From Hydrangea macrophylla (lineage: Eukaryota > Streptophyta > Magnoliopsida > Cornales > Hydrangeaceae): 64,000 nt of DNA. This document shows, in pieces, positions 1 through 64,000 of the stretch (its first letter is position 1; every line of letters begins with the position of its first letter). Under the pieces are notes generated by a model that was given only the letters and a program-made list of their open reading frames with translations, did not search any database and was not told the DNA's origin. The position numbers and the translations under genes were made by a program. The stretch lies in contig CM066984.1 of NCBI GenBank assembly GCA_033977485.1, forward strand, positions 48,844,600-48,908,599, written 5' to 3'.

Positions 1-1083
1 TCAGTCTTTCAGCGTGCTTCCTGATTCGACACCGGAGTATGAGGCGCGAAGCGCATCTCAGTCGATCAGATGATCTTTGAAAGACACTGGAGTATAAGAC
101 GCGAAGCGCATCTCAGTCTTTCAGCGTGCTACCTGGTTTGACACCGGAGTATAAGACGCTAAGCGCATCTCAGTCGATCAGATGATTCTTGGAAGCCACC
201 AGAGTATAAGGCGCAAAGCGCATCTCAGTCTTTCAGCGTGCTTCCTAGTTTGACACCGGAGTATAAGGCGCGAAGCGCATCTCAGTCGATCAGATGATTC
301 TTGGAAGACACTGGAGTATAAGGCGTGAAGCGCATCTCAGTCTTTCAAAAAGCGTGGTTCCTGATTTGACACCGGGGTATAAGGCGCGAAGCGCATCTTA
401 GTCTTTCAGCGTGCTTCCTGATTCGACACCAGAGTATAAGGCGCGAAGCGCATCTCGGTCGATCAGATGATCTTTGAAAGACACACTCATAAGGCGCGAA
501 GCGCATCTTAGTCTTTCAGCTTGCTTCCTAATTCGACACCGGAGTATGAGGCGCGAAGCGCATCTCAGTCGATCAAATGATCTTGAAAGACACTGGAGTA
601 TAAGGCGCGAAGCGCATCTCAGATTTTCAGCGTGCTACCTGATTTGACACCGGAGTATAAGGCGCGAAGCACATCTCAGTCGATCAGATGCTCTTTGAAA
701 GACACCGGAGTATAAGGCGCGAAGCGCATCTCAGTCTTTCAAAAAGTGTGGTTCCTGATTTGACACCGGAGTATAAGGCGTGAAGCGCATCTCAGTCGAT
801 CAGATGATCTTTGAAAGACCCCGGAGTATAAGGCGCGAAGCGCATCTCAGTCTTTCTGCGTGCTACCTGGTTTGACACCGGAGTATAAGGCGCGAAGCGC
901 ATCTCGGTCTTTCAGCGTGCTTCCTGATTCGACACCGGAGTATAAGGCGCGAAGCGCATCTCAGTCGATCAGATGATCTATGAAAGTCACTGGAGTATAA
1001 GGCGCGAAGCGCATCTCAGTCTTTTCAAAAAGTGTGGTTCCTGATTCGACACCAAGGTATAAGGGGCGAAGCGCATCTAGTCA
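1..1083. repeat. Tandem array of alternating 55-57 bp units
   Basis: About 19 units share the core GGCGCGAAGCGCATCTCAGT. Two unit types alternate. One carries CTTTCAGCGTGCTTCCTGATTC (first 20 bases: CTTTCAGCGTGCTTCCTGAT), the other carries CGATCAGATGATCTTTGAAA. The usual A-B order gives a higher-order period near 112 bp, with local A-A doubling around 360-420 and 840-960. Units differ by point changes and small indels such as an AAAAAG insertion in some A units. The array lies upstream of a polypurine tract and LTR start at 1533-1546, so it is probably the hypervariable 3' untranslated region of a Tat/Ogre-lineage retrotransposon. The window starts inside the array. Confidence 0.9.
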
Positions 1084-1545
1084 ATTAGATGACTCTTGAA
1101 GAATGTCAGGGAATTAAGCATAGGAAGCGCATCTTTGACGGTTGTGACTTTCCCAGAATTGAATGACATCATAAGTAGAATGGCATTGGGTGCATTTTTG
1201 ATACTAAGAAAGAACAATATGTTGCTGAGACATTATATGGAGCACGAGATTGCTTAAGCACGTGCATCACGATAAGATAGGTGCATTCATCCGTATGACT
1301 ATTTGCGCCTGTGTGTGTTTGACCCTTGCCCGAACTACGTCTTGGTCTAATTTCTGAATGGATACGTAGGCAGCTCATCATCGAGCACGACCAGTGTGAA
1401 CCGTTGCCGCGCGCATGTTTTCTTTTACAACGCGTTTTGTTTTTCCTAAAACCGACGGTCAGGTCAAAAGTCATGTCTTCACACAAGCATTGACATTCAC
1501 TTACGGGACGCGTTGCCCCATAAGCTCTGTCAAAGAGGGGCAAAC
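1084..1545 (+). other. 3' internal end of a Tat-like retrotransposon, with polypurine tract
   Basis: Unique sequence between the tandem array and the LTR, with no recognisable protein. It ends in a purine-rich stretch (AAAGAGGGGCAAAC, about 1532-1545) directly before TGTAGACACCCC. This is the usual arrangement of a gypsy polypurine tract next to the 3' LTR. An open frame on the minus strand here (1169-1543) has no recognisable domain and I do not treat it as a gene. Confidence 0.6.
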
Positions 1546-1828
1546 TGTAGACACCCCGATTTTGACTGACCGTCGAATTTAGGAGAGCATCACCTCCACG
1601 TCCAATGATGATAAGGACCGAAAGATTCGAAGTATTCCAAGCTCTTCAGAAAGTTCTCTAAACGCGGTAAAATTTTCACAGATTGAAATACCAGGTACTT
1701 AGGAGAATTTAGGTATAAAACATCACTTTTGGAAAAAATCTTCGAAAATAAATTTCTTTAAGAAAAAGGAGAAAGGAAAAGACCTAAAAGGGGAAGTTCA
1801 ACAAAAAACGGTATACGGCAGAAGTTTG

Positions 1829-2126
1829 CGGCACTCAGTGAGTGCCGAACGGCATTCGATGAGTGCCGGACGGCACTCACAGAATGCCGGTCCGGCATTT
1901 ACTGAGTGCCGCCGACATTTTTTGACTGTCGTTTGCTTTTAAAGTTCGTATTTTGTGGTACAATACGTATATGTATGCGGATAAAAACAAAAAACTGATA
2001 AAGTAAGGTTGACAAAAATGCGGCAATCAATAATTTGACGCGGCACTTACTGAGAGCCGCGCGGCAGTCATGGAATGCCGCCGCGGCTTTCACGGAGTGC
2101 CGCAGCGGCATTCACTGACTGCCGCA
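1829..2126. repeat. Palindrome array in the U3 of the Tat-like LTR
   Basis: About eight 19-21 bp inverted repeats of the form CGGCAyTCA-n-TGAgTGCCG occur here. The first, at 1829-1847, has perfect 9-bp arms around one base. Others start near 1850, 1871, 1893, 2041, 2061, 2082 and 2105. They lie 130-430 bp before the TATA box, so they could be protein-binding sites or hairpins in the promoter. That role is inference. Confidence 0.8.
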
Positions 2127-2255
2127 AAAGATTTTTGAATGCCGCCCTATGTAGCAGTCTGTCTATTTTCAGGAAGTACGTATTGTACCACCAAATGAGG
2201 CATTTATACCTCTCTTTTACTCCAAATTCACTGAAATTACCTAGGTATTTTTGTC

Positions 2256-2262
2256 TATATAA
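2256..2262 (+). promoter_or_regulatory. LTR TATA box
   Basis: TATATAA in the context TGTCTATATAAGGAG, followed by a purine-rich stretch. The inverted LTR has an equivalent TATA at 6217-6224, which supports this as the retrotransposon promoter. Confidence 0.6.
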
Positions 2263-4599
2263 GGAGAGGTATCTCCATTGGAGAGGGGACCAAGAGAAAA
2301 AAGAATATAGGGGGAATTTGAGAGGAATTTAGGAGAACTTTTGAGAGAAGAACATTTGGGTAGAAGAGAGAACATTGGGAGAAGAACTTGAAAGAAGAGC
2401 TTGGGAGATCTTCAAAATATAGAAGTTTGAGGATAGTTGGAGGTGATACTTTACTCTTGTTAGTTTTCTTTTATGGATTTAGAGCACTTGCTCTCTTAGT
2501 TTTCTTGATTTCATTTCTTCTTTTTGTTTATACTTTTCTCTTGAGATTCTTGGAGATCTTCAATATCTCTCTTGAAAGCTCTTGAGTTTGATCTTTTGAA
2601 TCTCATGTAAGCTTATGCTTCACATGGGAGTCAAAGTTTGATCATCACTTCACTTTTGTAAACAAATAGATGGATCCAAGTCCATATTCATGACTTGGAT
2701 TCTCTAACTTGGAATTTCATGGGATCTTCTCTATATCCTCTTGAAGTTCATGAGCTAGTTCTTTGATTATTCTTCTCTTTTTCTTGTTTATGCTCTTCTC
2801 TTGAGACTCTTGGGGATCTTCCATATCTCACTTGAATCTCATGAGTTTGATCTTTTAGTCTCATGTAAGCTTATGATTCACATGAGATTTAAAGTTGATC
2901 ATCATTTTATTAAGAACAAGTAGATGAATCCAAATCCCTACCATGGTTTGGGTCCTCTAAGCTTGAGTTTTCATGGAGTCTCCTTATATTCCTTGAAAAC
3001 TCATGAGTTTTAGTCATGTCTTGATCTCCAATGACCATCAAAGGGTAGGATAAGTGGTTTGGATTAAACCCAACTTCATGGTTTAACAAATAAAAGTTGA
3101 ACTTAACAAATGAAAACAGTGAGTTCACAAACTGTTTTTGATCAAAGATTTTTGGTTCGAAATCTAACCGTTGGAATCAAGTGAAACCAACAGGAAAATG
3201 TCACTAACTCAAAGTTCTACCACTGTAATTTTTGTTTTAAGGAGATTTCATGTTTAAAGTGGTTTGGTCATGAGTTTTGTGAAGTCACTACAATATGTCC
3301 AGAGTTTTAGAACAGCAACACCCTTTTGAAATAAGCAAATCAGAACCTTAATCAAGTATTTGTGACCCAAAATAATTTTTTCTAAGTAGATTAATGTGTT
3401 AGGAAGCTACCCTAAAAAGAACAATGCATTTCTGATCTTTTTGCTATTTTTAAAAAATCAAACAAAATCTCTGGACAGAGAGTTGTACATCTCTGAGTGA
3501 TGTCTGGTGTTTGTCCTTTTCCCAGAGATCTAACCGTTGAAACTTTGATTTTCTTTTTGATTTGGAAACTAGACTCACAGAGTCATCTTGTGTCCAAAAT
3601 GCATCAAAATCAAACCACGGGAAGCATGCTTTTTATTTTCATAAAGTTCTGGTCTGCTCTCTGCAATTTTCAGAATTTTTTATGACAAATTTGACCAACT
3701 TTGTAAATAATGGTCCAAATGACTTTTCTATGACCTAGGGCTCAAACCATGTTTTAATAATGATTAGTTAAGCTTGAATTCAAAGTTTAAGTGATCTAAA
3801 TCACTGATTATTTCATAATTTATTCTTGTTCATGAACATATTCATCCATGTGGTTTGATGCTTGTAATTAGGACTTGTTTGCTTTAGATTTAATTACATT
3901 TGATGGATTTAAGCTAGAAGTCTAGGATTGTTATTTAAGATCCAATTTTATATATTGTATATTATGTGGACTAACCCTTTGTTTTGTAGCGCTATTAAGG
4001 TATGATTTCTTAAACTCCTCTTAATTTATTTTAATTTCTTGATTTTATCGATTTTCTTGACCTTTGTGCGCGACACATTAGAATTAAGATTTTGCCTTAA
4101 ATGTATATATGTGGATTAGAGACTCTTTTCCTAGGTTTATTTAATCGCATGCATTGCACGTTTAATATTCGCGGCTGGATCCCGGGTAAGTTCTCTTGTT
4201 TTTTAATGCATATCATATTGCTTGCTACTTGAATTACGTGGCTTTTGAATGATATTTTGTAAATTAGCAATTTTACACCCCTTGGACATGCTTTTGTAAT
4301 GTATATCTATACGTATGTATTAGTTGATGGCACATTTAAATTAACAATTCAATTAAAAGGATGTTGAGTAGAGGCCTATCGCAAGATAGGATGAGAAGGG
4401 GTGTTTTAGTCCGATGGGCTCCTTCCCTTCTCATTCCATAATCCCCGGGCCTAGTTTAATCTCTGGTTTCTAAAAAGATCGGTTTGCTTTAAAAATGGTT
4501 TCTTAATTTTTCCTTTTAAAAATTAAGTGGCGACTCATTTGTTTTGAATTTGAAATTTAAAAGAACTTTAAAAGAAAAAGTTGTGGGTAGGAAAAATTG

Positions 4600-5461
4600 C
4601 GATATCCATACTGAGTAGTGGAGATTTACTCCATTGCAGGAGACAAGAAGAAAGGAAAGAAGAAGCGTGAGGAGTGAGACCGCGGGAACGACGGGGATCC
4701 TTCTCTTGTATATGTTTTTGTTTTCTTTTCCAAGTTTTGTAATAGCGAGCGTTTCGAATAGTTGGAACTATGTAATTGACTTGGATGGCATAGTATGGTT
4801 TTATGACGTTGTAATACGTACTAAAACTCTTTTTAGTTATGTGTGATGAATCCGAACTCGCGGATTCGTGTTTTGAGTGTTTAACTTGTCAAACTCGTAT
4901 TTTGGAGGCATGTAATGGAACTTTTATGTTTTAAATCCAAACAAGTCTTAACTCGTTTTGATATCGCTTCTTTCGATGGTTAGTAAGTGTTTTATATGTT
5001 CTCACAACCTTGTTTGAGTTGGGGAGTTTTGGATTGAAGAGTAGAAGTCGTGAAAGGATTTTAAGTAAGGGTTGTTTGACGCTTTAGGCAAAATTCTGCA
5101 GCACTGTACAGGATTCTGCTAAAGGGTCATTCGACCTGTCAAATGGGGTCGTTCGACTGGTCGGGATGCCCCCTGCCAGAATTCTTTTTCTATACCTTCC
5201 GAAAATATTTTAATTGTTTTGATTGGTTCTTAGGGTACCTTTGGGACCCCTTTTACTATATAGTCATCCGATTTGATATATAATAACATTTTCAAATTTA
5301 TACAGATTTTACAACTCGGAGAGTAATGTTTCCTAAAGTTTTGTACACTCAACGTTGCTTTAAAGTCTTTTCCGCTGCGTATGATTATTTAATGAACTGG
5401 ATAACTCTTGATGGCATGCCACGTGTCCTATTTCCGCACGTTAGCGGGATGGGTCGTGACA
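4600..5461 (+). mobile_element. 5'-truncated gypsy LTR fragment
   Basis: Ends ATGGGTCGTGACA, the ending style of iMet-primed gypsy LTRs (compare GGGGCGTTACA at 59817). It contains repeated TTCGAC motifs at about 5128-5160 and a TATA-like TATATAG at 5257-5263. No primer binding site follows, so it is a 3' LTR or solo LTR remnant. The left border is uncertain. It abuts an inverted Tat-like LTR exactly at 5462. Confidence 0.5.
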
Positions 5462-6753
5462 TCCTAAGACTAATTCTCCTTCCCATTGATGGTCATTGGA
5501 GATGAAAAAAAGAAGAAGACTAATCCATGTGAGTCTTAAGGGAACGTGGAAAAGGTTCCATAAGACTTCAAATTAGAAGACCTAAGTCATGAATTAGGAC
5601 TTGGGTCCACTAATTATACATGAATGTGGTTATTCTCATTTGAATCACAAGTTCATAGAGAATCCAAAAAACTAACTCAAGGGAATCAAAGGAGGTGTTG
5701 AGAACCTCGTGAATCCCCAAGAGAACGACATGACAAAAGGAAATAGAAAAAAGAAAAAGAAATCAAAGTTCACATAGTGTCAAAGTTAAATTTTACTTTA
5801 TGATTTATTTAATCTTAAACCTTAGGCTATTTTAATCCAAATCAAATGAATGAACAAATTGAGGCTCAAGCACAATTCAAGTGGTGTGTGACAAAATGAG
5901 GTAGGAAGAGAATTTTTAAAAATGTGTAAAAGATCCTAAGTAATTCTAAGAATTGTGATTGAGCTTAAATTAAAGACTAATTAATCTAGAGTTTACCTTC
6001 AATTATCCTCAACTTTTTGTGATTTTGAGGTCTTCCAAAGGTTGTTCAAGCAATTCTTCCAACTCTTGCAACTCCTTAATTCTCTTAATTTTCCATAAGA
6101 TTCTCCTAATTGTCTCAAGGAATATCAATATTAAGAGATTCAAGATTTTAGATTAAAACCCAAGATTGAGATTCTTCCCCAAAAAAAAGACCCTTTGTAA
6201 TGGGATATTCACTCCCTATATATAGGAAAATTTTAAAAGGTTATTTTGGTAATTTTAGGGGTAAAATCTTAATCTCGAATGTACTTTTGAAGGTACAAAA
6301 CATACCATATTAAAACATACTGCTGGAAAAATGCGGCAGTTAGTGGAGTTGTCTGCGGTATTCACTGAACACCGATGCGACACTCAATGAATGACGCCGA
6401 CAACTCCGCAGACTGCCGTCTTTTTTGAATTTTTGATTTTCGCGGCATTTGGTGTGTTTTTGCAGCATTCGGTGACTGCCGTTACAGAATTCACTGAATG
6501 TCGTCGCGGCAGTTAGCGAGTGCCTCTCCGACGACACGTGACCGCCGCAAAAACACTATGTGCCACTTTTCTTTTATTCTCCTTTTCTTCTTTCTTTCTT
6601 TCTTTATTTCATTTTTGTTTTGTTTGAAATCAAAAGAGTCTTTCAAAGAGCTTGAATCACCTTTGGAAACCCTAGATTAGTCAGACATTGTCATCATTGG
6701 ACTTGGAGGTAACACTCCCCTAAATTCGATGTTTGGTCAAAATCGGGGTGTCA
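5462..6753 (-). mobile_element. Inverted, truncated Tat-like LTR
   Basis: Read on the minus strand it starts at 6753 with TGACACCCCGATTTTGACC. It continues with sequence homologous to the start of the 1546 LTR, including CATCGAATTTAGG and TCCAATGATGA. It has CGGCA-type inverted repeats at about 6330-6550 and a TATA box at 6217-6224. Homology to the first LTR runs to about 3050 in that copy (TCTCCAATGACCATCAA). It is cut at 5462 by the neighbouring LTR fragment. Confidence 0.65.
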
Positions 6754-7920
6754 ATAGTAGCCCCTAAAATGAAAAAGTAAACCATCTCGCAAAACATACT
6801 CTAAAATGCTCAAGTTCTCATTTTACATAAAACGATCGCATTAGCGCCCGACGGGTTAAGGTCTAAACACGCAATATAAAGATATCGACGATCTATGAGT
6901 ACTAAGGTGATAGCTACAAATCTGAGGGTTAAGCTATCTGACATTCGTATGTCGAACTTCGGGAAAAAGGTTCTAGGTAACACAATCTAATCATCTAACA
7001 AATCTGAAATGGCTAGTTCCCAAACACAGAAGGTTCCTTCCTCAAGTCAAACTCTACGGTGTAAGGGTTCTATTGATCAAGTGTTCTAATCTCATCTAAG
7101 TCGTAGCAAAGCGTTGTCGTCTACTCTTGTCTTCAATGATGCTTCAAACTGTGCGGACAATGTCTCTACTGTATCATCAGTTGGTTGTCTCCCATCTCTA
7201 GACTCCTTGTTATGATCGTCAGCATCCTTAGTTAATCTTTTATTGTACACAATGTCCTTGTTAACTCCCTTGCTGTTGTCGTCCTTCAATGTGTTGACCT
7301 GAAAGCATTTTGACTCTGGCATTGTAGTTGGTGATTTAGACTTCCTGATGCATCTCCAAATTCCCATGTACTATTGATATTATCACCTCTTCAAGGTTGT
7401 GCTATCCATAGAATACTCGTTCTACTTCCACGTACAAATTAAATAGGTTAGGCAGGTCTGTATACTGATTTTTGTGAGTCGTTCTACTGTATAACCTCTT
7501 GTCTGGATGAAATCAACAAATAATCGGTGTTGAAAGCATCCTTCTATGGTATTCTTTGTAATTCTGGTGTTGTCTCTGCGTTACTCATATCTCTTCACGT
7601 ATACTCACAATCTTCTAGTTCATCCTCTCCTGTCAAAGCTGCGTCTCAAGAAAATTGAGACTCCTCGTCTCTAGTCTCTGTGCGTAGTCTTTAGTGTAGG
7701 GAGGCAAATGATGTTATATAAGGATGCAATTAATGTTGGGGATGCAAAAGAAGTCATATGGGATGCAATTGATGTTATATCTATACTTTGATAATGACTA
7801 TCGATCAGTGTCAAATGAATTGCTCAGGTATTGACAATTTATGGTGTAGGCTAATCCTCTTATAATCAATCAAACAAATGCCAAACTTCCTACATGTCAA
7901 GATCATATGTAATACAATAT
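6754..7920 (-). other. Degenerate minus-strand retrotransposon internal region
   Basis: The bases next to the LTR (read on minus: TTTTAGGGGCTAC before TGACACCCC) form a polypurine tract, so this should be the 3' internal part of a minus-strand Tat-like element. A minus-strand frame at 7092-7367 is open for 91 codons but has no domain I recognise. The border with the gag remains to the right cannot be placed. Confidence 0.4.
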
Positions 7921-9100
7921 GTAGGTGTTGAGGGTTATACCTTCTGTCTATCGTCCTTGTCTAAGTCAAGACCAATTATTTGTTTGACGAGTCTGCCCTC
8001 GTGGTACTTGTTACGATGGAGCATTATGTTGCGTCTCTAGTTCTGGACAAAACTTACGGACATGACCAACATTACCTCAGTTAAAACATTGTACTCCTCG
8101 TCTATTAGATTTCCTTAACGCTCTACATTCTTGGGATTGGTGTCCTAGTACTCCACAATTGTAGTAGATATCTCGTTCTCTATGCTGTGTTGGAGTCGCC
8201 ACTAGTTTGGATTCTTTATTGTCGTTCCCCAATCTCTTACGCTTCTGGCGGTGCCCATGTAACTTCTCTCTGTGTTTCCTTATTGAATTTGGTTAGCTGC
8301 CAACACAACCTGACTGTCTCTTCCTCTCTGATCCATTAGGAGAAACTGGTTGTTTTCTGGAAATGTTTGATCAAAGTATGGTCCTTTGCTACTCTGAGTA
8401 TCGTCTTCTAGTTTCGTTGCCATTTCTACCAGAGCTTCGAAAGATTGGTTTAAATGTCCTATAGTCATATGACGAAAATGCGAAACTAATCCCTGATGAT
8501 ATCTTTTGATCTTCCTTCTTGGTGCATCAATCACATGCGGTGCAAAATCGTGATAGCCTCTCGAATTGAGTTATATATTCTGGCACTGTCATACTATCTT
8601 AGACTAATTGTATGAATTCTATCTCCCTTTTGTTCTTCTCAGATTTTGGGAAGTACTTCTCTATAAATCAGGTCTTGAATGATTCCCAAGTCATTCTTCC
8701 TACAGCTTCTTCACCTATCGTAGTTTTCATTACATCCCACCAATCTGCTGCTGAGAACGTTAGTTGAAATACGGCCAAATGTCTTTTCTCAATGTTAGTG
8801 CATTCAAGTGTTTCAAATATCAATTCTATCTGGAAAATTCATTGCTCAGCTTGCCATGCTCCCGTTAATCCGGTAAAGGTTCCTGGTTGAAGATCACGAA
8901 TTACTTTAGCAACTTGACTCTCGTTTGACGTACAGGTGCTTCATTGCCGATGACACGATCAGCACGATTGATAACTTGTTCCATGCGATGGATGAAAGCT
9001 CCGACCATTCCTATTGGATCTATCTCAGGAGGTACTACTTCAGGTACTCCATTCGGCTGGTCCGGGTTTCCTCAAGTCATCCTAACAATAACAAGTGTTG
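7921..9100 (-). pseudogene. Decayed Ty3/gypsy gag
   Basis: Minus-strand translation gives, in order, an N-terminal segment with IDPIGMVGAFIHRMEQV (about 9040-8980), a retrotransposon gag core with FSAADWWDVMK and EKYFPKSEKNKREIEFIQL (about 8750-8590), an open stretch (8534-8280), and a CCHC zinc knuckle at 8088-8047. The second cysteine of the knuckle is a TGA stop (8077-8079). A tryptophan expected before FIEKYF is also a TGA stop near 8670. It is therefore inactive. Domain order and PBS type fit an iMet-primed chromovirus-like gypsy element. No protease or reverse transcriptase is recognisable to its left. Confidence 0.75.
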
Positions 9101-9795
9101 GTAGTGTTCACTGTCCCTACCTACAAATGAAAACTTATTCGGTCAGACGCATTCTATCTTATAGCTCAAGCAAGAACATGTGGTAAATATACAATACCAC
9201 TATATAATACGATCATACAAAGCAATATAAATGCCTCACATAAACAATAATATTAATCATAGAGGTCCGTCTACTTACCAGGTATTCTCAAAGGTATATG
9301 CTCAAAACAAGGTTTACAAAACTACAGATTATATGTGTAATGTCAAATCTAGATGTTCTATCTCTATTCTCAGGTTCCAGATTACGAGTACTGCTCAACT
9401 AACATGTAGCTCAAAGTAACAAAATCTTATCCTTAACCTCGTTCTACTTCTAGGTCATACTGACTATTCTGAGACCACTCAAGAATTCGTCGATGTCTAA
9501 AATTCAATAGCTCTACACTTATGATCTCTTTACCCACAACTAACTCTTAATGTCTTATTCTCCGTGAACTCGGCTATTTACAGTTCTAACGATTTCTTAT
9601 CAGCTCTAGCAGTTACTACCTTCCAAAAGAACATCCTCAGACGGATTCATCTAACTTCTCGTCTACGTAACAAGATAACAGTTGCATCTTATCTCAGTAA
9701 ATCTTCATGCTATCGATATTAACTTAGAACTCGAGTTCTAATCGCAAAAGACAAGTGGTTCACAACTAAAACCTAGGCTCTAATACCAAAAATCA
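9101..9795 (-). other. Leader of the minus-strand gypsy element, with PBS
   Basis: Untranslated leader between the LTR and gag. At 9777-9788 the minus strand reads TGGTATTAGAGC, one mismatch from the initiator-Met tRNA primer site TGGTATCAGAGC, just inside the LTR end. No other feature was seen. Confidence 0.55.
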
Positions 9796-10901
9796 TGTCA
9801 CGCCCTGGAGAAGCAAAAATAAAGAAAAACAAGTTCCTTTTTGGTCCCGTGGGTTTGTGATTGGTGAGTAACCGCATTGTCATCTATTCAAACCAATAAA
9901 CACAATGATAGGGACAATGCTACTCATAGAACATATCTTATTAACATAATCAGATGCTACAGTGGAAATATAAAATGTTTGGAAGCAACAAATGCCCAAG
10001 TTTCAATTTTAAAAGTCTACTAAATCTATTACAATAGTTGACTTAGAATCTGAGGCCTACAATAAATATAAATAGAAGTACAATAGATATACAAACTACC
10101 TATTACAAAGCAGCACGCCTTCGTCTTCAAGCCTTCAGCTCCAAGTCCGGCAGAGCATTAGTCTTTCGTCATCCAGTCCTGCGAAACTCTAGATATTGGA
10201 ATGTCCAGGGCACAAACGCCATCAGCTTTGAATACAAAGCTGAGTGAGTACATCAAAACACACTCCTCGCTCGTTACTATTCAGCATCTTAAAATGCAGT
10301 TAATCTCTTATCAATGACGTCCCTCACAGACATAGCAGAAGTCTCATTAAACTATACATTAATTCAATGATAACAGGAAACATGTTAAGTAACGATAAAG
10401 ATAAAATATCATGTTACAACATCTCATCATGCTACTCAATGTCCAGCATTACCAAATCCATGCATGTAACCCATGCAACCACCCCATGCATCTACCTTCA
10501 AGCCGAGATGTTGAATCCCTTATTGATCAATCATCTTACTAACCATTCTCATATTCATATCCATTTTTGTATCCATTCGTCAATACAACAATACCAATCT
10601 GTATCTATACGTCGATACAATAATACCAATCAGAATCACCTAGCTAGGCAGTAGGTCCCACGATCCGTTGATAGGGTTACCGGTCATCTATACGGTACCT
10701 CATATATGTAAACGATGGAAGCGGTACATCGGACATCTTCTACAATGTCTATATCATCATTGGTCGTCTACATAGTGAGTATACATTAGGGCACTAGACG
10801 GACTGGATGTCTTCAATAGCGAGAGGCGCACTAGGAAACCCGGCTCGTCAACCGTTGATCCCACGGATCCAAAGTACATATATCCCATATCTCATCATAA
10901 G
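9796..10901 (-). mobile_element. 5' LTR of the minus-strand gypsy element (partial)
   Basis: On the minus strand the LTR ends GGGCGTGACA at 9796, followed by the primer site. It is bounded on the right at 10901/10902 by another LTR, which may have been inserted into it, so its own start is not visible. No coding sequence. Confidence 0.5.
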
Positions 10902-12949
10902 TGTCACACCCCAACCCGCCCCCACACAGATTAGGACGTGTAACAAGGAAGAATAACAATGATTTAAGTGTCTAAACAAGTTAAAACTCATTATGAAACC
11001 CTTTTTAAAACAAAATGCTTGAAATAAACCCCAAGGGTAGAAAGGTCATTTAACATTTTATAGCCAAATTTTATATCAAAGGATAGCCCTCTGAGTCTCG
11101 GTTCCAACGCAAAAAACGGCGCTCGAATCCGAATTTTCTAGAAAGAGTTATGTCTGTTTCCGTAAAACTCGACAGGCTAAAAATTAGATCTGCGGATTTT
11201 GCACAACAAATTTCCACACCAATTTCCCTTTTTAAGAGTTAAAACATAACCAAAACAAAATTACTCATGCAAACCCATTATCATTCATTCCCAACTGATC
11301 CACTAAAATGTCCATGACACTTAGAAACTAAGAAGAAATTAAACTAGATTATTACAAAATCTTTACACTAATTGGTCTCAATTCTAAAGCATACAATATG
11401 AGTTTCTAATTACAAATTTTACAACCAACTCCCAACCCAACTGAGTACGCCCACAAACAACGTATTAACATATACAACAAAAGAAACATACTCCCAAGTT
11501 TTCCAGAACCCCATGGTTCAACGCTTCTCACTGTGATGTTCATCTGAACCTGCGTGGTCATTAGCCACAAAATCTAATAAGCTTTCGCTTAGTGAGTACG
11601 TGGTGCTAATCATGCAACTGAAATATTTAATGATCATAACACCAATTAAACATCACAATAATAAATGGTCGCAGGCGTGTCAAGTAACCAATCACCATCG
11701 TTCTGGACCCCTGATTCCGGGCCATTCTCACTTGTCGTCGCTTTTAAAGCGATATCACTCACTCTCATGTGACCGTAGTCAATTCGTTGTGTGGTCGTCA
11801 CCACGTCCCCTTTTCTCTGAGGACTTCATCATCATCCCCCTTTTCTCTGAGGAATGGGCGTCCCTTAAATATGGGCTAAATAATGGTGACTATCAATTGA
11901 CACCCTTTGACCCAAATAAGCACATAAGCAGCTCAACATGTCAACATGACAATTTCAACATTTATGAACATGTTAAATAATAAATTATCACATGCTTTTC
12001 TACTTAATTATAAATTAAGCATCCTAAGAATTTAATAACAATTAAAAGACACTAAACATCCAATTTTGGGATTAGGACACTCACCTCACGAATAGGTCCA
12101 AATAAAGCCTAGAAATCCCAAATTCCTTCACAAAACTAGCTCTAGTTGTACCCAATGATATTCCTACATATATAGATCACATATATGTATCACCCCTTAA
12201 AATGGGTCGCAGAAAAACGTTACCAAAACTGAAAAAAGAAAACATAGAAATAATCCTCTTACTTTCACGAGTCCTAATATGGCTTCGGTTCGCGAAATAG
12301 AGGTCGAACGGTGCAGTTACGGTGACGGAGCGGCCAACCGAACACGTTTATTTTTTTTTTCTTCTTTGAAGAGCTCTCTGCAACTCTTTGATTCTTTTTT
12401 TTTTTTTATTTATTATTCTTATTTTATTATTATTATACTAAGTTGCCGACTTAACATATAGGATATGTCACAATTTTATCATATTTCCATTTACATCCCC
12501 ATAAGTTTCTAAAGTCTATTATGAAATTCCTAAACTTTATATTAACTAACAAATGTCTAAGTGGGTATGTGTTTAGGTCACATATGAGTCCCAAAAGTGA
12601 TCCCAATTATCTTATGAAGTTGCTAATTACCCTACTAATTATGGACCATATTCCTATTCACTCTCACTAAGGTACCCAAACTGGTACCCTAAAAGGTCAT
12701 AGCTAACAATAAAATATTCAAAACAATTACACAATTATTCATTTAATCACATAAATGCAACTAAATGCAATTTATCCAATCTGGACCTCCCGTGGGTCCC
12801 ATGTCACATCTATCAAACTGTGCTATTTATCAAAGCACTTATCACATCGGGGTGCCTGAAACTCACCCAAATCATCACATGCAATTAATCACATTCATTA
12901 ATGCATGAGAAATAAATATTACTACCTTTTTCCGGGTACGGGTATTACA
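10902..12949 (-). mobile_element. 3' LTR of a second minus-strand gypsy element
   Basis: On the minus strand it begins TGTAATACCCGTACCCGG at 12949 and ends GGGGTGTGACA at 10902, giving TGTxA...TxACA ends. Immediately before its start the minus strand reads CCTAAAAGGGAGGGAGAGA, a polypurine tract, preceded by TTTGGGGACAAACTT. That is typical of the pol end of Tekay/Del-type chromoviruses. Length is 2048 bp. No coding sequence inside. Confidence 0.65.
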
Positions 12950-13219
12950 TCTCTCCCTCCCTTTTAGGAAGTTTGTCCCCAAACTTTTCTTATCTCAAGT
13001 ACCGATTGCATACAAATATATTCCCTCGAACCTGCAACTCACGGTTCAATTCTGATTTGCAATATTTTAGCACACAATATAGAATGTACTACCTTCATTG
13101 GTCAATACCGACTACAATCTCAATTGGTATTCTACTGATTCCCATTCTCTTTAACATTTTCAAATGATCCCATCGAATCACTCAGTTCTGCAAACTATAC
13201 CATTCTCTGATGATAACAC
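12950..13219 (-). other. Internal end of the second gypsy element
   Basis: Contains the polypurine tract (12951-12968). The rest should be the end of pol, but minus-strand translation is too decayed to recognise an integrase or chromodomain. It is interrupted at 13220 by a solo LTR. Confidence 0.4.
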
Positions 13220-14550
13220 TGTTGGCCCAAAAGTGGAAACCTTAGAGGGGGGGTGAATAAGGTTTAAGCGGAAATTAACCTTTTAAAAAAAATTGCAAAT
13301 TAAAACACAATCACAATCAATTAAGTAAAGAGAGAAGGGAAGAGAAACTTGCAAACCGATTTTTCAAGTGGTTCGGCAATCGCACCCCGCGGCCTACGTC
13401 CACCCCTCAAGAACACCTCTTGAGGATTCCTTAATCCGATCTACTTACGGGTGTAGACCAAACCGTTTCCTGGAGCACTTACGGGTGTGCACCAAACCGT
13501 TACAAGAGCCTATGATCTCTCCCAAAGAAGAACGCCTCTTCTTTGCACACAAGGGTTACTAACCCTCAACCTTTACAATTGATTTGATACAAATTGAACT
13601 CTCTTTATAGAGTGGATAATACAATTGAAAGCTCACTACAATTCACTCTCTCAAAGATTACAATTGAAGGCTAGAGCAAATTGATAAACTCACACAACTA
13701 GGGCTCAATTGTGAATGATTTAGAATCAACAAGTTGTGTGATTGAAATAGATGTTTTTCAATTGATTGATCAACATAAAATGGTGTGGGAAAACATATAT
13801 TTATAGGCCAAGAAAGATTATAGCCGTTGGTGGCAAGTTTGGTGATTAAAAGCCCCTTTAAAAACTAGCCGTTATGCCTTTCCAGGTCGCTTCAGTCGAC
13901 TGGACCTAGAAGCAGTCGACTGGACCTTAAAGCAGTCGACTGAGATGTGTTTACATAGGGTTCTGTTTGCATTCTGCTCACTTCAGTCGACTGAATCGGG
14001 CCTTCAGTCGACTGCCCCTCCCTGTTTGGCAGACTGACACATCTCCACTAAAATGGCCATAACTTCCTCTACAAAACTCAGATTTGCGATCCGTTTGATG
14101 TTTTGGAAACTAGATTCAAATACCTTTCCAACCATATAAAACTCAACATCTAATTATTCTTTAATTGGTTGGGGCATTGCTTTAAAGATGACCCATTTAA
14201 AATTTGTTTCCAAAACTTTAACTTTTAGCATTTGTTTGAGCCCCTATGAGTGTGAGATCAAGATGCCTTACAATGATAGTCCTAGACTTCAACCAAGGAT
14301 GAAATATCTTCAAGTCTTCAAGCTTGATCCTTGTTGAGCTCCTTGTAATCTTGATCTACATCAATTGAATCTCATGCACACAAAGATGTTAAAACATTGA
14401 TACAATATTAATACATGAGATTATATATGAGCATAAAAATGACTATGATAATAACAAAGAATGAATCAATATGAATCATGTAATTATCATAGCATATTTG
14501 ACATCATCAAAACATAATTAAATATGCCTTAATATACCTTAAGGCTAACA
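13220..14550 (-). mobile_element. Solo LTR with intact 5-bp target duplication
   Basis: The ends are TGTTGGCC at 13220 and GGCTAACA at 14550, near-perfect inverted termini. The flanks are AACAC at 13215-13219 and AACAC at 14551-14555, a perfect 5-bp target duplication. There is no internal domain, primer site or polypurine tract, so this is a solo LTR left by LTR-LTR recombination. It reads on the minus strand, because the TATA box (TATAAATA, plus 13798-13805) and the poly-purine transcript region lie in that direction. The GAGGGGGGGTGAATAAGG string near its left end resembles copia/SIRE-type LTRs, but that assignment is tentative. Confidence 0.85.
13893..14014. repeat. Five copies of palindrome CAGTCGACTG
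   Basis: Perfect 10-bp palindromes are at 13893-13902, 13913-13922, 13933-13942, 13984-13993 and 14005-14014. They lie about 90-210 bp upstream of the minus-strand TATA box of the solo LTR, hence in its U3. Confidence 0.95.
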
Positions 14551-14555
14551 AACAC

Positions 14556-15540
14556 ATTTAGAATATTCCTGTCCCCGTAGTAGATATTTCTATCAACTTT
14601 CTGAAAACAAAATTCACTTCCCTGTGATGTATTCTCAACCAATCGTCAACTTGCGAAAGGCATTCTTCCAATATTCAATTTCTTTCCCATTGCCCCGTGC
14701 GAATTTTCAAAACATCAATACAAGTCAAACATACCACTTTATGATGATAGACATCCGTAAGCATAGAATTTCACAATTCCCTTCCACATACAAATCGATT
14801 AACCCCAATAAATTTGTATTTCCATTCATCAATACAGTCGAATTCGATCACTTGTCTACAATCATTCACTTTTCAGTATCTAATCTCTGTTGACTTTGAC
14901 TATCCAGTCACAAAGTTTATCTCGACAGATATTCATTTCGACTTGGTCATTAACATTAGTGAGAATAACCCCACGACTCTTCGATATTTATGCTTTTATT
15001 CTCTGTTAAACCATACATCCCCAATATGTTTTACAATTCTCATCTGAAGATTATCTCAGCATCTTAGCTTCAATTGCTAATTGGTGATACTCGAATATCG
15101 AATTTATCTTCAAAAGCTTTTATCCCCTGTATTCAATTAACGAGTTATCCCGCATAATAAAATACAAGTAACACAGTCTCATATCTGCTTATCAATGTAT
15201 CATTCTATAATCCCATTATGAGCTACTTGCTTTCAAAACATTTGACAAGCTTCTAGATTTCAACACATCTTACTGTTTCAAAACATTCTCATCATTTCGT
15301 CTCTGAGTTCTATTGCCCTTATCGCCTCTCTCTCGGTCTGTTTGAGGACAAATGAAATTCTGAAGGATTGTAAAATAGATTGGGTATATATATGTCAGGA
15401 GTAGTATGATTTTTTTATTCCACAATCTCACTAATGCACAATCCGCGCGTTTCTTATACCACCCCATTAGGTGTAAGTTTATCCTCCTTAGAGCCACTAA
15501 TTTTAACCATGCTAAACAATACCTTATGTCAGTGCCCAAT
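14556..15540 (-). other. Degenerate retrotransposon internal sequence
   Basis: Probably the continuation of the second minus-strand gypsy element beyond the solo LTR. A minus-strand open frame of 89 codons (15270-15539) and plus-strand frames near 14624-15047 show no recognisable domain. The end of the transposon and the start of host promoter sequence cannot be separated precisely. Confidence 0.35.
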
Positions 15541-15797
15541 CAAATACAGTATAAATCCGTATTGAAGTAAAATAGTCTAATTCGCCCCCAATAATTCGGT
15601 AAACAAAGGAGCCCAAAAGTCACCCCTTCATATTACTATGGTTGCGCTCAATCTTTAAATTTTTCTACCAAATCTGTGCATATCTTCCAACAATGTGTAT
15701 ACATTTGGAAATTTGTAAATCTGCAAGTATTACGTACAGAGAAGTTAGATCACGGAGGAGTTTACAGAGAGGAGAGGAGTGTGAGTAGTGATCGACC
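15541..15797 (+). promoter_or_regulatory. Presumed promoter and 5' UTR of the aminotransferase gene
   Basis: The last 60 bases before the ATG are purine-rich (GAGAGGAGAGGAGTGTGAG), as in many plant 5' UTRs. The start codon context is CGACCATGG, a strong plant initiation context. I do not see a convincing TATA box. Retrotransposon sequence lies within about 250 bp upstream, so the proximal promoter is short. Confidence 0.4.
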
Positions 15798-16019
15798 ATG
15801 GGTATACAGAGGAGTGTTAGTGTTGTGAAACGAAGCCTTGAAGCTGCTAAATCGAAGAATTTGTATAGTCTCAACTTTTCGTCGGATTCTTCTGCTCCGC
15901 CTCAACTGCCTCCCTTCGATATCGAGCCCAAGGCATACAATGGACCCCTGGCCGACCAAGTCCTTCAGAAGCGAAAGAAATTTCTCGGCCCCTCACTCTT
16001 CCACTATTATCAGAACCCT
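15798..16019 (+). CDS. AGT2: Aminotransferase exon 1
   Basis: Residues 1-74, phase 0 at the end. Contains the basic N-terminal extension, then the conserved entry segment [20 protein letters not shown]. Donor is CCT|GTATCT. The ATG was chosen because it is the first in the purine-rich leader and gives the family's length. Confidence 0.9.
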
Positions 16020-17618
16020 GTATCTCTCTCTCTCTCTCGTATATCAGATATTCTGGATTTCACAAATTTTCGTTTACTTGCAGTTTTCTGGGCCTCAATT
16101 ATCGTTTTTTTAAAATTAATTTTATATGTGAGAGTTTTGTCTAATTTAACAGGCTCTTTTCTCTCCACTTTCTCCCCGCTTTCTCTCCATTTCTCTTCTC
16201 TTTCTCTCCCCACTTAAATTACCAAACGAGATAATTGGAGAGAAAGTTGTACTCTTTCTCTTCTCTTCTCTCCATTTCTCTCAATCCAAACGAAGTGTTA
16301 GTGAGGATTTTCTCATTACATACGGAAGTTAGGACATCCTGTTAAATCCAGATTTGGATTAACCTGTATGAATATATATATATATAATCATAATCTGATC
16401 GGTATAAACCCACCCTCGAGTATATAGTTATATATATATACAGTGGGTCCTAACACTCCAAAACCCACTGTATTGTATCTATAACTATATACTCGAGGGT
16501 GGGTTTATACCGATCAGATTATGATTATATATATATATATCAACAATGATAGGGACACACATCAAATGACACTCTAATGGTCCTAACACTCCAAAACCCA
16601 CTGTATTGTATCTATAACTATATACTCGAGGGTGGGTTTATACCGATCAGATTATGATTATATATATATATATATCAACAATGATATGGACACACATCAA
16701 ATGACACACCAAATAACACACTGTGCTTTAAATACATGTACCTTGTGCTGTTTGAATTTTTCACACTTTTCTGTGCATCACTTACACAGCACAGAGTACA
16801 TGCATTTAAAGCGAATGGGTCGTTTAGTGTGTCGTTTAGTGTGTATCCCTATCATTTTTGATATATATATATATATAAACCCTTCACACCCTGTATGAAT
16901 CAGCTGACATTTTATTGCAATTGTGCCTGTTAAACCTACAATAATAAAAGAGTTAAAATCAATATATAGAAGGGGTGAAGTCATTTTCACCCAACTGATG
17001 CTGCAACATTTGTTCTTTTAAACCAGCTTCTGTTTCTTAAGTTTTCGCTATATACACAGCTCAATATCGTTGAAGGAAAGATGCAATATTTGTTTGATGA
17101 GAGAGGGAAACGCTATCTTGATGCTTTTGCTGGAATAGTTACAGTCTCATGCGGTCATTGCCATCCAGAAATATTGGATGCTATCATTGAGCAAAGCAAG
17201 CTTCTTCAGCATGCGACAACCATTTATCTACATCATGCAATAGCAGATTTTGCAGAGGCATTAGCATCTAAGATGCCTGGGGATCTAAAGGTATATTTCC
17301 TGCAGTCTTTCTTTCTTTCTTTCTTTTTTTTTTTTTTGTTCCCTTTCTTTTTGGTACTTACAATCAGTGGATATTGTAGGGTTTTTAGTTTAGAGCATGT
17401 GGATTAAGTACGATTATAATGGAAGTAGGTTTCATATTTGATTGGTGGATGCTGATATTCTTTAGTCATATACTCCACAACTTTTAGATTCTTTAGTCTT
17501 TAATATTGTGGACGACAAGTAATCCTATTATTACTTTCAGTTGCTCTGCATTTCTATTACTTTGCGTTGCTCTACTTTGTGTTTTTCTTCATCTTTTTCA
17601 TACTGCTATTAATATTGA

Positions 17619-17672
<54 letters not shown>

Positions 17673-20600
17673 TGTAACATCATCAACATCATCATCATTA
17701 CTATTGTAATTTTCATCATTACTGTTGTAATTTTTATCATCATTCTATTTTATCTCCTCTCACTCTCCCACTCACTATAGAAATAGAATGCTTTCGAAAG
17801 TTATTAATTTACGAGGGTAGACCAAATAAGCTGCTGTATCTATATGAACCTACTACATTCACTCGTTGAAATTGCAGGTTGTGTATTTTGTAAATTCTGG
17901 GACAGAAGCCAATGAATTAGCAATGCTGATGGCTCGACTATACAGTGGTAATCTGGGTATGGTTGGGTTGAGGAATGCGTATCACGGCGGAAGCTCGGGT
18001 ACAATCGGACTGACAGCTTTAAACACATGGAAGTACTCAATTCCACAGGTTCCATTTCAATCTATCGAAGCTTATGATTGCATTTCATTTTATTTGTTGT
18101 TAGGATATTTTGAAATCCAATTTATCATTAATTATACGAGAATTTGCAACTATATTCCAAGTCAGCCTATGTTTCAATGGGCTTACTACTTGCATGCAAC
18201 TATAAGTAACCTTGCAAGACCATGTGATACTGGTTTGTTCAGTCTTTCTCATTGCGTGCTCCATTTTCCTTTTCCCATCCCGTTGATATTAGATTGAATG
18301 CTTAACTGCTTTTTGTGAACTGCAGCGAAAGGTCCGTAATAAGCTTCTGGCTTTCCAAAGATGGCAGAAGCTATTTGTTACCCTTAATGCAATTAAACCA
18401 ATATGACCCCTACCCTTAGCACACCCCTAGAAAAATTGCATATTTTCACTCTGTATTATATTTTATTTTCTATTTTCAAATTTTCCTAGACAATTTGGGG
18501 CACAAATTTGTCAAATTGATGTGATAACTTTTTTCATTGTCAGTTGTAAATTTATTCTAGAAGTTTATTTTCTTTCCCTGCACTTGCTTGTCTTAAATAT
18601 TACGAACTTAACTATGCTGGTTCTATCTCTCGCCCGCATGGTTCAAGGTCTCGGCCGAAACCGAGTCATCTCGGCCGAGTCAACTCGGTTTCGCTGGGTA
18701 ATGAAACGAGATCTAGAGACGAGTCAAGTAATAATGAAAACGACGTCGAATCGGTTACCATCTCGGCCGTACCGCCAGGTATCGGACGAGATGGTGCCGT
18801 CTCTCACGAGATCTCGGACGAGACGACGAGATGAAGATCAAACGTACAGATTTGAGGGGAACAAAAGGCCAAAGCGTACCTGAGGAGTGAGGACAGTCCA
18901 CACGATCATGTTCGATTCTCTTCCATCTTGCTCGCATAGAAAAAAAAAAAAAAGCAGATCTGCTAGTTCTCTGGTTCGTCTCCCTCTCTCTCTGTTCGAT
19001 CTCGATCTGGGATCTCCTGGTTCGATCTCCGATTCTCCTTTCTCCCTCTCTCTGGTTCGTCTCCCTCTCTCTCTGTTCGAGACCAGGAGTTCTCCCTCTC
19101 TCTGCTCGCGATATGCTGGAGACTGGAGTTCTCCCTCTCTCTGCTCGTGATCTGCTGGAGGTGTCGCCGTCTCTCTCTGGCCATTTTTCTTGGTCGCAGC
19201 GTGAAGAAGAGGAGAAAGGTTAGGGCTTGATATGTGTTTGGTTTTTTTTTTTTCATTTGGTTGTGTGAGTGTGTGCCTGTATTTGTGGTTAAGTAATGCT
19301 TAACCATTAGTAACACTTGTTTGGTTGTATATTATATTATAATTATAATATATTATGCTTAACACTTGAGTGACTTATTAAATACTATCACATTATATTA
19401 CACAACATTATAATACACCAATTTATAATTATATACTACCACATTATATAGTTATTAAATTATTAATTATAATTATGGAGGATACTACCACATTATGTAT
19501 TAAATTAATAATTATAACTTATTATTTTAAAAAATAAATTAAATTTGAAATTAGAAACTTATTATTAAAAAATAATTATTAATAAGCAAAAAACTTAATT
19601 ATTAATAAATAAATCACTTATTATTTCTTGCTAAATTATATTTTAAATTACAAATACACATTCGGTTTATTTGTCACATTTGAAAATCAGTTTACTGTTT
19701 ATTCAAAACTAAGTCGGTGTTTATTAACATTTGTTAGAATGCCTCCAAAACAAGATATCGGTTAGGATCATGGAAAACCGGTTGGAGGGAGTAAACGGAT
19801 AACCATGCGTAATTATTGTGGAAAGATTGTGCATGGCGGTATCACGAGATTGAAGCAACACGTGGGTAGAGTATCGGGAGAGGTGAATCCGTGTCCTAAA
19901 GCCCCAGAGGAAGTATCAAAACACTTAAAACAACATCTTGCTGAAACTGCTAGTGCAAGGGAACTTCAGAAAAGAAAAAGGGAAAAACTTATTGCCAGTC
20001 TCCGAGAGGATACCTTGTACGACGAAGAGAAGAATATTGATGAAGGTGATGATTATGATAACGAGGACGAGGAGGACATTGGAGGAATGTCCCGGCTTGA
20101 AAGACAGCATTTCAAACAAGCAGTAAAAGAGAGTAGGAATATGGCGTACATGGACGATGATAGGCGTAGGCACTCTGTTTTCGAAGGAGTACAACAGACT
20201 AAAATCTCCCAGTTTGCCACTGGATCTCAGATAGCTTCTGGATCAAAACGTGCACCACCACCTCGAAGGAATTTCAGAGTGAGAGAAAACGTTGAGATGC
20301 CCAAATCAGGTACTGACCCTTATATGTTTAGGCCAAAGTCTGGATTTCAAAAAAGGGTGAAGGACATGTTTAATACCGAAAATGTGAAGAAAGTAGGGAA
20401 AGCTATTTCCAAGTTTTTCTATTACAATGGGATTTCATTCAATGCAGCTGATAGTGGGCCATACTACTAGTCGATGATTGATATCATTGCTGATTCTGGA
20501 CCTGGTATTAAGGGACCTTTTGGTTATCAAATTGCCAACATATACTTGGAGGAAGAGGTAAAAGAGCTAGAAACATACATTATGTCATTGAAACAAAAAT

Positions 20601-23600
20601 GGCCTGACTATGGATGCACGATCATGTGTGATGGGTGGAGTTCAAAAACTAACAATCCTATCATCAACTTTATGGTTTATTGTGATAGAAATATGTTGTA
20701 CCATACATCGATTGATACTACAAACAAGTCGAAGATTGCATCCTACATTTTTTCACTTGTGGACAAAGTTGTGGAAGAGGTTGGTGAGTCCAACGTTGTG
20801 CAAGTTGTTACAGATAATGAGCCAAGCTTTAAAGCGGCTGGACAATTGTTGATGGAGAAGAGGAAGCATTTGTTTTGGACTCCATGTGCCGCGCATTGTA
20901 TTGATTTAATGCTAGAAGATATTGGTAAGATGTCGTCTGTGAAGCATACACTTGACCAAGCAAAGAAAATAACAAGTTTTATTTATAACAGTCTAAAAGT
21001 GGTGAATCTTATGAGGACATATACCAACGGTAGAGACTTGCTGAGGCCGGGGATCACTAGATTTGCAACTGAATTCATTGCAATAGAAAGCCTTCTACGC
21101 TATCAAGTTGATTTGAAGAAGATGTGCACATCTAATGAATGGAGTGACTTCAATCGTGAAAAAAGGAGAAGAAATATTGCATCTCAAGTATCTGATCTAA
21201 TTTTGACGAATCGGTTTTGGAAGAAGGCAACAGTTGTTAAATAAATAATGGAACCGCTTGTTAGGGTTCTAAAAATAGTTGATCAAGACAAGAAGCCTAC
21301 AATGTCGATTATCTACGAGGCAGTAGATAGAGCTAAGCTAGCACTAAAGGCGTCAATCAAAGATTTTCAGAAGTATTGGGATGTCATTAACTACCGATGG
21401 GAGAGTCAATTACATAGGCACCTTCATGCAGCAGGTACGTTGTGTGATTCAAATGATGTTTTAATAGCTGTGTGAATTAATACTTAAAAAACTAATAAAT
21501 TATTGTCTTTCTGACCTACAAACAGCATATTTTTTAAACCCTGCATTTCGGTATTCCCAAAATTTTTCTGATCGTCCGGAGGTGCGATATGGCTTGAAAG
21601 AAGTAATTAAGAGGTTAGAGCCAGACATAACAAACCAAGCAAAAGCTATGAGTGAGGTATGTAATTTTTGGAATGAGACTATTGGTAATATAAAAACAAC
21701 TCATAAAAAAAATAAATCATTTTTTCAATTGTAGATAAAAATTTATGTGGATGCAAGAGGAGAGTTTGGACAACCTCTAACAAAGAAAGCAAGGACAATA
21801 GATCTCCCAGGTTCTTGTTTATTTCAGGAAGCATTACCTTATGTAATGTATATTAAAAAAGTATATAAGTTTATGATTATGCTTTCTTGCAGCTGAATGG
21901 TGGTATAACCATGGCGAGGAAGCTCCACATCTTAGGCGAATTGCAATTAAAGTCCTCAGCCAAACGTGCTCTTCTTCGGGTTGTGAGAGAAATTGGAGCA
22001 CGTGGTCAATAATTCACACCAAACTACACAATCGCTTGGCAATGCAGAAGTTGCATAAACTAGTTTTTGTGCACTACAATTTGCGATTGCGAGTCAAAAA
22101 TATGATGTACTTGTCAAATGATGAGGATTATTATAATCCAATTGATCTTAATCATATTTTTGAAGATGATGACATATTATCTGATTGGATTAGGGAGACT
22201 GAACCATCTGATCTTGGAGATGATGATACGTGGTTGAACGCAGCTCTTCAAAACAATGACGAAGGTCAAAGAGTAAGAGATGAAGAACAAGAGGAAGACG
22301 ATACTCCTATTCCTTCAAGGTCGAAGCAATCATTAATCAACAAAAAAGGGAAGGGTGTTGCACAAAGTAGTAAATCAATTTTTCCTAGTTCCAGTTCTAG
22401 TAGTGATGATGATGATGATGGTGATGATGACACTGAAAGGGGAGGTGGTGGCGATTATGGCGGCGGTGATGGAGATGGTGGTGGGGGTGGTCATTCTAAC
22501 TTTCCTGCTGGCATGTCATGGGCATAAGGAGATGATTACTATAATGCCGCACAAGACACTGACCATGGAAATAGGTCAGGAATAGATGCACAGCGTCAAC
22601 ATTTGGCTAGAGTGTGTGAGTTTTCTAGTAGTGACGATTATTCTAGTGGACACAATGCTAGTATAGGTATTGATGATCAGTTACGTAATATGGGGATAGG
22701 ATTTAAGGATTGTGGAGGATACGGGCAACCCCATCATGCCATTACAGGATATGGATATGGTTCTCAGGGTGATCTTGGATGTTCAAGTAGTACCACTGAT
22801 GGTATGGGTCACCTACCACCCGTACGACAACTTGAAAGATCTACTAGTACAAGTAGTGGTGGGTATTATGATCGTGCTCGTAGGAGGTACCGAGAGACAT
22901 AAGCTAGCACTGGCACAGGCGGTGGAGGAGGCTATAGTGGCTATGATTTGGGCCGCCATCATAATGGATCATCGAATAGCATCGTTGAGTATCGAGGAGC
23001 TGGATACTATCATCAACCTGTCAATTCTTCCACAGAACCCATATTATGGATCATCAAGCCAGTCATCTCAACATGCACCTTTAGATTATGCTTCTATATT
23101 GTTTGGGGGCCTTCAATTTCCATATCCACCGAATGCATTCAATAATTAGGAGAATAACGACTATGATGATTTTCAGCCCCCACGACACTCCATGTGGCAT
23201 TGATTTGGTAGTTATTGATGAAGGTGATCCTAATTATGTATGTAGTGTTATCAAATACTCAATCCGCAGCGTGTGTATTGGATATTATGTGACATTGTAA
23301 TTGGTATATTGTGTATTGTGACAATCTATTAGGCCAAATTCGTTATTCAAATGATTTTAGAATTTTTCATTATTTTTCCAGATTTTTTTGAACCTTAAAT
23401 CTAGCGTATCTTTGCGTATCGCCCGATACCAGTCCGCGGCGCCGCGACCGAGTCGTCTCCGCGACCGCGACCGATACCGCGACCTTGAACCATGCTCGCC
23501 CGGTCACCCCTTCACAACTTATTCTTGGGTTATCTTATCAGATAACTTCTTCAATCTCATACAGTATATCTAGTGTACTTTCAGCTTTTGGGTGCTTCAA

Positions 23601-26600
23601 GTTGAATCGTTAGAAGCATATTGAATGTGAGAACCTTGATGAAATTAGTAGGAGGAGAGAATTTAGCATGTTGGCCATTTTTTCCCTCGGTTAAAAGGAG
23701 CATGTTGACCATTGAGGTTCCATGTGTACTGCTTTAGTTCAACCAGACCTTAGATCTGGAGTATAAAAATCAGTGCTCAGTTAGTACGTATATTGAGGCT
23801 CATAAAACTATACACATTTAAAACATTTGTGTGAAGGTGTAAATGAGGCAGGCTTCAAAATGGCAGATTCTGGCTTGGGTCGCTTTGATTTTGGAATGCT
23901 AGTTGAACCTCCCTCGCCATGTTTGGTAGACCTGGGTTTAAATGTGCCGTATGTGGAAGTGCCCATACACTTATTCTCTATTACTGTGCAAAAATACTTC
24001 ATGATGTGAGATATCTCTAAGGCAAACCCAGGGCATAAGTCTCTTGCTACAGTGGGGTACAGGGATAGGCTAGCTAGACATACACAGTCTTATCCCCATT
24101 AGGCCCTTTCGAAGCCGTGACCTCTAGGTCAAATGGAGCAACCTTAGGTTGCACAGAGGCTCGCACTCTGATTTGTTATCGGGGATATCCCTATAGTTGT
24201 GAAATAATGCAACGTACAAATGATTTTACAGTAGGCCAACGCTATGGAGGTTGTACCTTAGAGCATTAAAAGGTTGGGAGAAAAGTTGAATGATTTGTGG
24301 ATGGAAAGGGATTGGAGTCCAAGTGCCTTAATTCACTCTAGGGGCGGGGGCGGTCCTTGGACTAGGAAATCTGTCAAGGGTAGACTTTGAGAACGCGAGT
24401 CCATGTTCTGGCCTAGGAAGCACTGACACTTCAAATGAAGTGTCGTATTTGTGTTTGACACACCTCAGACACCGACACGTGTCGGACACACCAAATATGT
24501 GTTTGGATGTTATCATTATATTTGCTAATAATGCTTAAATGGTAGAGTTGGTGGCATTGTTATGATATTTTCATGTTCTATTGTTGTTTGGAGGTAATTT
24601 ATTTAACATCTCAGTTCTTAGTTACTTCAAGAATATTGTTATTTTTTTTGTTATTTTGTCGTATCGCCGTTTCGTCTCATGTCTGTGTTGCCAATTTTGT
24701 ATTGGTGCTTCTTAGGTTTTGGTCAAACCTGCGGCATAGGGAAATAATCCCAGATTTGATTGTAATTCAATTAATCCAATTAATTAGGGATGATATGTGT
24801 GGGTACTATTATCCGCCAAACCTACCATGATTGACACGTGTCATCCTATCACATGAAGACACCTTACAAGTTCCTGACGGATAAGGATGAAACAATAGCC
24901 ATATATCGGGGCGCCCCATGTATCCCACGACGCAGGGCCTACATTACTTCATCTGGGCTCATTTAGACTACCTTTGGTAATACTCAGCTCAGATAGACCT
25001 CGATTAGGGGCAGATCTTGGTGCAACACCACTGTACCACGATATGGTCATTCTAGACCATGGTACGGTAAAGTCAGTCTTTGTTCTATCGGGAACTCTTA
25101 GGTTATGTGGCTTGGTTGGCTTAAGAGCAGAGCTCACTTAGGAAGGTCGCGACGGTCTCTTCTTCTATACAGTTCCTAAGTCTTTCTCAAGGTCAGTGAG
25201 ACTATCTGAAATAACTCTCAAGTATACCCCGAGGACATTCCTTGTGTTGTCTCCGGACGACACGTGACATTTGGGTACACTTCAACAGGAATGAGCCACT
25301 CAGTAGTGCTCATGCCTTGGCACGTGTCCCAATTACTATAAATAGGAACAATACCCTCAGTTGCGACATAAGAGACTCTGGACATTCTGAGAGAATTTTA
25401 GACATTCCACTTGGGATTTGTGCATTTATGAGCTCATTGTGTATATTCCTTCACACATAGTTGCTCGACCATTAATTGCATGGGTTTCTCTCTGAATACT
25501 CCCCCACTCACTGTCCTTTAGTTTGTCTCTCTTTACCTCTCTTCCGCTTTCCTTCGAGACTTCCTCTGCACCATTGATTCTTAGATTACTACTCTCTTAC
25601 GAACTCTTCTATCTTACCTTACTCCACCACTCAGAAATCACTACCTACATTTTGGCGACTCCGCTGGGGAGTAGCATCTTTGAAACAATGGTAACTGTCT
25701 TGAAAAGCGGAAGGGTCCTGGGCGAAAACAATGACAACGTCGATTATGAGGAAATACCAGAGAGAAACCCTGTTCTAGACACTCTGGTAAAGATGTTCGA
25801 GACGATTCAAGCGGCTTTGCAACAAACTCAACAAGACATGCAGCAGACTCAACGGCTTATTCTGGAGTCGTTGGGAACTCTGCAACAGCATGAAGCACCA
25901 CATACCAGGGAGACCCCCACGACCAGGGACATCTTGCCACCAGAAGCGAGACAATCTCCACCTGTCGAGATCCATAGTGGAAGCCAGGATCAGGTACCAC
26001 AAGCAACTACTGTGGGGTCCACTCTTGACTCCACTCACACCCCGCCACAAACGCATCTGACTTAAAGCTCAACACCTGTCGATATCTCCCTACAAATCCA
26101 AAAGGAGGTGCAGACTTTGCTCCAGCTGGAACGAACGCGTTTCATGGGCTCCATCTACTGCGATTTTCGTCCTCCATACTCAACGGAAATCGATGCTATG
26201 CCGTACCCCATCGGTTATGTTCCCCTAGTTTTTCGTCTATTTAACGGAAAACAAGGAAACTCTTACAAACACGTAGCAAGGTTTGTAGAAACCCTGACTA
26301 ACTACAGAGGGGACCATGGCTTACGTTTGAAGGAGTTTTCCAAATCTCTAACCGACAAAGCATATACATGGTACATCAACATCCCCTCGGGACCATCACC
26401 ACCTGGGAGACGATGGTCCAACGCTTTCACGAGAGGTTCTTTCAAATGGAAGAAAGCGTGACCCGCTTTTCTCTTACTAAGATTATCCAAGGACGCGACG
26501 AAGACATCCTCGTATATGTCAAGCGATTCCGAGAGGGATCCATTGACTGCCACGATGATAATTCTACGGAGCTCATTAGAATTTATGTAGATGGCGTGTA

Positions 26601-29490
26601 TCACTGCTTCAAAATCTACCTTGTCAACTCAGGTATCAGGACTTTCTCGGCCTTGATGGAGAAAGCCGGAAATTTGTAGAAGCAAAATGGACCCATCGCC
26701 CGAGTTCCCGTGTGGGCTGTAGGAAGTAAGAGCCATCTTCAAACGATGGGTTGCGGAGAAGGTTATTGAGATACCGGGAGTGGACAATCCATTAAGCCGC
26801 GAAGAATTGGCCAATGATGATTTCTGGTATTTGCGGAGCCTGTTTCACAAGAAAATCCTGAGCAATGAGTTGGAGATACCCAGCGCTCAAAGTATCGAAA
26901 TGGATCCGCTCCCCCACCACGGAAAAACTCGAGTCGCTATGTCGTCCTATTATGACGAGATTGAGGAATCGCTATGTATGAAGCGCGGAACCCGAGTTCG
27001 ACAGTGAAGAACTCATTGTCAGGCAGAATAATACGCTGATAAAGACCGTCAAGTTCCAACGATTCTTTGATTAGCTTGGCCTATCTCCAGAGGCTAGGTT
27101 CGTAGCGACCAGGGCAATGATAGGTACCACGGAGATACAGGTGGAAGAGTACATAAGGGCAGGAGGATCCATGCAACGGATGCTCCGTGAAGCTGCATCA
27201 AAAATTACTTTTTCAAGAGAGGATAGGCAAGTGCCCTTTGCGCACAACAGGCCGCTGTATGTACCAGTAGAAATTAATGGCATTGAATTCCAACGTGGGT
27301 TCCTGGATTGCGAAGCTTTTCTTAACCTGATGTTGCTGGACGTCCACTTTCCGCCGCTGGATACTTCGAGCAAGACCTAAGCTTACCATCGATCGTCATC
27401 AACGGATTTGGATAAGCTTCTCAGTGAAGCCTGGGACACATTACCATAAATCTCACTATGGGACCTATTCGATGTCATACCAGATTTCATGTGATCGACG
27501 CGGATACGGCATGCCATGCTTTATTGGGAAGAAACTGGATGCACAAATTCTCCCTCATCCTTTCCACATACCATCAATGCGCGAAGGGTATTGTTAACAA
27601 CAAGATTGTCCGTATTGTCGCTTCTATGGTAAGCTTAGGGGTCAAGATCCTTCGTATGTACTCGCCCAATCCCGAGGTGGGAACAAGCAAGACAGAACAA
27701 TTTTGAAACGATTCCCAGAAAAGGGAAAGGCAAGAAAAAAGTTAGCAAGGAACCAGAATGCTATCGCGTTCGTCTCCCAGACGGAAAAATCGTCTGTCAA
27801 TTATGGCGGTCTCCGGGGACTCCTTCACAATTAGAAGGGTACATAATTACAACACGATCGACGCTGCCTTGAGCCATCACGAGGAAGAGCTAAAGGTGGC
27901 GCCGAAATGTTTGCAAGATAGACCAAGGAATAAACAACAAAAGATGGAACAGATAAATCTAGCGGATACGGAAGGACAGTCAGCTAAAATGTTTTTCATT
28001 TCATGCGATTAAGCAAAGAAAGGCGGGCTGAACTCATCAATTTGCTTAAAACTAATTTGGATGTCTTAGCGTGGACCTACGTTGAAATGCCAGGGTTGGA
28101 CGTTAATATCATAGCTCATAAACTTAATGTCTCGGCCGCAACAATCCAAGTGAAGCAATCAGTGCGAGTCTTTCGCCCGGAACTGGAAATGCAAATAAAG
28201 GAGGAAATCACAAAGTTATTGAAAGCGGGTTTCATTAAACCCATACACCATCTGACATGGCTGGCCAACATCGTGCCAGTGAAGAAGAAGATTGGTCAGA
28301 TACGCGTCTGCATCGATTTTCAAGATCATAACAAAGCATGCCCAAAAGTTGATTTTCCACTCCCTAACGTGGGAACCTTAATCGACGCGACGACGAAACA
28401 ACAGATCTCCTTTATGGATGGTTTCAGTGGAGATATAATCAGATCAAGTTGGACACTGATGACGCAATGAAGACGGCTTTCAGAACGCCGCTGGGCAACT
28501 TCTTCTACACGGTTATGCCATTCAGACTCAAGAACGCAGGAGCACCGTACCAAAGGGCCATGATGGCTATATTCCACGACTTCCTGCATTCAATAATGGA
28601 ATTCTATATTGATGACCTCGTGGCCAAATCAAAGCGTGAAGATGATCACTTCAGAGATCTGTAGACAGTCTTTGATAGATGCAAGAAGTTTAACTTAAAG
28701 ATGAATCCGCTGAAAATGCGCGTTTGGGGTATCGTCGGTGAAGTTTCTTGGATGCATTGTCCATCGCCATGGTATCGATCCGGCAAAAATCACCGCCATC
28801 TGGGAATGCCACGACCAACGACCACAAAGTAACTCAAAAGTCTGCTAGGAAAGATATCTTACCTATGAAGATTCATCCCCGCCTTGCGGAACTCGATCAT
28901 TCTCAACTCTGTTAATGAGCAATACAACATTCGCTTGGGAGTCGCAGCACGATTTGGCTTTCGAAGCAATCAAAAGGGTGCTGACCTCCCTGAGAACCAT
29001 GACTATCCCGACAAAAGGCCAACTGTTGCTCCTATATCTTATCTCTACAACAAAGTCAATCGGAGCATTACTCGCACAAGAAAAGCCTATCTACTACATT
29101 ATCCGTATTCTCCCAGGCCCATAGGTAAGGTATTCAGCGATGGAGAGACATTGTCTGGCTCTCATATTCGCCATGCAGAAATTTCGTCACTATCTCTTGG
29201 CATTCCAGCTAAAGGTCATAACCAAATGTGACCCCATCAAACATTTCTTGGGCAAGCCAGCCTTGTCAGGTAAAATAGCTTGATGGCTTTTTACTCTGGT
29301 TGAATTTGACAATGCATGCTCGCCGCCGACAGCAATCAAAAGTCAGGCTTTGGCAGATCTGCTAGCCTAATTCCCTAGCGGCGAGCCCGAGCCTATCATC
29401 GAAGAACTTCCAGGTGATGACTTCAATGCATCTACTGCAGTCGCAGCACAAGGCACGTGGGTACTTTGTTTCGACGGTTCATCCACTTCT

Positions 29491-29526
<36 letters not shown>

Positions 29527-32500
29527 GTGGTTTCGAACTGGGATCGTGCTTACCTCACCTAACAAAGAAGCGATGAACCTATCTTTCAAGTTGTATTTCC
29601 TATATTCGAACAATGAGTTAGAGTACGAGGCACTCATCTTGGGACTCTTGGCTGTAGAAAAGATTGGAGTTGGAACGATAGAGATCGCGGGAGACTCCAA
29701 TCTTGTGGTTAAATAGATTGATGGAGATTATGCCATCAAAGAACCTGCCTTCGCAGCTTATCGTACTATACTACAGCAATACCTGGATAAATTTGGAAAT
29801 GTCCATATCAAGGACGCACCAAGGTCTAGCAATAGGCACCCGGATGCCCTCACAACTTTGCCATTCAAGCTGGACATTGAAGGTGACTCCGTTACGATCG
29901 AAAAATTCAAAAGGACACTCACTTGCACAATCACAGAGCTCGTTTCACACAAAGAGGACAAGCTGAGCGACTGGAGGATCCCAATTCGACGCCAACTACA
30001 AAGTCAAGGATCCACCCTTTTGCCACACTTAAAAAGTTTTTTGATTTACCAAGGCGAACTCTATTTCAGAACCCCTAGGGGGTGGGTCGCTAAATGCATG
30101 GATAAAGGGGAAGCTGCACTTCGCCTCGAGACGATCCACAAGCTAACGTGTGGCAATTCAGATATCAGCTTGTATAGGATCATACAAAGAAGGGGATTCT
30201 ATTGGTTGGAAATGACCAAGCGAATGAACTCCAACAAAGCTGCGCCTCATGCCAAGAGTTCCCTGCCTGAAATGAATGCAACTTCGTGGAAACTGGAAAT
30301 GACTGGCGCAAACTAGACATTGATTTCCTCATAGAAGGAATCCTATCGGTCGAAAACATTGACGCATCCTCCGTCAAGAAAAAGGCATCGCAGTTCTTCG
30401 TGAATGAGAAAACCCTATTTCAGAAAGGTTTCAACGGAAAGGCTTTGAAATGTCTCGTAGGCCAAGAGGTGTACGATGCCTTGCAACAAGTCCACCAATT
30501 TGAACATCAAGGAGGAAATAAGCTGTACCAACAACTCTTTACATTTGGGGTACTATTGGCCTACAATGGAGAAAGATGCATTGGACTTCACGAAGAAGTG
30601 CAAAGCCTGCCAAATACATGCCAATAGTATACACGCTCTAGCCGTAGGGCTAAAATGCCTAACGAATCCCTGACCGTTCCATACTTGGTCAATGGATCTT
30701 ATGGGCGCCATAGCACCATCACGAGGAAATATTTGGATACTAGCGGCTGCGGAGTTGTTCACAAAATGGGTAGAGGCCATATCACTAAGAAAAGCAACTG
30801 GGGAAAGCATTGCGAATTTTGTAAAGCAGTACATAATTTGCAGATTTGGCACCCCCAAGGCGATACTATCTGATAATGGCAAACCCTTCACTTCGAAGCC
30901 CGTTACGAGCTTATATTTCAAGTATGGCATCTCACAGCACAAGTCTAAAGTTTACTATCTTAAGGGAAATAGGCAAGCCGAGGTAAGCAACAAGACCCTC
31001 TCCCAAATTCTAAACAAGACTATGACTGATTTCCCTAAGAATTGGTCGGACCAATTGCCATTGGTCTTATGGGCCTATCGAACATCTAAGTGGCACCCTA
31101 CTCAAGCCATGCCTTTTCTCTAGTCTATGGTACTGAAGCAGTTGTCCCTGCTGAGATTGTGGTCCCGTCAGCCAGAATTGTACTTCAAAGCGAGGTCGAC
31201 TTGGATACGAGATATACAGAGTTGGAAAGCCTAGAAGAGAAATGGGACAAAGCCAAAGGAGCCTTGAAAGTGTACCAAACGTGAATAGAGCGTGCTTATG
31301 ATGCTTTGGTTTGACCCAGACAAATCAAGGAAGGGGATTTGGTTTCAAAAGCAGCAGCACACGTAATGCGAAGCATGTCCGCCCCTAAGCTCACTCCTAA
31401 ATGGGAAGGTCCCTATCTTGTTAAAGAAATCCATGATAGTGGTTATTGCAAATTGGTCCATCGATGGTAGCGACCAAGGGACTCTGAACCTCAAATAGGT
31501 GAAGTCTTTCTATTCTTAGGCTGACAACTTCTCTCTCTCTCTATGGATAGCACAATTTATGTTTCCTTAAGATATTCGCTACAAAAGCAACAATTTATGA
31601 ATATAAGCGTGCACTTTGCACCTTTTCTTTTATTGTGTACTTAAGGGTAAGTCTTTTCCCTTTCATTTCAATTGTTCATTACCACTCACAGAAACAGACA
31701 AACGCTCGGAATAAGCCTGTTTCCACACACCATATGTTTGTCCAAAGCAAAGAAATAAAACACAAATACGTGCACAATGAACACAGCACGAACAAAAGAT
31801 AAGTCTGCTTCATTTACATATTTGTTTATTACAAAAGTGTGGCGAACTGCCCATACAGAGGTGCTCGACCAGACGCACTGGTGTTCAACCAGACACACCA
31901 TCTTCTCCAACCACCACCAACTACCAAACAAAAAAAAAGTAATAAAAAGAGGAGTCCGAAGATTCCAAAAGTCGGCCCAACCGGCCCCAAGGATTTAAGC
32001 GCCCAGAAGATCCGTGCTAGTTGACCAGTTATGAGTTACACCAACCATAGACACTTGATCTTCAATTGCCCGAATATCGGCCCCTAAACTAAAAAGATAA
32101 GCATCAGCTTCCCTAATTTTTTCATTCAGATGCATTGACGCTTTGGTAAATTCGGAGCAAGCTTCATCAAAGGCTCGAGAATCCGCATCGTTGACAAGAT
32201 GCAGGCGAAGTTGTTCGGATGACAGGTCGCCAAATTTATGGGCTTCCATCCTTACCTCCTCCAGATAGTCCCTGTGACGACTCTCAAAGTAATGAACGCT
32301 CTACATAAGGCTAGGACAATGACGTCTCTCCCTCACGATGAGGAGACGAGTCGCCAACCAAGCCACGTCCACCTGACGTCACTGCTACTTCTCACATAGA
32401 AAGCCCACGCGATCAAGAACCTTGTAAGTGATGGAGCCCAGAATGTGTCCCTAAAAAGTTTCCACAATCTCAGCCAAATGAGCACAATATTCTCTCTGAA

Positions 32501-33852
32501 GGTTACAGTGAAAGTCATCAAAGAGCACCACATGACTTCTACTTTGTTCGACACTCTTTTGTGGGTACAAATATCTTGATTGTGTATGTTGATGATATTC
32601 TTATTTGTGGGAGTGATATTACTGGTATTGCAGATTTGAAACGTCATCTTAGCCAGCACTTTCATACTAAAGACCTTGGTGCTCTTCGCTACTTTCATGG
32701 GATTGAGGTTGCTCGTTCTCGTCAGGGTATCTCTCTGTCCCAACGGAAGTATGTGCTTGACCTTTTATCTGAAACAAGTCTCTTGGGTTCTCGAATCTCG
32801 GTCGGTTGATACTCCCATGAATTCCACTATTAAACTTGATGGTGAGCAAGGTGCCCTGTTTACCAATGTCGGCGGATACTGACGCATGGTTGGGAAGTTA
32901 ATTTATCTTACTATCACCCGTCCGGACATTACGTATGATGTCGGCGCAGTTAGTCAGTGACGGTCCACTTTTGGCTATTGTACCTTTGTTGGTGGAAATT
33001 TGGTTACATGTCGTAGTAAATAGCAAAATGTTGTTGCGCGTTCCAGTGCCGAATCTGTGTATAGAACCATGGCTCATACTCATGGTTCAAGGTCGCAGTA
33101 TCGGTCTCGGTTGCTGAGGTAGCGGAGACGACTCGGTCGCGGCGCCACGGACTGGTATCGGGCGATACGCAAAGATACGCTAGATTTAAGGTTCAAAAAA
33201 ATCTGGAAAAAGAATGAAAAATTCTAAAATAATTAGAATAACAAATTTGGCCTAATAGATTGTCACAATACACAATGTACTAATTACAATATCACATAAT
33301 ATCTGATACACACGCTGCGGATTGAGTATCTGATAACACTATATACATAATTGTGTAAACAATGTTCAATAACTACCAAAAGATGTAAAATTAAGTCTTT
33401 TGTTTATTAATAATTATACAATGTGGTATATATATATATTTTTTGCTAGCTTAATGTGAGGAGATAATATTATACTTAAACCACATTATACTTTTTTCGG
33501 TTGGGATATAGTCGTATAGCATAATATATTATATTATACTATAATGTAGTATATTTGTATTATAAATAGGTGTTAAGTCTAATATAAGTGTTATAATGTT
33601 AAGTCTAATACTTTATCCAAAAAAAAAAAAATGGTAAAGTCTAATATAACTTAAGCCTACTATATTATAGTCGTGTTAATTGTATTAGTTGTGTCTACTT
33701 TATCATAGTGTTAGTCAAATAAATATCAAACCCAAAACAAAACCATACCTTTCTCAGCCTTCTTCAAGCGTGCGATACAGAAGAGAGACAAATGGAGAGA
33801 GCAAAACCTCCACAGATCTATGCGAGAGAGAGAGAGTGAGAGAGAGAGAGAG

Positions 33853-33885
<33 letters not shown>

Positions 33886-36800
33886 ATAACAAGCAGATCT
33901 GCGTCGAGCATATCTATGCGAGAGAGAAAATCGAGATCTCAGATCGTGGAGTCTCACGAAGGCCTATCTACTTCATATCTATGAATATAATGCAGAAAAG
34001 GTAAGATTTGAAACATTTGCCCTCTTTTTCAGACTCAAAAATATGTCGTGAGAGATTGGTCTCGCCATCTCGGCTGAGATCTCGTACGCTACGGCACCAT
34101 CTCGGCCGATACGACGCGTTACAGCCGATACCACCACCGATACTTCGTCTCTTGAACAATATTTGTATCATCTGTGTATCTCGTTTTGTTGGGCTTCGAA
34201 ACCGACTCGATCGAGACGACTCGGTATCGGCCGAGACTTCGAACCTTGCTCATCCTACTTCTGGGATGCTATGGGTTCGTTCTCTACTTCAAGACCTTGG
34301 TGTCAATGCACGGTTCGAAGTCCCAGACGAAACCAAATCGTCTCGGTCGAGTCAACTCGGTTTCGCAGGGTAACGAGATCTAGAGCCGAGCCAAAAATTA
34401 ATCAAAACTACGTAGGATTGGACACCATCTCGGCCGTACCGCCATGTATTGGACGAGATGGGTCCGTCTTGCACGAGATCTCGGACGAGACGACAGCTTG
34501 AATCTCAGAGGTACAGATTTGAGGGGAAAAAAATAGGGAAAATTGTACCTGAGGTCAAAATCGTGGTTGAACCATCTTCAATATTCGATTTTCTCTCTCT
34601 CTCTCTCTCTCTCGCTCCCATAGATCTACGGCGACCAGATCTGAACGAGCCTCGACTTCTCAGCTTCTCCAGTCCAGTTCGTCTCTCTTTCTGTCTCTCT
34701 GTGCGATCTCGACTTCAAGTTCTTGAGCTTCTCCAGTTCGTGTCTCTCTTTCTCTGCTCGATCTGCTGGAGGTCTCTTCGTCTCTCTCATGCCATTTTTT
34801 GGTCGCAGTGAAGAAGAGGAGAAAGGTTAGGGTTTGTTTTGTGTTTGGTTATTATTATTATTATTTTTTTCATTTGGTTGTGAGTGTGTGACTTCCGACG
34901 TGTATATGTGGTTGTGTTTGACTTAGGTAATGACTTAACACTTGTATTTGGTTGTATATTATAGTATAATATATTATGCTTAACACTTAAGTGACTTATT
35001 AAATACTAAAATACTACCACATTATATTAGACAACACTATAATACACCAATTTATAATTATATACTGCCACATTATATAATTATTAAATTATTAATTATA
35101 ATTATATGCTACCACATCCACATTATATAATTAATAAATTATTAATTATAATTATATACTACCACATTATATAATTATTAAATTAATAATTATAACTTAT
35201 TATTTTAAAAAATAAATTAAATTTGAAATTCGAAACTTATTATTAATAAATAATTATTGATAAACAAAAAACTTTATTATTTATAAATAAATCACGTATT
35301 ATTTCTTGCTAAATTATATTTTAAATTACAAATACACATTCGGTTTATTTGTCACATTTGGTAGTTATTGATGAAGGTAATCCTAATTATGTATGTTGTG
35401 TTATCAGATACTCAATCCGCAGCGTGTGTATTGGATATAATGTGACATTGTAATTGGTATATTGTGTATTGTGACAATCTATTTGGCCAAATTTTGTTAT
35501 TCAAATGATTTTATAAATTTCCATTATTTTTCAGATTTTTTAAACCTTAAATCTAGAGTATCTTTGTGTATCGTCCGATACCAGTCCGCGGCGCTGCGAC
35601 TGAGTCGTCTCCGCGACCGAAGCGACCGTGACCGATACCGCGACCTTGAACCATGTGTTAATGTCTCTGCTGCCATGGAAATGTTTTGTGATAATCAACC
35701 AGCTCTTTTTATTGCTAATAATCCTGTTTTCCACGAGTGTACCAAACATATAGAGGTTGATTGTCACTTCATTCGGGATTTGTTGGCCAAGAAACAGATT
35801 GTTATTGTTCCGACAATCAACTTGGTGATATTCTCACTAAACCTGAGCCTCGGGCTTCCTTTACATTTTTGTTTTCCAAGCTGGGGCATGTTTGATTTTT
35901 ATGCTCCAGCTTGAGGGGGAGTGTTGAGTGTTAAGAAAATAATTAAGGGTAGTATGGTACTTTTTCCTTGTACTCGTATATAAATGCAGAGATTGTTGGG
36001 TGCAGGATTAATTTTCTGCCCTATTATTTTATCGTCTTCTCTTCTCTCTCTTCCCTGCTTCTCTAACCTTTCTAACCCTAATCTAATACTACAAGATTCA
36101 ACTACTACCATATATAGGCTCCGAGTCCTTACCATTGAACTATTGGCTTCTTTTATGAATGTCGGTTACATCTATTGTTGTAACATTCTAGTTTGCAGAC
36201 CAAACTATGTTTAATATTTATATATTGCCACTCTGTCTCAGGTTAAGAATTTTTAACAATCGACACACTTGCCTCGCACTTCCGCTCCTTTCTGAATTGG
36301 ATACTGTTAATAGTGTGTATTATTGTATCTTGGGTTGTCCCACATCGCTTCGTTAGTTTAGTTGTTTAGGAGTTAGACGCCTATATATAGGCTCTTGTAT
36401 TCTTCGTCCTATTAATTCAATATATTGTGAGTATACACACATCTACATGGTATCAGAGCAGCCGATTTGAGTTCGCTCATCTCATTGCCGACCCAAAGTT
36501 AGGGCCGAGAGTTGTCCATTGCTGAACCTCTGTGAGTGTTCGAGAGTCTGTTCGAGAGTCTGGTTTGTTGTATCCAATCACAAGCCGCAAACCTCAAAGG
36601 GACCACACAAACCCTAGCCGCAAGCCACAACAAGGGAAAACCCTAGCCGCATCACTTCAGCACCTGACCCAGCCTCCGCTGAGCCTCGCCTGACGTCGCC
36701 TGCCTCCGGCGACCCCCGTCCATCGTCGCCGCTCCTCCGGCGATCTCTGGCGATCCCTCCAGCACCTGTTAGCAGCTCCGGCGACCTCTCCAGCCCCTCC

Positions 36801-39800
36801 AGAACCTCCGGCGACCCTCGCCTTCCCCTCCAGCACCTCCGGCGAGTCTCCCCTGACCTTCGCGACCTTCGGGCAGTCCTCCAATAACTCCGGCGACCTC
36901 TTACACATCTCTGCCAGCCCTCTGTGTATACGTGTCATGGTTCGAAAACTCGGTCGATACCGAGTCGTATCGGCCGAGTTAACTCGGTTTCGCCGTTTCG
37001 GTGAGTGCCAATACGAGTCAACTCGGCGAGTTACAGTCGAGTAAAAAAAAATATTTATCGCGAGTTAACTCGCCCGATACGGACGAGATAAGGAAAAATC
37101 GGTACGGATCGTCCGAAACGTGGGTTTTGAGGTGACAGAAAGCAAAAAAAATGTTGGAAGCACATACCTTTTGCTGACTGAAACTCCCAAAACTCCCAAG
37201 GGCATCTTCATCTTCATATCTCTTTCTTCAGATCATCATCTTCATCTTCAGATCTGATCTTCGGAGTTCGGATCTTCATCTTCTTCCCGAAGGTATGTCA
37301 TCGATCTGTGTGTGCATGTGTGTGTGTCGCGAGCTGTGTGTGTGTGTGTGTCGCGATCTGTGTCGTGTGTGTGATTGAGTGTGTGTCGATCTCTGTGTGT
37401 GTGTGTGTGTTTGATTGTGTGTAGAGTGTTTGTGTGTGTGATTGTGTGTTGGCTTAACACAGCCATAGTAGATATATATATAGTAGGAGTAATATCTAGT
37501 AATTTTTTTTTGTTTTTGGTTTTTGTTTTGGCTGAATAACCCAATATTAGGTTATTAATTTCTAGTAATTTTTTCTTCTTCTCCCTTTTTTTTTTTTCCT
37601 TCTAGTTTGTGTGTTTGTTTTATTTTTATTTTTTTGCTCTAAAATAGGAAAGTTATTTAGTGTAGAATAACTATACTTTTTGAGTGTATATATTATCTTA
37701 AAAAATTAGATTGGACAACATAAAAAATTAAATAAATGAGGTTGGACAAATATTATCTAATTTCTAGTAATTTCTTCTTCTTCTCCCTATTTTTTTTTTC
37801 CTAGTGTGTGTGTGTGTGTGTGTTTTTTTTATTTTTTTGCTCTAAAATAGGAGAGTTGTTTAGTGTAGAATAACTATACTTTTTGAGTGTATATATTATC
37901 TTTAAAAAATAAGATTGGACAATATAAAAAATTAAAAAATGAGGTTGGACAAATATTATCTAATTTCTAGTAATTTCTTCTTCTCCCTATTTTTTTTTTC
38001 CTAGTGTGTGTTTGTTTTATTTTTTATTTTTGCTCTAAAATATGAGAGTTATTTGCTGTAGAATAACTATACTCCATGTGGCACTGATGTTCCATGTGTA
38101 CAATTATTAGACATTAGATCGACAGCGTCTGAATTGAATAAGATGTGCTTCTATAATTGGTACATTGTGTATTCTGGAAATCTATTAAGCAAATTTTGCT
38201 ATTCTTATTATTTTAGAATTTTCATAATTTTTTCATATTTTTTTGAACCTTAAATCTAGTGTATCGGAGCGTATCGCCCAATACCAGGCCATATCGCTGC
38301 TACATTGAGTCGTCACAACGGTCTCCGATACCGCGACCGATACCGCGACTTTGAACCATGATATGTGTGGTGCAGATCTTGGTTTTTTGGCTTCTTTTGG
38401 CTTTGTTTCACTTCACATCTCGTCCCTTTTTCGCTCATTTGGTTCCGATCTGTTGTCCATGGAGTCCAAAGCTCTCCCTCAACTCACCACTAGGAAGTTG
38501 AATGGGTCCAATTTTCTTCAATGGTCTCAGGCTGTTCATATTGCTCTCACTGGCTTGGGGTTTGATGCTTATCTTACCGAATCTTCTCCCACTACCGATG
38601 ACAAGGCTATCAAGACATGGAAGCAAATGGATGCCCAAATCGTTGCCCTCCTTTGGAACTGCATGGAACCACACATTGCGGATATGTGCGGTCACTTGGG
38701 CACTTGTAAGGATATTTGGGAGTATACTCATCTGTTATTCTCCATCGATCTCACTCGGATGTATGATCTCTCCTCTCAGTACTTTCAGTTGCAGCAAAGT
38801 GATCTCTCCGTTACGGAGTATTTTGCCTCCTTCAAACGGTTAGTTGAAGAATTGAACGACGTCATGCCTATTACTACTGATGCAAAGAAACAGCAAGAAC
38901 AGAGGGAACAAATGGCAGTAATGAAGTTTTTTGCTGGCTTAAAACCTGATTTTGAGCCTGTTCGATCCCAGATTCTAGGGGGTGCCTCTCTGCCTTCTCT
39001 TGCTGAGACTTACCAGCGTGTTCTCCGGAGTACATCTCGTGATCAGGGTTCTAATTCCTCTGTTACTGATCATTCTGCCTTAGTTACTCAGGCTCCACCA
39101 CCCACTGCTAGTCGGGGTGATGGTAATCCCCGTCGTGGCCGTGGTGGTAATCGTGGTGGATATGGGGGCCGTGGTCGTGGTGGTCGTCCTCATTGCACCA
39201 ATTGTGATAAGGACGGTCATTATAAGGAGACATGTTGGGATCTTATTGGTCGCCCTGCTCGATTTGCACATGCTGTTGTCTCTAGTGATGCTTCATCCTC
39301 TTCTTATGCTCCTGTTGCGGGTGATCCGATTTCCATTTCCGGTGAAGAGTACTCTCAATTTCTTCAGTTTCAGGCCTCTCAGCATGCTTCTGCTCCTAGC
39401 ACATCTCTTGCTCAGAAAGGTACCTCCACTGCTTGTCTTACTTCCCGTACTCGTCCTTGGGTAATTGACTCTGCTGCCACCGATCATCTCACAGGTATAT
39501 CCACCCTTTTTTCTTCTCTTGAGCCATCTTCTTCTTTACCGCCCGTTACTTTGGCGGATGGCTCTTCTATGCCCGTTGAAGGCATAGGGACTGTCCAATT
39601 ATCCCCGTCTTTGTCCTTATCATTTGTCCTTTTTATATCACGTTCACCTTTTAATTTGATATCTGTTGGGAAGTTGACTAAAGATCTTAATGTTTGTGTT
39701 TCTTTTTTCCCTGATTCTGTTCTTATTCAGGATTTGGCGACTCGGAGGACGATTGGCGTAGGGCATGAATCCGAAGGTCTTTACTACTTTGATGAATTGC

Positions 39801-42800
39801 CTTCTTCTTCAACTCCAACAGCTTGTCCTGCCACTGTGTCTCCTCACCAGATCCATTGCCGTCTTGGTCATCCTTCCTTAGCCAATCTGAAGCTACTAGT
39901 ACCTAGTTTAAGTCATTTATCTACTTTAGAATGTGAGTCTTGTCAATTGGGGAAGCATCACCGTGTCCAATTTGCTCCTCGAGTTAATAATCGTGTGTCT
40001 AGTCTATTTCAATTAGTGCACTCAGATGCTTGGGGTCCACATCGTATTACTTTAATAAAGGGGTATCGGTATTTTGTTAGTTTTGTTGATGATTTTTTCC
40101 GAGCTACGTGGCTTATTTAATGAAAAATCGTTCCGAGTTATTTACTATATTTTCTACATTCTGTAATGAAATTAAGACTCAGTTTAATGTTCCTATTCAA
40201 ATTCTACGTAGTGACAATGCACAAGAATATTTTTCCCATCCCTTCACTTCATATATGGCACAAGATGGCATGCTTCATCAATCCTCGTGTGTGAACCCCT
40301 CAGCAAAATCGGGTTGCAGAAAGAAAAATCGTCACTTATTAGAAGTCACCTGTACATTGTTATTTGAGATGCGGGTCCCCAAGATCTTCTGGGGAGATGC
40401 AGTTCTTACTGCTTGCCATTTGATTAACCGTATGCCATCTTCCATTCTAGATCGAGCCACACCCCATGCCACTTTGTTTCCCACTACTCCACCTTTCCCT
40501 GTTGCTCCACGTGTGTTCGGGTGTGTCTGCTTTGTGTATCAACTCACTCCCGGTACCGACAAGTTGGATCCCCGTGCTATCAAGTGTGTTTTCTTAAGGT
40601 ACTCCAGAACACAGAAAGGCTATCGTTGTTATAGTTTCTACTTTGCATCGCTTCTTTGTCTCTGCTGATGTTACCTTTTTTGAATCCACCCCATATTACT
40701 CTGAGTCTCACTCTATTATTGATCCTGACTTTATGGTTCCCCTTTCCCTTCCCCTCTCCCTACCTCCCAAAGCTGGATTGGACCGTCCTGACCTCCAGAC
40801 ATACACTCGCCGCCATCAGACTGTTGAGACTATTCAAGATTCCGCTACTACGCCTGTGGCCTCCGTGTCTTCAGATCCGCCTCCGTCAGACTCAGACCTT
40901 CCGATTGCTCTCCGGAAGGGTAAGCGTACTTGTACTTCTCATCCTATTGCAAATTTTGTCTCTTATGATCATTTGTCTCCCACTTTTTCTTCGTTTGTTG
41001 CCTCGTTGTCTACTTTTTCTATTCCCAAGTCTACTGCCGAGGCCCTTTCTCATTCAGGATGGAAACAAGCTATGGAGGATGAAATGCTTGCTTTGAGAGA
41101 AACTGGTACTTGGGATTTAGTAGCTCTTCCACCTGGGAAGTCTGTCGTTGGGTGTCGTTGGGTGTTTGATGTTAAAATGCATCCTAATGGAACTCTTGAT
41201 CGGTTGAAAGCACGTCTTGTTGCCAAGGGATATACTCAGGTTTATGATCTTGATTATTTCGAGACATTTCTCCGGTTGCCAAGATTGCTTCTGTTCGTCT
41301 CTTCATCTCCCTTGCTGCTGCATATCACTTGCCACTACATCAGTTGGATGTCAAGAATACTTTTCTCAATGGCACTCTTTTGGAGGAGGTATATATGGAG
41401 CAACCACCTGGGTTTGTTGCTTAGGGGGAGTCTAGTATGGTCTGTCGATTGAAGAAGTCTCTGTTTGGTCTGAAACAGTCCCCTCGTGCTTGGTTTGGAA
41501 GATTTAGTGAAGTTGTTGCCGAATTTGGTCTCCAGCGGTGTGGTGTTGATCACTCTGTCTTTTATAAGCATTCTTTAGCAGGTAAAATCCTACTTGTTGT
41601 CTATGTTGATGATATTGTTATAACTGGAGATGATTCCAAGGGAATTCAGGAATTGAAGACCTTCTTGCAAAAGCAGTTCCAAACTAAAGACTTGGGACAA
41701 CTTAGATACTTTCTGGGAATTGAAGTTGCTAGATTTAGTGAAGGGATTTGTCTCTCTTAAAGAAAGTATGTTCTTGATCTCCTCTCTGAAACAGGCCTTT
41801 TAGGGTCCAAGCCCTTGGATTCTCCTATAGATCCTAATACTAAGTTGTTATCAGATCAGGGAGAGCTCATTGATGACCCAGGACAATACAGACGTCTGGT
41901 AGGGAAGCTTAATTACCTAACAATAACTAGACCTGATATTGCCTTCGCTGCGAGTGTAATTAGCCAGTTTATGGATTGTCCTCGAACAAACCATTGGGAT
42001 GCAGTGATACACATTTTGAGATATCTCAAAGGTGCTCCAGGACATGGTTTGTTGTACAAAGATCATGGTCACATACGAGTAGAAGGTTACACTGATGCAG
42101 ATTGGGCAGGTTCTCCTGATGATAGGAGATCCACTACAGGCTATTGTGTTATCGTTGGAGGAAACTTTGTTTCGTGGAAAAGCAAGAAATAAACTGTGGT
42201 AGCTCGGTCTAGCGCAGAATCAGAGTACAGAGCCATGACCCATTCTACTTGTGAGCTAGTATGGACAAAGCACTTATTAGAGGAACTTGGGTTTACTCAA
42301 ACTACTCCAATGAGTTTGGTACGTGATAATCAAGCTGCAGTTCATATTGCCTCTAATCCCGTTTTTCATGAAAGGACAAAGCACATTGAAATCGATTGTC
42401 ACTTTGTTCGAGAGAAGCTTTTGGAAAATGTTATTCATACAGTGCATGTAAAGTTTGCAGATCAATTAGCTGACTTGTTCACTAAAGCATTAGGAGGGAT
42501 TCGAGTGAAGTATATTTGTAACAAGCTTGGTGCATATGACATGTATGCTCCAGCTTGAGGGGGAGTGTTATAGTGTGTATTATTGTATCTTGGGTTGTCC
42601 CACATCGCTTAGTTAGTTTAGTTGTCTAGGAGTTAGACGCCTATATATAGGCTCTTGTATTCTTCGTCCTATTAATTCAATATATTGTGAGTATACACAC
42701 ATTTACAGCTACCTTGATGGGATTTATATGTGCATATGTTGCAGGAATTTCAGGAAATGTGCTTTGCAATTTTCTGAACCACAATTGGTCTAGGTTTTTG

Positions 42801-45800
42801 GTGTTAAATTAAAATCCAAAAAGTTCCGATAAGGTTTGGGTTGAAAAAAGCTTGGTAGGTTAGGTTTTTAGGATGCTACATAGATCTTTCGCTCTGAACT
42901 ATACCGATTACTAGATAGTGTAACTATGTAAGAGAGTAAAAAGTTTAGGATGCTTGTTGAGAGTTCTTTAGGATTCAACCCCCAAGGCCAAGTTGAATAA
43001 TATATTGCACACCCCTGACTGAAAACTCCATAACTTCCACTAGTTAGAAAATTTCTAGCCTCTAGGGACCCACAATCACTTCACACAAATTAAGATGTAT
43101 GAATTAATACTACAGCCCATGTCAGATAATTTTGAAAAATCCAAGTTAGGAGACCTTCAGTAAGAGTGTTTGATGTTAACAAAGTGACACAAAAGTAATA
43201 CTCAGTTCAACTGCAACTTGATCACTTGAGGTCTCAATCATGCTTTTGTAACATTGCAATTTGGCTGTCATGCTCTGCCGCCTTTTGTCAAATTAAAGGT
43301 TCTTGTCTATGAAGCACGGACACGGACACTCTGACACGGATACGACATGACACCGGCATGCCGACACTGCAAAATCCTAAAAAATTACGTCGACACTGCA
43401 TAAAAAGTGTCCATGAAGTGTTGTGTTCGTGTGTCGGACATGATAATACACACGACACATTACCTACTTAGGAGTGTCGGTGCTACCTAGGTTCTTGTAG
43501 ACTTTTCTTTGTAAAGTTTATGAATTTCACCATTGCAAGTGTTGTTTTGCTTTTGATGATGGAGTAAATATCCTTTTGATCATGCAGGGTTAAAACTTGT
43601 GTAGTGTTCGTTGTCTGTGATTTCGTTGAAAATTGACGATCTATATTGTCACAATACTATGTAATAATTGTTTATGCAATGTTGCTGATGTACATCAAGC
43701 TCGTGGTTCGATTCTTGATTAGCTATATCTCAAAAGAATAATGCTATGCTTCCCAAGTTTCTCATCCCAAATGCTTCACAAATACTTGTGGCAGTGGGCC
43801 CATTGGTTTTTGATTGGAGGATGGTGAAGTGACTCCACAGTGGCCCCACTCCCACATGTATTTGGGAAGCATTTGGGATGAGAAATTTGGGAAGCATAGC
43901 ATTACTCATCTCAAAATATGTTTTGGGGTATAAATTTGAATGGTCCTGAGGGCAACCTATTGGTCCCTATAAATCAAAAGAAAAGAATTCTATTTTGAGG
44001 GTGGTTCTGATGGGAACTATGGTGGTCTAGTGCACTATTCCAAAAACAGTGAAACTAGCTTATCAAAGAAAACATTTTTAGTTGCAGTTTCTTCTTATTT
44101 AATCTTACAAGTAGTCAATCATTATTTTTTTTATTTTTTTTACTTATTCTTTACAATTGAGTCACTAGACGAGACTCGCACAAATTTATGAAAGTATGAT
44201 GCTGACCATCTAACAATGAATGCACAAGTTTTTGGACAATTATGACCCACTTTTTAAAGAAAACAACAAAGTTTCTTTTAAAGCATGAAATACATTTTGG
44301 TAGTTGTGTATAGAGTACTACATCCATTTTAGGAGTTGTATATGAGACCCAATTGAACTTTATTTACAGTGTCTCCATTCTTGATTATAGTATCAATGGT
44401 ACTGTTGTACTGGTTTCTTCCGTGGTTTCGAAAACACACTTTGCAAGAAGTAGCAACTGGAAAGAAATTCATTCTTGCCTTCCTGAAATTATTGTTTAAC
44501 CTTGCAGGGTGAAATCCATCATGTTATGAATCCTGACCCATATCGTGGAGCATTTGGCTCTGATGCCATTCCTTACGCCAAAGATGTCCAAGATCACATT
44601 GATTACGGCACTTCAGGACAAATTGCTGGTTTTATTGCTGAAACAATTCAGGTTAGTGTGGAAGCTATTTTTCGTAGAGGGTCTATAAATGGTGTTTTGA
44701 CCTTCACGATCGGTTGATACTTATTTAACATCGCATCTTCACCTCCAAATCTTTTTAGGGAGTCGGAGGAGCTGTTGAGTTAGCCCCTGGATACTTGAAA
44801 CTGGTTTACGACATCGTTCGCAAGGCAGGTGGCGTCTGCATTGCTGACGAAGTGCAAACTGGATTCGGTCGCACCGGAAGCCATTATTGGGGTTTTGAAA
44901 CACAGGGTGTTGTTCCTGATATCGTCACCATGGCAAAGGTCTCCTATTATCCCATGCAATATACTAATCTGAATTCTTAAGAGCGCTAGGCTCTGGTTGG
45001 TTCATGGATTCAGTGAGGGAAAAGAAAAGGAAACACTCAAGGGAAATGACTTCTCTTTATTTGGTTAGTGAGGAAACAATGAGGAAAATAGGAAATAATG
45101 TGAAAAATTAAATTTATGCATCGTTAGATTTGGTGATTTACTTCCTTCCACTTTTTCTTGAGTTCCTATTATATTTTGAAAACTTGTAGTTTCTACTAGT
45201 TTGGAAAAAACTCTTGGGAAATAGTTTCCCTTTCCTTTTTGGTTCATGGATTTAGAGAGGTAAGACAACACTGAGGAAAACACTTTTATTTGTTTGCTTA
45301 ATAATGGAAACAAAGTAAAAATAGGAAGGAAAAGAAGATATGATTACAAATAAAATTAGAATTTCTGAACGTTGTGAGTCACTTACCTTCCTCTTTTCTT
45401 GAGTTTCTGTTACATTTTGGAAATAGTTAATTTCTAATCTTCTATGTGCACGGAGAAAAAGAAAACACGAAGGAAATGCTTTTCCTTCTCCCTTTCTTCT
45501 CCTTCTCTAAATCTATTATGAATAAAACAGAGCCTTAATGTATTGTTTTATAGGTTTCAGTGTTTCACCGTCAATCTGCATTGGTTACAATTATTGTCTA
45601 TCATAAATTTTGTACCGTTGTTCTATTGGATTTCTTGTTATCAGGGTATTGGAAACGGTTTACCATTAGGAGCTGTGGTGACAACGCCAGAAATAGCAAA
45701 TGTAATGGCTCAGAAAATCCAGTTCAACACATTTGGTGGAAACCCTGTATGCTCTGCTGGTGGACATGCAGTGCTGAGAGTTCTTGAAAAGGAGAAGCGT

Positions 45801-48800
45801 CAGAAGCATTGTGCTGATATTGGATCTCACTTGATCAGGCGTGTGAGAGATCTCCAGCAAAGACATGACAGTAATTTATCTTTTACTTGAATCTTGGAAA
45901 AAAATTATTCTTTATATTTGTTCTTAATTATTATTCATCGTCGCGTCATAGAAAACAGTTCACAGTGCTTGGTAATTAATATGGATATAGTTTTCTCCAT
46001 GTGAATTTCTTGCGCCCTGCTGAAGATTGCACGAAGCTTGCAGCTGTCCTGCCACATCAAATTTTCTTTTCATCTCTATAAAAACAAGGGAGTATTTAAG
46101 AGCGCGTTTGTTTTAGCTTTTAAGATAATCTCTCTTTGGAATATGAGTTTTTTAAAAATCTAAAAACTTGTGCTTTTTGGAAGATCTTATTTATTATTAT
46201 TTTTTTTGGCTTTAAAAAGGAATTAATTTTTTAAAGAGCTCTAGAAAGTAACCATACAAGGGACCCAAGTTAAAGTGAATATGTGATACTTTTTGTTAGA
46301 GATATATTTTAATCCTTGGATATATAACATGATCCGGTCAAATCCCATGATTTTGTGGATCACTTGATTTAGGGATTTGATTATGATTTCCATTGAGTTT
46401 TTTCCCCCCTTATTTTAGTCTTCTAGCTTGTATATTAGTGGACTTTATACTTAGGAATATAAGAGATCCTCAAGCTCCACTGGTGGGTCTTGCCGCCCTC
46501 CGAACCCCTATCATCTTCTTGTCCTCGTTTTGTGCCGATTCATCAGTAGTTTGTTTGTTCGTTTGTTTTTTCTTTCTTCTGTATTTTCAAATAAACCCCC
46601 ACTACATCTTCTACTTTCAGATTTCGGTTAGCCCATATATGGGCATTGTCAAGCCCCCGGCCAGCCCCTACGGGCATTGTCCAGTCATCGGCCTGCTCTC
46701 AAGGGCATTGTCATGCCATCGGCAGGCCTTTTGGGCCTTGTCCAGTCCTCGGCCAACCCTTTTCGGGGGATTTGAAGTGTGCAGCTCCTTTGGGGGCTCT
46801 CTTGTTGGGCTTGAACGTGTATGCACTCGCTGATTGATGTGTACTGCTGTGTGTGTTTAGCAGTGATGATCCCGTTGTTACATACTGGCCCTTATGGCTG
46901 GTGTTGTAACACCAGTTCCAGTCGAGTGATTCCGTTAGTGCCATTATCGCCAGCCTCAAAGAAATGTTTGGGGAACATGGCAGACCTGCTAGGCAGATGG
47001 CCATGCAAAAGATAATGAAAACTAAGATGTTGGAAGGAATTCTAGTTAGAGAACATGTTTTGAAAATGATAAATTATTTAAATGAACTGGAGACTCTAGG
47101 CGCCAACATTGAAGCACAGACCCAAGTTGATATGATCCTCAACTCCCTGTCTCCATCATTCGCTCAATTCAAGGTTAATTATAATATGAATCAAATGAAT
47201 TTTTCTATAAGATAATTGATGAGTGTTTCCAACGTTGAGAAATGAACTTCTTCTCGATTTAAGCCGAAAGGCAAGAAGGGAAAGAAGAAGGCTGGCACTA
47301 AGAAGAAGGCTGGCACCAACGTTTCTGTGGTTGCTATAGGGGGGGGGGGGGGGGGGGGGGGGGGGGTGGTTTTAGAGTTTCTTGACAATAAGACATTAGT
47401 TTTATCAAATGTGTACTTTACGTCCCTTTAATGAGACGCAATTTAATTTCATTTTCGGAATTATCGAATAATAGTTATTCTTTTCATTTTGAAACTGAGA
47501 TTGTTATTAAAAGAAATGGTTCTTTTATACGTTCTAGTGTTAAAATAAATGACTTGTATGTGATCACTCCAAATGTTTCTAAAGATTTTAACATAGAATT
47601 TGATAACTCAATGGTAACTGTACCATCTAAAAGAAATAAACCTTCCTCTAATCCACCAAGGCTTTGGCACATGAGGTTAGGTCACATCAATCTAAATAGG
47701 ATTGACAGACTAGTTAAAGAAATGATCTTAGGCAATTTGGTTCTAAGACCAATGCAAGTCTGTAAATCATGTTTAGAGGGTAAAATGACCAAAAGGCCAT
47801 TTCCAGTAAAGGCAACATAACCAATGCATTGTTGGAATTAGTTCACACTGACATGTGTGGTCCAATAAGTATTAGAGCTTGAGGTGATTATGAGTATTTT
47901 ATTACATTTACTGATGACTACTCTAGGCATGGATATGTGTACCTAATGCAGTACAAGTCTGAAGCCTTTGAAAGTTCAAAGAATTTAGGGCTGAAGTAGA
48001 GAAGCAATTAGACACGCATATCAAAGCCATTCGATCAGATCGAGGTGGCGAATACCTATGTAATGAATTTACTGATCACCTGATACAGAATGAGATTCTA
48101 TCACAGTTGACTGCATTTGGTACACCTCAGTAGAACGGTATAATAGAAAGAGGGAACCTGACACTTTTAGACATGACTAGGTTGATGATGAGTTATTCGG
48201 AGTTGCCATATTTATTTGGGGTTATGCTTTGAAAACCGCTATGTACATACTAAATCTTGTTCCAAGCAAATCTGTTCCTAAGACACCACGAGGGATGTGG
48301 ATTGGGCGCATGCCTCTTTGCACCATCTCTGGATATGGTGGTGTCCAACACATGTGCTGAAAGGAAAGATGAGCAAATTGGAATCACGATCGGAAGTATG
48401 TTACTTCATAGGGTATCCAAAGGGTACTTATGGTTGGTGTTTTTATGATCCAAGAGAATAAAAGGTGTTTGTTAGTACGAAATACGAATGCTGTTTTCTT
48501 GTAGAATGATTATATCATGAACCATAAACTTTGAGGAAGGATAGCTATGAGAGAAATAGATGGAGAGCCCTATATTCCTCATACAGTTGAAAACATAATA
48601 GGGCAAGAAAATACCACATCTTCACCCAATTCCGCCACGGTACCTCGTCGTAGTGGGTGGATATTCAGCCAGCCTGACAGATACATGTTCTTAAGGAGAA
48701 GTTTTTGAAGCTGTCTCCATAGAATCTGAATCTGATCCTGCTACATATGAAGAGGCGATGGCTGATGTTGATTCAGACCATTGGGTCGAAGCTATGAAAG

Positions 48801-51800
48801 CTGAGTTGGAATTGATGGTTTCTAATCAGGTCTGGGATCTTGTAGAAACATCTGCCAATATTAAATCGATTGGCTGCAAGTGGGTCTACAAGAGGAAAAG
48901 AGGATCTGACGGAAAGGTTGGGGGCTTTAAAGCGAGGCTTATAGCGAAAGGTTATACTTAGAGAGAGGACATTGGTTATGAGGAAACCTTTTCGCCGGTA
49001 GCCTTGCTCAAGTCCATCAGAATACTCTTATCCATTGCAGCATGCCTAGAATTTTGAAATCTGGCAGATGGACATCAAGACTGCATTCTTGAATGACAAT
49101 CTTGAGGACATCTATATGCAGTAACCAGAAGGGTTTATAGCTGGCGAAAAAGGTAACTTAGTATGCAAGCTGCAAAAGTCTATTTATGGGCTTAAGCAGG
49201 CATCCAGGAGTTGGAACATTCGGTTTGACCAAGCGGTCATATCGTTTGGTTTCATACAAAATCTGGATGAACCTTGTGTATATAAGAAATGCGAAGGAAA
49301 TGTGGTGGCTTTTCTTGTACTTTATGCCGATGACATTCTACTCATTGGGAATGATGTAGGGGCATTGTCATCAATCGAAGTGTGGTTAGCTAGTTCTTTT
49401 GATGTGAAGGATCTAGGAGAGACGAGCTATATCCTTGGGATAAAAGCTCCTTCGAGATCGTAAGCAAAAGATTATGAGATTATCTCAACCTACTTATATC
49501 GATAAAGTACTAAATAGGTTTTCTATGGATAACTCTGCCTTATCAATATGTCCACCACTTGATTGGACTAACTAGTGAGACCGATCTTATGATTTATTGC
49601 ACCCATGTTAAATAAAGCATTCACTAAGTCAACAAGGGTGGGCCAGGTCATCATCACTTTGTGGTTCACAAAGTCTCGTGTACTCAATGCAAATCCTAGC
49701 ATACTATAGTGGCCTAGGCTTTGTTTGGCTGCTACTACTTGTAATCGGGCTAAATATGATTAGCTTTTGCTTCTTTGGCAGTACCATGGTGGGCCACTAC
49801 CATAATGACTAGGCCATGTGCACTCGTGGTTATTACCAATTCAGTTGGTCTTACCTTATTGCAATTTGGTCACTTTGACTGACTGTTTTATAAATATATG
49901 GTCTTCATTCAATTAACCAAGTCACTGAGTCAATTGCCTTTCAGCCAGCTTAAGCTTTGCTTGGAAGTTCATTTGGGCCTGGTGGGACAAGTGGGACCCG
50001 TGGGAATTACTGGGAGAGAAAAGCAAACATTTTTGATACTTCATTCGGGCTTAGGCTATCCTTGCATTTAATTTGCCAAACTTTGGAATGACATGGCGGG
50101 GCCTTGGTCATAAGTATACTGTGGGTCTCAACGATTGTACAGTTTTGGTCATCGGGCTGCTCAATTTAGCCACAATGGTGGGCCCCCTTGTGAAATATTA
50201 GCTTCCATAAGTATGTGATATATATTTCCATTTGGTTAGTAAGGGAGGTTTTTGTGATAAACCATATCATTATTTTAGGATATTATCACTTATGGTAATA
50301 TTATCAACCAATTTTGAGAAAGATAATATCAAGAGATTTGGGAGGATAATCTTTATGATTTTATCAGAATATGGAAGTATATCTCTTACTTGGAGGGGAA
50401 GTCAGCCGAATGAAGCCAACATGTGGACCGGATTCAATATATATATGATATAGAAGAAATTTGGTATTTTTTACCAGATTATTATTAGCAAAGATATTTC
50501 TTGCCTTATCTGTACCACTCAGGCCGCTACAAATACAGCAGGCTGGCCAAGCTATCGACTCACTCCGCGTCACCTCGATAAACCACATCCTAAAGCATCC
50601 AAACTACAATCTACAATGCATTCTTAGTGTTTCTTAGGCTTTCTTTGCTTTTTTTTTTTACATTACATTCCTTGTAATTCCTTCTTATTTCAATTAAATA
50701 AAAATCCTGCTTTTTATTTAATTTCTTTTGTTCATCACTTATATGGCTTGTATGCTTCAATACTGCCATAGGACTTTAAGTGAGGGTACTTTCCTACTCA
50801 CTTTTCACAATCGCTCGTTAGGAGTTAGATTTCTCATGCCTTGTGTATCACTCACACAATATAGGAAATTTTGTTTTTATAAGTTTGGGTCTTCCTCACA
50901 AGGCTCTGGCACGCCCGAACCAAAAAATATAACAAACAATATCTCATCAGGTATACATTGTAGCATGATTAACTACCATTGGATGGAGTGATGAATCTCA
51001 TTCACTAGAGTGTCAGGCTCTCAGTTAAATATGCTAGTGCTTATAGTGCATTGATGGACCATGAGATTTTCCTATTGACATCTAAAACTGTCAATAGTTG
51101 ATAGGAACTCATAACTTGTATAAGGTACGTGTTCTTAATCTTGAGACGATTATGAACACAGACTATGGATGTGACTGCTTTAACTTACCAATCAGTGAGG
51201 CTTTCAAGATCAACACTTGGGTATCTTGGGTAAGTCATGTTCATAGGGTTGCAAACATATATTGTCAAAATAGAATTTACCCTCCGATAAAGAGTAAGCA
51301 TTCCCTTGAGAATGTCACCAAGTTGATTACTGAGAACTGCAGTCTTGTTGATAAGTAGTTATTAACATGTTTGGTAATCATGAGAGGTGAATGAAACTCA
51401 AGGAATAGTAGATGTAATCATCATTCAAGTTGACAGTAATGGTTTATCCGACTACCTGGATATTATTATGAATGCTGAAGGTAGAGAGACATTAGTACAG
51501 TCATACAAGTCTAGTTATCACTTTGTATATGTTCTTTTGCGTTGGAGTGCAGTCATCGTTATATAATGGAGTTAACGTTAACTGATCAGTTAGTTAATTC
51601 GCTGATCAAATAGTTTGATCATGAGAATTAATAACTGGTCTGGGCCAACAATAAAGAACATAAGAGGTCCCACTCACTTGGAAAGGCAGAAAGGGATGGA
51701 CCAATCGATTGAAACAGGTTCAATCGATTGATAAGGGTTCAATCGATTGAATTCAATCGATTGAAACCAAGGTCGGTTCAATCGATCGAAACAGATTCAA

Positions 51801-54800
51801 TCGATTGAAACCAAAGGTCAGTTTGAAAACTTAAAAATAGGACTTGCGAGACATAAAAGAAGCTTGTCGTTTTTTTTTCTCTCTCTCAAAAGGTCCCGAC
51901 TGTTGTAGAAGTACTCTAAACCTTGTTCACCTCTCTATTAAGGTTCCCACAAACCCTAGCCTGTCCGGTAAGGATTCAAGGAGACATAAGTGTGAAGACC
52001 TGCTAGAAAAGGCTACTGGAAATCAATAAGAAGACATTCAGAATTGGGTTTAAGGCCAAAAGTTAAAATTTCATCTCTACGCATCTATAGAGTTAATAAG
52101 AAGTAGATCTAGTATATCAAATAAAGTTTTAAACTTTATTTTTCCGCTGCGCATAATTTTAAAATTTTCGAAACCTAAAATCTATCCGTCCCGATACAAC
52201 TAAAAAGTCTGGAAATAATTGCACGCATGCGCATTCATCTGAGTCAGTGCGATCTCTAAATCATGTACCATATCATGATGCATAAACTTGTTATAAACCC
52301 AAACTTCCTTAGAGTTGAAGACCATCCTAGGATGGTGCAATTTTCTATGTCCCACTGGGCAAACTTAGGATCGTGAGGGTGGTTTCGGTTTAATACCAAA
52401 AATCCAGCCAGATTTCCCTTTTTCCACCCAGAAAAAGGCTAAAAGAGTGAGACCAAGCGGCAAAGTTCTACCCATTTAGTAACACACTGGTAACACGGTG
52501 AGCCGGAGTATGTTGATGAGATAAAGGATCGTGAGCGGCTGGAATACCATGTTTACCGGTATCTTTTCCAGTGTGGGCCATGGAAATTGAAAAGGATTGA
52601 AGACCTCACCCAAGGCAAGAAGGCAACCGATCAGAATTGCCGGAGCAATCGGCAGAAGCAAGAGGCTATAAAGGTGTGAAAAAACTGCGAAAAAGAGAAA
52701 GGGGCAATCGAAGCTGTGAAAAAGCTGCAAAAAAGAGAAAAAGACAATCGGAACACCTGGTAGCCCAAGAGATGAAAAAGAGAGCGCAAAATGGCTCTAG
52801 AACTTCACAAGACCCACAGAAGGGGCAAGGCGCAACCGAAAAAGCTGCGCTAAGGTGTGTGTAAGGAGCTGCGCACGGAGAAAGGGGCAGCAAGGTTAGG
52901 TGGTGTTGGCTTGGGGTTGGCTGGGTTTTGTGGAGAGTCGGCAGATGACCAGAGGTGTTTGGTGGTGGCGGCGAGGTTGGGTGGTGTGGAGAGGCTCTGA
53001 AACAGAATTGGGAAAATAATTTCTGATATTATTTCTCCACTATAGAATGTGTTTGTATACAAGTACAAGGAGAGGAAATAAAGGAAAGAGAATAAGGAAA
53101 TTAAAATACAATAAAATGAATCACAATATATCCCTAAATCAACGTGATCCAAAGTTTATGGGCCTAATAGACGGAGTGAGATCATTTGTATATTCAATAG
53201 TTTTGCTTCTATTGGGATCACCACATATCTTGATTATGGTTGTTTGATTGTTTGGTGGTGTCATTGAAGTTCGGATTCGTTGTTCAAAGTCTAAATTCAA
53301 GTTGGTCACTTCATAAAGTTTCAGTGACTCAATTTGCGGGGGAGTGTTGGAGATATATTTTTATCCTTGGAGATATACTTGACCCGGTCAAATCCTATGA
53401 TTTGTGGATCACTTGATTTAGGGATTTGATTGTGATTTCCATTGATTTTTATTTCTTTATTTTAGTCTTCTAGCTTGTATTAAAACAGTTGGTAAAGTCC
53501 TTATTTCCTTTTTTTATCACATCTTAGTTTTCTTTTCTTTCCTTAAAACTCGTAGAATTTGTTCCAAGGGATTTTTTTACTAATTTTTTCTTTTATTTAT
53601 TTTTACCCTTATCATGTTTTCTGTAAATGTTTGTAATGTTGAAGGACCCATTTTTATGTAACTCGCTTAAGAAATTTCTTAGCGTCAATGGAAATGACAG
53701 GAACCTCAATGTCTATATACCTTACATATCTCTGTTCTGTCTAAATATGACTGTATGCAATCGAATAGTGTCTGTCATCACGCAGAAAAATTATTTGACA
53801 GGCGAGATGTATAACTGAGACCTGTGGAGTGGTGAACTATTTGCCTCTTTATTTTCAGATAGCAGTTTAGTTGATTAGATGTTTCCTTTCTTTAAAGAAT
53901 GCCAAGGCCTAGCATTCTTGATTCAATTTCCGAGTGACACAAATAGAAAATGTTGCAACGATAAGCTTTTAATCCCGATCTTCCTTTTTGTTAACAATAT
54001 TTCTGTAGGAGTTACTCTATGATATTACAACATGGTAGTTGGAATAGGTTGACTCATGAGTTGATTCGTATGAGACTAATTTATTTTCATACAACCTGAT
54101 ATGATTCAATACTCAATATGATTCATGGTTTATACTTTGAATCTTGGATTCTTGATCCATTCAATATGATTCATTGTTATTTCTAAAAAAGGGTTAATCT
54201 TACCATTCACGATTTGATATGATTCACGATATGACGACCATGAATACATGTACGACATGCGTTATTTTGAAATTATGGTGGTGATTTTTGGATGTTTCTT
54301 CACATATATATATCTAACCATGTTTCTCAGTCATCGGAGATGTGAGAGGCAAAGGCTTAATGGTGGGAGTAGAACTTGTGACTGATCGGAAGGAGAAAAC
54401 ACCTGCCAAGGCAGAAGCTGCAATATTGTTTGAGAAACTCAGAGGTATGCTAATACCAACCAATGCCACCCAAAATTAGAAAAAGTATGTATTTTGTTTT
54501 CTTACAATTACTCACAAAGATATTTGTCACGTATATATATTCCGCCATGTAGAGCTCGGTGTTCTCATTGGGAAAGGAGGACTACATGGAAATGTTTTCA
54601 GAATAAAGCCACCGATGTGTTTCACCAAAGAAGATGCGGGTACTCATTTTCTCTTGCAATATTTGAGAACTAATCTTCATCCTATGTTATATTTAATATC
54701 TATTATGGAAAGACACATTTTGAACAACCCCCGATCGCAAAAGGGTTCCACTTCTTGGCTTCCATAATTTTAATTCCAAATATTTTGTTATTTAGCGATG

Positions 54801-54892
54801 TCTCTCTATAAATCTGTTATAAAAGTTCAAATGTTTCCGTCCATGCAGATTTCTTGGTGGATGCTTTGGACTATGCCATATCAAAGTTATGA
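15798..54892 (+). CDS. AGT2: Class III aminotransferase, alanine:glyoxylate aminotransferase 2-like (9 exons)
   Basis: Join 15798-16019, 17060-17290, 17878-18048, 44508-44651, 44759-44938, 45645-45870, 54331-54444, 54553-54639, 54849-54892, giving 472 codons, close to the usual plant length of about 475. Class III aminotransferases use pyridoxal phosphate to move an amino group from alanine (or beta-alanine/GABA-type donors) to glyoxylate or pyruvate. AGT2-type enzymes act in mitochondria or peroxisomes. Visible motifs: VNSGTEANE (residues 156-164), YHGG (186-189), [12 protein letters not shown] (285-296) with Asp286 for the pyridine nitrogen, Lys316 of VTMAK for the Schiff base, NTFGGNP (344-350) and Arg446 of VFRIKPP for substrate carboxylate. 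The N-terminus is basic ([20 protein letters not shown]), like a mitochondrial presequence, while the C-terminus is SKL. All introns are GT-AG and there is no internal stop. The exact paralogue (AGT2, AGT3 or PYD4-type) is not certain. Confidence 0.93.
16381..16531. repeat. Perfect 52-bp foldback in intron 1
   Basis: The arms 16381-16432 and 16480-16531 are perfectly complementary and extend outward into AT repeats. The 47-base loop contains a second small foldback, CAGTGGGT (16441-16448) with ACCCACTG (16463-16470). It lies within the transcribed intron, so pre-mRNA could form a long hairpin. Confidence 0.95.
16446..16707. repeat. Tandem duplication of the foldback right arm
   Basis: About 127 bp from GGTCCTAACACTCC (16446) are repeated from 16579, almost identically, with period 133. 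The copy carries the right arm of the foldback and the left end of the neighbouring MITE (GGACACACATCAAATGACAC). Confidence 0.9.
16664..16876. mobile_element. MITE in intron 1 with long imperfect TIRs
   Basis: Left arm 16683-16750 (GGACACACATCAAATGACAC and onward to CTTGTGCTG) pairs with right arm 16787-16853 (CAGCACAGAGTACATGCATT and onward to GTGTGTATCC). The outer ends ATATATATCAACAATGATA and TATCATTTTTGATATATAT are also inverted. The ends merge into TA repeats, so the target duplication cannot be read. No coding capacity. Confidence 0.75.
17060..17290 (+). CDS. AGT2: Aminotransferase exon 2
   Basis: Residues 75-151, phase 0 at both ends. It carries the segment [17 protein letters not shown] and the [15 protein letters not shown] region that shapes the active-site entrance in this family. 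Acceptor ACACAG|CTC, donor AAG|GTATAT. Confidence 0.92.
17619..17672. repeat. (ATT)18 microsatellite in intron 2
   Basis: Uninterrupted ATT triplets over about 54 bp, followed by imperfect CATCAT/ATTACT triplets. Likely length-polymorphic. Confidence 0.95.
17878..18048 (+). CDS. AGT2: Aminotransferase exon 3
   Basis: Residues 152-208. Contains the phosphate-binding VNSGTEANE and the YHGGSS motif whose aromatic residue stacks on the cofactor. Donor is CAG|GTTCCA, opening the 26.5-kb intron 3. Confidence 0.93.
18637..23494 (+). mobile_element. hAT transposon copy 1 (long, transposase-bearing)
   Basis: Termini CATGGTTCAAGGTC at the left and GACCTTGAACCATG at the right form 14-bp perfect TIRs. 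The element is flanked by perfect 8-bp duplications CTCGCCCG (18629-18636 and 23495-23502), diagnostic of hAT. Length 4858 bp. Subterminal regions are rich in CTCGGCCGAG and GACGAGAT motifs, as expected for transposase-binding ends. It encodes a transposase now carrying stops. Three shorter relatives lie downstream in the same intron. Confidence 0.95.
19739..22902 (+). pseudogene. hAT transposase (BED / DUF659 / hAT-C), broken by four stops
   Basis: The frame starts at ATG 19739 (MPPKQDIG). Segments: a BED-type zinc finger region ([19 protein letters not shown]), a Lys/Glu-rich linker, a DUF659-like core ([35 protein letters not shown]), then [16 protein letters not shown]. Three apparent introns follow (21435-21525, 21657-21734, 21811-21892), and the last exon gives the hAT dimerisation segment [20 protein letters not shown]. 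An Asp-rich and Gly-rich tail continues to 22902. In-frame stops are at 19763 (TAG), 20468 (TAG), 21242 (TAA) and 22525 (TAA). The first BED cysteine appears replaced by Arg. The intron calls are inference from GT-AG signals and continuity of the family fold. Confidence 0.88.
23503..24404. other. Intron 3 sequence with a SINE-like insertion
   Basis: No coding sequence. AT-rich and unique-looking apart from the SINE-like piece at 24013-24145. Short open frames on both strands here show no domain. Confidence 0.5.
24013..24145 (-). mobile_element. Probable Au-type SINE fragment
   Basis: On the minus strand it reads TTGCTCCATTTGACCTAGAGG, then GTCACGGCTTCGAAA, a tRNA B-box-like segment. GGGATAAGACTGTGTATGTC and CCCCACTGTAGCAAGAG follow, and it ends CTGGGTTTGCCTTA. 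This order resembles the plant Au SINE as I remember it. There is no clear target duplication and the 5' A-box part is not identified. Confidence 0.55.
24413..24715. mobile_element. hAT-type MITE, CTAGGAAGCAC family (copy a)
   Basis: Ends CTAGGAAGCACTGACAC and GGTGCTTCTTAG are inverted. Flanks GTTCTGGC (24405-24412) and GTTTTGGT (24716-24723) match at 6 of 8 positions, consistent with an old 8-bp duplication. The interior has many GACAC/GTGTC motifs. 303 bp, no coding capacity. Same family as 43307-43490. Confidence 0.7.
24780..25649 (+). mobile_element. 5' LTR of a Tat-lineage gypsy element (start uncertain)
   Basis: Ends CACTACCTACA at 25649, followed by TT and the primer site. A TATA-like CTATAAATAGG is at about 25335-25345, followed by CT-rich leader. 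No 3' LTR is present in the window to define the start; 24780 is an estimate. Confidence 0.55.
25653..25670 (+). other. Primer binding site of the Tat-lineage element
   Basis: TGGCGACTCCGCTGGGGA, three bases after the LTR end. This type of primer site (tRNA-Arg-like, as in Ogre/Tat elements) separates the element from the iMet-primed copia and chromovirus elements in the window. Confidence 0.75.
25688..26770 (+). pseudogene. Tat-lineage gag, frameshifted
   Basis: The ATG at 25688 opens a Gln-rich segment ([13 protein letters not shown]) ending in a stop at 26063. The gag core follows in shifted frames: [20 protein letters not shown] and [12 protein letters not shown] (26108-26395), then [19 protein letters not shown] and [15 protein letters not shown] (26396-26679). 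There is a frameshift near 26385 and stops at 26063 and 26677. Not functional. Confidence 0.75.
26771..27999 (+). pseudogene. Tat-lineage protease region, decayed
   Basis: Segments such as [19 protein letters not shown] (about 27237-27300) and [17 protein letters not shown] (about 27500-27550) match the flanks of a retroviral-type aspartic protease. The expected Asp-Ser/Thr-Gly active site is replaced by DCEAF (about 27309). Several stops and frameshifts are present. Confidence 0.6.
28003..29300 (+). pseudogene. Tat-lineage reverse transcriptase and RNase H
   Basis: RT motifs are visible: [36 protein letters not shown], then after a frameshift near 28435 [17 protein letters not shown] and the catalytic box [12 protein letters not shown] (about 28600-28635). 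After a stop at 28662-28664 and further shifts, [18 protein letters not shown] (about 28927) marks the RT-linked RNase H. Inactive by frameshifts and stops. Confidence 0.8.
29414..29960 (+). pseudogene. Second (archaeal-type) RNase H of the Tat element, with a poly-G run
   Basis: Begins [12 protein letters not shown]. The frame is then disrupted by a run of 30 G at 29496-29525. It resumes with [16 protein letters not shown] sequence, [20 protein letters not shown] and AGDSNLVVK. Presence of this additional RNase H after the RT-linked one is the hallmark of the Tat lineage. Stops at about 29714 and onward. Confidence 0.75.
29496..29525. repeat. Poly-G run, 30 bases
   Basis: Thirty consecutive G inside the RNase H region of the Tat element. 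Could be genuine expansion of a Gly-coding stretch or a sequencing/assembly artefact. Confidence 0.95.
30440..31510 (+). pseudogene. Tat-lineage integrase
   Basis: Zinc-binding part [20 protein letters not shown] (about 30565-30630), then the core: [10 protein letters not shown] (30692), [13 protein letters not shown] (about 30855-30893) and the Glu in [11 protein letters not shown] (about 30965), giving the D,D-35-E order. C-terminal part [16 protein letters not shown] and a GPYLVKE-like stretch to about 31430. A frameshift at about 31100-31120 and stops disrupt it. Confidence 0.78.
31511..31994 (+). other. Tat-element spacer between pol and the antisense ORF
   Basis: No recognisable protein on either strand. 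Contains a CT repeat near 31530-31545. Small open frames are present by chance. Confidence 0.5.
31995..32525 (-). pseudogene. Antisense ORF downstream of Tat pol (decayed)
   Basis: On the minus strand one frame can be followed from about 32525 down to 31995, about 177 codons. It is open for the last 84 codons (start 32249; [19 protein letters not shown] and [20 protein letters not shown]) and upstream reads [12 protein letters not shown] and [19 protein letters not shown]. It has a few in-frame stops (TAG/TGA) that look like C-to-T or G-to-A changes. Helical, charged, no domain I can name. Tat-lineage elements such as Grande and Cinful are known to carry an antisense ORF at this position. It is cut on its 5' side by the copia fragment. 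Confidence 0.6.
33081..34248 (-). mobile_element. hAT copy 2 (non-autonomous, inverted)
   Basis: Left end CATGGTTCAAGGTCGC is homologous to the right end of copy 1. Right end reads, inverted, CAAGGTTCGAAGTCTCGGCC. Flanks CTCATACT (33073-33080) and CTCATCCT (34249-34256) match at 7 of 8 positions. Length 1168 bp, no transposase; interior has (GA)n runs. Inserted into the RNase H coding region of copia fragment A. Confidence 0.88.
34309..35655 (+). mobile_element. hAT copy 3 (internal-deletion derivative)
   Basis: Left end CACGGTTCGAAGTCC and right end GACCTTGAACCATG. Flanks TGTCAATG (34301-34308) and TGTTAATG (35656-35663) match at 7 of 8. The left 1.05 kb is homologous to the left end of copy 1 up to 19682, and the right 0.3 kb to copy 1 from 23203. 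The deletion point is ATTTG at 35356-35360, shared by both sides. Length 1347 bp, no transposase. Confidence 0.92.
35922..36258 (+). mobile_element. 3' LTR of copia fragment A
   Basis: Starts TGTTGAGTG after the polypurine tract (TTGAGGGGGAG) and ends TTTTTAACA. The ends TGTT and AACA are inverted. A TATA-like TATATAAATG is at about 35978. No matching 5' LTR in the window. Confidence 0.7.
36305..36447 (+). repeat. 5' LTR of copia B
   Basis: TGTTAATAGTG to CATCTACA. Contains GCCTATATATAGGC, a palindromic TATA region. Very short for a plant LTR. Confidence 0.92.
36936..38360 (+). mobile_element. hAT copy 4 (non-autonomous) in copia B leader
   Basis: Left end CATGGTTCGAAAACTCGG, right end CGCGACTTTGAACCATG. 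Flanks ATACGTGT (36928-36935) and ATATGTGT (38361-38368) match at 7 of 8. 1425 bp, no transposase. Shares the CTCGGCCGAG subterminal motif and the right end (ACCTTAAATCTAG) with copy 1. Holds GT-rich sequence and a three-copy internal tandem repeat. Confidence 0.9.
37559..38075. repeat. Internal 202-bp tandem repeat in hAT copy 4
   Basis: Units start with TTTCTAGTAATTT at 37559, 37761 and 37964. The first two are about 202-203 bp, the third is truncated at about 112 bp. Each contains TCTAAAATAGGA and ATAACTATACT. Confidence 0.88.
38459..42558 (+). pseudogene. Copia B gag-pol polyprotein, lightly broken
   Basis: Starts at ATG 38459 (MESKALPQL). Order: gag; Gly/Arg-rich linker; CCHC knuckle [14 protein letters not shown] (39194-39235); protease [13 protein letters not shown] (about 39460-39500); integrase with [26 protein letters not shown] and AERK; reverse transcriptase with YVDD at 41602-41613; RNase H ending DMYAPA. 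This is the copia order (integrase before RT). Breaks: frameshift near 40115, two small shifts around 40300-40335, frameshift near 41275, and stops TAG 41422, TAA 41758, TAA 42190. All three stops sit where Gln is expected, so they look like C-to-T changes. Confidence 0.9.
42566..42707 (+). repeat. 3' LTR of copia B
   Basis: TGTTATAGTG to CATTTACA, about 97 percent identical to the 5' LTR by eye. Confidence 0.92.
42708..43298 (+). other. Unique-looking intron 3 sequence
   Basis: AT-rich, no coding sequence, no recognisable repeat apart from the target duplication of copia B at its left end. Confidence 0.5.
43307..43490. mobile_element. hAT-type MITE, CTATGAAGCAC family (copy b)
   Basis: Ends CTATGAAGCACGGACAC and GTGTCGGTGCTACCTAG are inverted. 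Perfect 8-bp flanking duplication GTTCTTGT at 43299-43306 and 43491-43498. 184 bp, rich in GACAC and GTGTC. Related to 24413-24715. Confidence 0.88.
43741..43902. mobile_element. MITE, ATGCTATGCTTCCCAA family (copy 1)
   Basis: Ends ATGCTATGCTTCCCAAGTTT and AAATTTGGGAAGCATAGCAT are inverted, with arms of about 38 bp. Flanked by TA on both sides (43739-43740, 43903-43904), consistent with a TA duplication. 162 bp. Second copy at 55416-55588. Confidence 0.85.
43905..44507 (+). other. End of intron 3
   Basis: AT-rich intron sequence without recognisable elements, ending TTTAACCTTGCAG before exon 4. Confidence 0.6.
44508..44651 (+). CDS. AGT2: Aminotransferase exon 4
   Basis: Residues 209-256 ([19 protein letters not shown] and onward to FIAETIQ). 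Acceptor TTGCAG|GGT closes intron 3. The reading phase (0) matches exon 3, so the two halves belong to one gene despite the distance. Confidence 0.93.
44759..44938 (+). CDS. AGT2: Aminotransferase exon 5, with the PLP lysine
   Basis: Residues 257-316. Contains the class III signature from [13 protein letters not shown] to PDIVTMAK. The Schiff-base Lys316 is the last codon of the exon (44936-44938), right at the splice site. Confidence 0.94.
44989..45534. mobile_element. Tourist-like MITE in intron 5 (tentative)
   Basis: Ends GGCTCTGGTTGGTTCATGG and, inverted, GGCTCTGTTTTATTCAT. Flanks CTA (44986-44988) and TTA (45535-45537) fit a degenerate TWA target. The interior repeats TTGGTTCATGGATT at about 44998 and 45238, so it may be two diverged units. 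Occupies most of intron 5. Confidence 0.45.
45645..45870 (+). CDS. AGT2: Aminotransferase exon 6
   Basis: Residues 317-391 plus the first base of codon 392. Contains [16 protein letters not shown], following the PLP lysine, and [13 protein letters not shown], whose threonine contacts the cofactor phosphate of the partner subunit. Donor ACA|GTAATT opens the 8.5-kb intron 6. Confidence 0.93.
46950..49560 (+). pseudogene. Copia C gag-pol, heavily decayed
   Basis: Gag: [19 protein letters not shown] and [20 protein letters not shown] (about 46993-47200). Pre-integrase [20 protein letters not shown] with [14 protein letters not shown] (about 47665-47805). Integrase [64 protein letters not shown], and a YADD box (about 49324-49335) where most copia have YVDD. 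Many stops and frameshifts, plus a 28-G run at 47339-47366. Confidence 0.82.
47339..47366. repeat. Poly-G run, 28 bases
   Basis: Twenty-eight consecutive G between the gag end and the protease/integrase region of copia C. Second such run in the window. Confidence 0.95.
49561..53300. other. Non-coding sequence nested in copia C
   Basis: No recognisable protein. The part around 51500-52200 looks like LTR promoter sequence: a palindrome array (51702-51807), an AT-rich TATA-like AAAAATAGG at about 51834, then a CT-rich leader and TTTTTCCGCTGCGCAT near 52140. Open frames at 50232-50453, 51098-51358 and 52637-52864 have no domain I recognise. Confidence 0.4.
51702..51807. repeat. Array of palindrome CAATCGATTG
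   Basis: Perfect copies at 51702-51711, 51721-51730, 51740-51749, 51754-51763 and 51798-51807, plus one variant CAATCGATCG at 51779-51788. They lie within about 130 bp before a TATA-like AT stretch. Confidence 0.95.
54331..54444 (+). CDS. AGT2: Aminotransferase exon 7
   Basis: Starts with the last two bases of codon 392 and ends with the first base of codon 430. Encodes [18 protein letters not shown] and an [13 protein letters not shown] helix of the C-terminal small domain. Acceptor is TTCTCAG, donor is GAG|GTATGC. Confidence 0.92.
54553..54639 (+). CDS. AGT2: Aminotransferase exon 8
   Basis: Codon 430 (last two bases) to the first base of codon 459. Encodes [20 protein letters not shown] with the substrate-binding Arg446, then CFTKEDA. 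Introns on both sides are short (108 and 209 bp). Confidence 0.92.
54849..54892 (+). CDS. AGT2: Aminotransferase exon 9, C-terminus SKL
   Basis: Last two bases of codon 459 to the TGA stop. Encodes [13 protein letters not shown]. The terminal tripeptide SKL is the textbook type 1 peroxisomal targeting signal, and it comes directly from this exon. Confidence 0.92.
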
Positions 54893-55413
54893 AAATCAAC
54901 CTTAACCAGCCCGACATTATTCTGAACTCCTCAGATGCTCCAATGGCCAACCACAATGAAGAAGCTCATCTTCAGAAGTATCATGAATTTCTAGACATTA
55001 ATGTTTGATGCTTAGACATACAAGCTTCTTCTGTGTTACTCCTAGACGAGTAAGAAAAAATAACAATTCTGAATAAAATATCATATTTATGGAACTTTAA
55101 TCGTCGTCATTATGACCTAGCTGAAAAATTGTTGGGGGTAGTTTGAACAATCACACGAGTGTTTCTGCTGATGTTTCACTGGTAGGAGAAAGCACCTCCC
55201 ACCTGTTTGTAATGTACAGGCCAAAAAGAGAGGGAAAGAGTGATGGGAAGCCTTAAATTTCAATAACAAGGTGCTATAATAGGGGGTACTATAAGGGTGA
55301 AGAGGGGAAAAATATTATGAGTGTAGAACAAGTTTAAACTTGGAAATTAAGAGCCCGTTGGCGTTTGGGTAAGTTTGGATTAGCTGAAATATTAAGTGAT
55401 AATTTTTTAAGAG
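54893..55413 (+). terminator. 3' UTR and poly(A) region of the aminotransferase gene
   Basis: AATAAA-type signal in CTGAATAAAATATC at about 55071-55080, 180 bases after the stop, in T-rich sequence typical of plant polyadenylation regions. The exact cleavage site cannot be read from DNA. No other gene before the MITE. Confidence 0.5.
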
Positions 55414-55415
55414 TA

Positions 55416-55588
55416 ATGCTATGCTTCTCAAAATTTTTTCCCAAAAAGTGTTTCTTAACACATGTGACAGTGGGACCATCTTTAATAATAATAGGACCAT
55501 TTCAACATCAACCAATCAAAATCAACTGGACCGACAGTCACATGTGCTGGGAAATATTTTTGGAAAAAAAATTTGGGAAGCATAGCAT
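55416..55588. mobile_element. MITE, ATGCTATGCTTCCCAA family (copy 2)
   Basis: Ends ATGCTATGCTTCTCAAAATT and AATTTGGGAAGCATAGCAT are inverted, flanked by TA at 55414-55415 and 55589-55590. The interior shares ACATGTGACAGTGGG-type sequence with its own other arm. 173 bp. Same family as 43741-43902. Confidence 0.85.
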
Positions 55589-55590
55589 TA

Positions 55591-56400
55591 TTCAATTTTT
55601 TAAGTGATGAAATATTAATCTGTTTGGTGTTTGGGTTAGCTGAAATAATGAGTGATTGTTCTAAACAAGATTGTTTGGCAAACAGGCTGAAAAAAGTGAT
55701 TGTATACGTACTTTTATTGAAACTTTGCTATTAGTACAGAGATCAAAGTAAAACTTTGTTATAATTACAGGGCTCAAATTGAAACTCCACGAGGATCATT
55801 TTGTTATACTTTTTTAACGCCGTTAACGATTGTCTTTGATTGAAACAAGTTTGAAATATGAGAGCCCAAAGTGTTACAATCGAAAATATAGGGTCCAAAG
55901 TGAAATTTTGTTATACACACAGGGCGCCAAAGTGTTTTTTAGCTTGTATTTTAAGTGATTGTTTTAGACTCTTTCTTATCTCAAAGTCATTTATTTGAAT
56001 TAGAGGGAAATGACTGAACAAATATCCATTGCACATTTTAATTTACTTTTCCTTTTTACTCTTCTACACTATTTTTAAGAATTTCAAATTCTACTTTTAT
56101 GAAACTAAGACAGAAAATATGAAAATCCCTGTTCTTCGTTTTCCTTCTCATTGATTTTGATAATTGAAAAGGATGGGAATCATTATTTAACCATATCCGA
56201 GTATTTTGATAAGCAAAAGAAGCACTTGGCTAGTTTGTTCTTGTTTTGGTGCCAACTAAACCCTAATAATAAATAGTGTTAAACCTAGTGAGTGATAAAA
56301 GCTTGCACTAACACGATAGTTAACAAGGTTGTTTCCATGGATCCTTCTTATCCCTGTTTTCTGGTATGGCAATGAAAGGTGATTAGAATTGGTAACCATG
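55591..56400. other. Intergenic sequence
   Basis: AT-rich, no coding sequence. Repeats of TTAGCTGAAATA near 55380 and 55638 on both sides of the MITE suggest the MITE is inserted in another small repeat. Confidence 0.4.
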
Positions 56401-57256
56401 ATTGAAGGGTTCAATCATGGTGAATTGATGTTAGAGAAGAAAGAAGAAAAGGAAGAGAATAGTGAATTGATGTTAGAGAAGTAAGGACTTATGAAAATTG
56501 AAGCAGAAAAAGAGCTTGGGAAGCTTGAACGGGGACTTTTGCTCTCAAAATCGCTTGGTAATCTCTATCTCAGGGTAGCAGGAATGAAGGAAATGAACAA
56601 GGACCCCTTATATAGGAAGCACAAACGGTCTAGATCCGATCAGATCCAATGGCCAGGAAGCTTTCCTGGCTAAAATGCTTGGTAGTTGTCACCTAGGGCA
56701 CGTAAACCATCGCCTCAAAAGTCGTGCGCATAAAATACGTGATATGATGGCCCGGTTACCATGCAACTATTCGATTACTCTCACACTGACCTCATCGGAT
56801 CCTGACTAGGCCAATTACTCTTTGACACGTGTCAGTCACCGACCCCAGGTTCCCAAGGGTACCGCCCAGTCCAGTCCTCGGGTGACCAAGGGGCGGGTCC
56901 CTTCCCAGGTAATGCTCCTGGAGGATTCCCGAGCAGTCTACTGAATGACACATATTTTCAAAGCCTCATTTGATAGAGCAGCACATCAACTTCGAAATTG
57001 GGGGGCAGTTGATAGGTTCAAAAATATCCAGTCAAAGTCAAATTGCCACGTTAGTAACAGAATGCCAAGTCATCCAGAATGGGGACACATTACTCAACCA
57101 TCCTGGGCTGTCCAGCCCAGAACTGCCCAGTCTGTTAATACCGCTCAGGGGTTCATAATGCTGGCAGACCAAGATAGGCGCAGCTCGAGCCTGACCCCGT
57201 GTCATGTTTCAGAAATTTCATAAGGGTAATTGGGTAAATCTTGTCCTTTCTGCTAT
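56401..57256. mobile_element. Probable retrotransposon fragment (LTR/3' end type)
   Basis: Higher GC than the surroundings, with ACACGTGTCAGTCACCGACC and CCTCGGGTGACCAAGGGGCG segments. A polypurine-like AAATTGGGGGGCAG (about 56995-57008) is followed by TTGATAGG, which could be an LTR start. Open frames here (56491-56673, 56945-57223) have no recognisable domain. Class not certain. Confidence 0.35.
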
Positions 57257-59817
57257 GTGTTATATTTTTTTTTTTTTTTTTTTTTTTGTGACTGTATTTA
57301 ATTTTGTGGAGCATGACTTTAAAATTTTTTTTGGTTATATGCTTTAAAAATTAATTCATGAGCATGTGGGTGTATTTATTTAAATTTGAGTATATCACAC
57401 TTGGGTATACCACACACACACACACATACATATTTGGGAGACACACAAGACAAACTAGTGGGTCCCACCCTCCCCCAACATGGCCGGCCACTTCTCCCTC
57501 TCTCCTCCCTTCATTCTTCATTTTCTCTTTTATCTTTCTCTCTCTATATCTCTACATCTCAAGACCAAAAACTCCATAGCGTAATCCTTCTTCCTCCATG
57601 GGTTTGATCTAGTTTTTTTGTGATTCAAGCTTCCAAATTTTAGATTTATGAACCAAATTTCAAGAGCTTCATTTTTGATATACTCAAAACCCATTTCCTT
57701 AGGCTATATCAAAAACCCCCAAATCCTAACCTAGAACTCCAAAGTGTTCTTCAACTTCCATGGAGTTTTCTTGAGGATTCATGACTTGGAAGTGTTCTTG
57801 AGTTCCTTGGACTCTCCTACAACCAATTTTATTTGGTTTTGGTAAGCATTTCTAAAAATCCCCAAATTCTAGGGTTTCCTACGAATTTCGAAAATTAGAG
57901 TTGTTGGTGACCATCTATCTTTTTGGTGTAGCTTTCTTTGAACACTTGGAAGTCTCCTTCATACCTCCTAACACAAGTTTTGGAAGATATTTGGGATTTA
58001 CTTAGACTATAGCTCTCTTGATTTTCTTGGACCTTCCATTTATTTTGGAAGCTTTGAGGTAGATCCTTCCTATATCAATTCTATATGTTATTTGTGATTA
58101 AATTGTAGTGAGAAACCCTTTATGTGATAACTTAGACATATGCTTAGGTTTTTTTTTTCCAAATTGGTAAAATTAGGGCTTTATGCTTCAATGTGGTTTA
58201 TGTGTGCTAAGTGTTCTTTGTGGTGCTTAGACATGTTTAGGATGATCCCTTTATGTGTTAAATCATGTTAGGGAGTTAGTTGGAAACCATATGAACAATT
58301 ATGTAAATTTCATATGTTGATGGATATTACTTATTGTTGAATTATGCTTCGAGTATGTTGATTGAATACATTGTCATTGCATACATGAGCATAGAGAGCC
58401 TAAGTGGCAAACATGGCATTTGTATGATGTGCAAAGGATTTGTTTTCAAAATGAGAGCAAAATGAGAAAACCCCTTTGGTGGGTATTGGTTTCAAAGTAA
58501 AAATCCGGATACGGGTTGTGTGGTGAGACAAGGAGAATGACCTTATAAAACATTCAACTCCAACTATATTCGATTAGCTCCCGGAAGTTGGTATGCTACA
58601 GTTCTGTGTGGACTGGCTCGTGGTCCGGTACTGAGAGATTGTGTGTGCATAGCATGCATGGCCGTATGGCTCATTTCATTTCATAGTTGCCGCGGTGGCA
58701 TTGCATTGCACCCCATTGCACTTTAATCATAGATAGCATATCGGTTTGTTATAGCATTATCTACTTAGCCGTCGTGCTAAGGTACTACGTTACTACCCTT
58801 TTTCAGGTGAATTGGACAAAGGCAAAGGACATATGTGACCCGATGCGTAGGCGTCGTTATAATATTTTTGAAGGCTAGGCCTTGATCATGTTTAAGAATT
58901 GCTTCCAATATTTTGTTATAGGAGAAGCTTGTAATAGCCTAATGCTTAGAAGTTTATTGTATTACGTCATTACAAAACTTCTCGGACTAAATTTCATTAT
59001 TTTGTTATTGGAAGGTCTTGTTGTATTTTGCCGGACAAGTGTTAGTCCTTATCCTTTTTGATTATTAAACAACATTGTATTATGTAAGTATATTTCGAGA
59101 TCGTCGCATCTCTCGTCAAATTTATGTTGTGGATGTTTTCTATACTTTGTCAATCCTTGCCGGATTTGTTTTATGTATGGAATCCTAGCCGGATTCACTT
59201 GTTTTGGTCAAGTATGCATCTTTACGTCGACATGCCGTCGATATTTTGTTGTTAAAAACACCCCGTAATAGTTTCAAAACGTTCCCATGAAGTTCCAAAA
59301 CAAAACCAAAACAATGCAACCAATTTTGTGAGTGAATAGTAAAATCTGCTCACACTTTTTTTGGCAGTGAATAGTGATTTTCAAGGCTGCCCGGAATAGT
59401 GATTTTGGCCTACGGCTACCATTTTTCGGCCTCGTTAGAAGTGCTAATTAAAACCCAAGCCTCCCTATATGATTCTAAGATAGTGTGTCAAAAAAAAACG
59501 GGGTACTTTTCGAGGAATATTTTCGGCAATGAATAGTGTTTTTGCGATTGAAATTTTTAATTTCAATCTTTCTTTTAGATTTGGTTTAAAGCTTGAGTTC
59601 CAATTTATATACCTTTGTTATCTAATTGTTTTAAATGGATACTCGTCAAAATCATTTAGACTTCGCTTTCTAACTATTAAATTGTTATAAAAACTTGTAG
59701 TAGTTTGAGATTCTTTTAAACTTGGTTTTCAAGGTCGCTTCCGCGTAGTGTCTGTCTCTTGCATTTATTTAATTTCTTTGATTCCCGTTCTCGTGCTACG
59801 ATTTTCGGGGCGTTACA
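57257..59817 (+). mobile_element. 5' LTR of a gypsy element (start estimated)
   Basis: Ends TTTTCGGGGCGTTACA at 59817, directly followed by the primer site. Contains a CT-rich transcript start region near 57480-57560 and a long leader-like U5. The start near TGTTATATT at 57257 is a guess, since the 3' LTR is outside the window. Confidence 0.6.
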
Positions 59818-59820
59818 GAT

Positions 59821-59832
59821 TGGTATCAGAGC
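59821..59832 (+). other. Primer binding site (initiator-Met tRNA)
   Basis: TGGTATCAGAGC, three bases after the LTR end. Perfect match to the usual plant iMet-type site. Confidence 0.9.
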
Positions 59833-60241
59833 TAACCGGGTTCGAATACCTTGGTACTCTGGGTGTTTTCTTTTGGGCTTGTCGCATTTCCATTTGCGTT
59901 TACACTGTTATATGCTCACTCTTACTTTATTTGTCATTTAAATTTTCATTTTGAGGTGCAACGATGCTAAGTGGGCATGCGTATGTGTTGTCGGTCTTCG
60001 GGCACTTACATGTTTATTTGGTTACATGACTAGTGTCTAGTTGATGTGATATATTCTTACATGTTAGAATTTACATGTTTGATATGTGAAGTGTGCTGCG
60101 TGCTTACATGATATATGCTTACATGTTTAAGTACTTTGCGTTTCATTAATCATTATATATGCTTGGTTAATGAATGTTTGGATTAGATGCTTACTTGGGT
60201 GCTTAATCTAACCCTTTGATAGTTGTTTTTGTTGCCTAGCT
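59833..60241 (+). other. Leader of the gypsy element
   Basis: AT-rich untranslated leader with repeated ACATGTTT/ATATGCTT motifs. No gene seen. Confidence 0.6.
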
Positions 60242-63200
60242 ATGCCGCCGCGAGCTGCTAGAGGTCGTGCTAGAGGCCGACCCCCTGTCCGTGCCAGAGG
60301 TCGTGCTAGGGGCCGAGGGAGAGCCGCAGGTCGAGGAGCCCAGGCTTCCTCATCCTCTTCTGCTCCTGATCCTGTTTCTGTTTCTGGAGTTCCCGGTGGA
60401 GCTCAGTCGCAGTTACTCCGAGAGGTGGCTGCTGCCTTGAGGGACTTCACCCGAGCTGCATGTTCCACCTCCACCGCCACCGGTAGCTCCTGCCACAGTG
60501 GCGCCTGTAGTGCCTGTTGTTCAGGCAGAGCCGAGGGCACAATCGGCTATGAGAGAATTTGGTAGGAGAAATCCTCCGGTTTTCTCGGGGGAAGCGGACC
60601 CTGTTCAAGCCGAGTTATGGTTGAAGAGAATTACCAGAATTTTTGAGCACCTTGGGATTGTCGAGGACCACCTCCGTATCGACGCCGCTACCTTTCAGTT
60701 TGCCGGTAGGGCTCAAACTTGGTGGGAATTGATGTTGATATCCCATACCTTGGAGGGCATGACTTGGGAGACATTTACCCGCCTATTTTTGGACAAGTAC
60801 TTTTCCTCCGTTGCCCGTCAGGCTAAGCGAAATGAGTTCTTGAATCTCCGCCAGGGAGACTTGTCTGTTACAGAATATGAGGCACGTTTCGGGGATCTCG
60901 CTCGTTTTGCTACGGATATCACTTCCGATGACCTTATGAAGGCTAGGACATTTGAAAATGGTCTTCGTTCGGGTCTTAGGGCCAAGGTAGTTGGTTTTGA
61001 GCTTGACACCTACAGTAAGGTTGTTCAGAAGGCTCTTGTTTTTGAGGAGGAATGTGCTAATTCTAAGAAAGAAAAAGAATCCCGTGCACCGTCTAAACAT
61101 CATCAACAGGGCTCCTCTAGTGGGCACCAGCATAAGAGACCGAGGCAGGATTATACGCCTCAGCAGTCATCTTACTCTACACCCGTGCCAGTTCAGGCAC
61201 CACCGGTTACTCCGTATGCACCACAGTCTCAGTCCCGGACTCAGGCTCAGTCTCAGGGATCCCGCCGTCGTAGCCGTGGAGGGGGTAACCATGGTACGAG
61301 GGGTTGTTTTGGATGTGGAGATCCAGGTCATTTTATTCGAGACTGTCCACTTGTTGCTCATCCTGCTCCACAGGCCATCGGACCACCTTCACAGGTTCGT
61401 CCGCCATCTTCTACACCGTCACAACAGTATTATAAGCCACCTTTGTTGCCACCTCCAGCTCCTTCTGCCCAGAGCTTTAGGCCAGGAGGCCAGTTTCAAC
61501 AGGCGCCGAGACCACCCTCGACAGTGTATAATTTGGTTTCAGCAGCGCCGTCAGTGGGTAGTACCGATGCCTCCGTGATACGAGGAACGCTCCTCGTCTT
61601 CAACTCCCGAGCATCCGTTCTTATTGATACTGGCGCATCTCGATCATTCATATCATTCGCATGTGCATCATCCTTGGGTTTAGACGTGAGCCGTTTATTT
61701 TCTGCACTGGTTTTTGACACTCCTGTGGGAGGATTAGTGTCTTTGGATCGAGTGTGTCGTGGTTGCGAGCTTGTGATAGCTGACCGACACTTCATCCTGG
61801 ACCTAATCATTCTTGATAAGCTTAGCTTTGACGTTATTCTGGGTATGGACTGGTTGAGTACCTACCGGGCATATGTGAATTGTTTTAAGAGAAAGGTTAC
61901 GTTTGTTTTACCATCCGGAGACCTTGGTTGTTTTGTGGGTGATCGGGTAGACATTCCGATGCGTTCACTTCGTGCCTTGTGTGAGGGTAAGAACCGTGTT
62001 GATGTTCTTGCTAGTTTGTTTTCTGATGAGAGTGGGTTAACTCCGATTGAGCTTCCTCCGATTGTATGTGAGTATGCCGATGTATTTCCTGAGGATTTGC
62101 CTGGGTTACCCCCGGTTCGTGAGATTGAGTTCTCGATAGACTTAGTGCCTGGCACTTCACCGATTTCAATACCGCCTTATAGAATGGCACCCGCAGAATT
62201 AAAAGAATTGAAAACACAGTTAGAGGACTTGCAACTTAGAGGCTTTATCCGTCCTAGTACATCTCCTTGGGGAGCACCAGTTCTTTTTGCGAAAAAGAAA
62301 GATGGTTCGCTTAGGTTGTGTATAGACTACCGAAAGCTAAATCATGTGACTATAAAGAACAAATACCCACTTCCAAGGATTGAGGATTTATTTGATCAAC
62401 TCCGTGGTTCATCCTGCTTTTCTAAGATTGACTTAAGATCGGGTTACCACCAGTTGCGTGTAAGAGAGTGTGATATTTCTAAGACAGCTTTCCGTTCACG
62501 TTATGGTCACTTCGAGTTCCTCGTTATGCCGTTTGGTTTGACGAACGCACCCGCCGCTTTCATGGATTTGATGAACCGCATTTTTAGTCCATTCTTAGAC
62601 AAGTTTGTGATTGTGTTTATAGATGACATTTTGATTTACTCGCCTTCCCGAGAGAAGCACGAGGAACATCTCCGTATTGTATTAGAAATTTTGCGAGGGC
62701 ACCTGTTGTATGCAAAACTGTCTAAATGTGAGTTTTGGTTGTCCGAGGTAAAGTTTCTGGGGCATGTTATTTCGAGTGATGGGGTGTCCGTTGATCCTTC
62801 TAAGATAGAGGCCGTCATGGATTGGAATTCACCGAAAAATGTATTCGAGATCCGTAGTTTCTTGGGACTTGCAGGTTACTACCGTCGTTTTGTTGAAAAT
62901 TTCTCCCGTTTAGCTTTACCGTTGACAAAACTCACAAGAAAAGGGGTTAAGTTTGTATGGGATGATAAGTGTGAAAATGTGTTTCAACAGTTGAAAACTT
63001 GCTTGACTACCGCACCTATACTTGTGATTCCCGAGCGTGGTATAAACTATGCCGTTTATTGTGATGCTTCACTCGATGGACTTGGTTGTGTTTTAATGCA
63101 AGAGGGTAAGGTTGTAGCCTATGGCTCTAGGCAATTGAAACCACACGAGAAGAATTATCCGACACATGACTTAGAGCTTGCCGCCGTTGTATTTGCATTA

Positions 63201-64000
63201 AAGAGTTGGAGACACTACTTGTATGGTGAGAGATTTGAGGTATTTTCCGATCACAAGAGCCTCAAGTATATTTTCACCCAACGAGACCTTAACTTGAGAC
63301 AACGACGTTGGATGGAGTATTTGGAGGACTATGATTTTGACTTGCAATATCACCCGGGAAAGGCCAATGTGGTGGCCGATGCTCTTAGTAGGAAACGTCG
63401 TGGAACCTTAGCTTACTTACCGTTGCAAGAATGGAAAATGTTGAGGCATTTAGATGATTTTGACATTTGTTGTTCCGATACTCCCGACCGAGCTACCTTG
63501 TTTTCTTTGAATGTACAACCGTCACTCTTGACTCGAATTCTAGAGACTCAGAGAACCGATAATGAAACCATTACTTTAACTTCCCGTATGCTTAGTGGAG
63601 ATTGCGAGAAGGGTTGGACTTTTGATGACAATAGAGGCTTGAGATTCCGAGACCGCGTATTTGTTCCCTTAGCTTGTCGCTTGGATGTTTTGAATGAGTT
63701 TCACCATTCTCGTTTTGCCGTTCACCCGGGGGGTACAAAGATGTATCATGATTTGCGTCGCCAATATTGGTGGAAGGGTTTAAAGAGAGCAGTGGTCGAG
63801 TTTGTTGCTAGTTGCCTAATTTGTCAACAAGTGAAAGCCGAGCATCAGAGACCCGCAGGTTTGTTACAACCTCTTCCTATTCCCGAGTGGAAGTGGGAGC
63901 ACATCACTATGGATTTTGTTACAGCACTTCCTAGGACTTTGCGTATGCATGATGCTATTTGGGTCATTGTGGACCGTTTGACTAAATCCGCACATTTCTT
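60242..64000 (+). CDS. Ty3/gypsy gag-pol polyprotein (chromovirus-type), runs off the window
   Basis: Gag starts at ATG 60242 ([13 protein letters not shown]). A one-base shift near 60455-60462 moves into the main frame, which is then open without a stop to 64000; the first ATG in that frame is 60549. Residues counted from 60549: gag core with [13 protein letters not shown] and [17 protein letters not shown]; knuckle [14 protein letters not shown] (residue 253, 61305-61346); protease [12 protein letters not shown] (Asp at 360); RT with [20 protein letters not shown] and FIDDILIY (first Asp at 692); RNase H with [10 protein letters not shown] and [10 protein letters not shown]; integrase zinc part ending [11 protein letters not shown] and the first catalytic Asp in MDFVTALPR at about 63909. 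The remainder of integrase and any chromodomain lie beyond the window. The long open frame suggests a recent insertion. Confidence 0.93.

What the first reader, a model, noticed from the sequence alone, without database searches (positions are those of the whole stretch)
18637..38360. A four-member hAT family (one transposase-bearing, three deleted) clustered in one intron
Elements at 18637-23494, 33081-34248, 34309-35655 and 36936-38360 share CATGGTTC-type termini and CTCGGCCGAG subterminal motifs. Each keeps an 8-bp target duplication (8/8, 7/8, 7/8, 7/8 matches). The first encodes a BED/DUF659/hAT-C transposase; the others do not. Four copies within 20 kb of one intron fits the known preference of hAT elements for short-range transposition. 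I do not recognise the CATGGTTCAAGGTC terminus as a named family.
Basis: partly seen in the sequence, partly recalled or inferred. Interest (0 to 1): 0.78.

Follow-up and report, generated by a model that had tools for sequence, protein, structure and literature searches.

The report
Four separate hAT insertions, one intron
Four ordinary cut-and-paste transposons from different branches of one large plant family ended up in the same long intron, three of them inside older retrotransposons, and the evidence says they did not arise from one another by short hops.

Summary
Four hAT insertions with 8-bp target duplications (8/8, 7/8, 7/8, 7/8) lie in one ~26-kb intron of an aminotransferase gene. 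The first carries DUF659 and hAT-dimer domains, but its frame has at least three in-frame stops. The second is inverted. The family is large (990 right termini within 2 mismatches, control 0). The four fall in four subfamilies, each with closer kin elsewhere. Trees holding them together are rejected (p-AU 4e-40 left ends, 2e-69 right ends). El2 and el3 sit 60 bp apart inside one old Copia RNase H frame. El4 sits in another Copia with LTRs 97.2% alike, yet differs 22-33% from el1-3, so it is no recent local copy. The family does cluster: of 8 other close pairs, 3 are near-identical with separate flanks (local hops likely), 3 are different lineages, 2 are ambiguous or composite. Side finding: between subfamilies right ends are much more alike than left ends, suggesting exchanged ends. 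Otherwise an ordinary hAT family.

The parts
18637..23494 (+). el1: 4858-bp hAT element with transposase remnant; duplications CTCGCCCG at 18629-18636 and 23495-23502
   Evidence: left end 96-98% to seven other copies; whole element 97.0-97.1% to the two C4 copies
20528..20971 (+). DUF659 domain of el1 transposase (Pfam PF04937)
   Evidence: E 4e-57
21889..22083 (+). hAT C-terminal dimerisation domain of el1 (Pfam PF05699)
   Evidence: E 1.9e-10
33081..34248 (-). el2: 1168-bp element, reverse orientation; duplications 33073-33080 and 34249-34256 (7/8)
   Evidence: full-length relative 93% on C13; empty sites
34309..35655 (+). el3: 1347-bp element; duplications 34301-34308 and 35656-35663 (7/8)
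   Evidence: full-length relatives 83-84% on C11, C13, C8; empty sites
36936..38360 (+). el4: 1425-bp element of a fourth, more distant subfamily; duplications 36928-36935 and 38361-38368 (7/8)
   Evidence: relative 89% on C7; empty sites
32432..35914 (+). Old Copia remnant (RVT_2 at 32432-32809, then RNase H frame) interrupted by el2 and el3, which lie 60 bp apart
   Evidence: RVT_2 2.1e-16; joined flanks read in one frame, one stop codon within it; 40 uninterrupted paralogues. RNase H name is by my reading; limits approximate
36305..42707 (+). Younger Copia holding el4 between its 5' LTR and gag; LTRs 36305-36447 and 42566-42707, 97.2% alike; flanking pentamers GATAC/GCTAC
   Evidence: uninterrupted paralogues
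25496..31123 (+). LTR-retrotransposon remnant (integrase core; Ty3/gypsy-like by my reading) between el1 and el2
   Evidence: rve 5.8e-14 at 30674-31123; three other frames in this span gave no Pfam match
17893..18050 (+). Upstream exon of the host gene (class-III aminotransferase; AGXT2-like by my recall), end approximate
   Evidence: Aminotran_3 2.4e-5, below the curated cut-off; motif scan
44538..44900 (+). Next exon(s) of the host gene downstream of the four elements, limits approximate
   Evidence: motif scan

Best explanation
These are four separate insertions of one abundant, many-branched hAT family. Each was moved by cut and paste by a transposase encoded elsewhere or, for el1, possibly once by its own. 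They reached this intron from different sources at different times. The intron is a nest of older retrotransposons that tolerates insertions. El2 and el3 landed in one old Copia, el4 in another Copia, and el1 in intron sequence not identified as a transposon here. Shown: ends, duplications, empty sites for el2-4, four-subfamily membership, nesting. Inferred: cut-and-paste mechanism (from the hAT family), helper transposase in trans, tolerance of the intron.
For: Duplications at all four; empty sites for el2-4; four subfamilies, each with closer kin elsewhere; clade of the four rejected, p-AU 4.45e-40 and 1.86e-69. Host clock: el4 entered with or after a Copia whose LTRs differ by 2.8% over 143 bp, yet differs 22-33% from el1-3. 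If el4 rode in inside the Copia, it is no local hop either. Other copies of the family have duplications of at least 7/8 in 17 of 22 examined (7 of 9, 10 of 13).
Against: Four copies in 20 kb is unlikely under even scatter: with 990 termini in 2.22 Gb I estimate about 1e-4 such clusters genome-wide, so a regional preference or uncounted diverged copies must be assumed. El3's right end is nearest to el1's, 93%. The rows in the trees were picked as best matches to the queries or as close pairs, not at random.
Confidence: 0.88

Rival explanations
1. Local hopping: el1 or a lost relative re-inserted several times nearby, and the deleted copies are its offspring.
For: The family clusters at short range: 6 pairs against 0.2 expected, and 3 against 0.17, within 25 kb in two samples, the first count including one window pair. 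Three of the 8 other pairs are 98.3-99.7% alike with separate flanks. Ac in maize re-inserts within 5 cM in 50-60% of cases (PMC3016246, passages seen). El3's right end is nearest to el1's.
Against: Left ends of the four are only 67-83% alike; closer kin lie elsewhere; clade rejected; el4 is excluded by its host Copia's clock.
Confidence: 0.05
2. Regional insertion preference (open chromatin or AT-rich intron) rather than chance draws many subfamilies to the same few places.
For: Three of the 8 other close pairs are of different lineages (two C1 pairs, one C10 pair), which local hopping does not explain. Cross-type pairs within 25 kb: 4 against 0.37 expected.
Against: Two of the 4 cross-type pairs are in this window, and the other two lie in what looks like one duplicated block on C3, so the independent evidence is one pair. 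No chromatin data were used. For C10 only part of one member was fetched.
Confidence: 0.45
3. The elements came with a duplicated or translocated segment.
For: Such a case exists in the family: the C13:1.34 Mb pair shares flank and target duplication TAAGCGAT.
Against: Each window element has its own different target duplication and el2-4 have empty paralogous sites.
Confidence: 0.01

Closest known systems
Plant hAT families with BED/DUF659/hAT-dimer transposases, such as proteins of Vitis, Coffea and Andrographis
   Same: Transposase relatives: 1901 proteins at E <= 0.001; of the 120 listed the best is 83% identical (unnamed ENA record), Andrographis 56%, Coffea 56%, Vitis 57% over the whole query; 8-bp duplications, short terminal repeats
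   Different: Terminus CATGGTTCAAGGTC not matched to any named family; Repbase was not available
Hatvine families of grapevine (PMC2528002; passages seen)
   Same: 4-5.5 kb full elements, TIRs of 8-23 bp, 8-bp TSD, many deleted copies; Hatvine-6 members share TIRs and transposase but have variable remaining sequence
   Different: Not compared by sequence; here the variable part includes the left end itself
Ac/Ds of maize (PMC3260210; abstract and passages seen)
   Same: One autonomous type with heterogeneous non-autonomous members sharing ends
   Different: Domain make-up and ends differ by my recall; not tested

Membership tests
hAT superfamily | 8-bp target site duplication | tested here: met
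   8/8, 7/8, 7/8, 7/8; 17 of 22 other copies examined at 7/8 or better; misses: C1c and C1d 3/8, L027 tandem 3/8, L042 second copy 1/8, L043 palindrome 1/8
hAT superfamily | Short terminal inverted repeats with A at position 2 and G at position 5 (recalled rule) | tested here: met
   CATGG at both ends of el1 and el4; CAAGG/CATGG in el2; CACGG/CATGG in el3
hAT superfamily | Transposase with hAT dimerisation domain | tested here: met
   El1: PF05699 1.9e-10 and PF04937 4e-57, in a broken frame; el2-4 not scanned with Pfam
hAT superfamily | N-terminal BED zinc finger | tested here: inconclusive
   Not found in el1; 7.8e-4, just below cut-off, in the C4 copy
hAT superfamily | Active cut-and-paste transposition | not testable with these tools
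   needs an excision or insertion assay
Cluster made by local transposition | Neighbours are each other's closest kin, with separate target duplications | tested here: not met
   separate duplications yes, closest kin no

The most novel reading that the evidence does not exclude
Subfamilies of this hAT family are built by swapping ends: one right end of about 300 bp has been joined to several unlike left ends, perhaps through template switching while an excision gap is repaired. Within subfamilies both ends diverge equally (left 93-100%, right 94-100%), but between subfamilies 1, 2, 3 and 5 left ends average 70-86% and right ends 92-96%. One copy (C1:41.82 Mb) groups by its left end with the el2 type and by its right end away from it (p-AU 0.0028). 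Selection on the right end of source copies is the main alternative.
Probability: 0.35. Interest if true: 0.45.

Novelty: new member of a known kind. Interest (0 to 1): 0.24.

Why it matters
It is a worked case showing that a tight cluster of related transposons with good target duplications need not mean local hopping. Nesting in dated retrotransposons gives a clock that separates the two readings, even for cut-and-paste elements that leave no donor copy. If the end-exchange reading is right, it would show how non-autonomous hAT lineages renew themselves.

Tried and rejected
Rejected: local hopping for this cluster; segmental duplication; simple deletion derivatives of el1 (left ends too different). 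The PDB sequence search gave only zinc-finger matches at E 0.19 and 0.38. The Magnolia paper has no occurrence of 'hAT' in its main text. The literature search for chimeric hAT ends listed one paper, PMC8277862, seen only as a listing; it is not shown that the end exchange is unreported. Contig lengths of C5 and C9 were guesses (105 and 111 Mb; C9 is 110.66 Mb).

Full report
Setting. The window lies at C3:48844600-48908599 of a 2.22-Gb genome in 19 contigs. Size and chromosome number resemble Magnolia biondii (about 2.22 Gb, 19 chromosomes; PMC7917104, passages seen); the species is my inference. Exon motifs of a class-III aminotransferase (AGXT2-like by recall) occur at 17893 and 44538 on the + strand, with the four elements between them. 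The Pfam match of the first exon frame is 2.4e-5, below the curated cut-off.

The elements. One search confirmed the ends and target duplications of all four; el2 is inverted relative to the others. Only el1 has an exact CTCGGCCGAG. El1 carries DUF659 (4e-57) and the hAT dimer domain (1.9e-10). Its frame is broken by stops at 19763, 20468 and 21242. Further changes of frame near 21470 and 21730-21880 may be introns, since a C4 copy changes frame at the same first place. In the two full-length C4 copies, read stop to stop at 150 aa or more, no single frame held the whole transposase; whether a working copy exists is not known.

Sites. Joining short flanks without one duplication gives one continuous Copia reading across el2 and el3, with one stop codon in it. 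Forty of the 40 scored places (of 1578 candidates) in the genome run across both junctions, best 92%. For el4, 17 of 26 places run across the junction, best 97%; 2 more are the window's own halves and 7 cover only the right part. El4's host Copia has LTRs 97.2% identical over 143 bp and flanking pentamers GATAC/GCTAC.

Family size. The 24-base right terminus occurs 203 times exactly and 990 times within 2 mismatches; the reversed control gives 0. The el4 form of it occurs 183 times, and one el3-type left terminus 12 times.

Kinship. Best matches: el1 left end 98% at C3:120.66 Mb and 97.7% over about 1.6 kb at C12:101.93 Mb; el2 93% on C13; el3 83-84% on C11, C13 and C8; el4 89% on C7. In each of these searches 40 candidates were scored out of 541, 1737, 1526 and 1955. 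Among the four, left ends are 67-83% alike and right ends 76-94%. Trees of 35 left and 26 right ends put the four in four places. Holding them together costs 594 and 177 log-likelihood units (p-AU 4.45e-40 and 1.86e-69). Against my reading: el3's right end is nearest to el1's (93%), and el2's nearest right end outside its own pair of C13 kin is el1's; both parts of the right-end tree are weakly resolved.

Clock. A local copy of el1-3 placed at el4's site after the Copia arrived should differ from its source by about as much as the two LTRs do, 2.8% (4 of 143; my rough 95% range 0.8-7%). It differs by 22-33%. If el4 was instead carried in by the Copia, that also is not local hopping. El4's nearest scored relative is 89% alike, which fits conservative cut and paste that leaves no donor copy, or an unscored closer copy.

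Clustering in the family. Of the first 100 listed exact termini (C1 to part of C10), 6 of 90 neighbouring gaps are under 21 kb and none lies between 21 and 138 kb. Pairs within 25 kb: 6 against 0.20 expected for this type, 3 against 0.17 for the el4 type, 4 against 0.37 across types. One same-type pair and two cross-type pairs are in this window; the other two cross-type pairs seem to be one block present twice on C3, judged from mirrored positions only. All 8 other same-type pairs were fetched. C3:22.51 Mb: 99.7% alike over 1563 bases, inverted, 911 bp apart, own duplications of 7/8 and 8/8. C4:97.1 Mb: 98.3% alike, own duplications 8/8 each, nearer to each other than to el1 at 97.0-97.1%. 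C6:60.8 Mb: 99.2% over the last 754 bases, different right flanks, left ends not identified. C7:15.46 Mb: 91.6%, one copy with 8/8, the other 1/8. C9:70.49 Mb: a palindrome with two right ends outward and no duplication. Two C1 pairs and one C10 pair: different lineages (left ends 73% and 66%; C10 right ends 90%, the left end of one member not fetched). So short-range hopping is likely for three pairs, and co-location without close kinship is found for three. The window belongs to the second kind. Local hopping as a general habit of such transposons is described in PMC3016246 (passages seen).

Unequal ends. Over 22 copies with both ends read, within-subfamily means are left 93-100% and right 94-100%. 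Between subfamilies 1, 2, 3 and 5 they are left 70-86% and right 92-96%. Subfamily 4 (el4) differs at both ends, 65-72% and 77-79%. A mere rate difference should show within subfamilies too. Copy C1b (C1:41.82 Mb) joins the el2 type by left end (99/94 support), but holding it with el2 and its two C13 kin by right end is rejected (p-AU 0.0028). An earlier test of a wider group gave 1e-7, but that group held another row that does not fit. The groups were named after the trees were seen. Eight of the 22 copies (the pairs) were chosen by an exact right 24-mer, which biases 24 of the 270 right-end columns. Selection on right ends of source copies remains possible. In Hermes the transposase binds the left end through BED domains and the right end through none (PMC10368747, abstract and passages seen), so different left ends could in principle mean different recognition; that is speculation here.

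Verdict. Real hAT insertions, ordinary in kind, from four branches of an abundant family in a retrotransposon-filled intron. The local-hopping story fails for this cluster although the family does hop locally elsewhere.

Noticed in passing
L043 (C9:70486129-70489747), 201-3418: Palindromic composite: two el4-type right ends outward, arms 96.6% alike over 1518 bases, no target duplication.
   Followed up: partly
L027/L029 (C7:124129699-124132411): Two el4-like copies head to tail, 1 bp apart.
   Followed up: no
L010 and L013 (C13:1.341 and 1.346 Mb): Inverted duplication that includes an el2-type right part, its flank and its target duplication, 96.3% over 1820 bases.
   Followed up: partly
C3:22.51 and C3:32.95 Mb of the genome: Mirrored matches suggest a block present twice on C3, about 10 Mb apart; real or an assembly artefact not tested.
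   Followed up: no
window 1-1100: Many offset self-matches, 76-88% alike: a diverged tandem array at the window's start.
   Followed up: no
window 37552-38073: Internal repeats inside el4, 87-89% alike.
   Followed up: no
window 36936-38360: El4's nearest scored relative is 89% alike although its host Copia's LTRs are 97% alike: no recent sister copy seen among 40 scored of 1955 candidates.
   Followed up: partly
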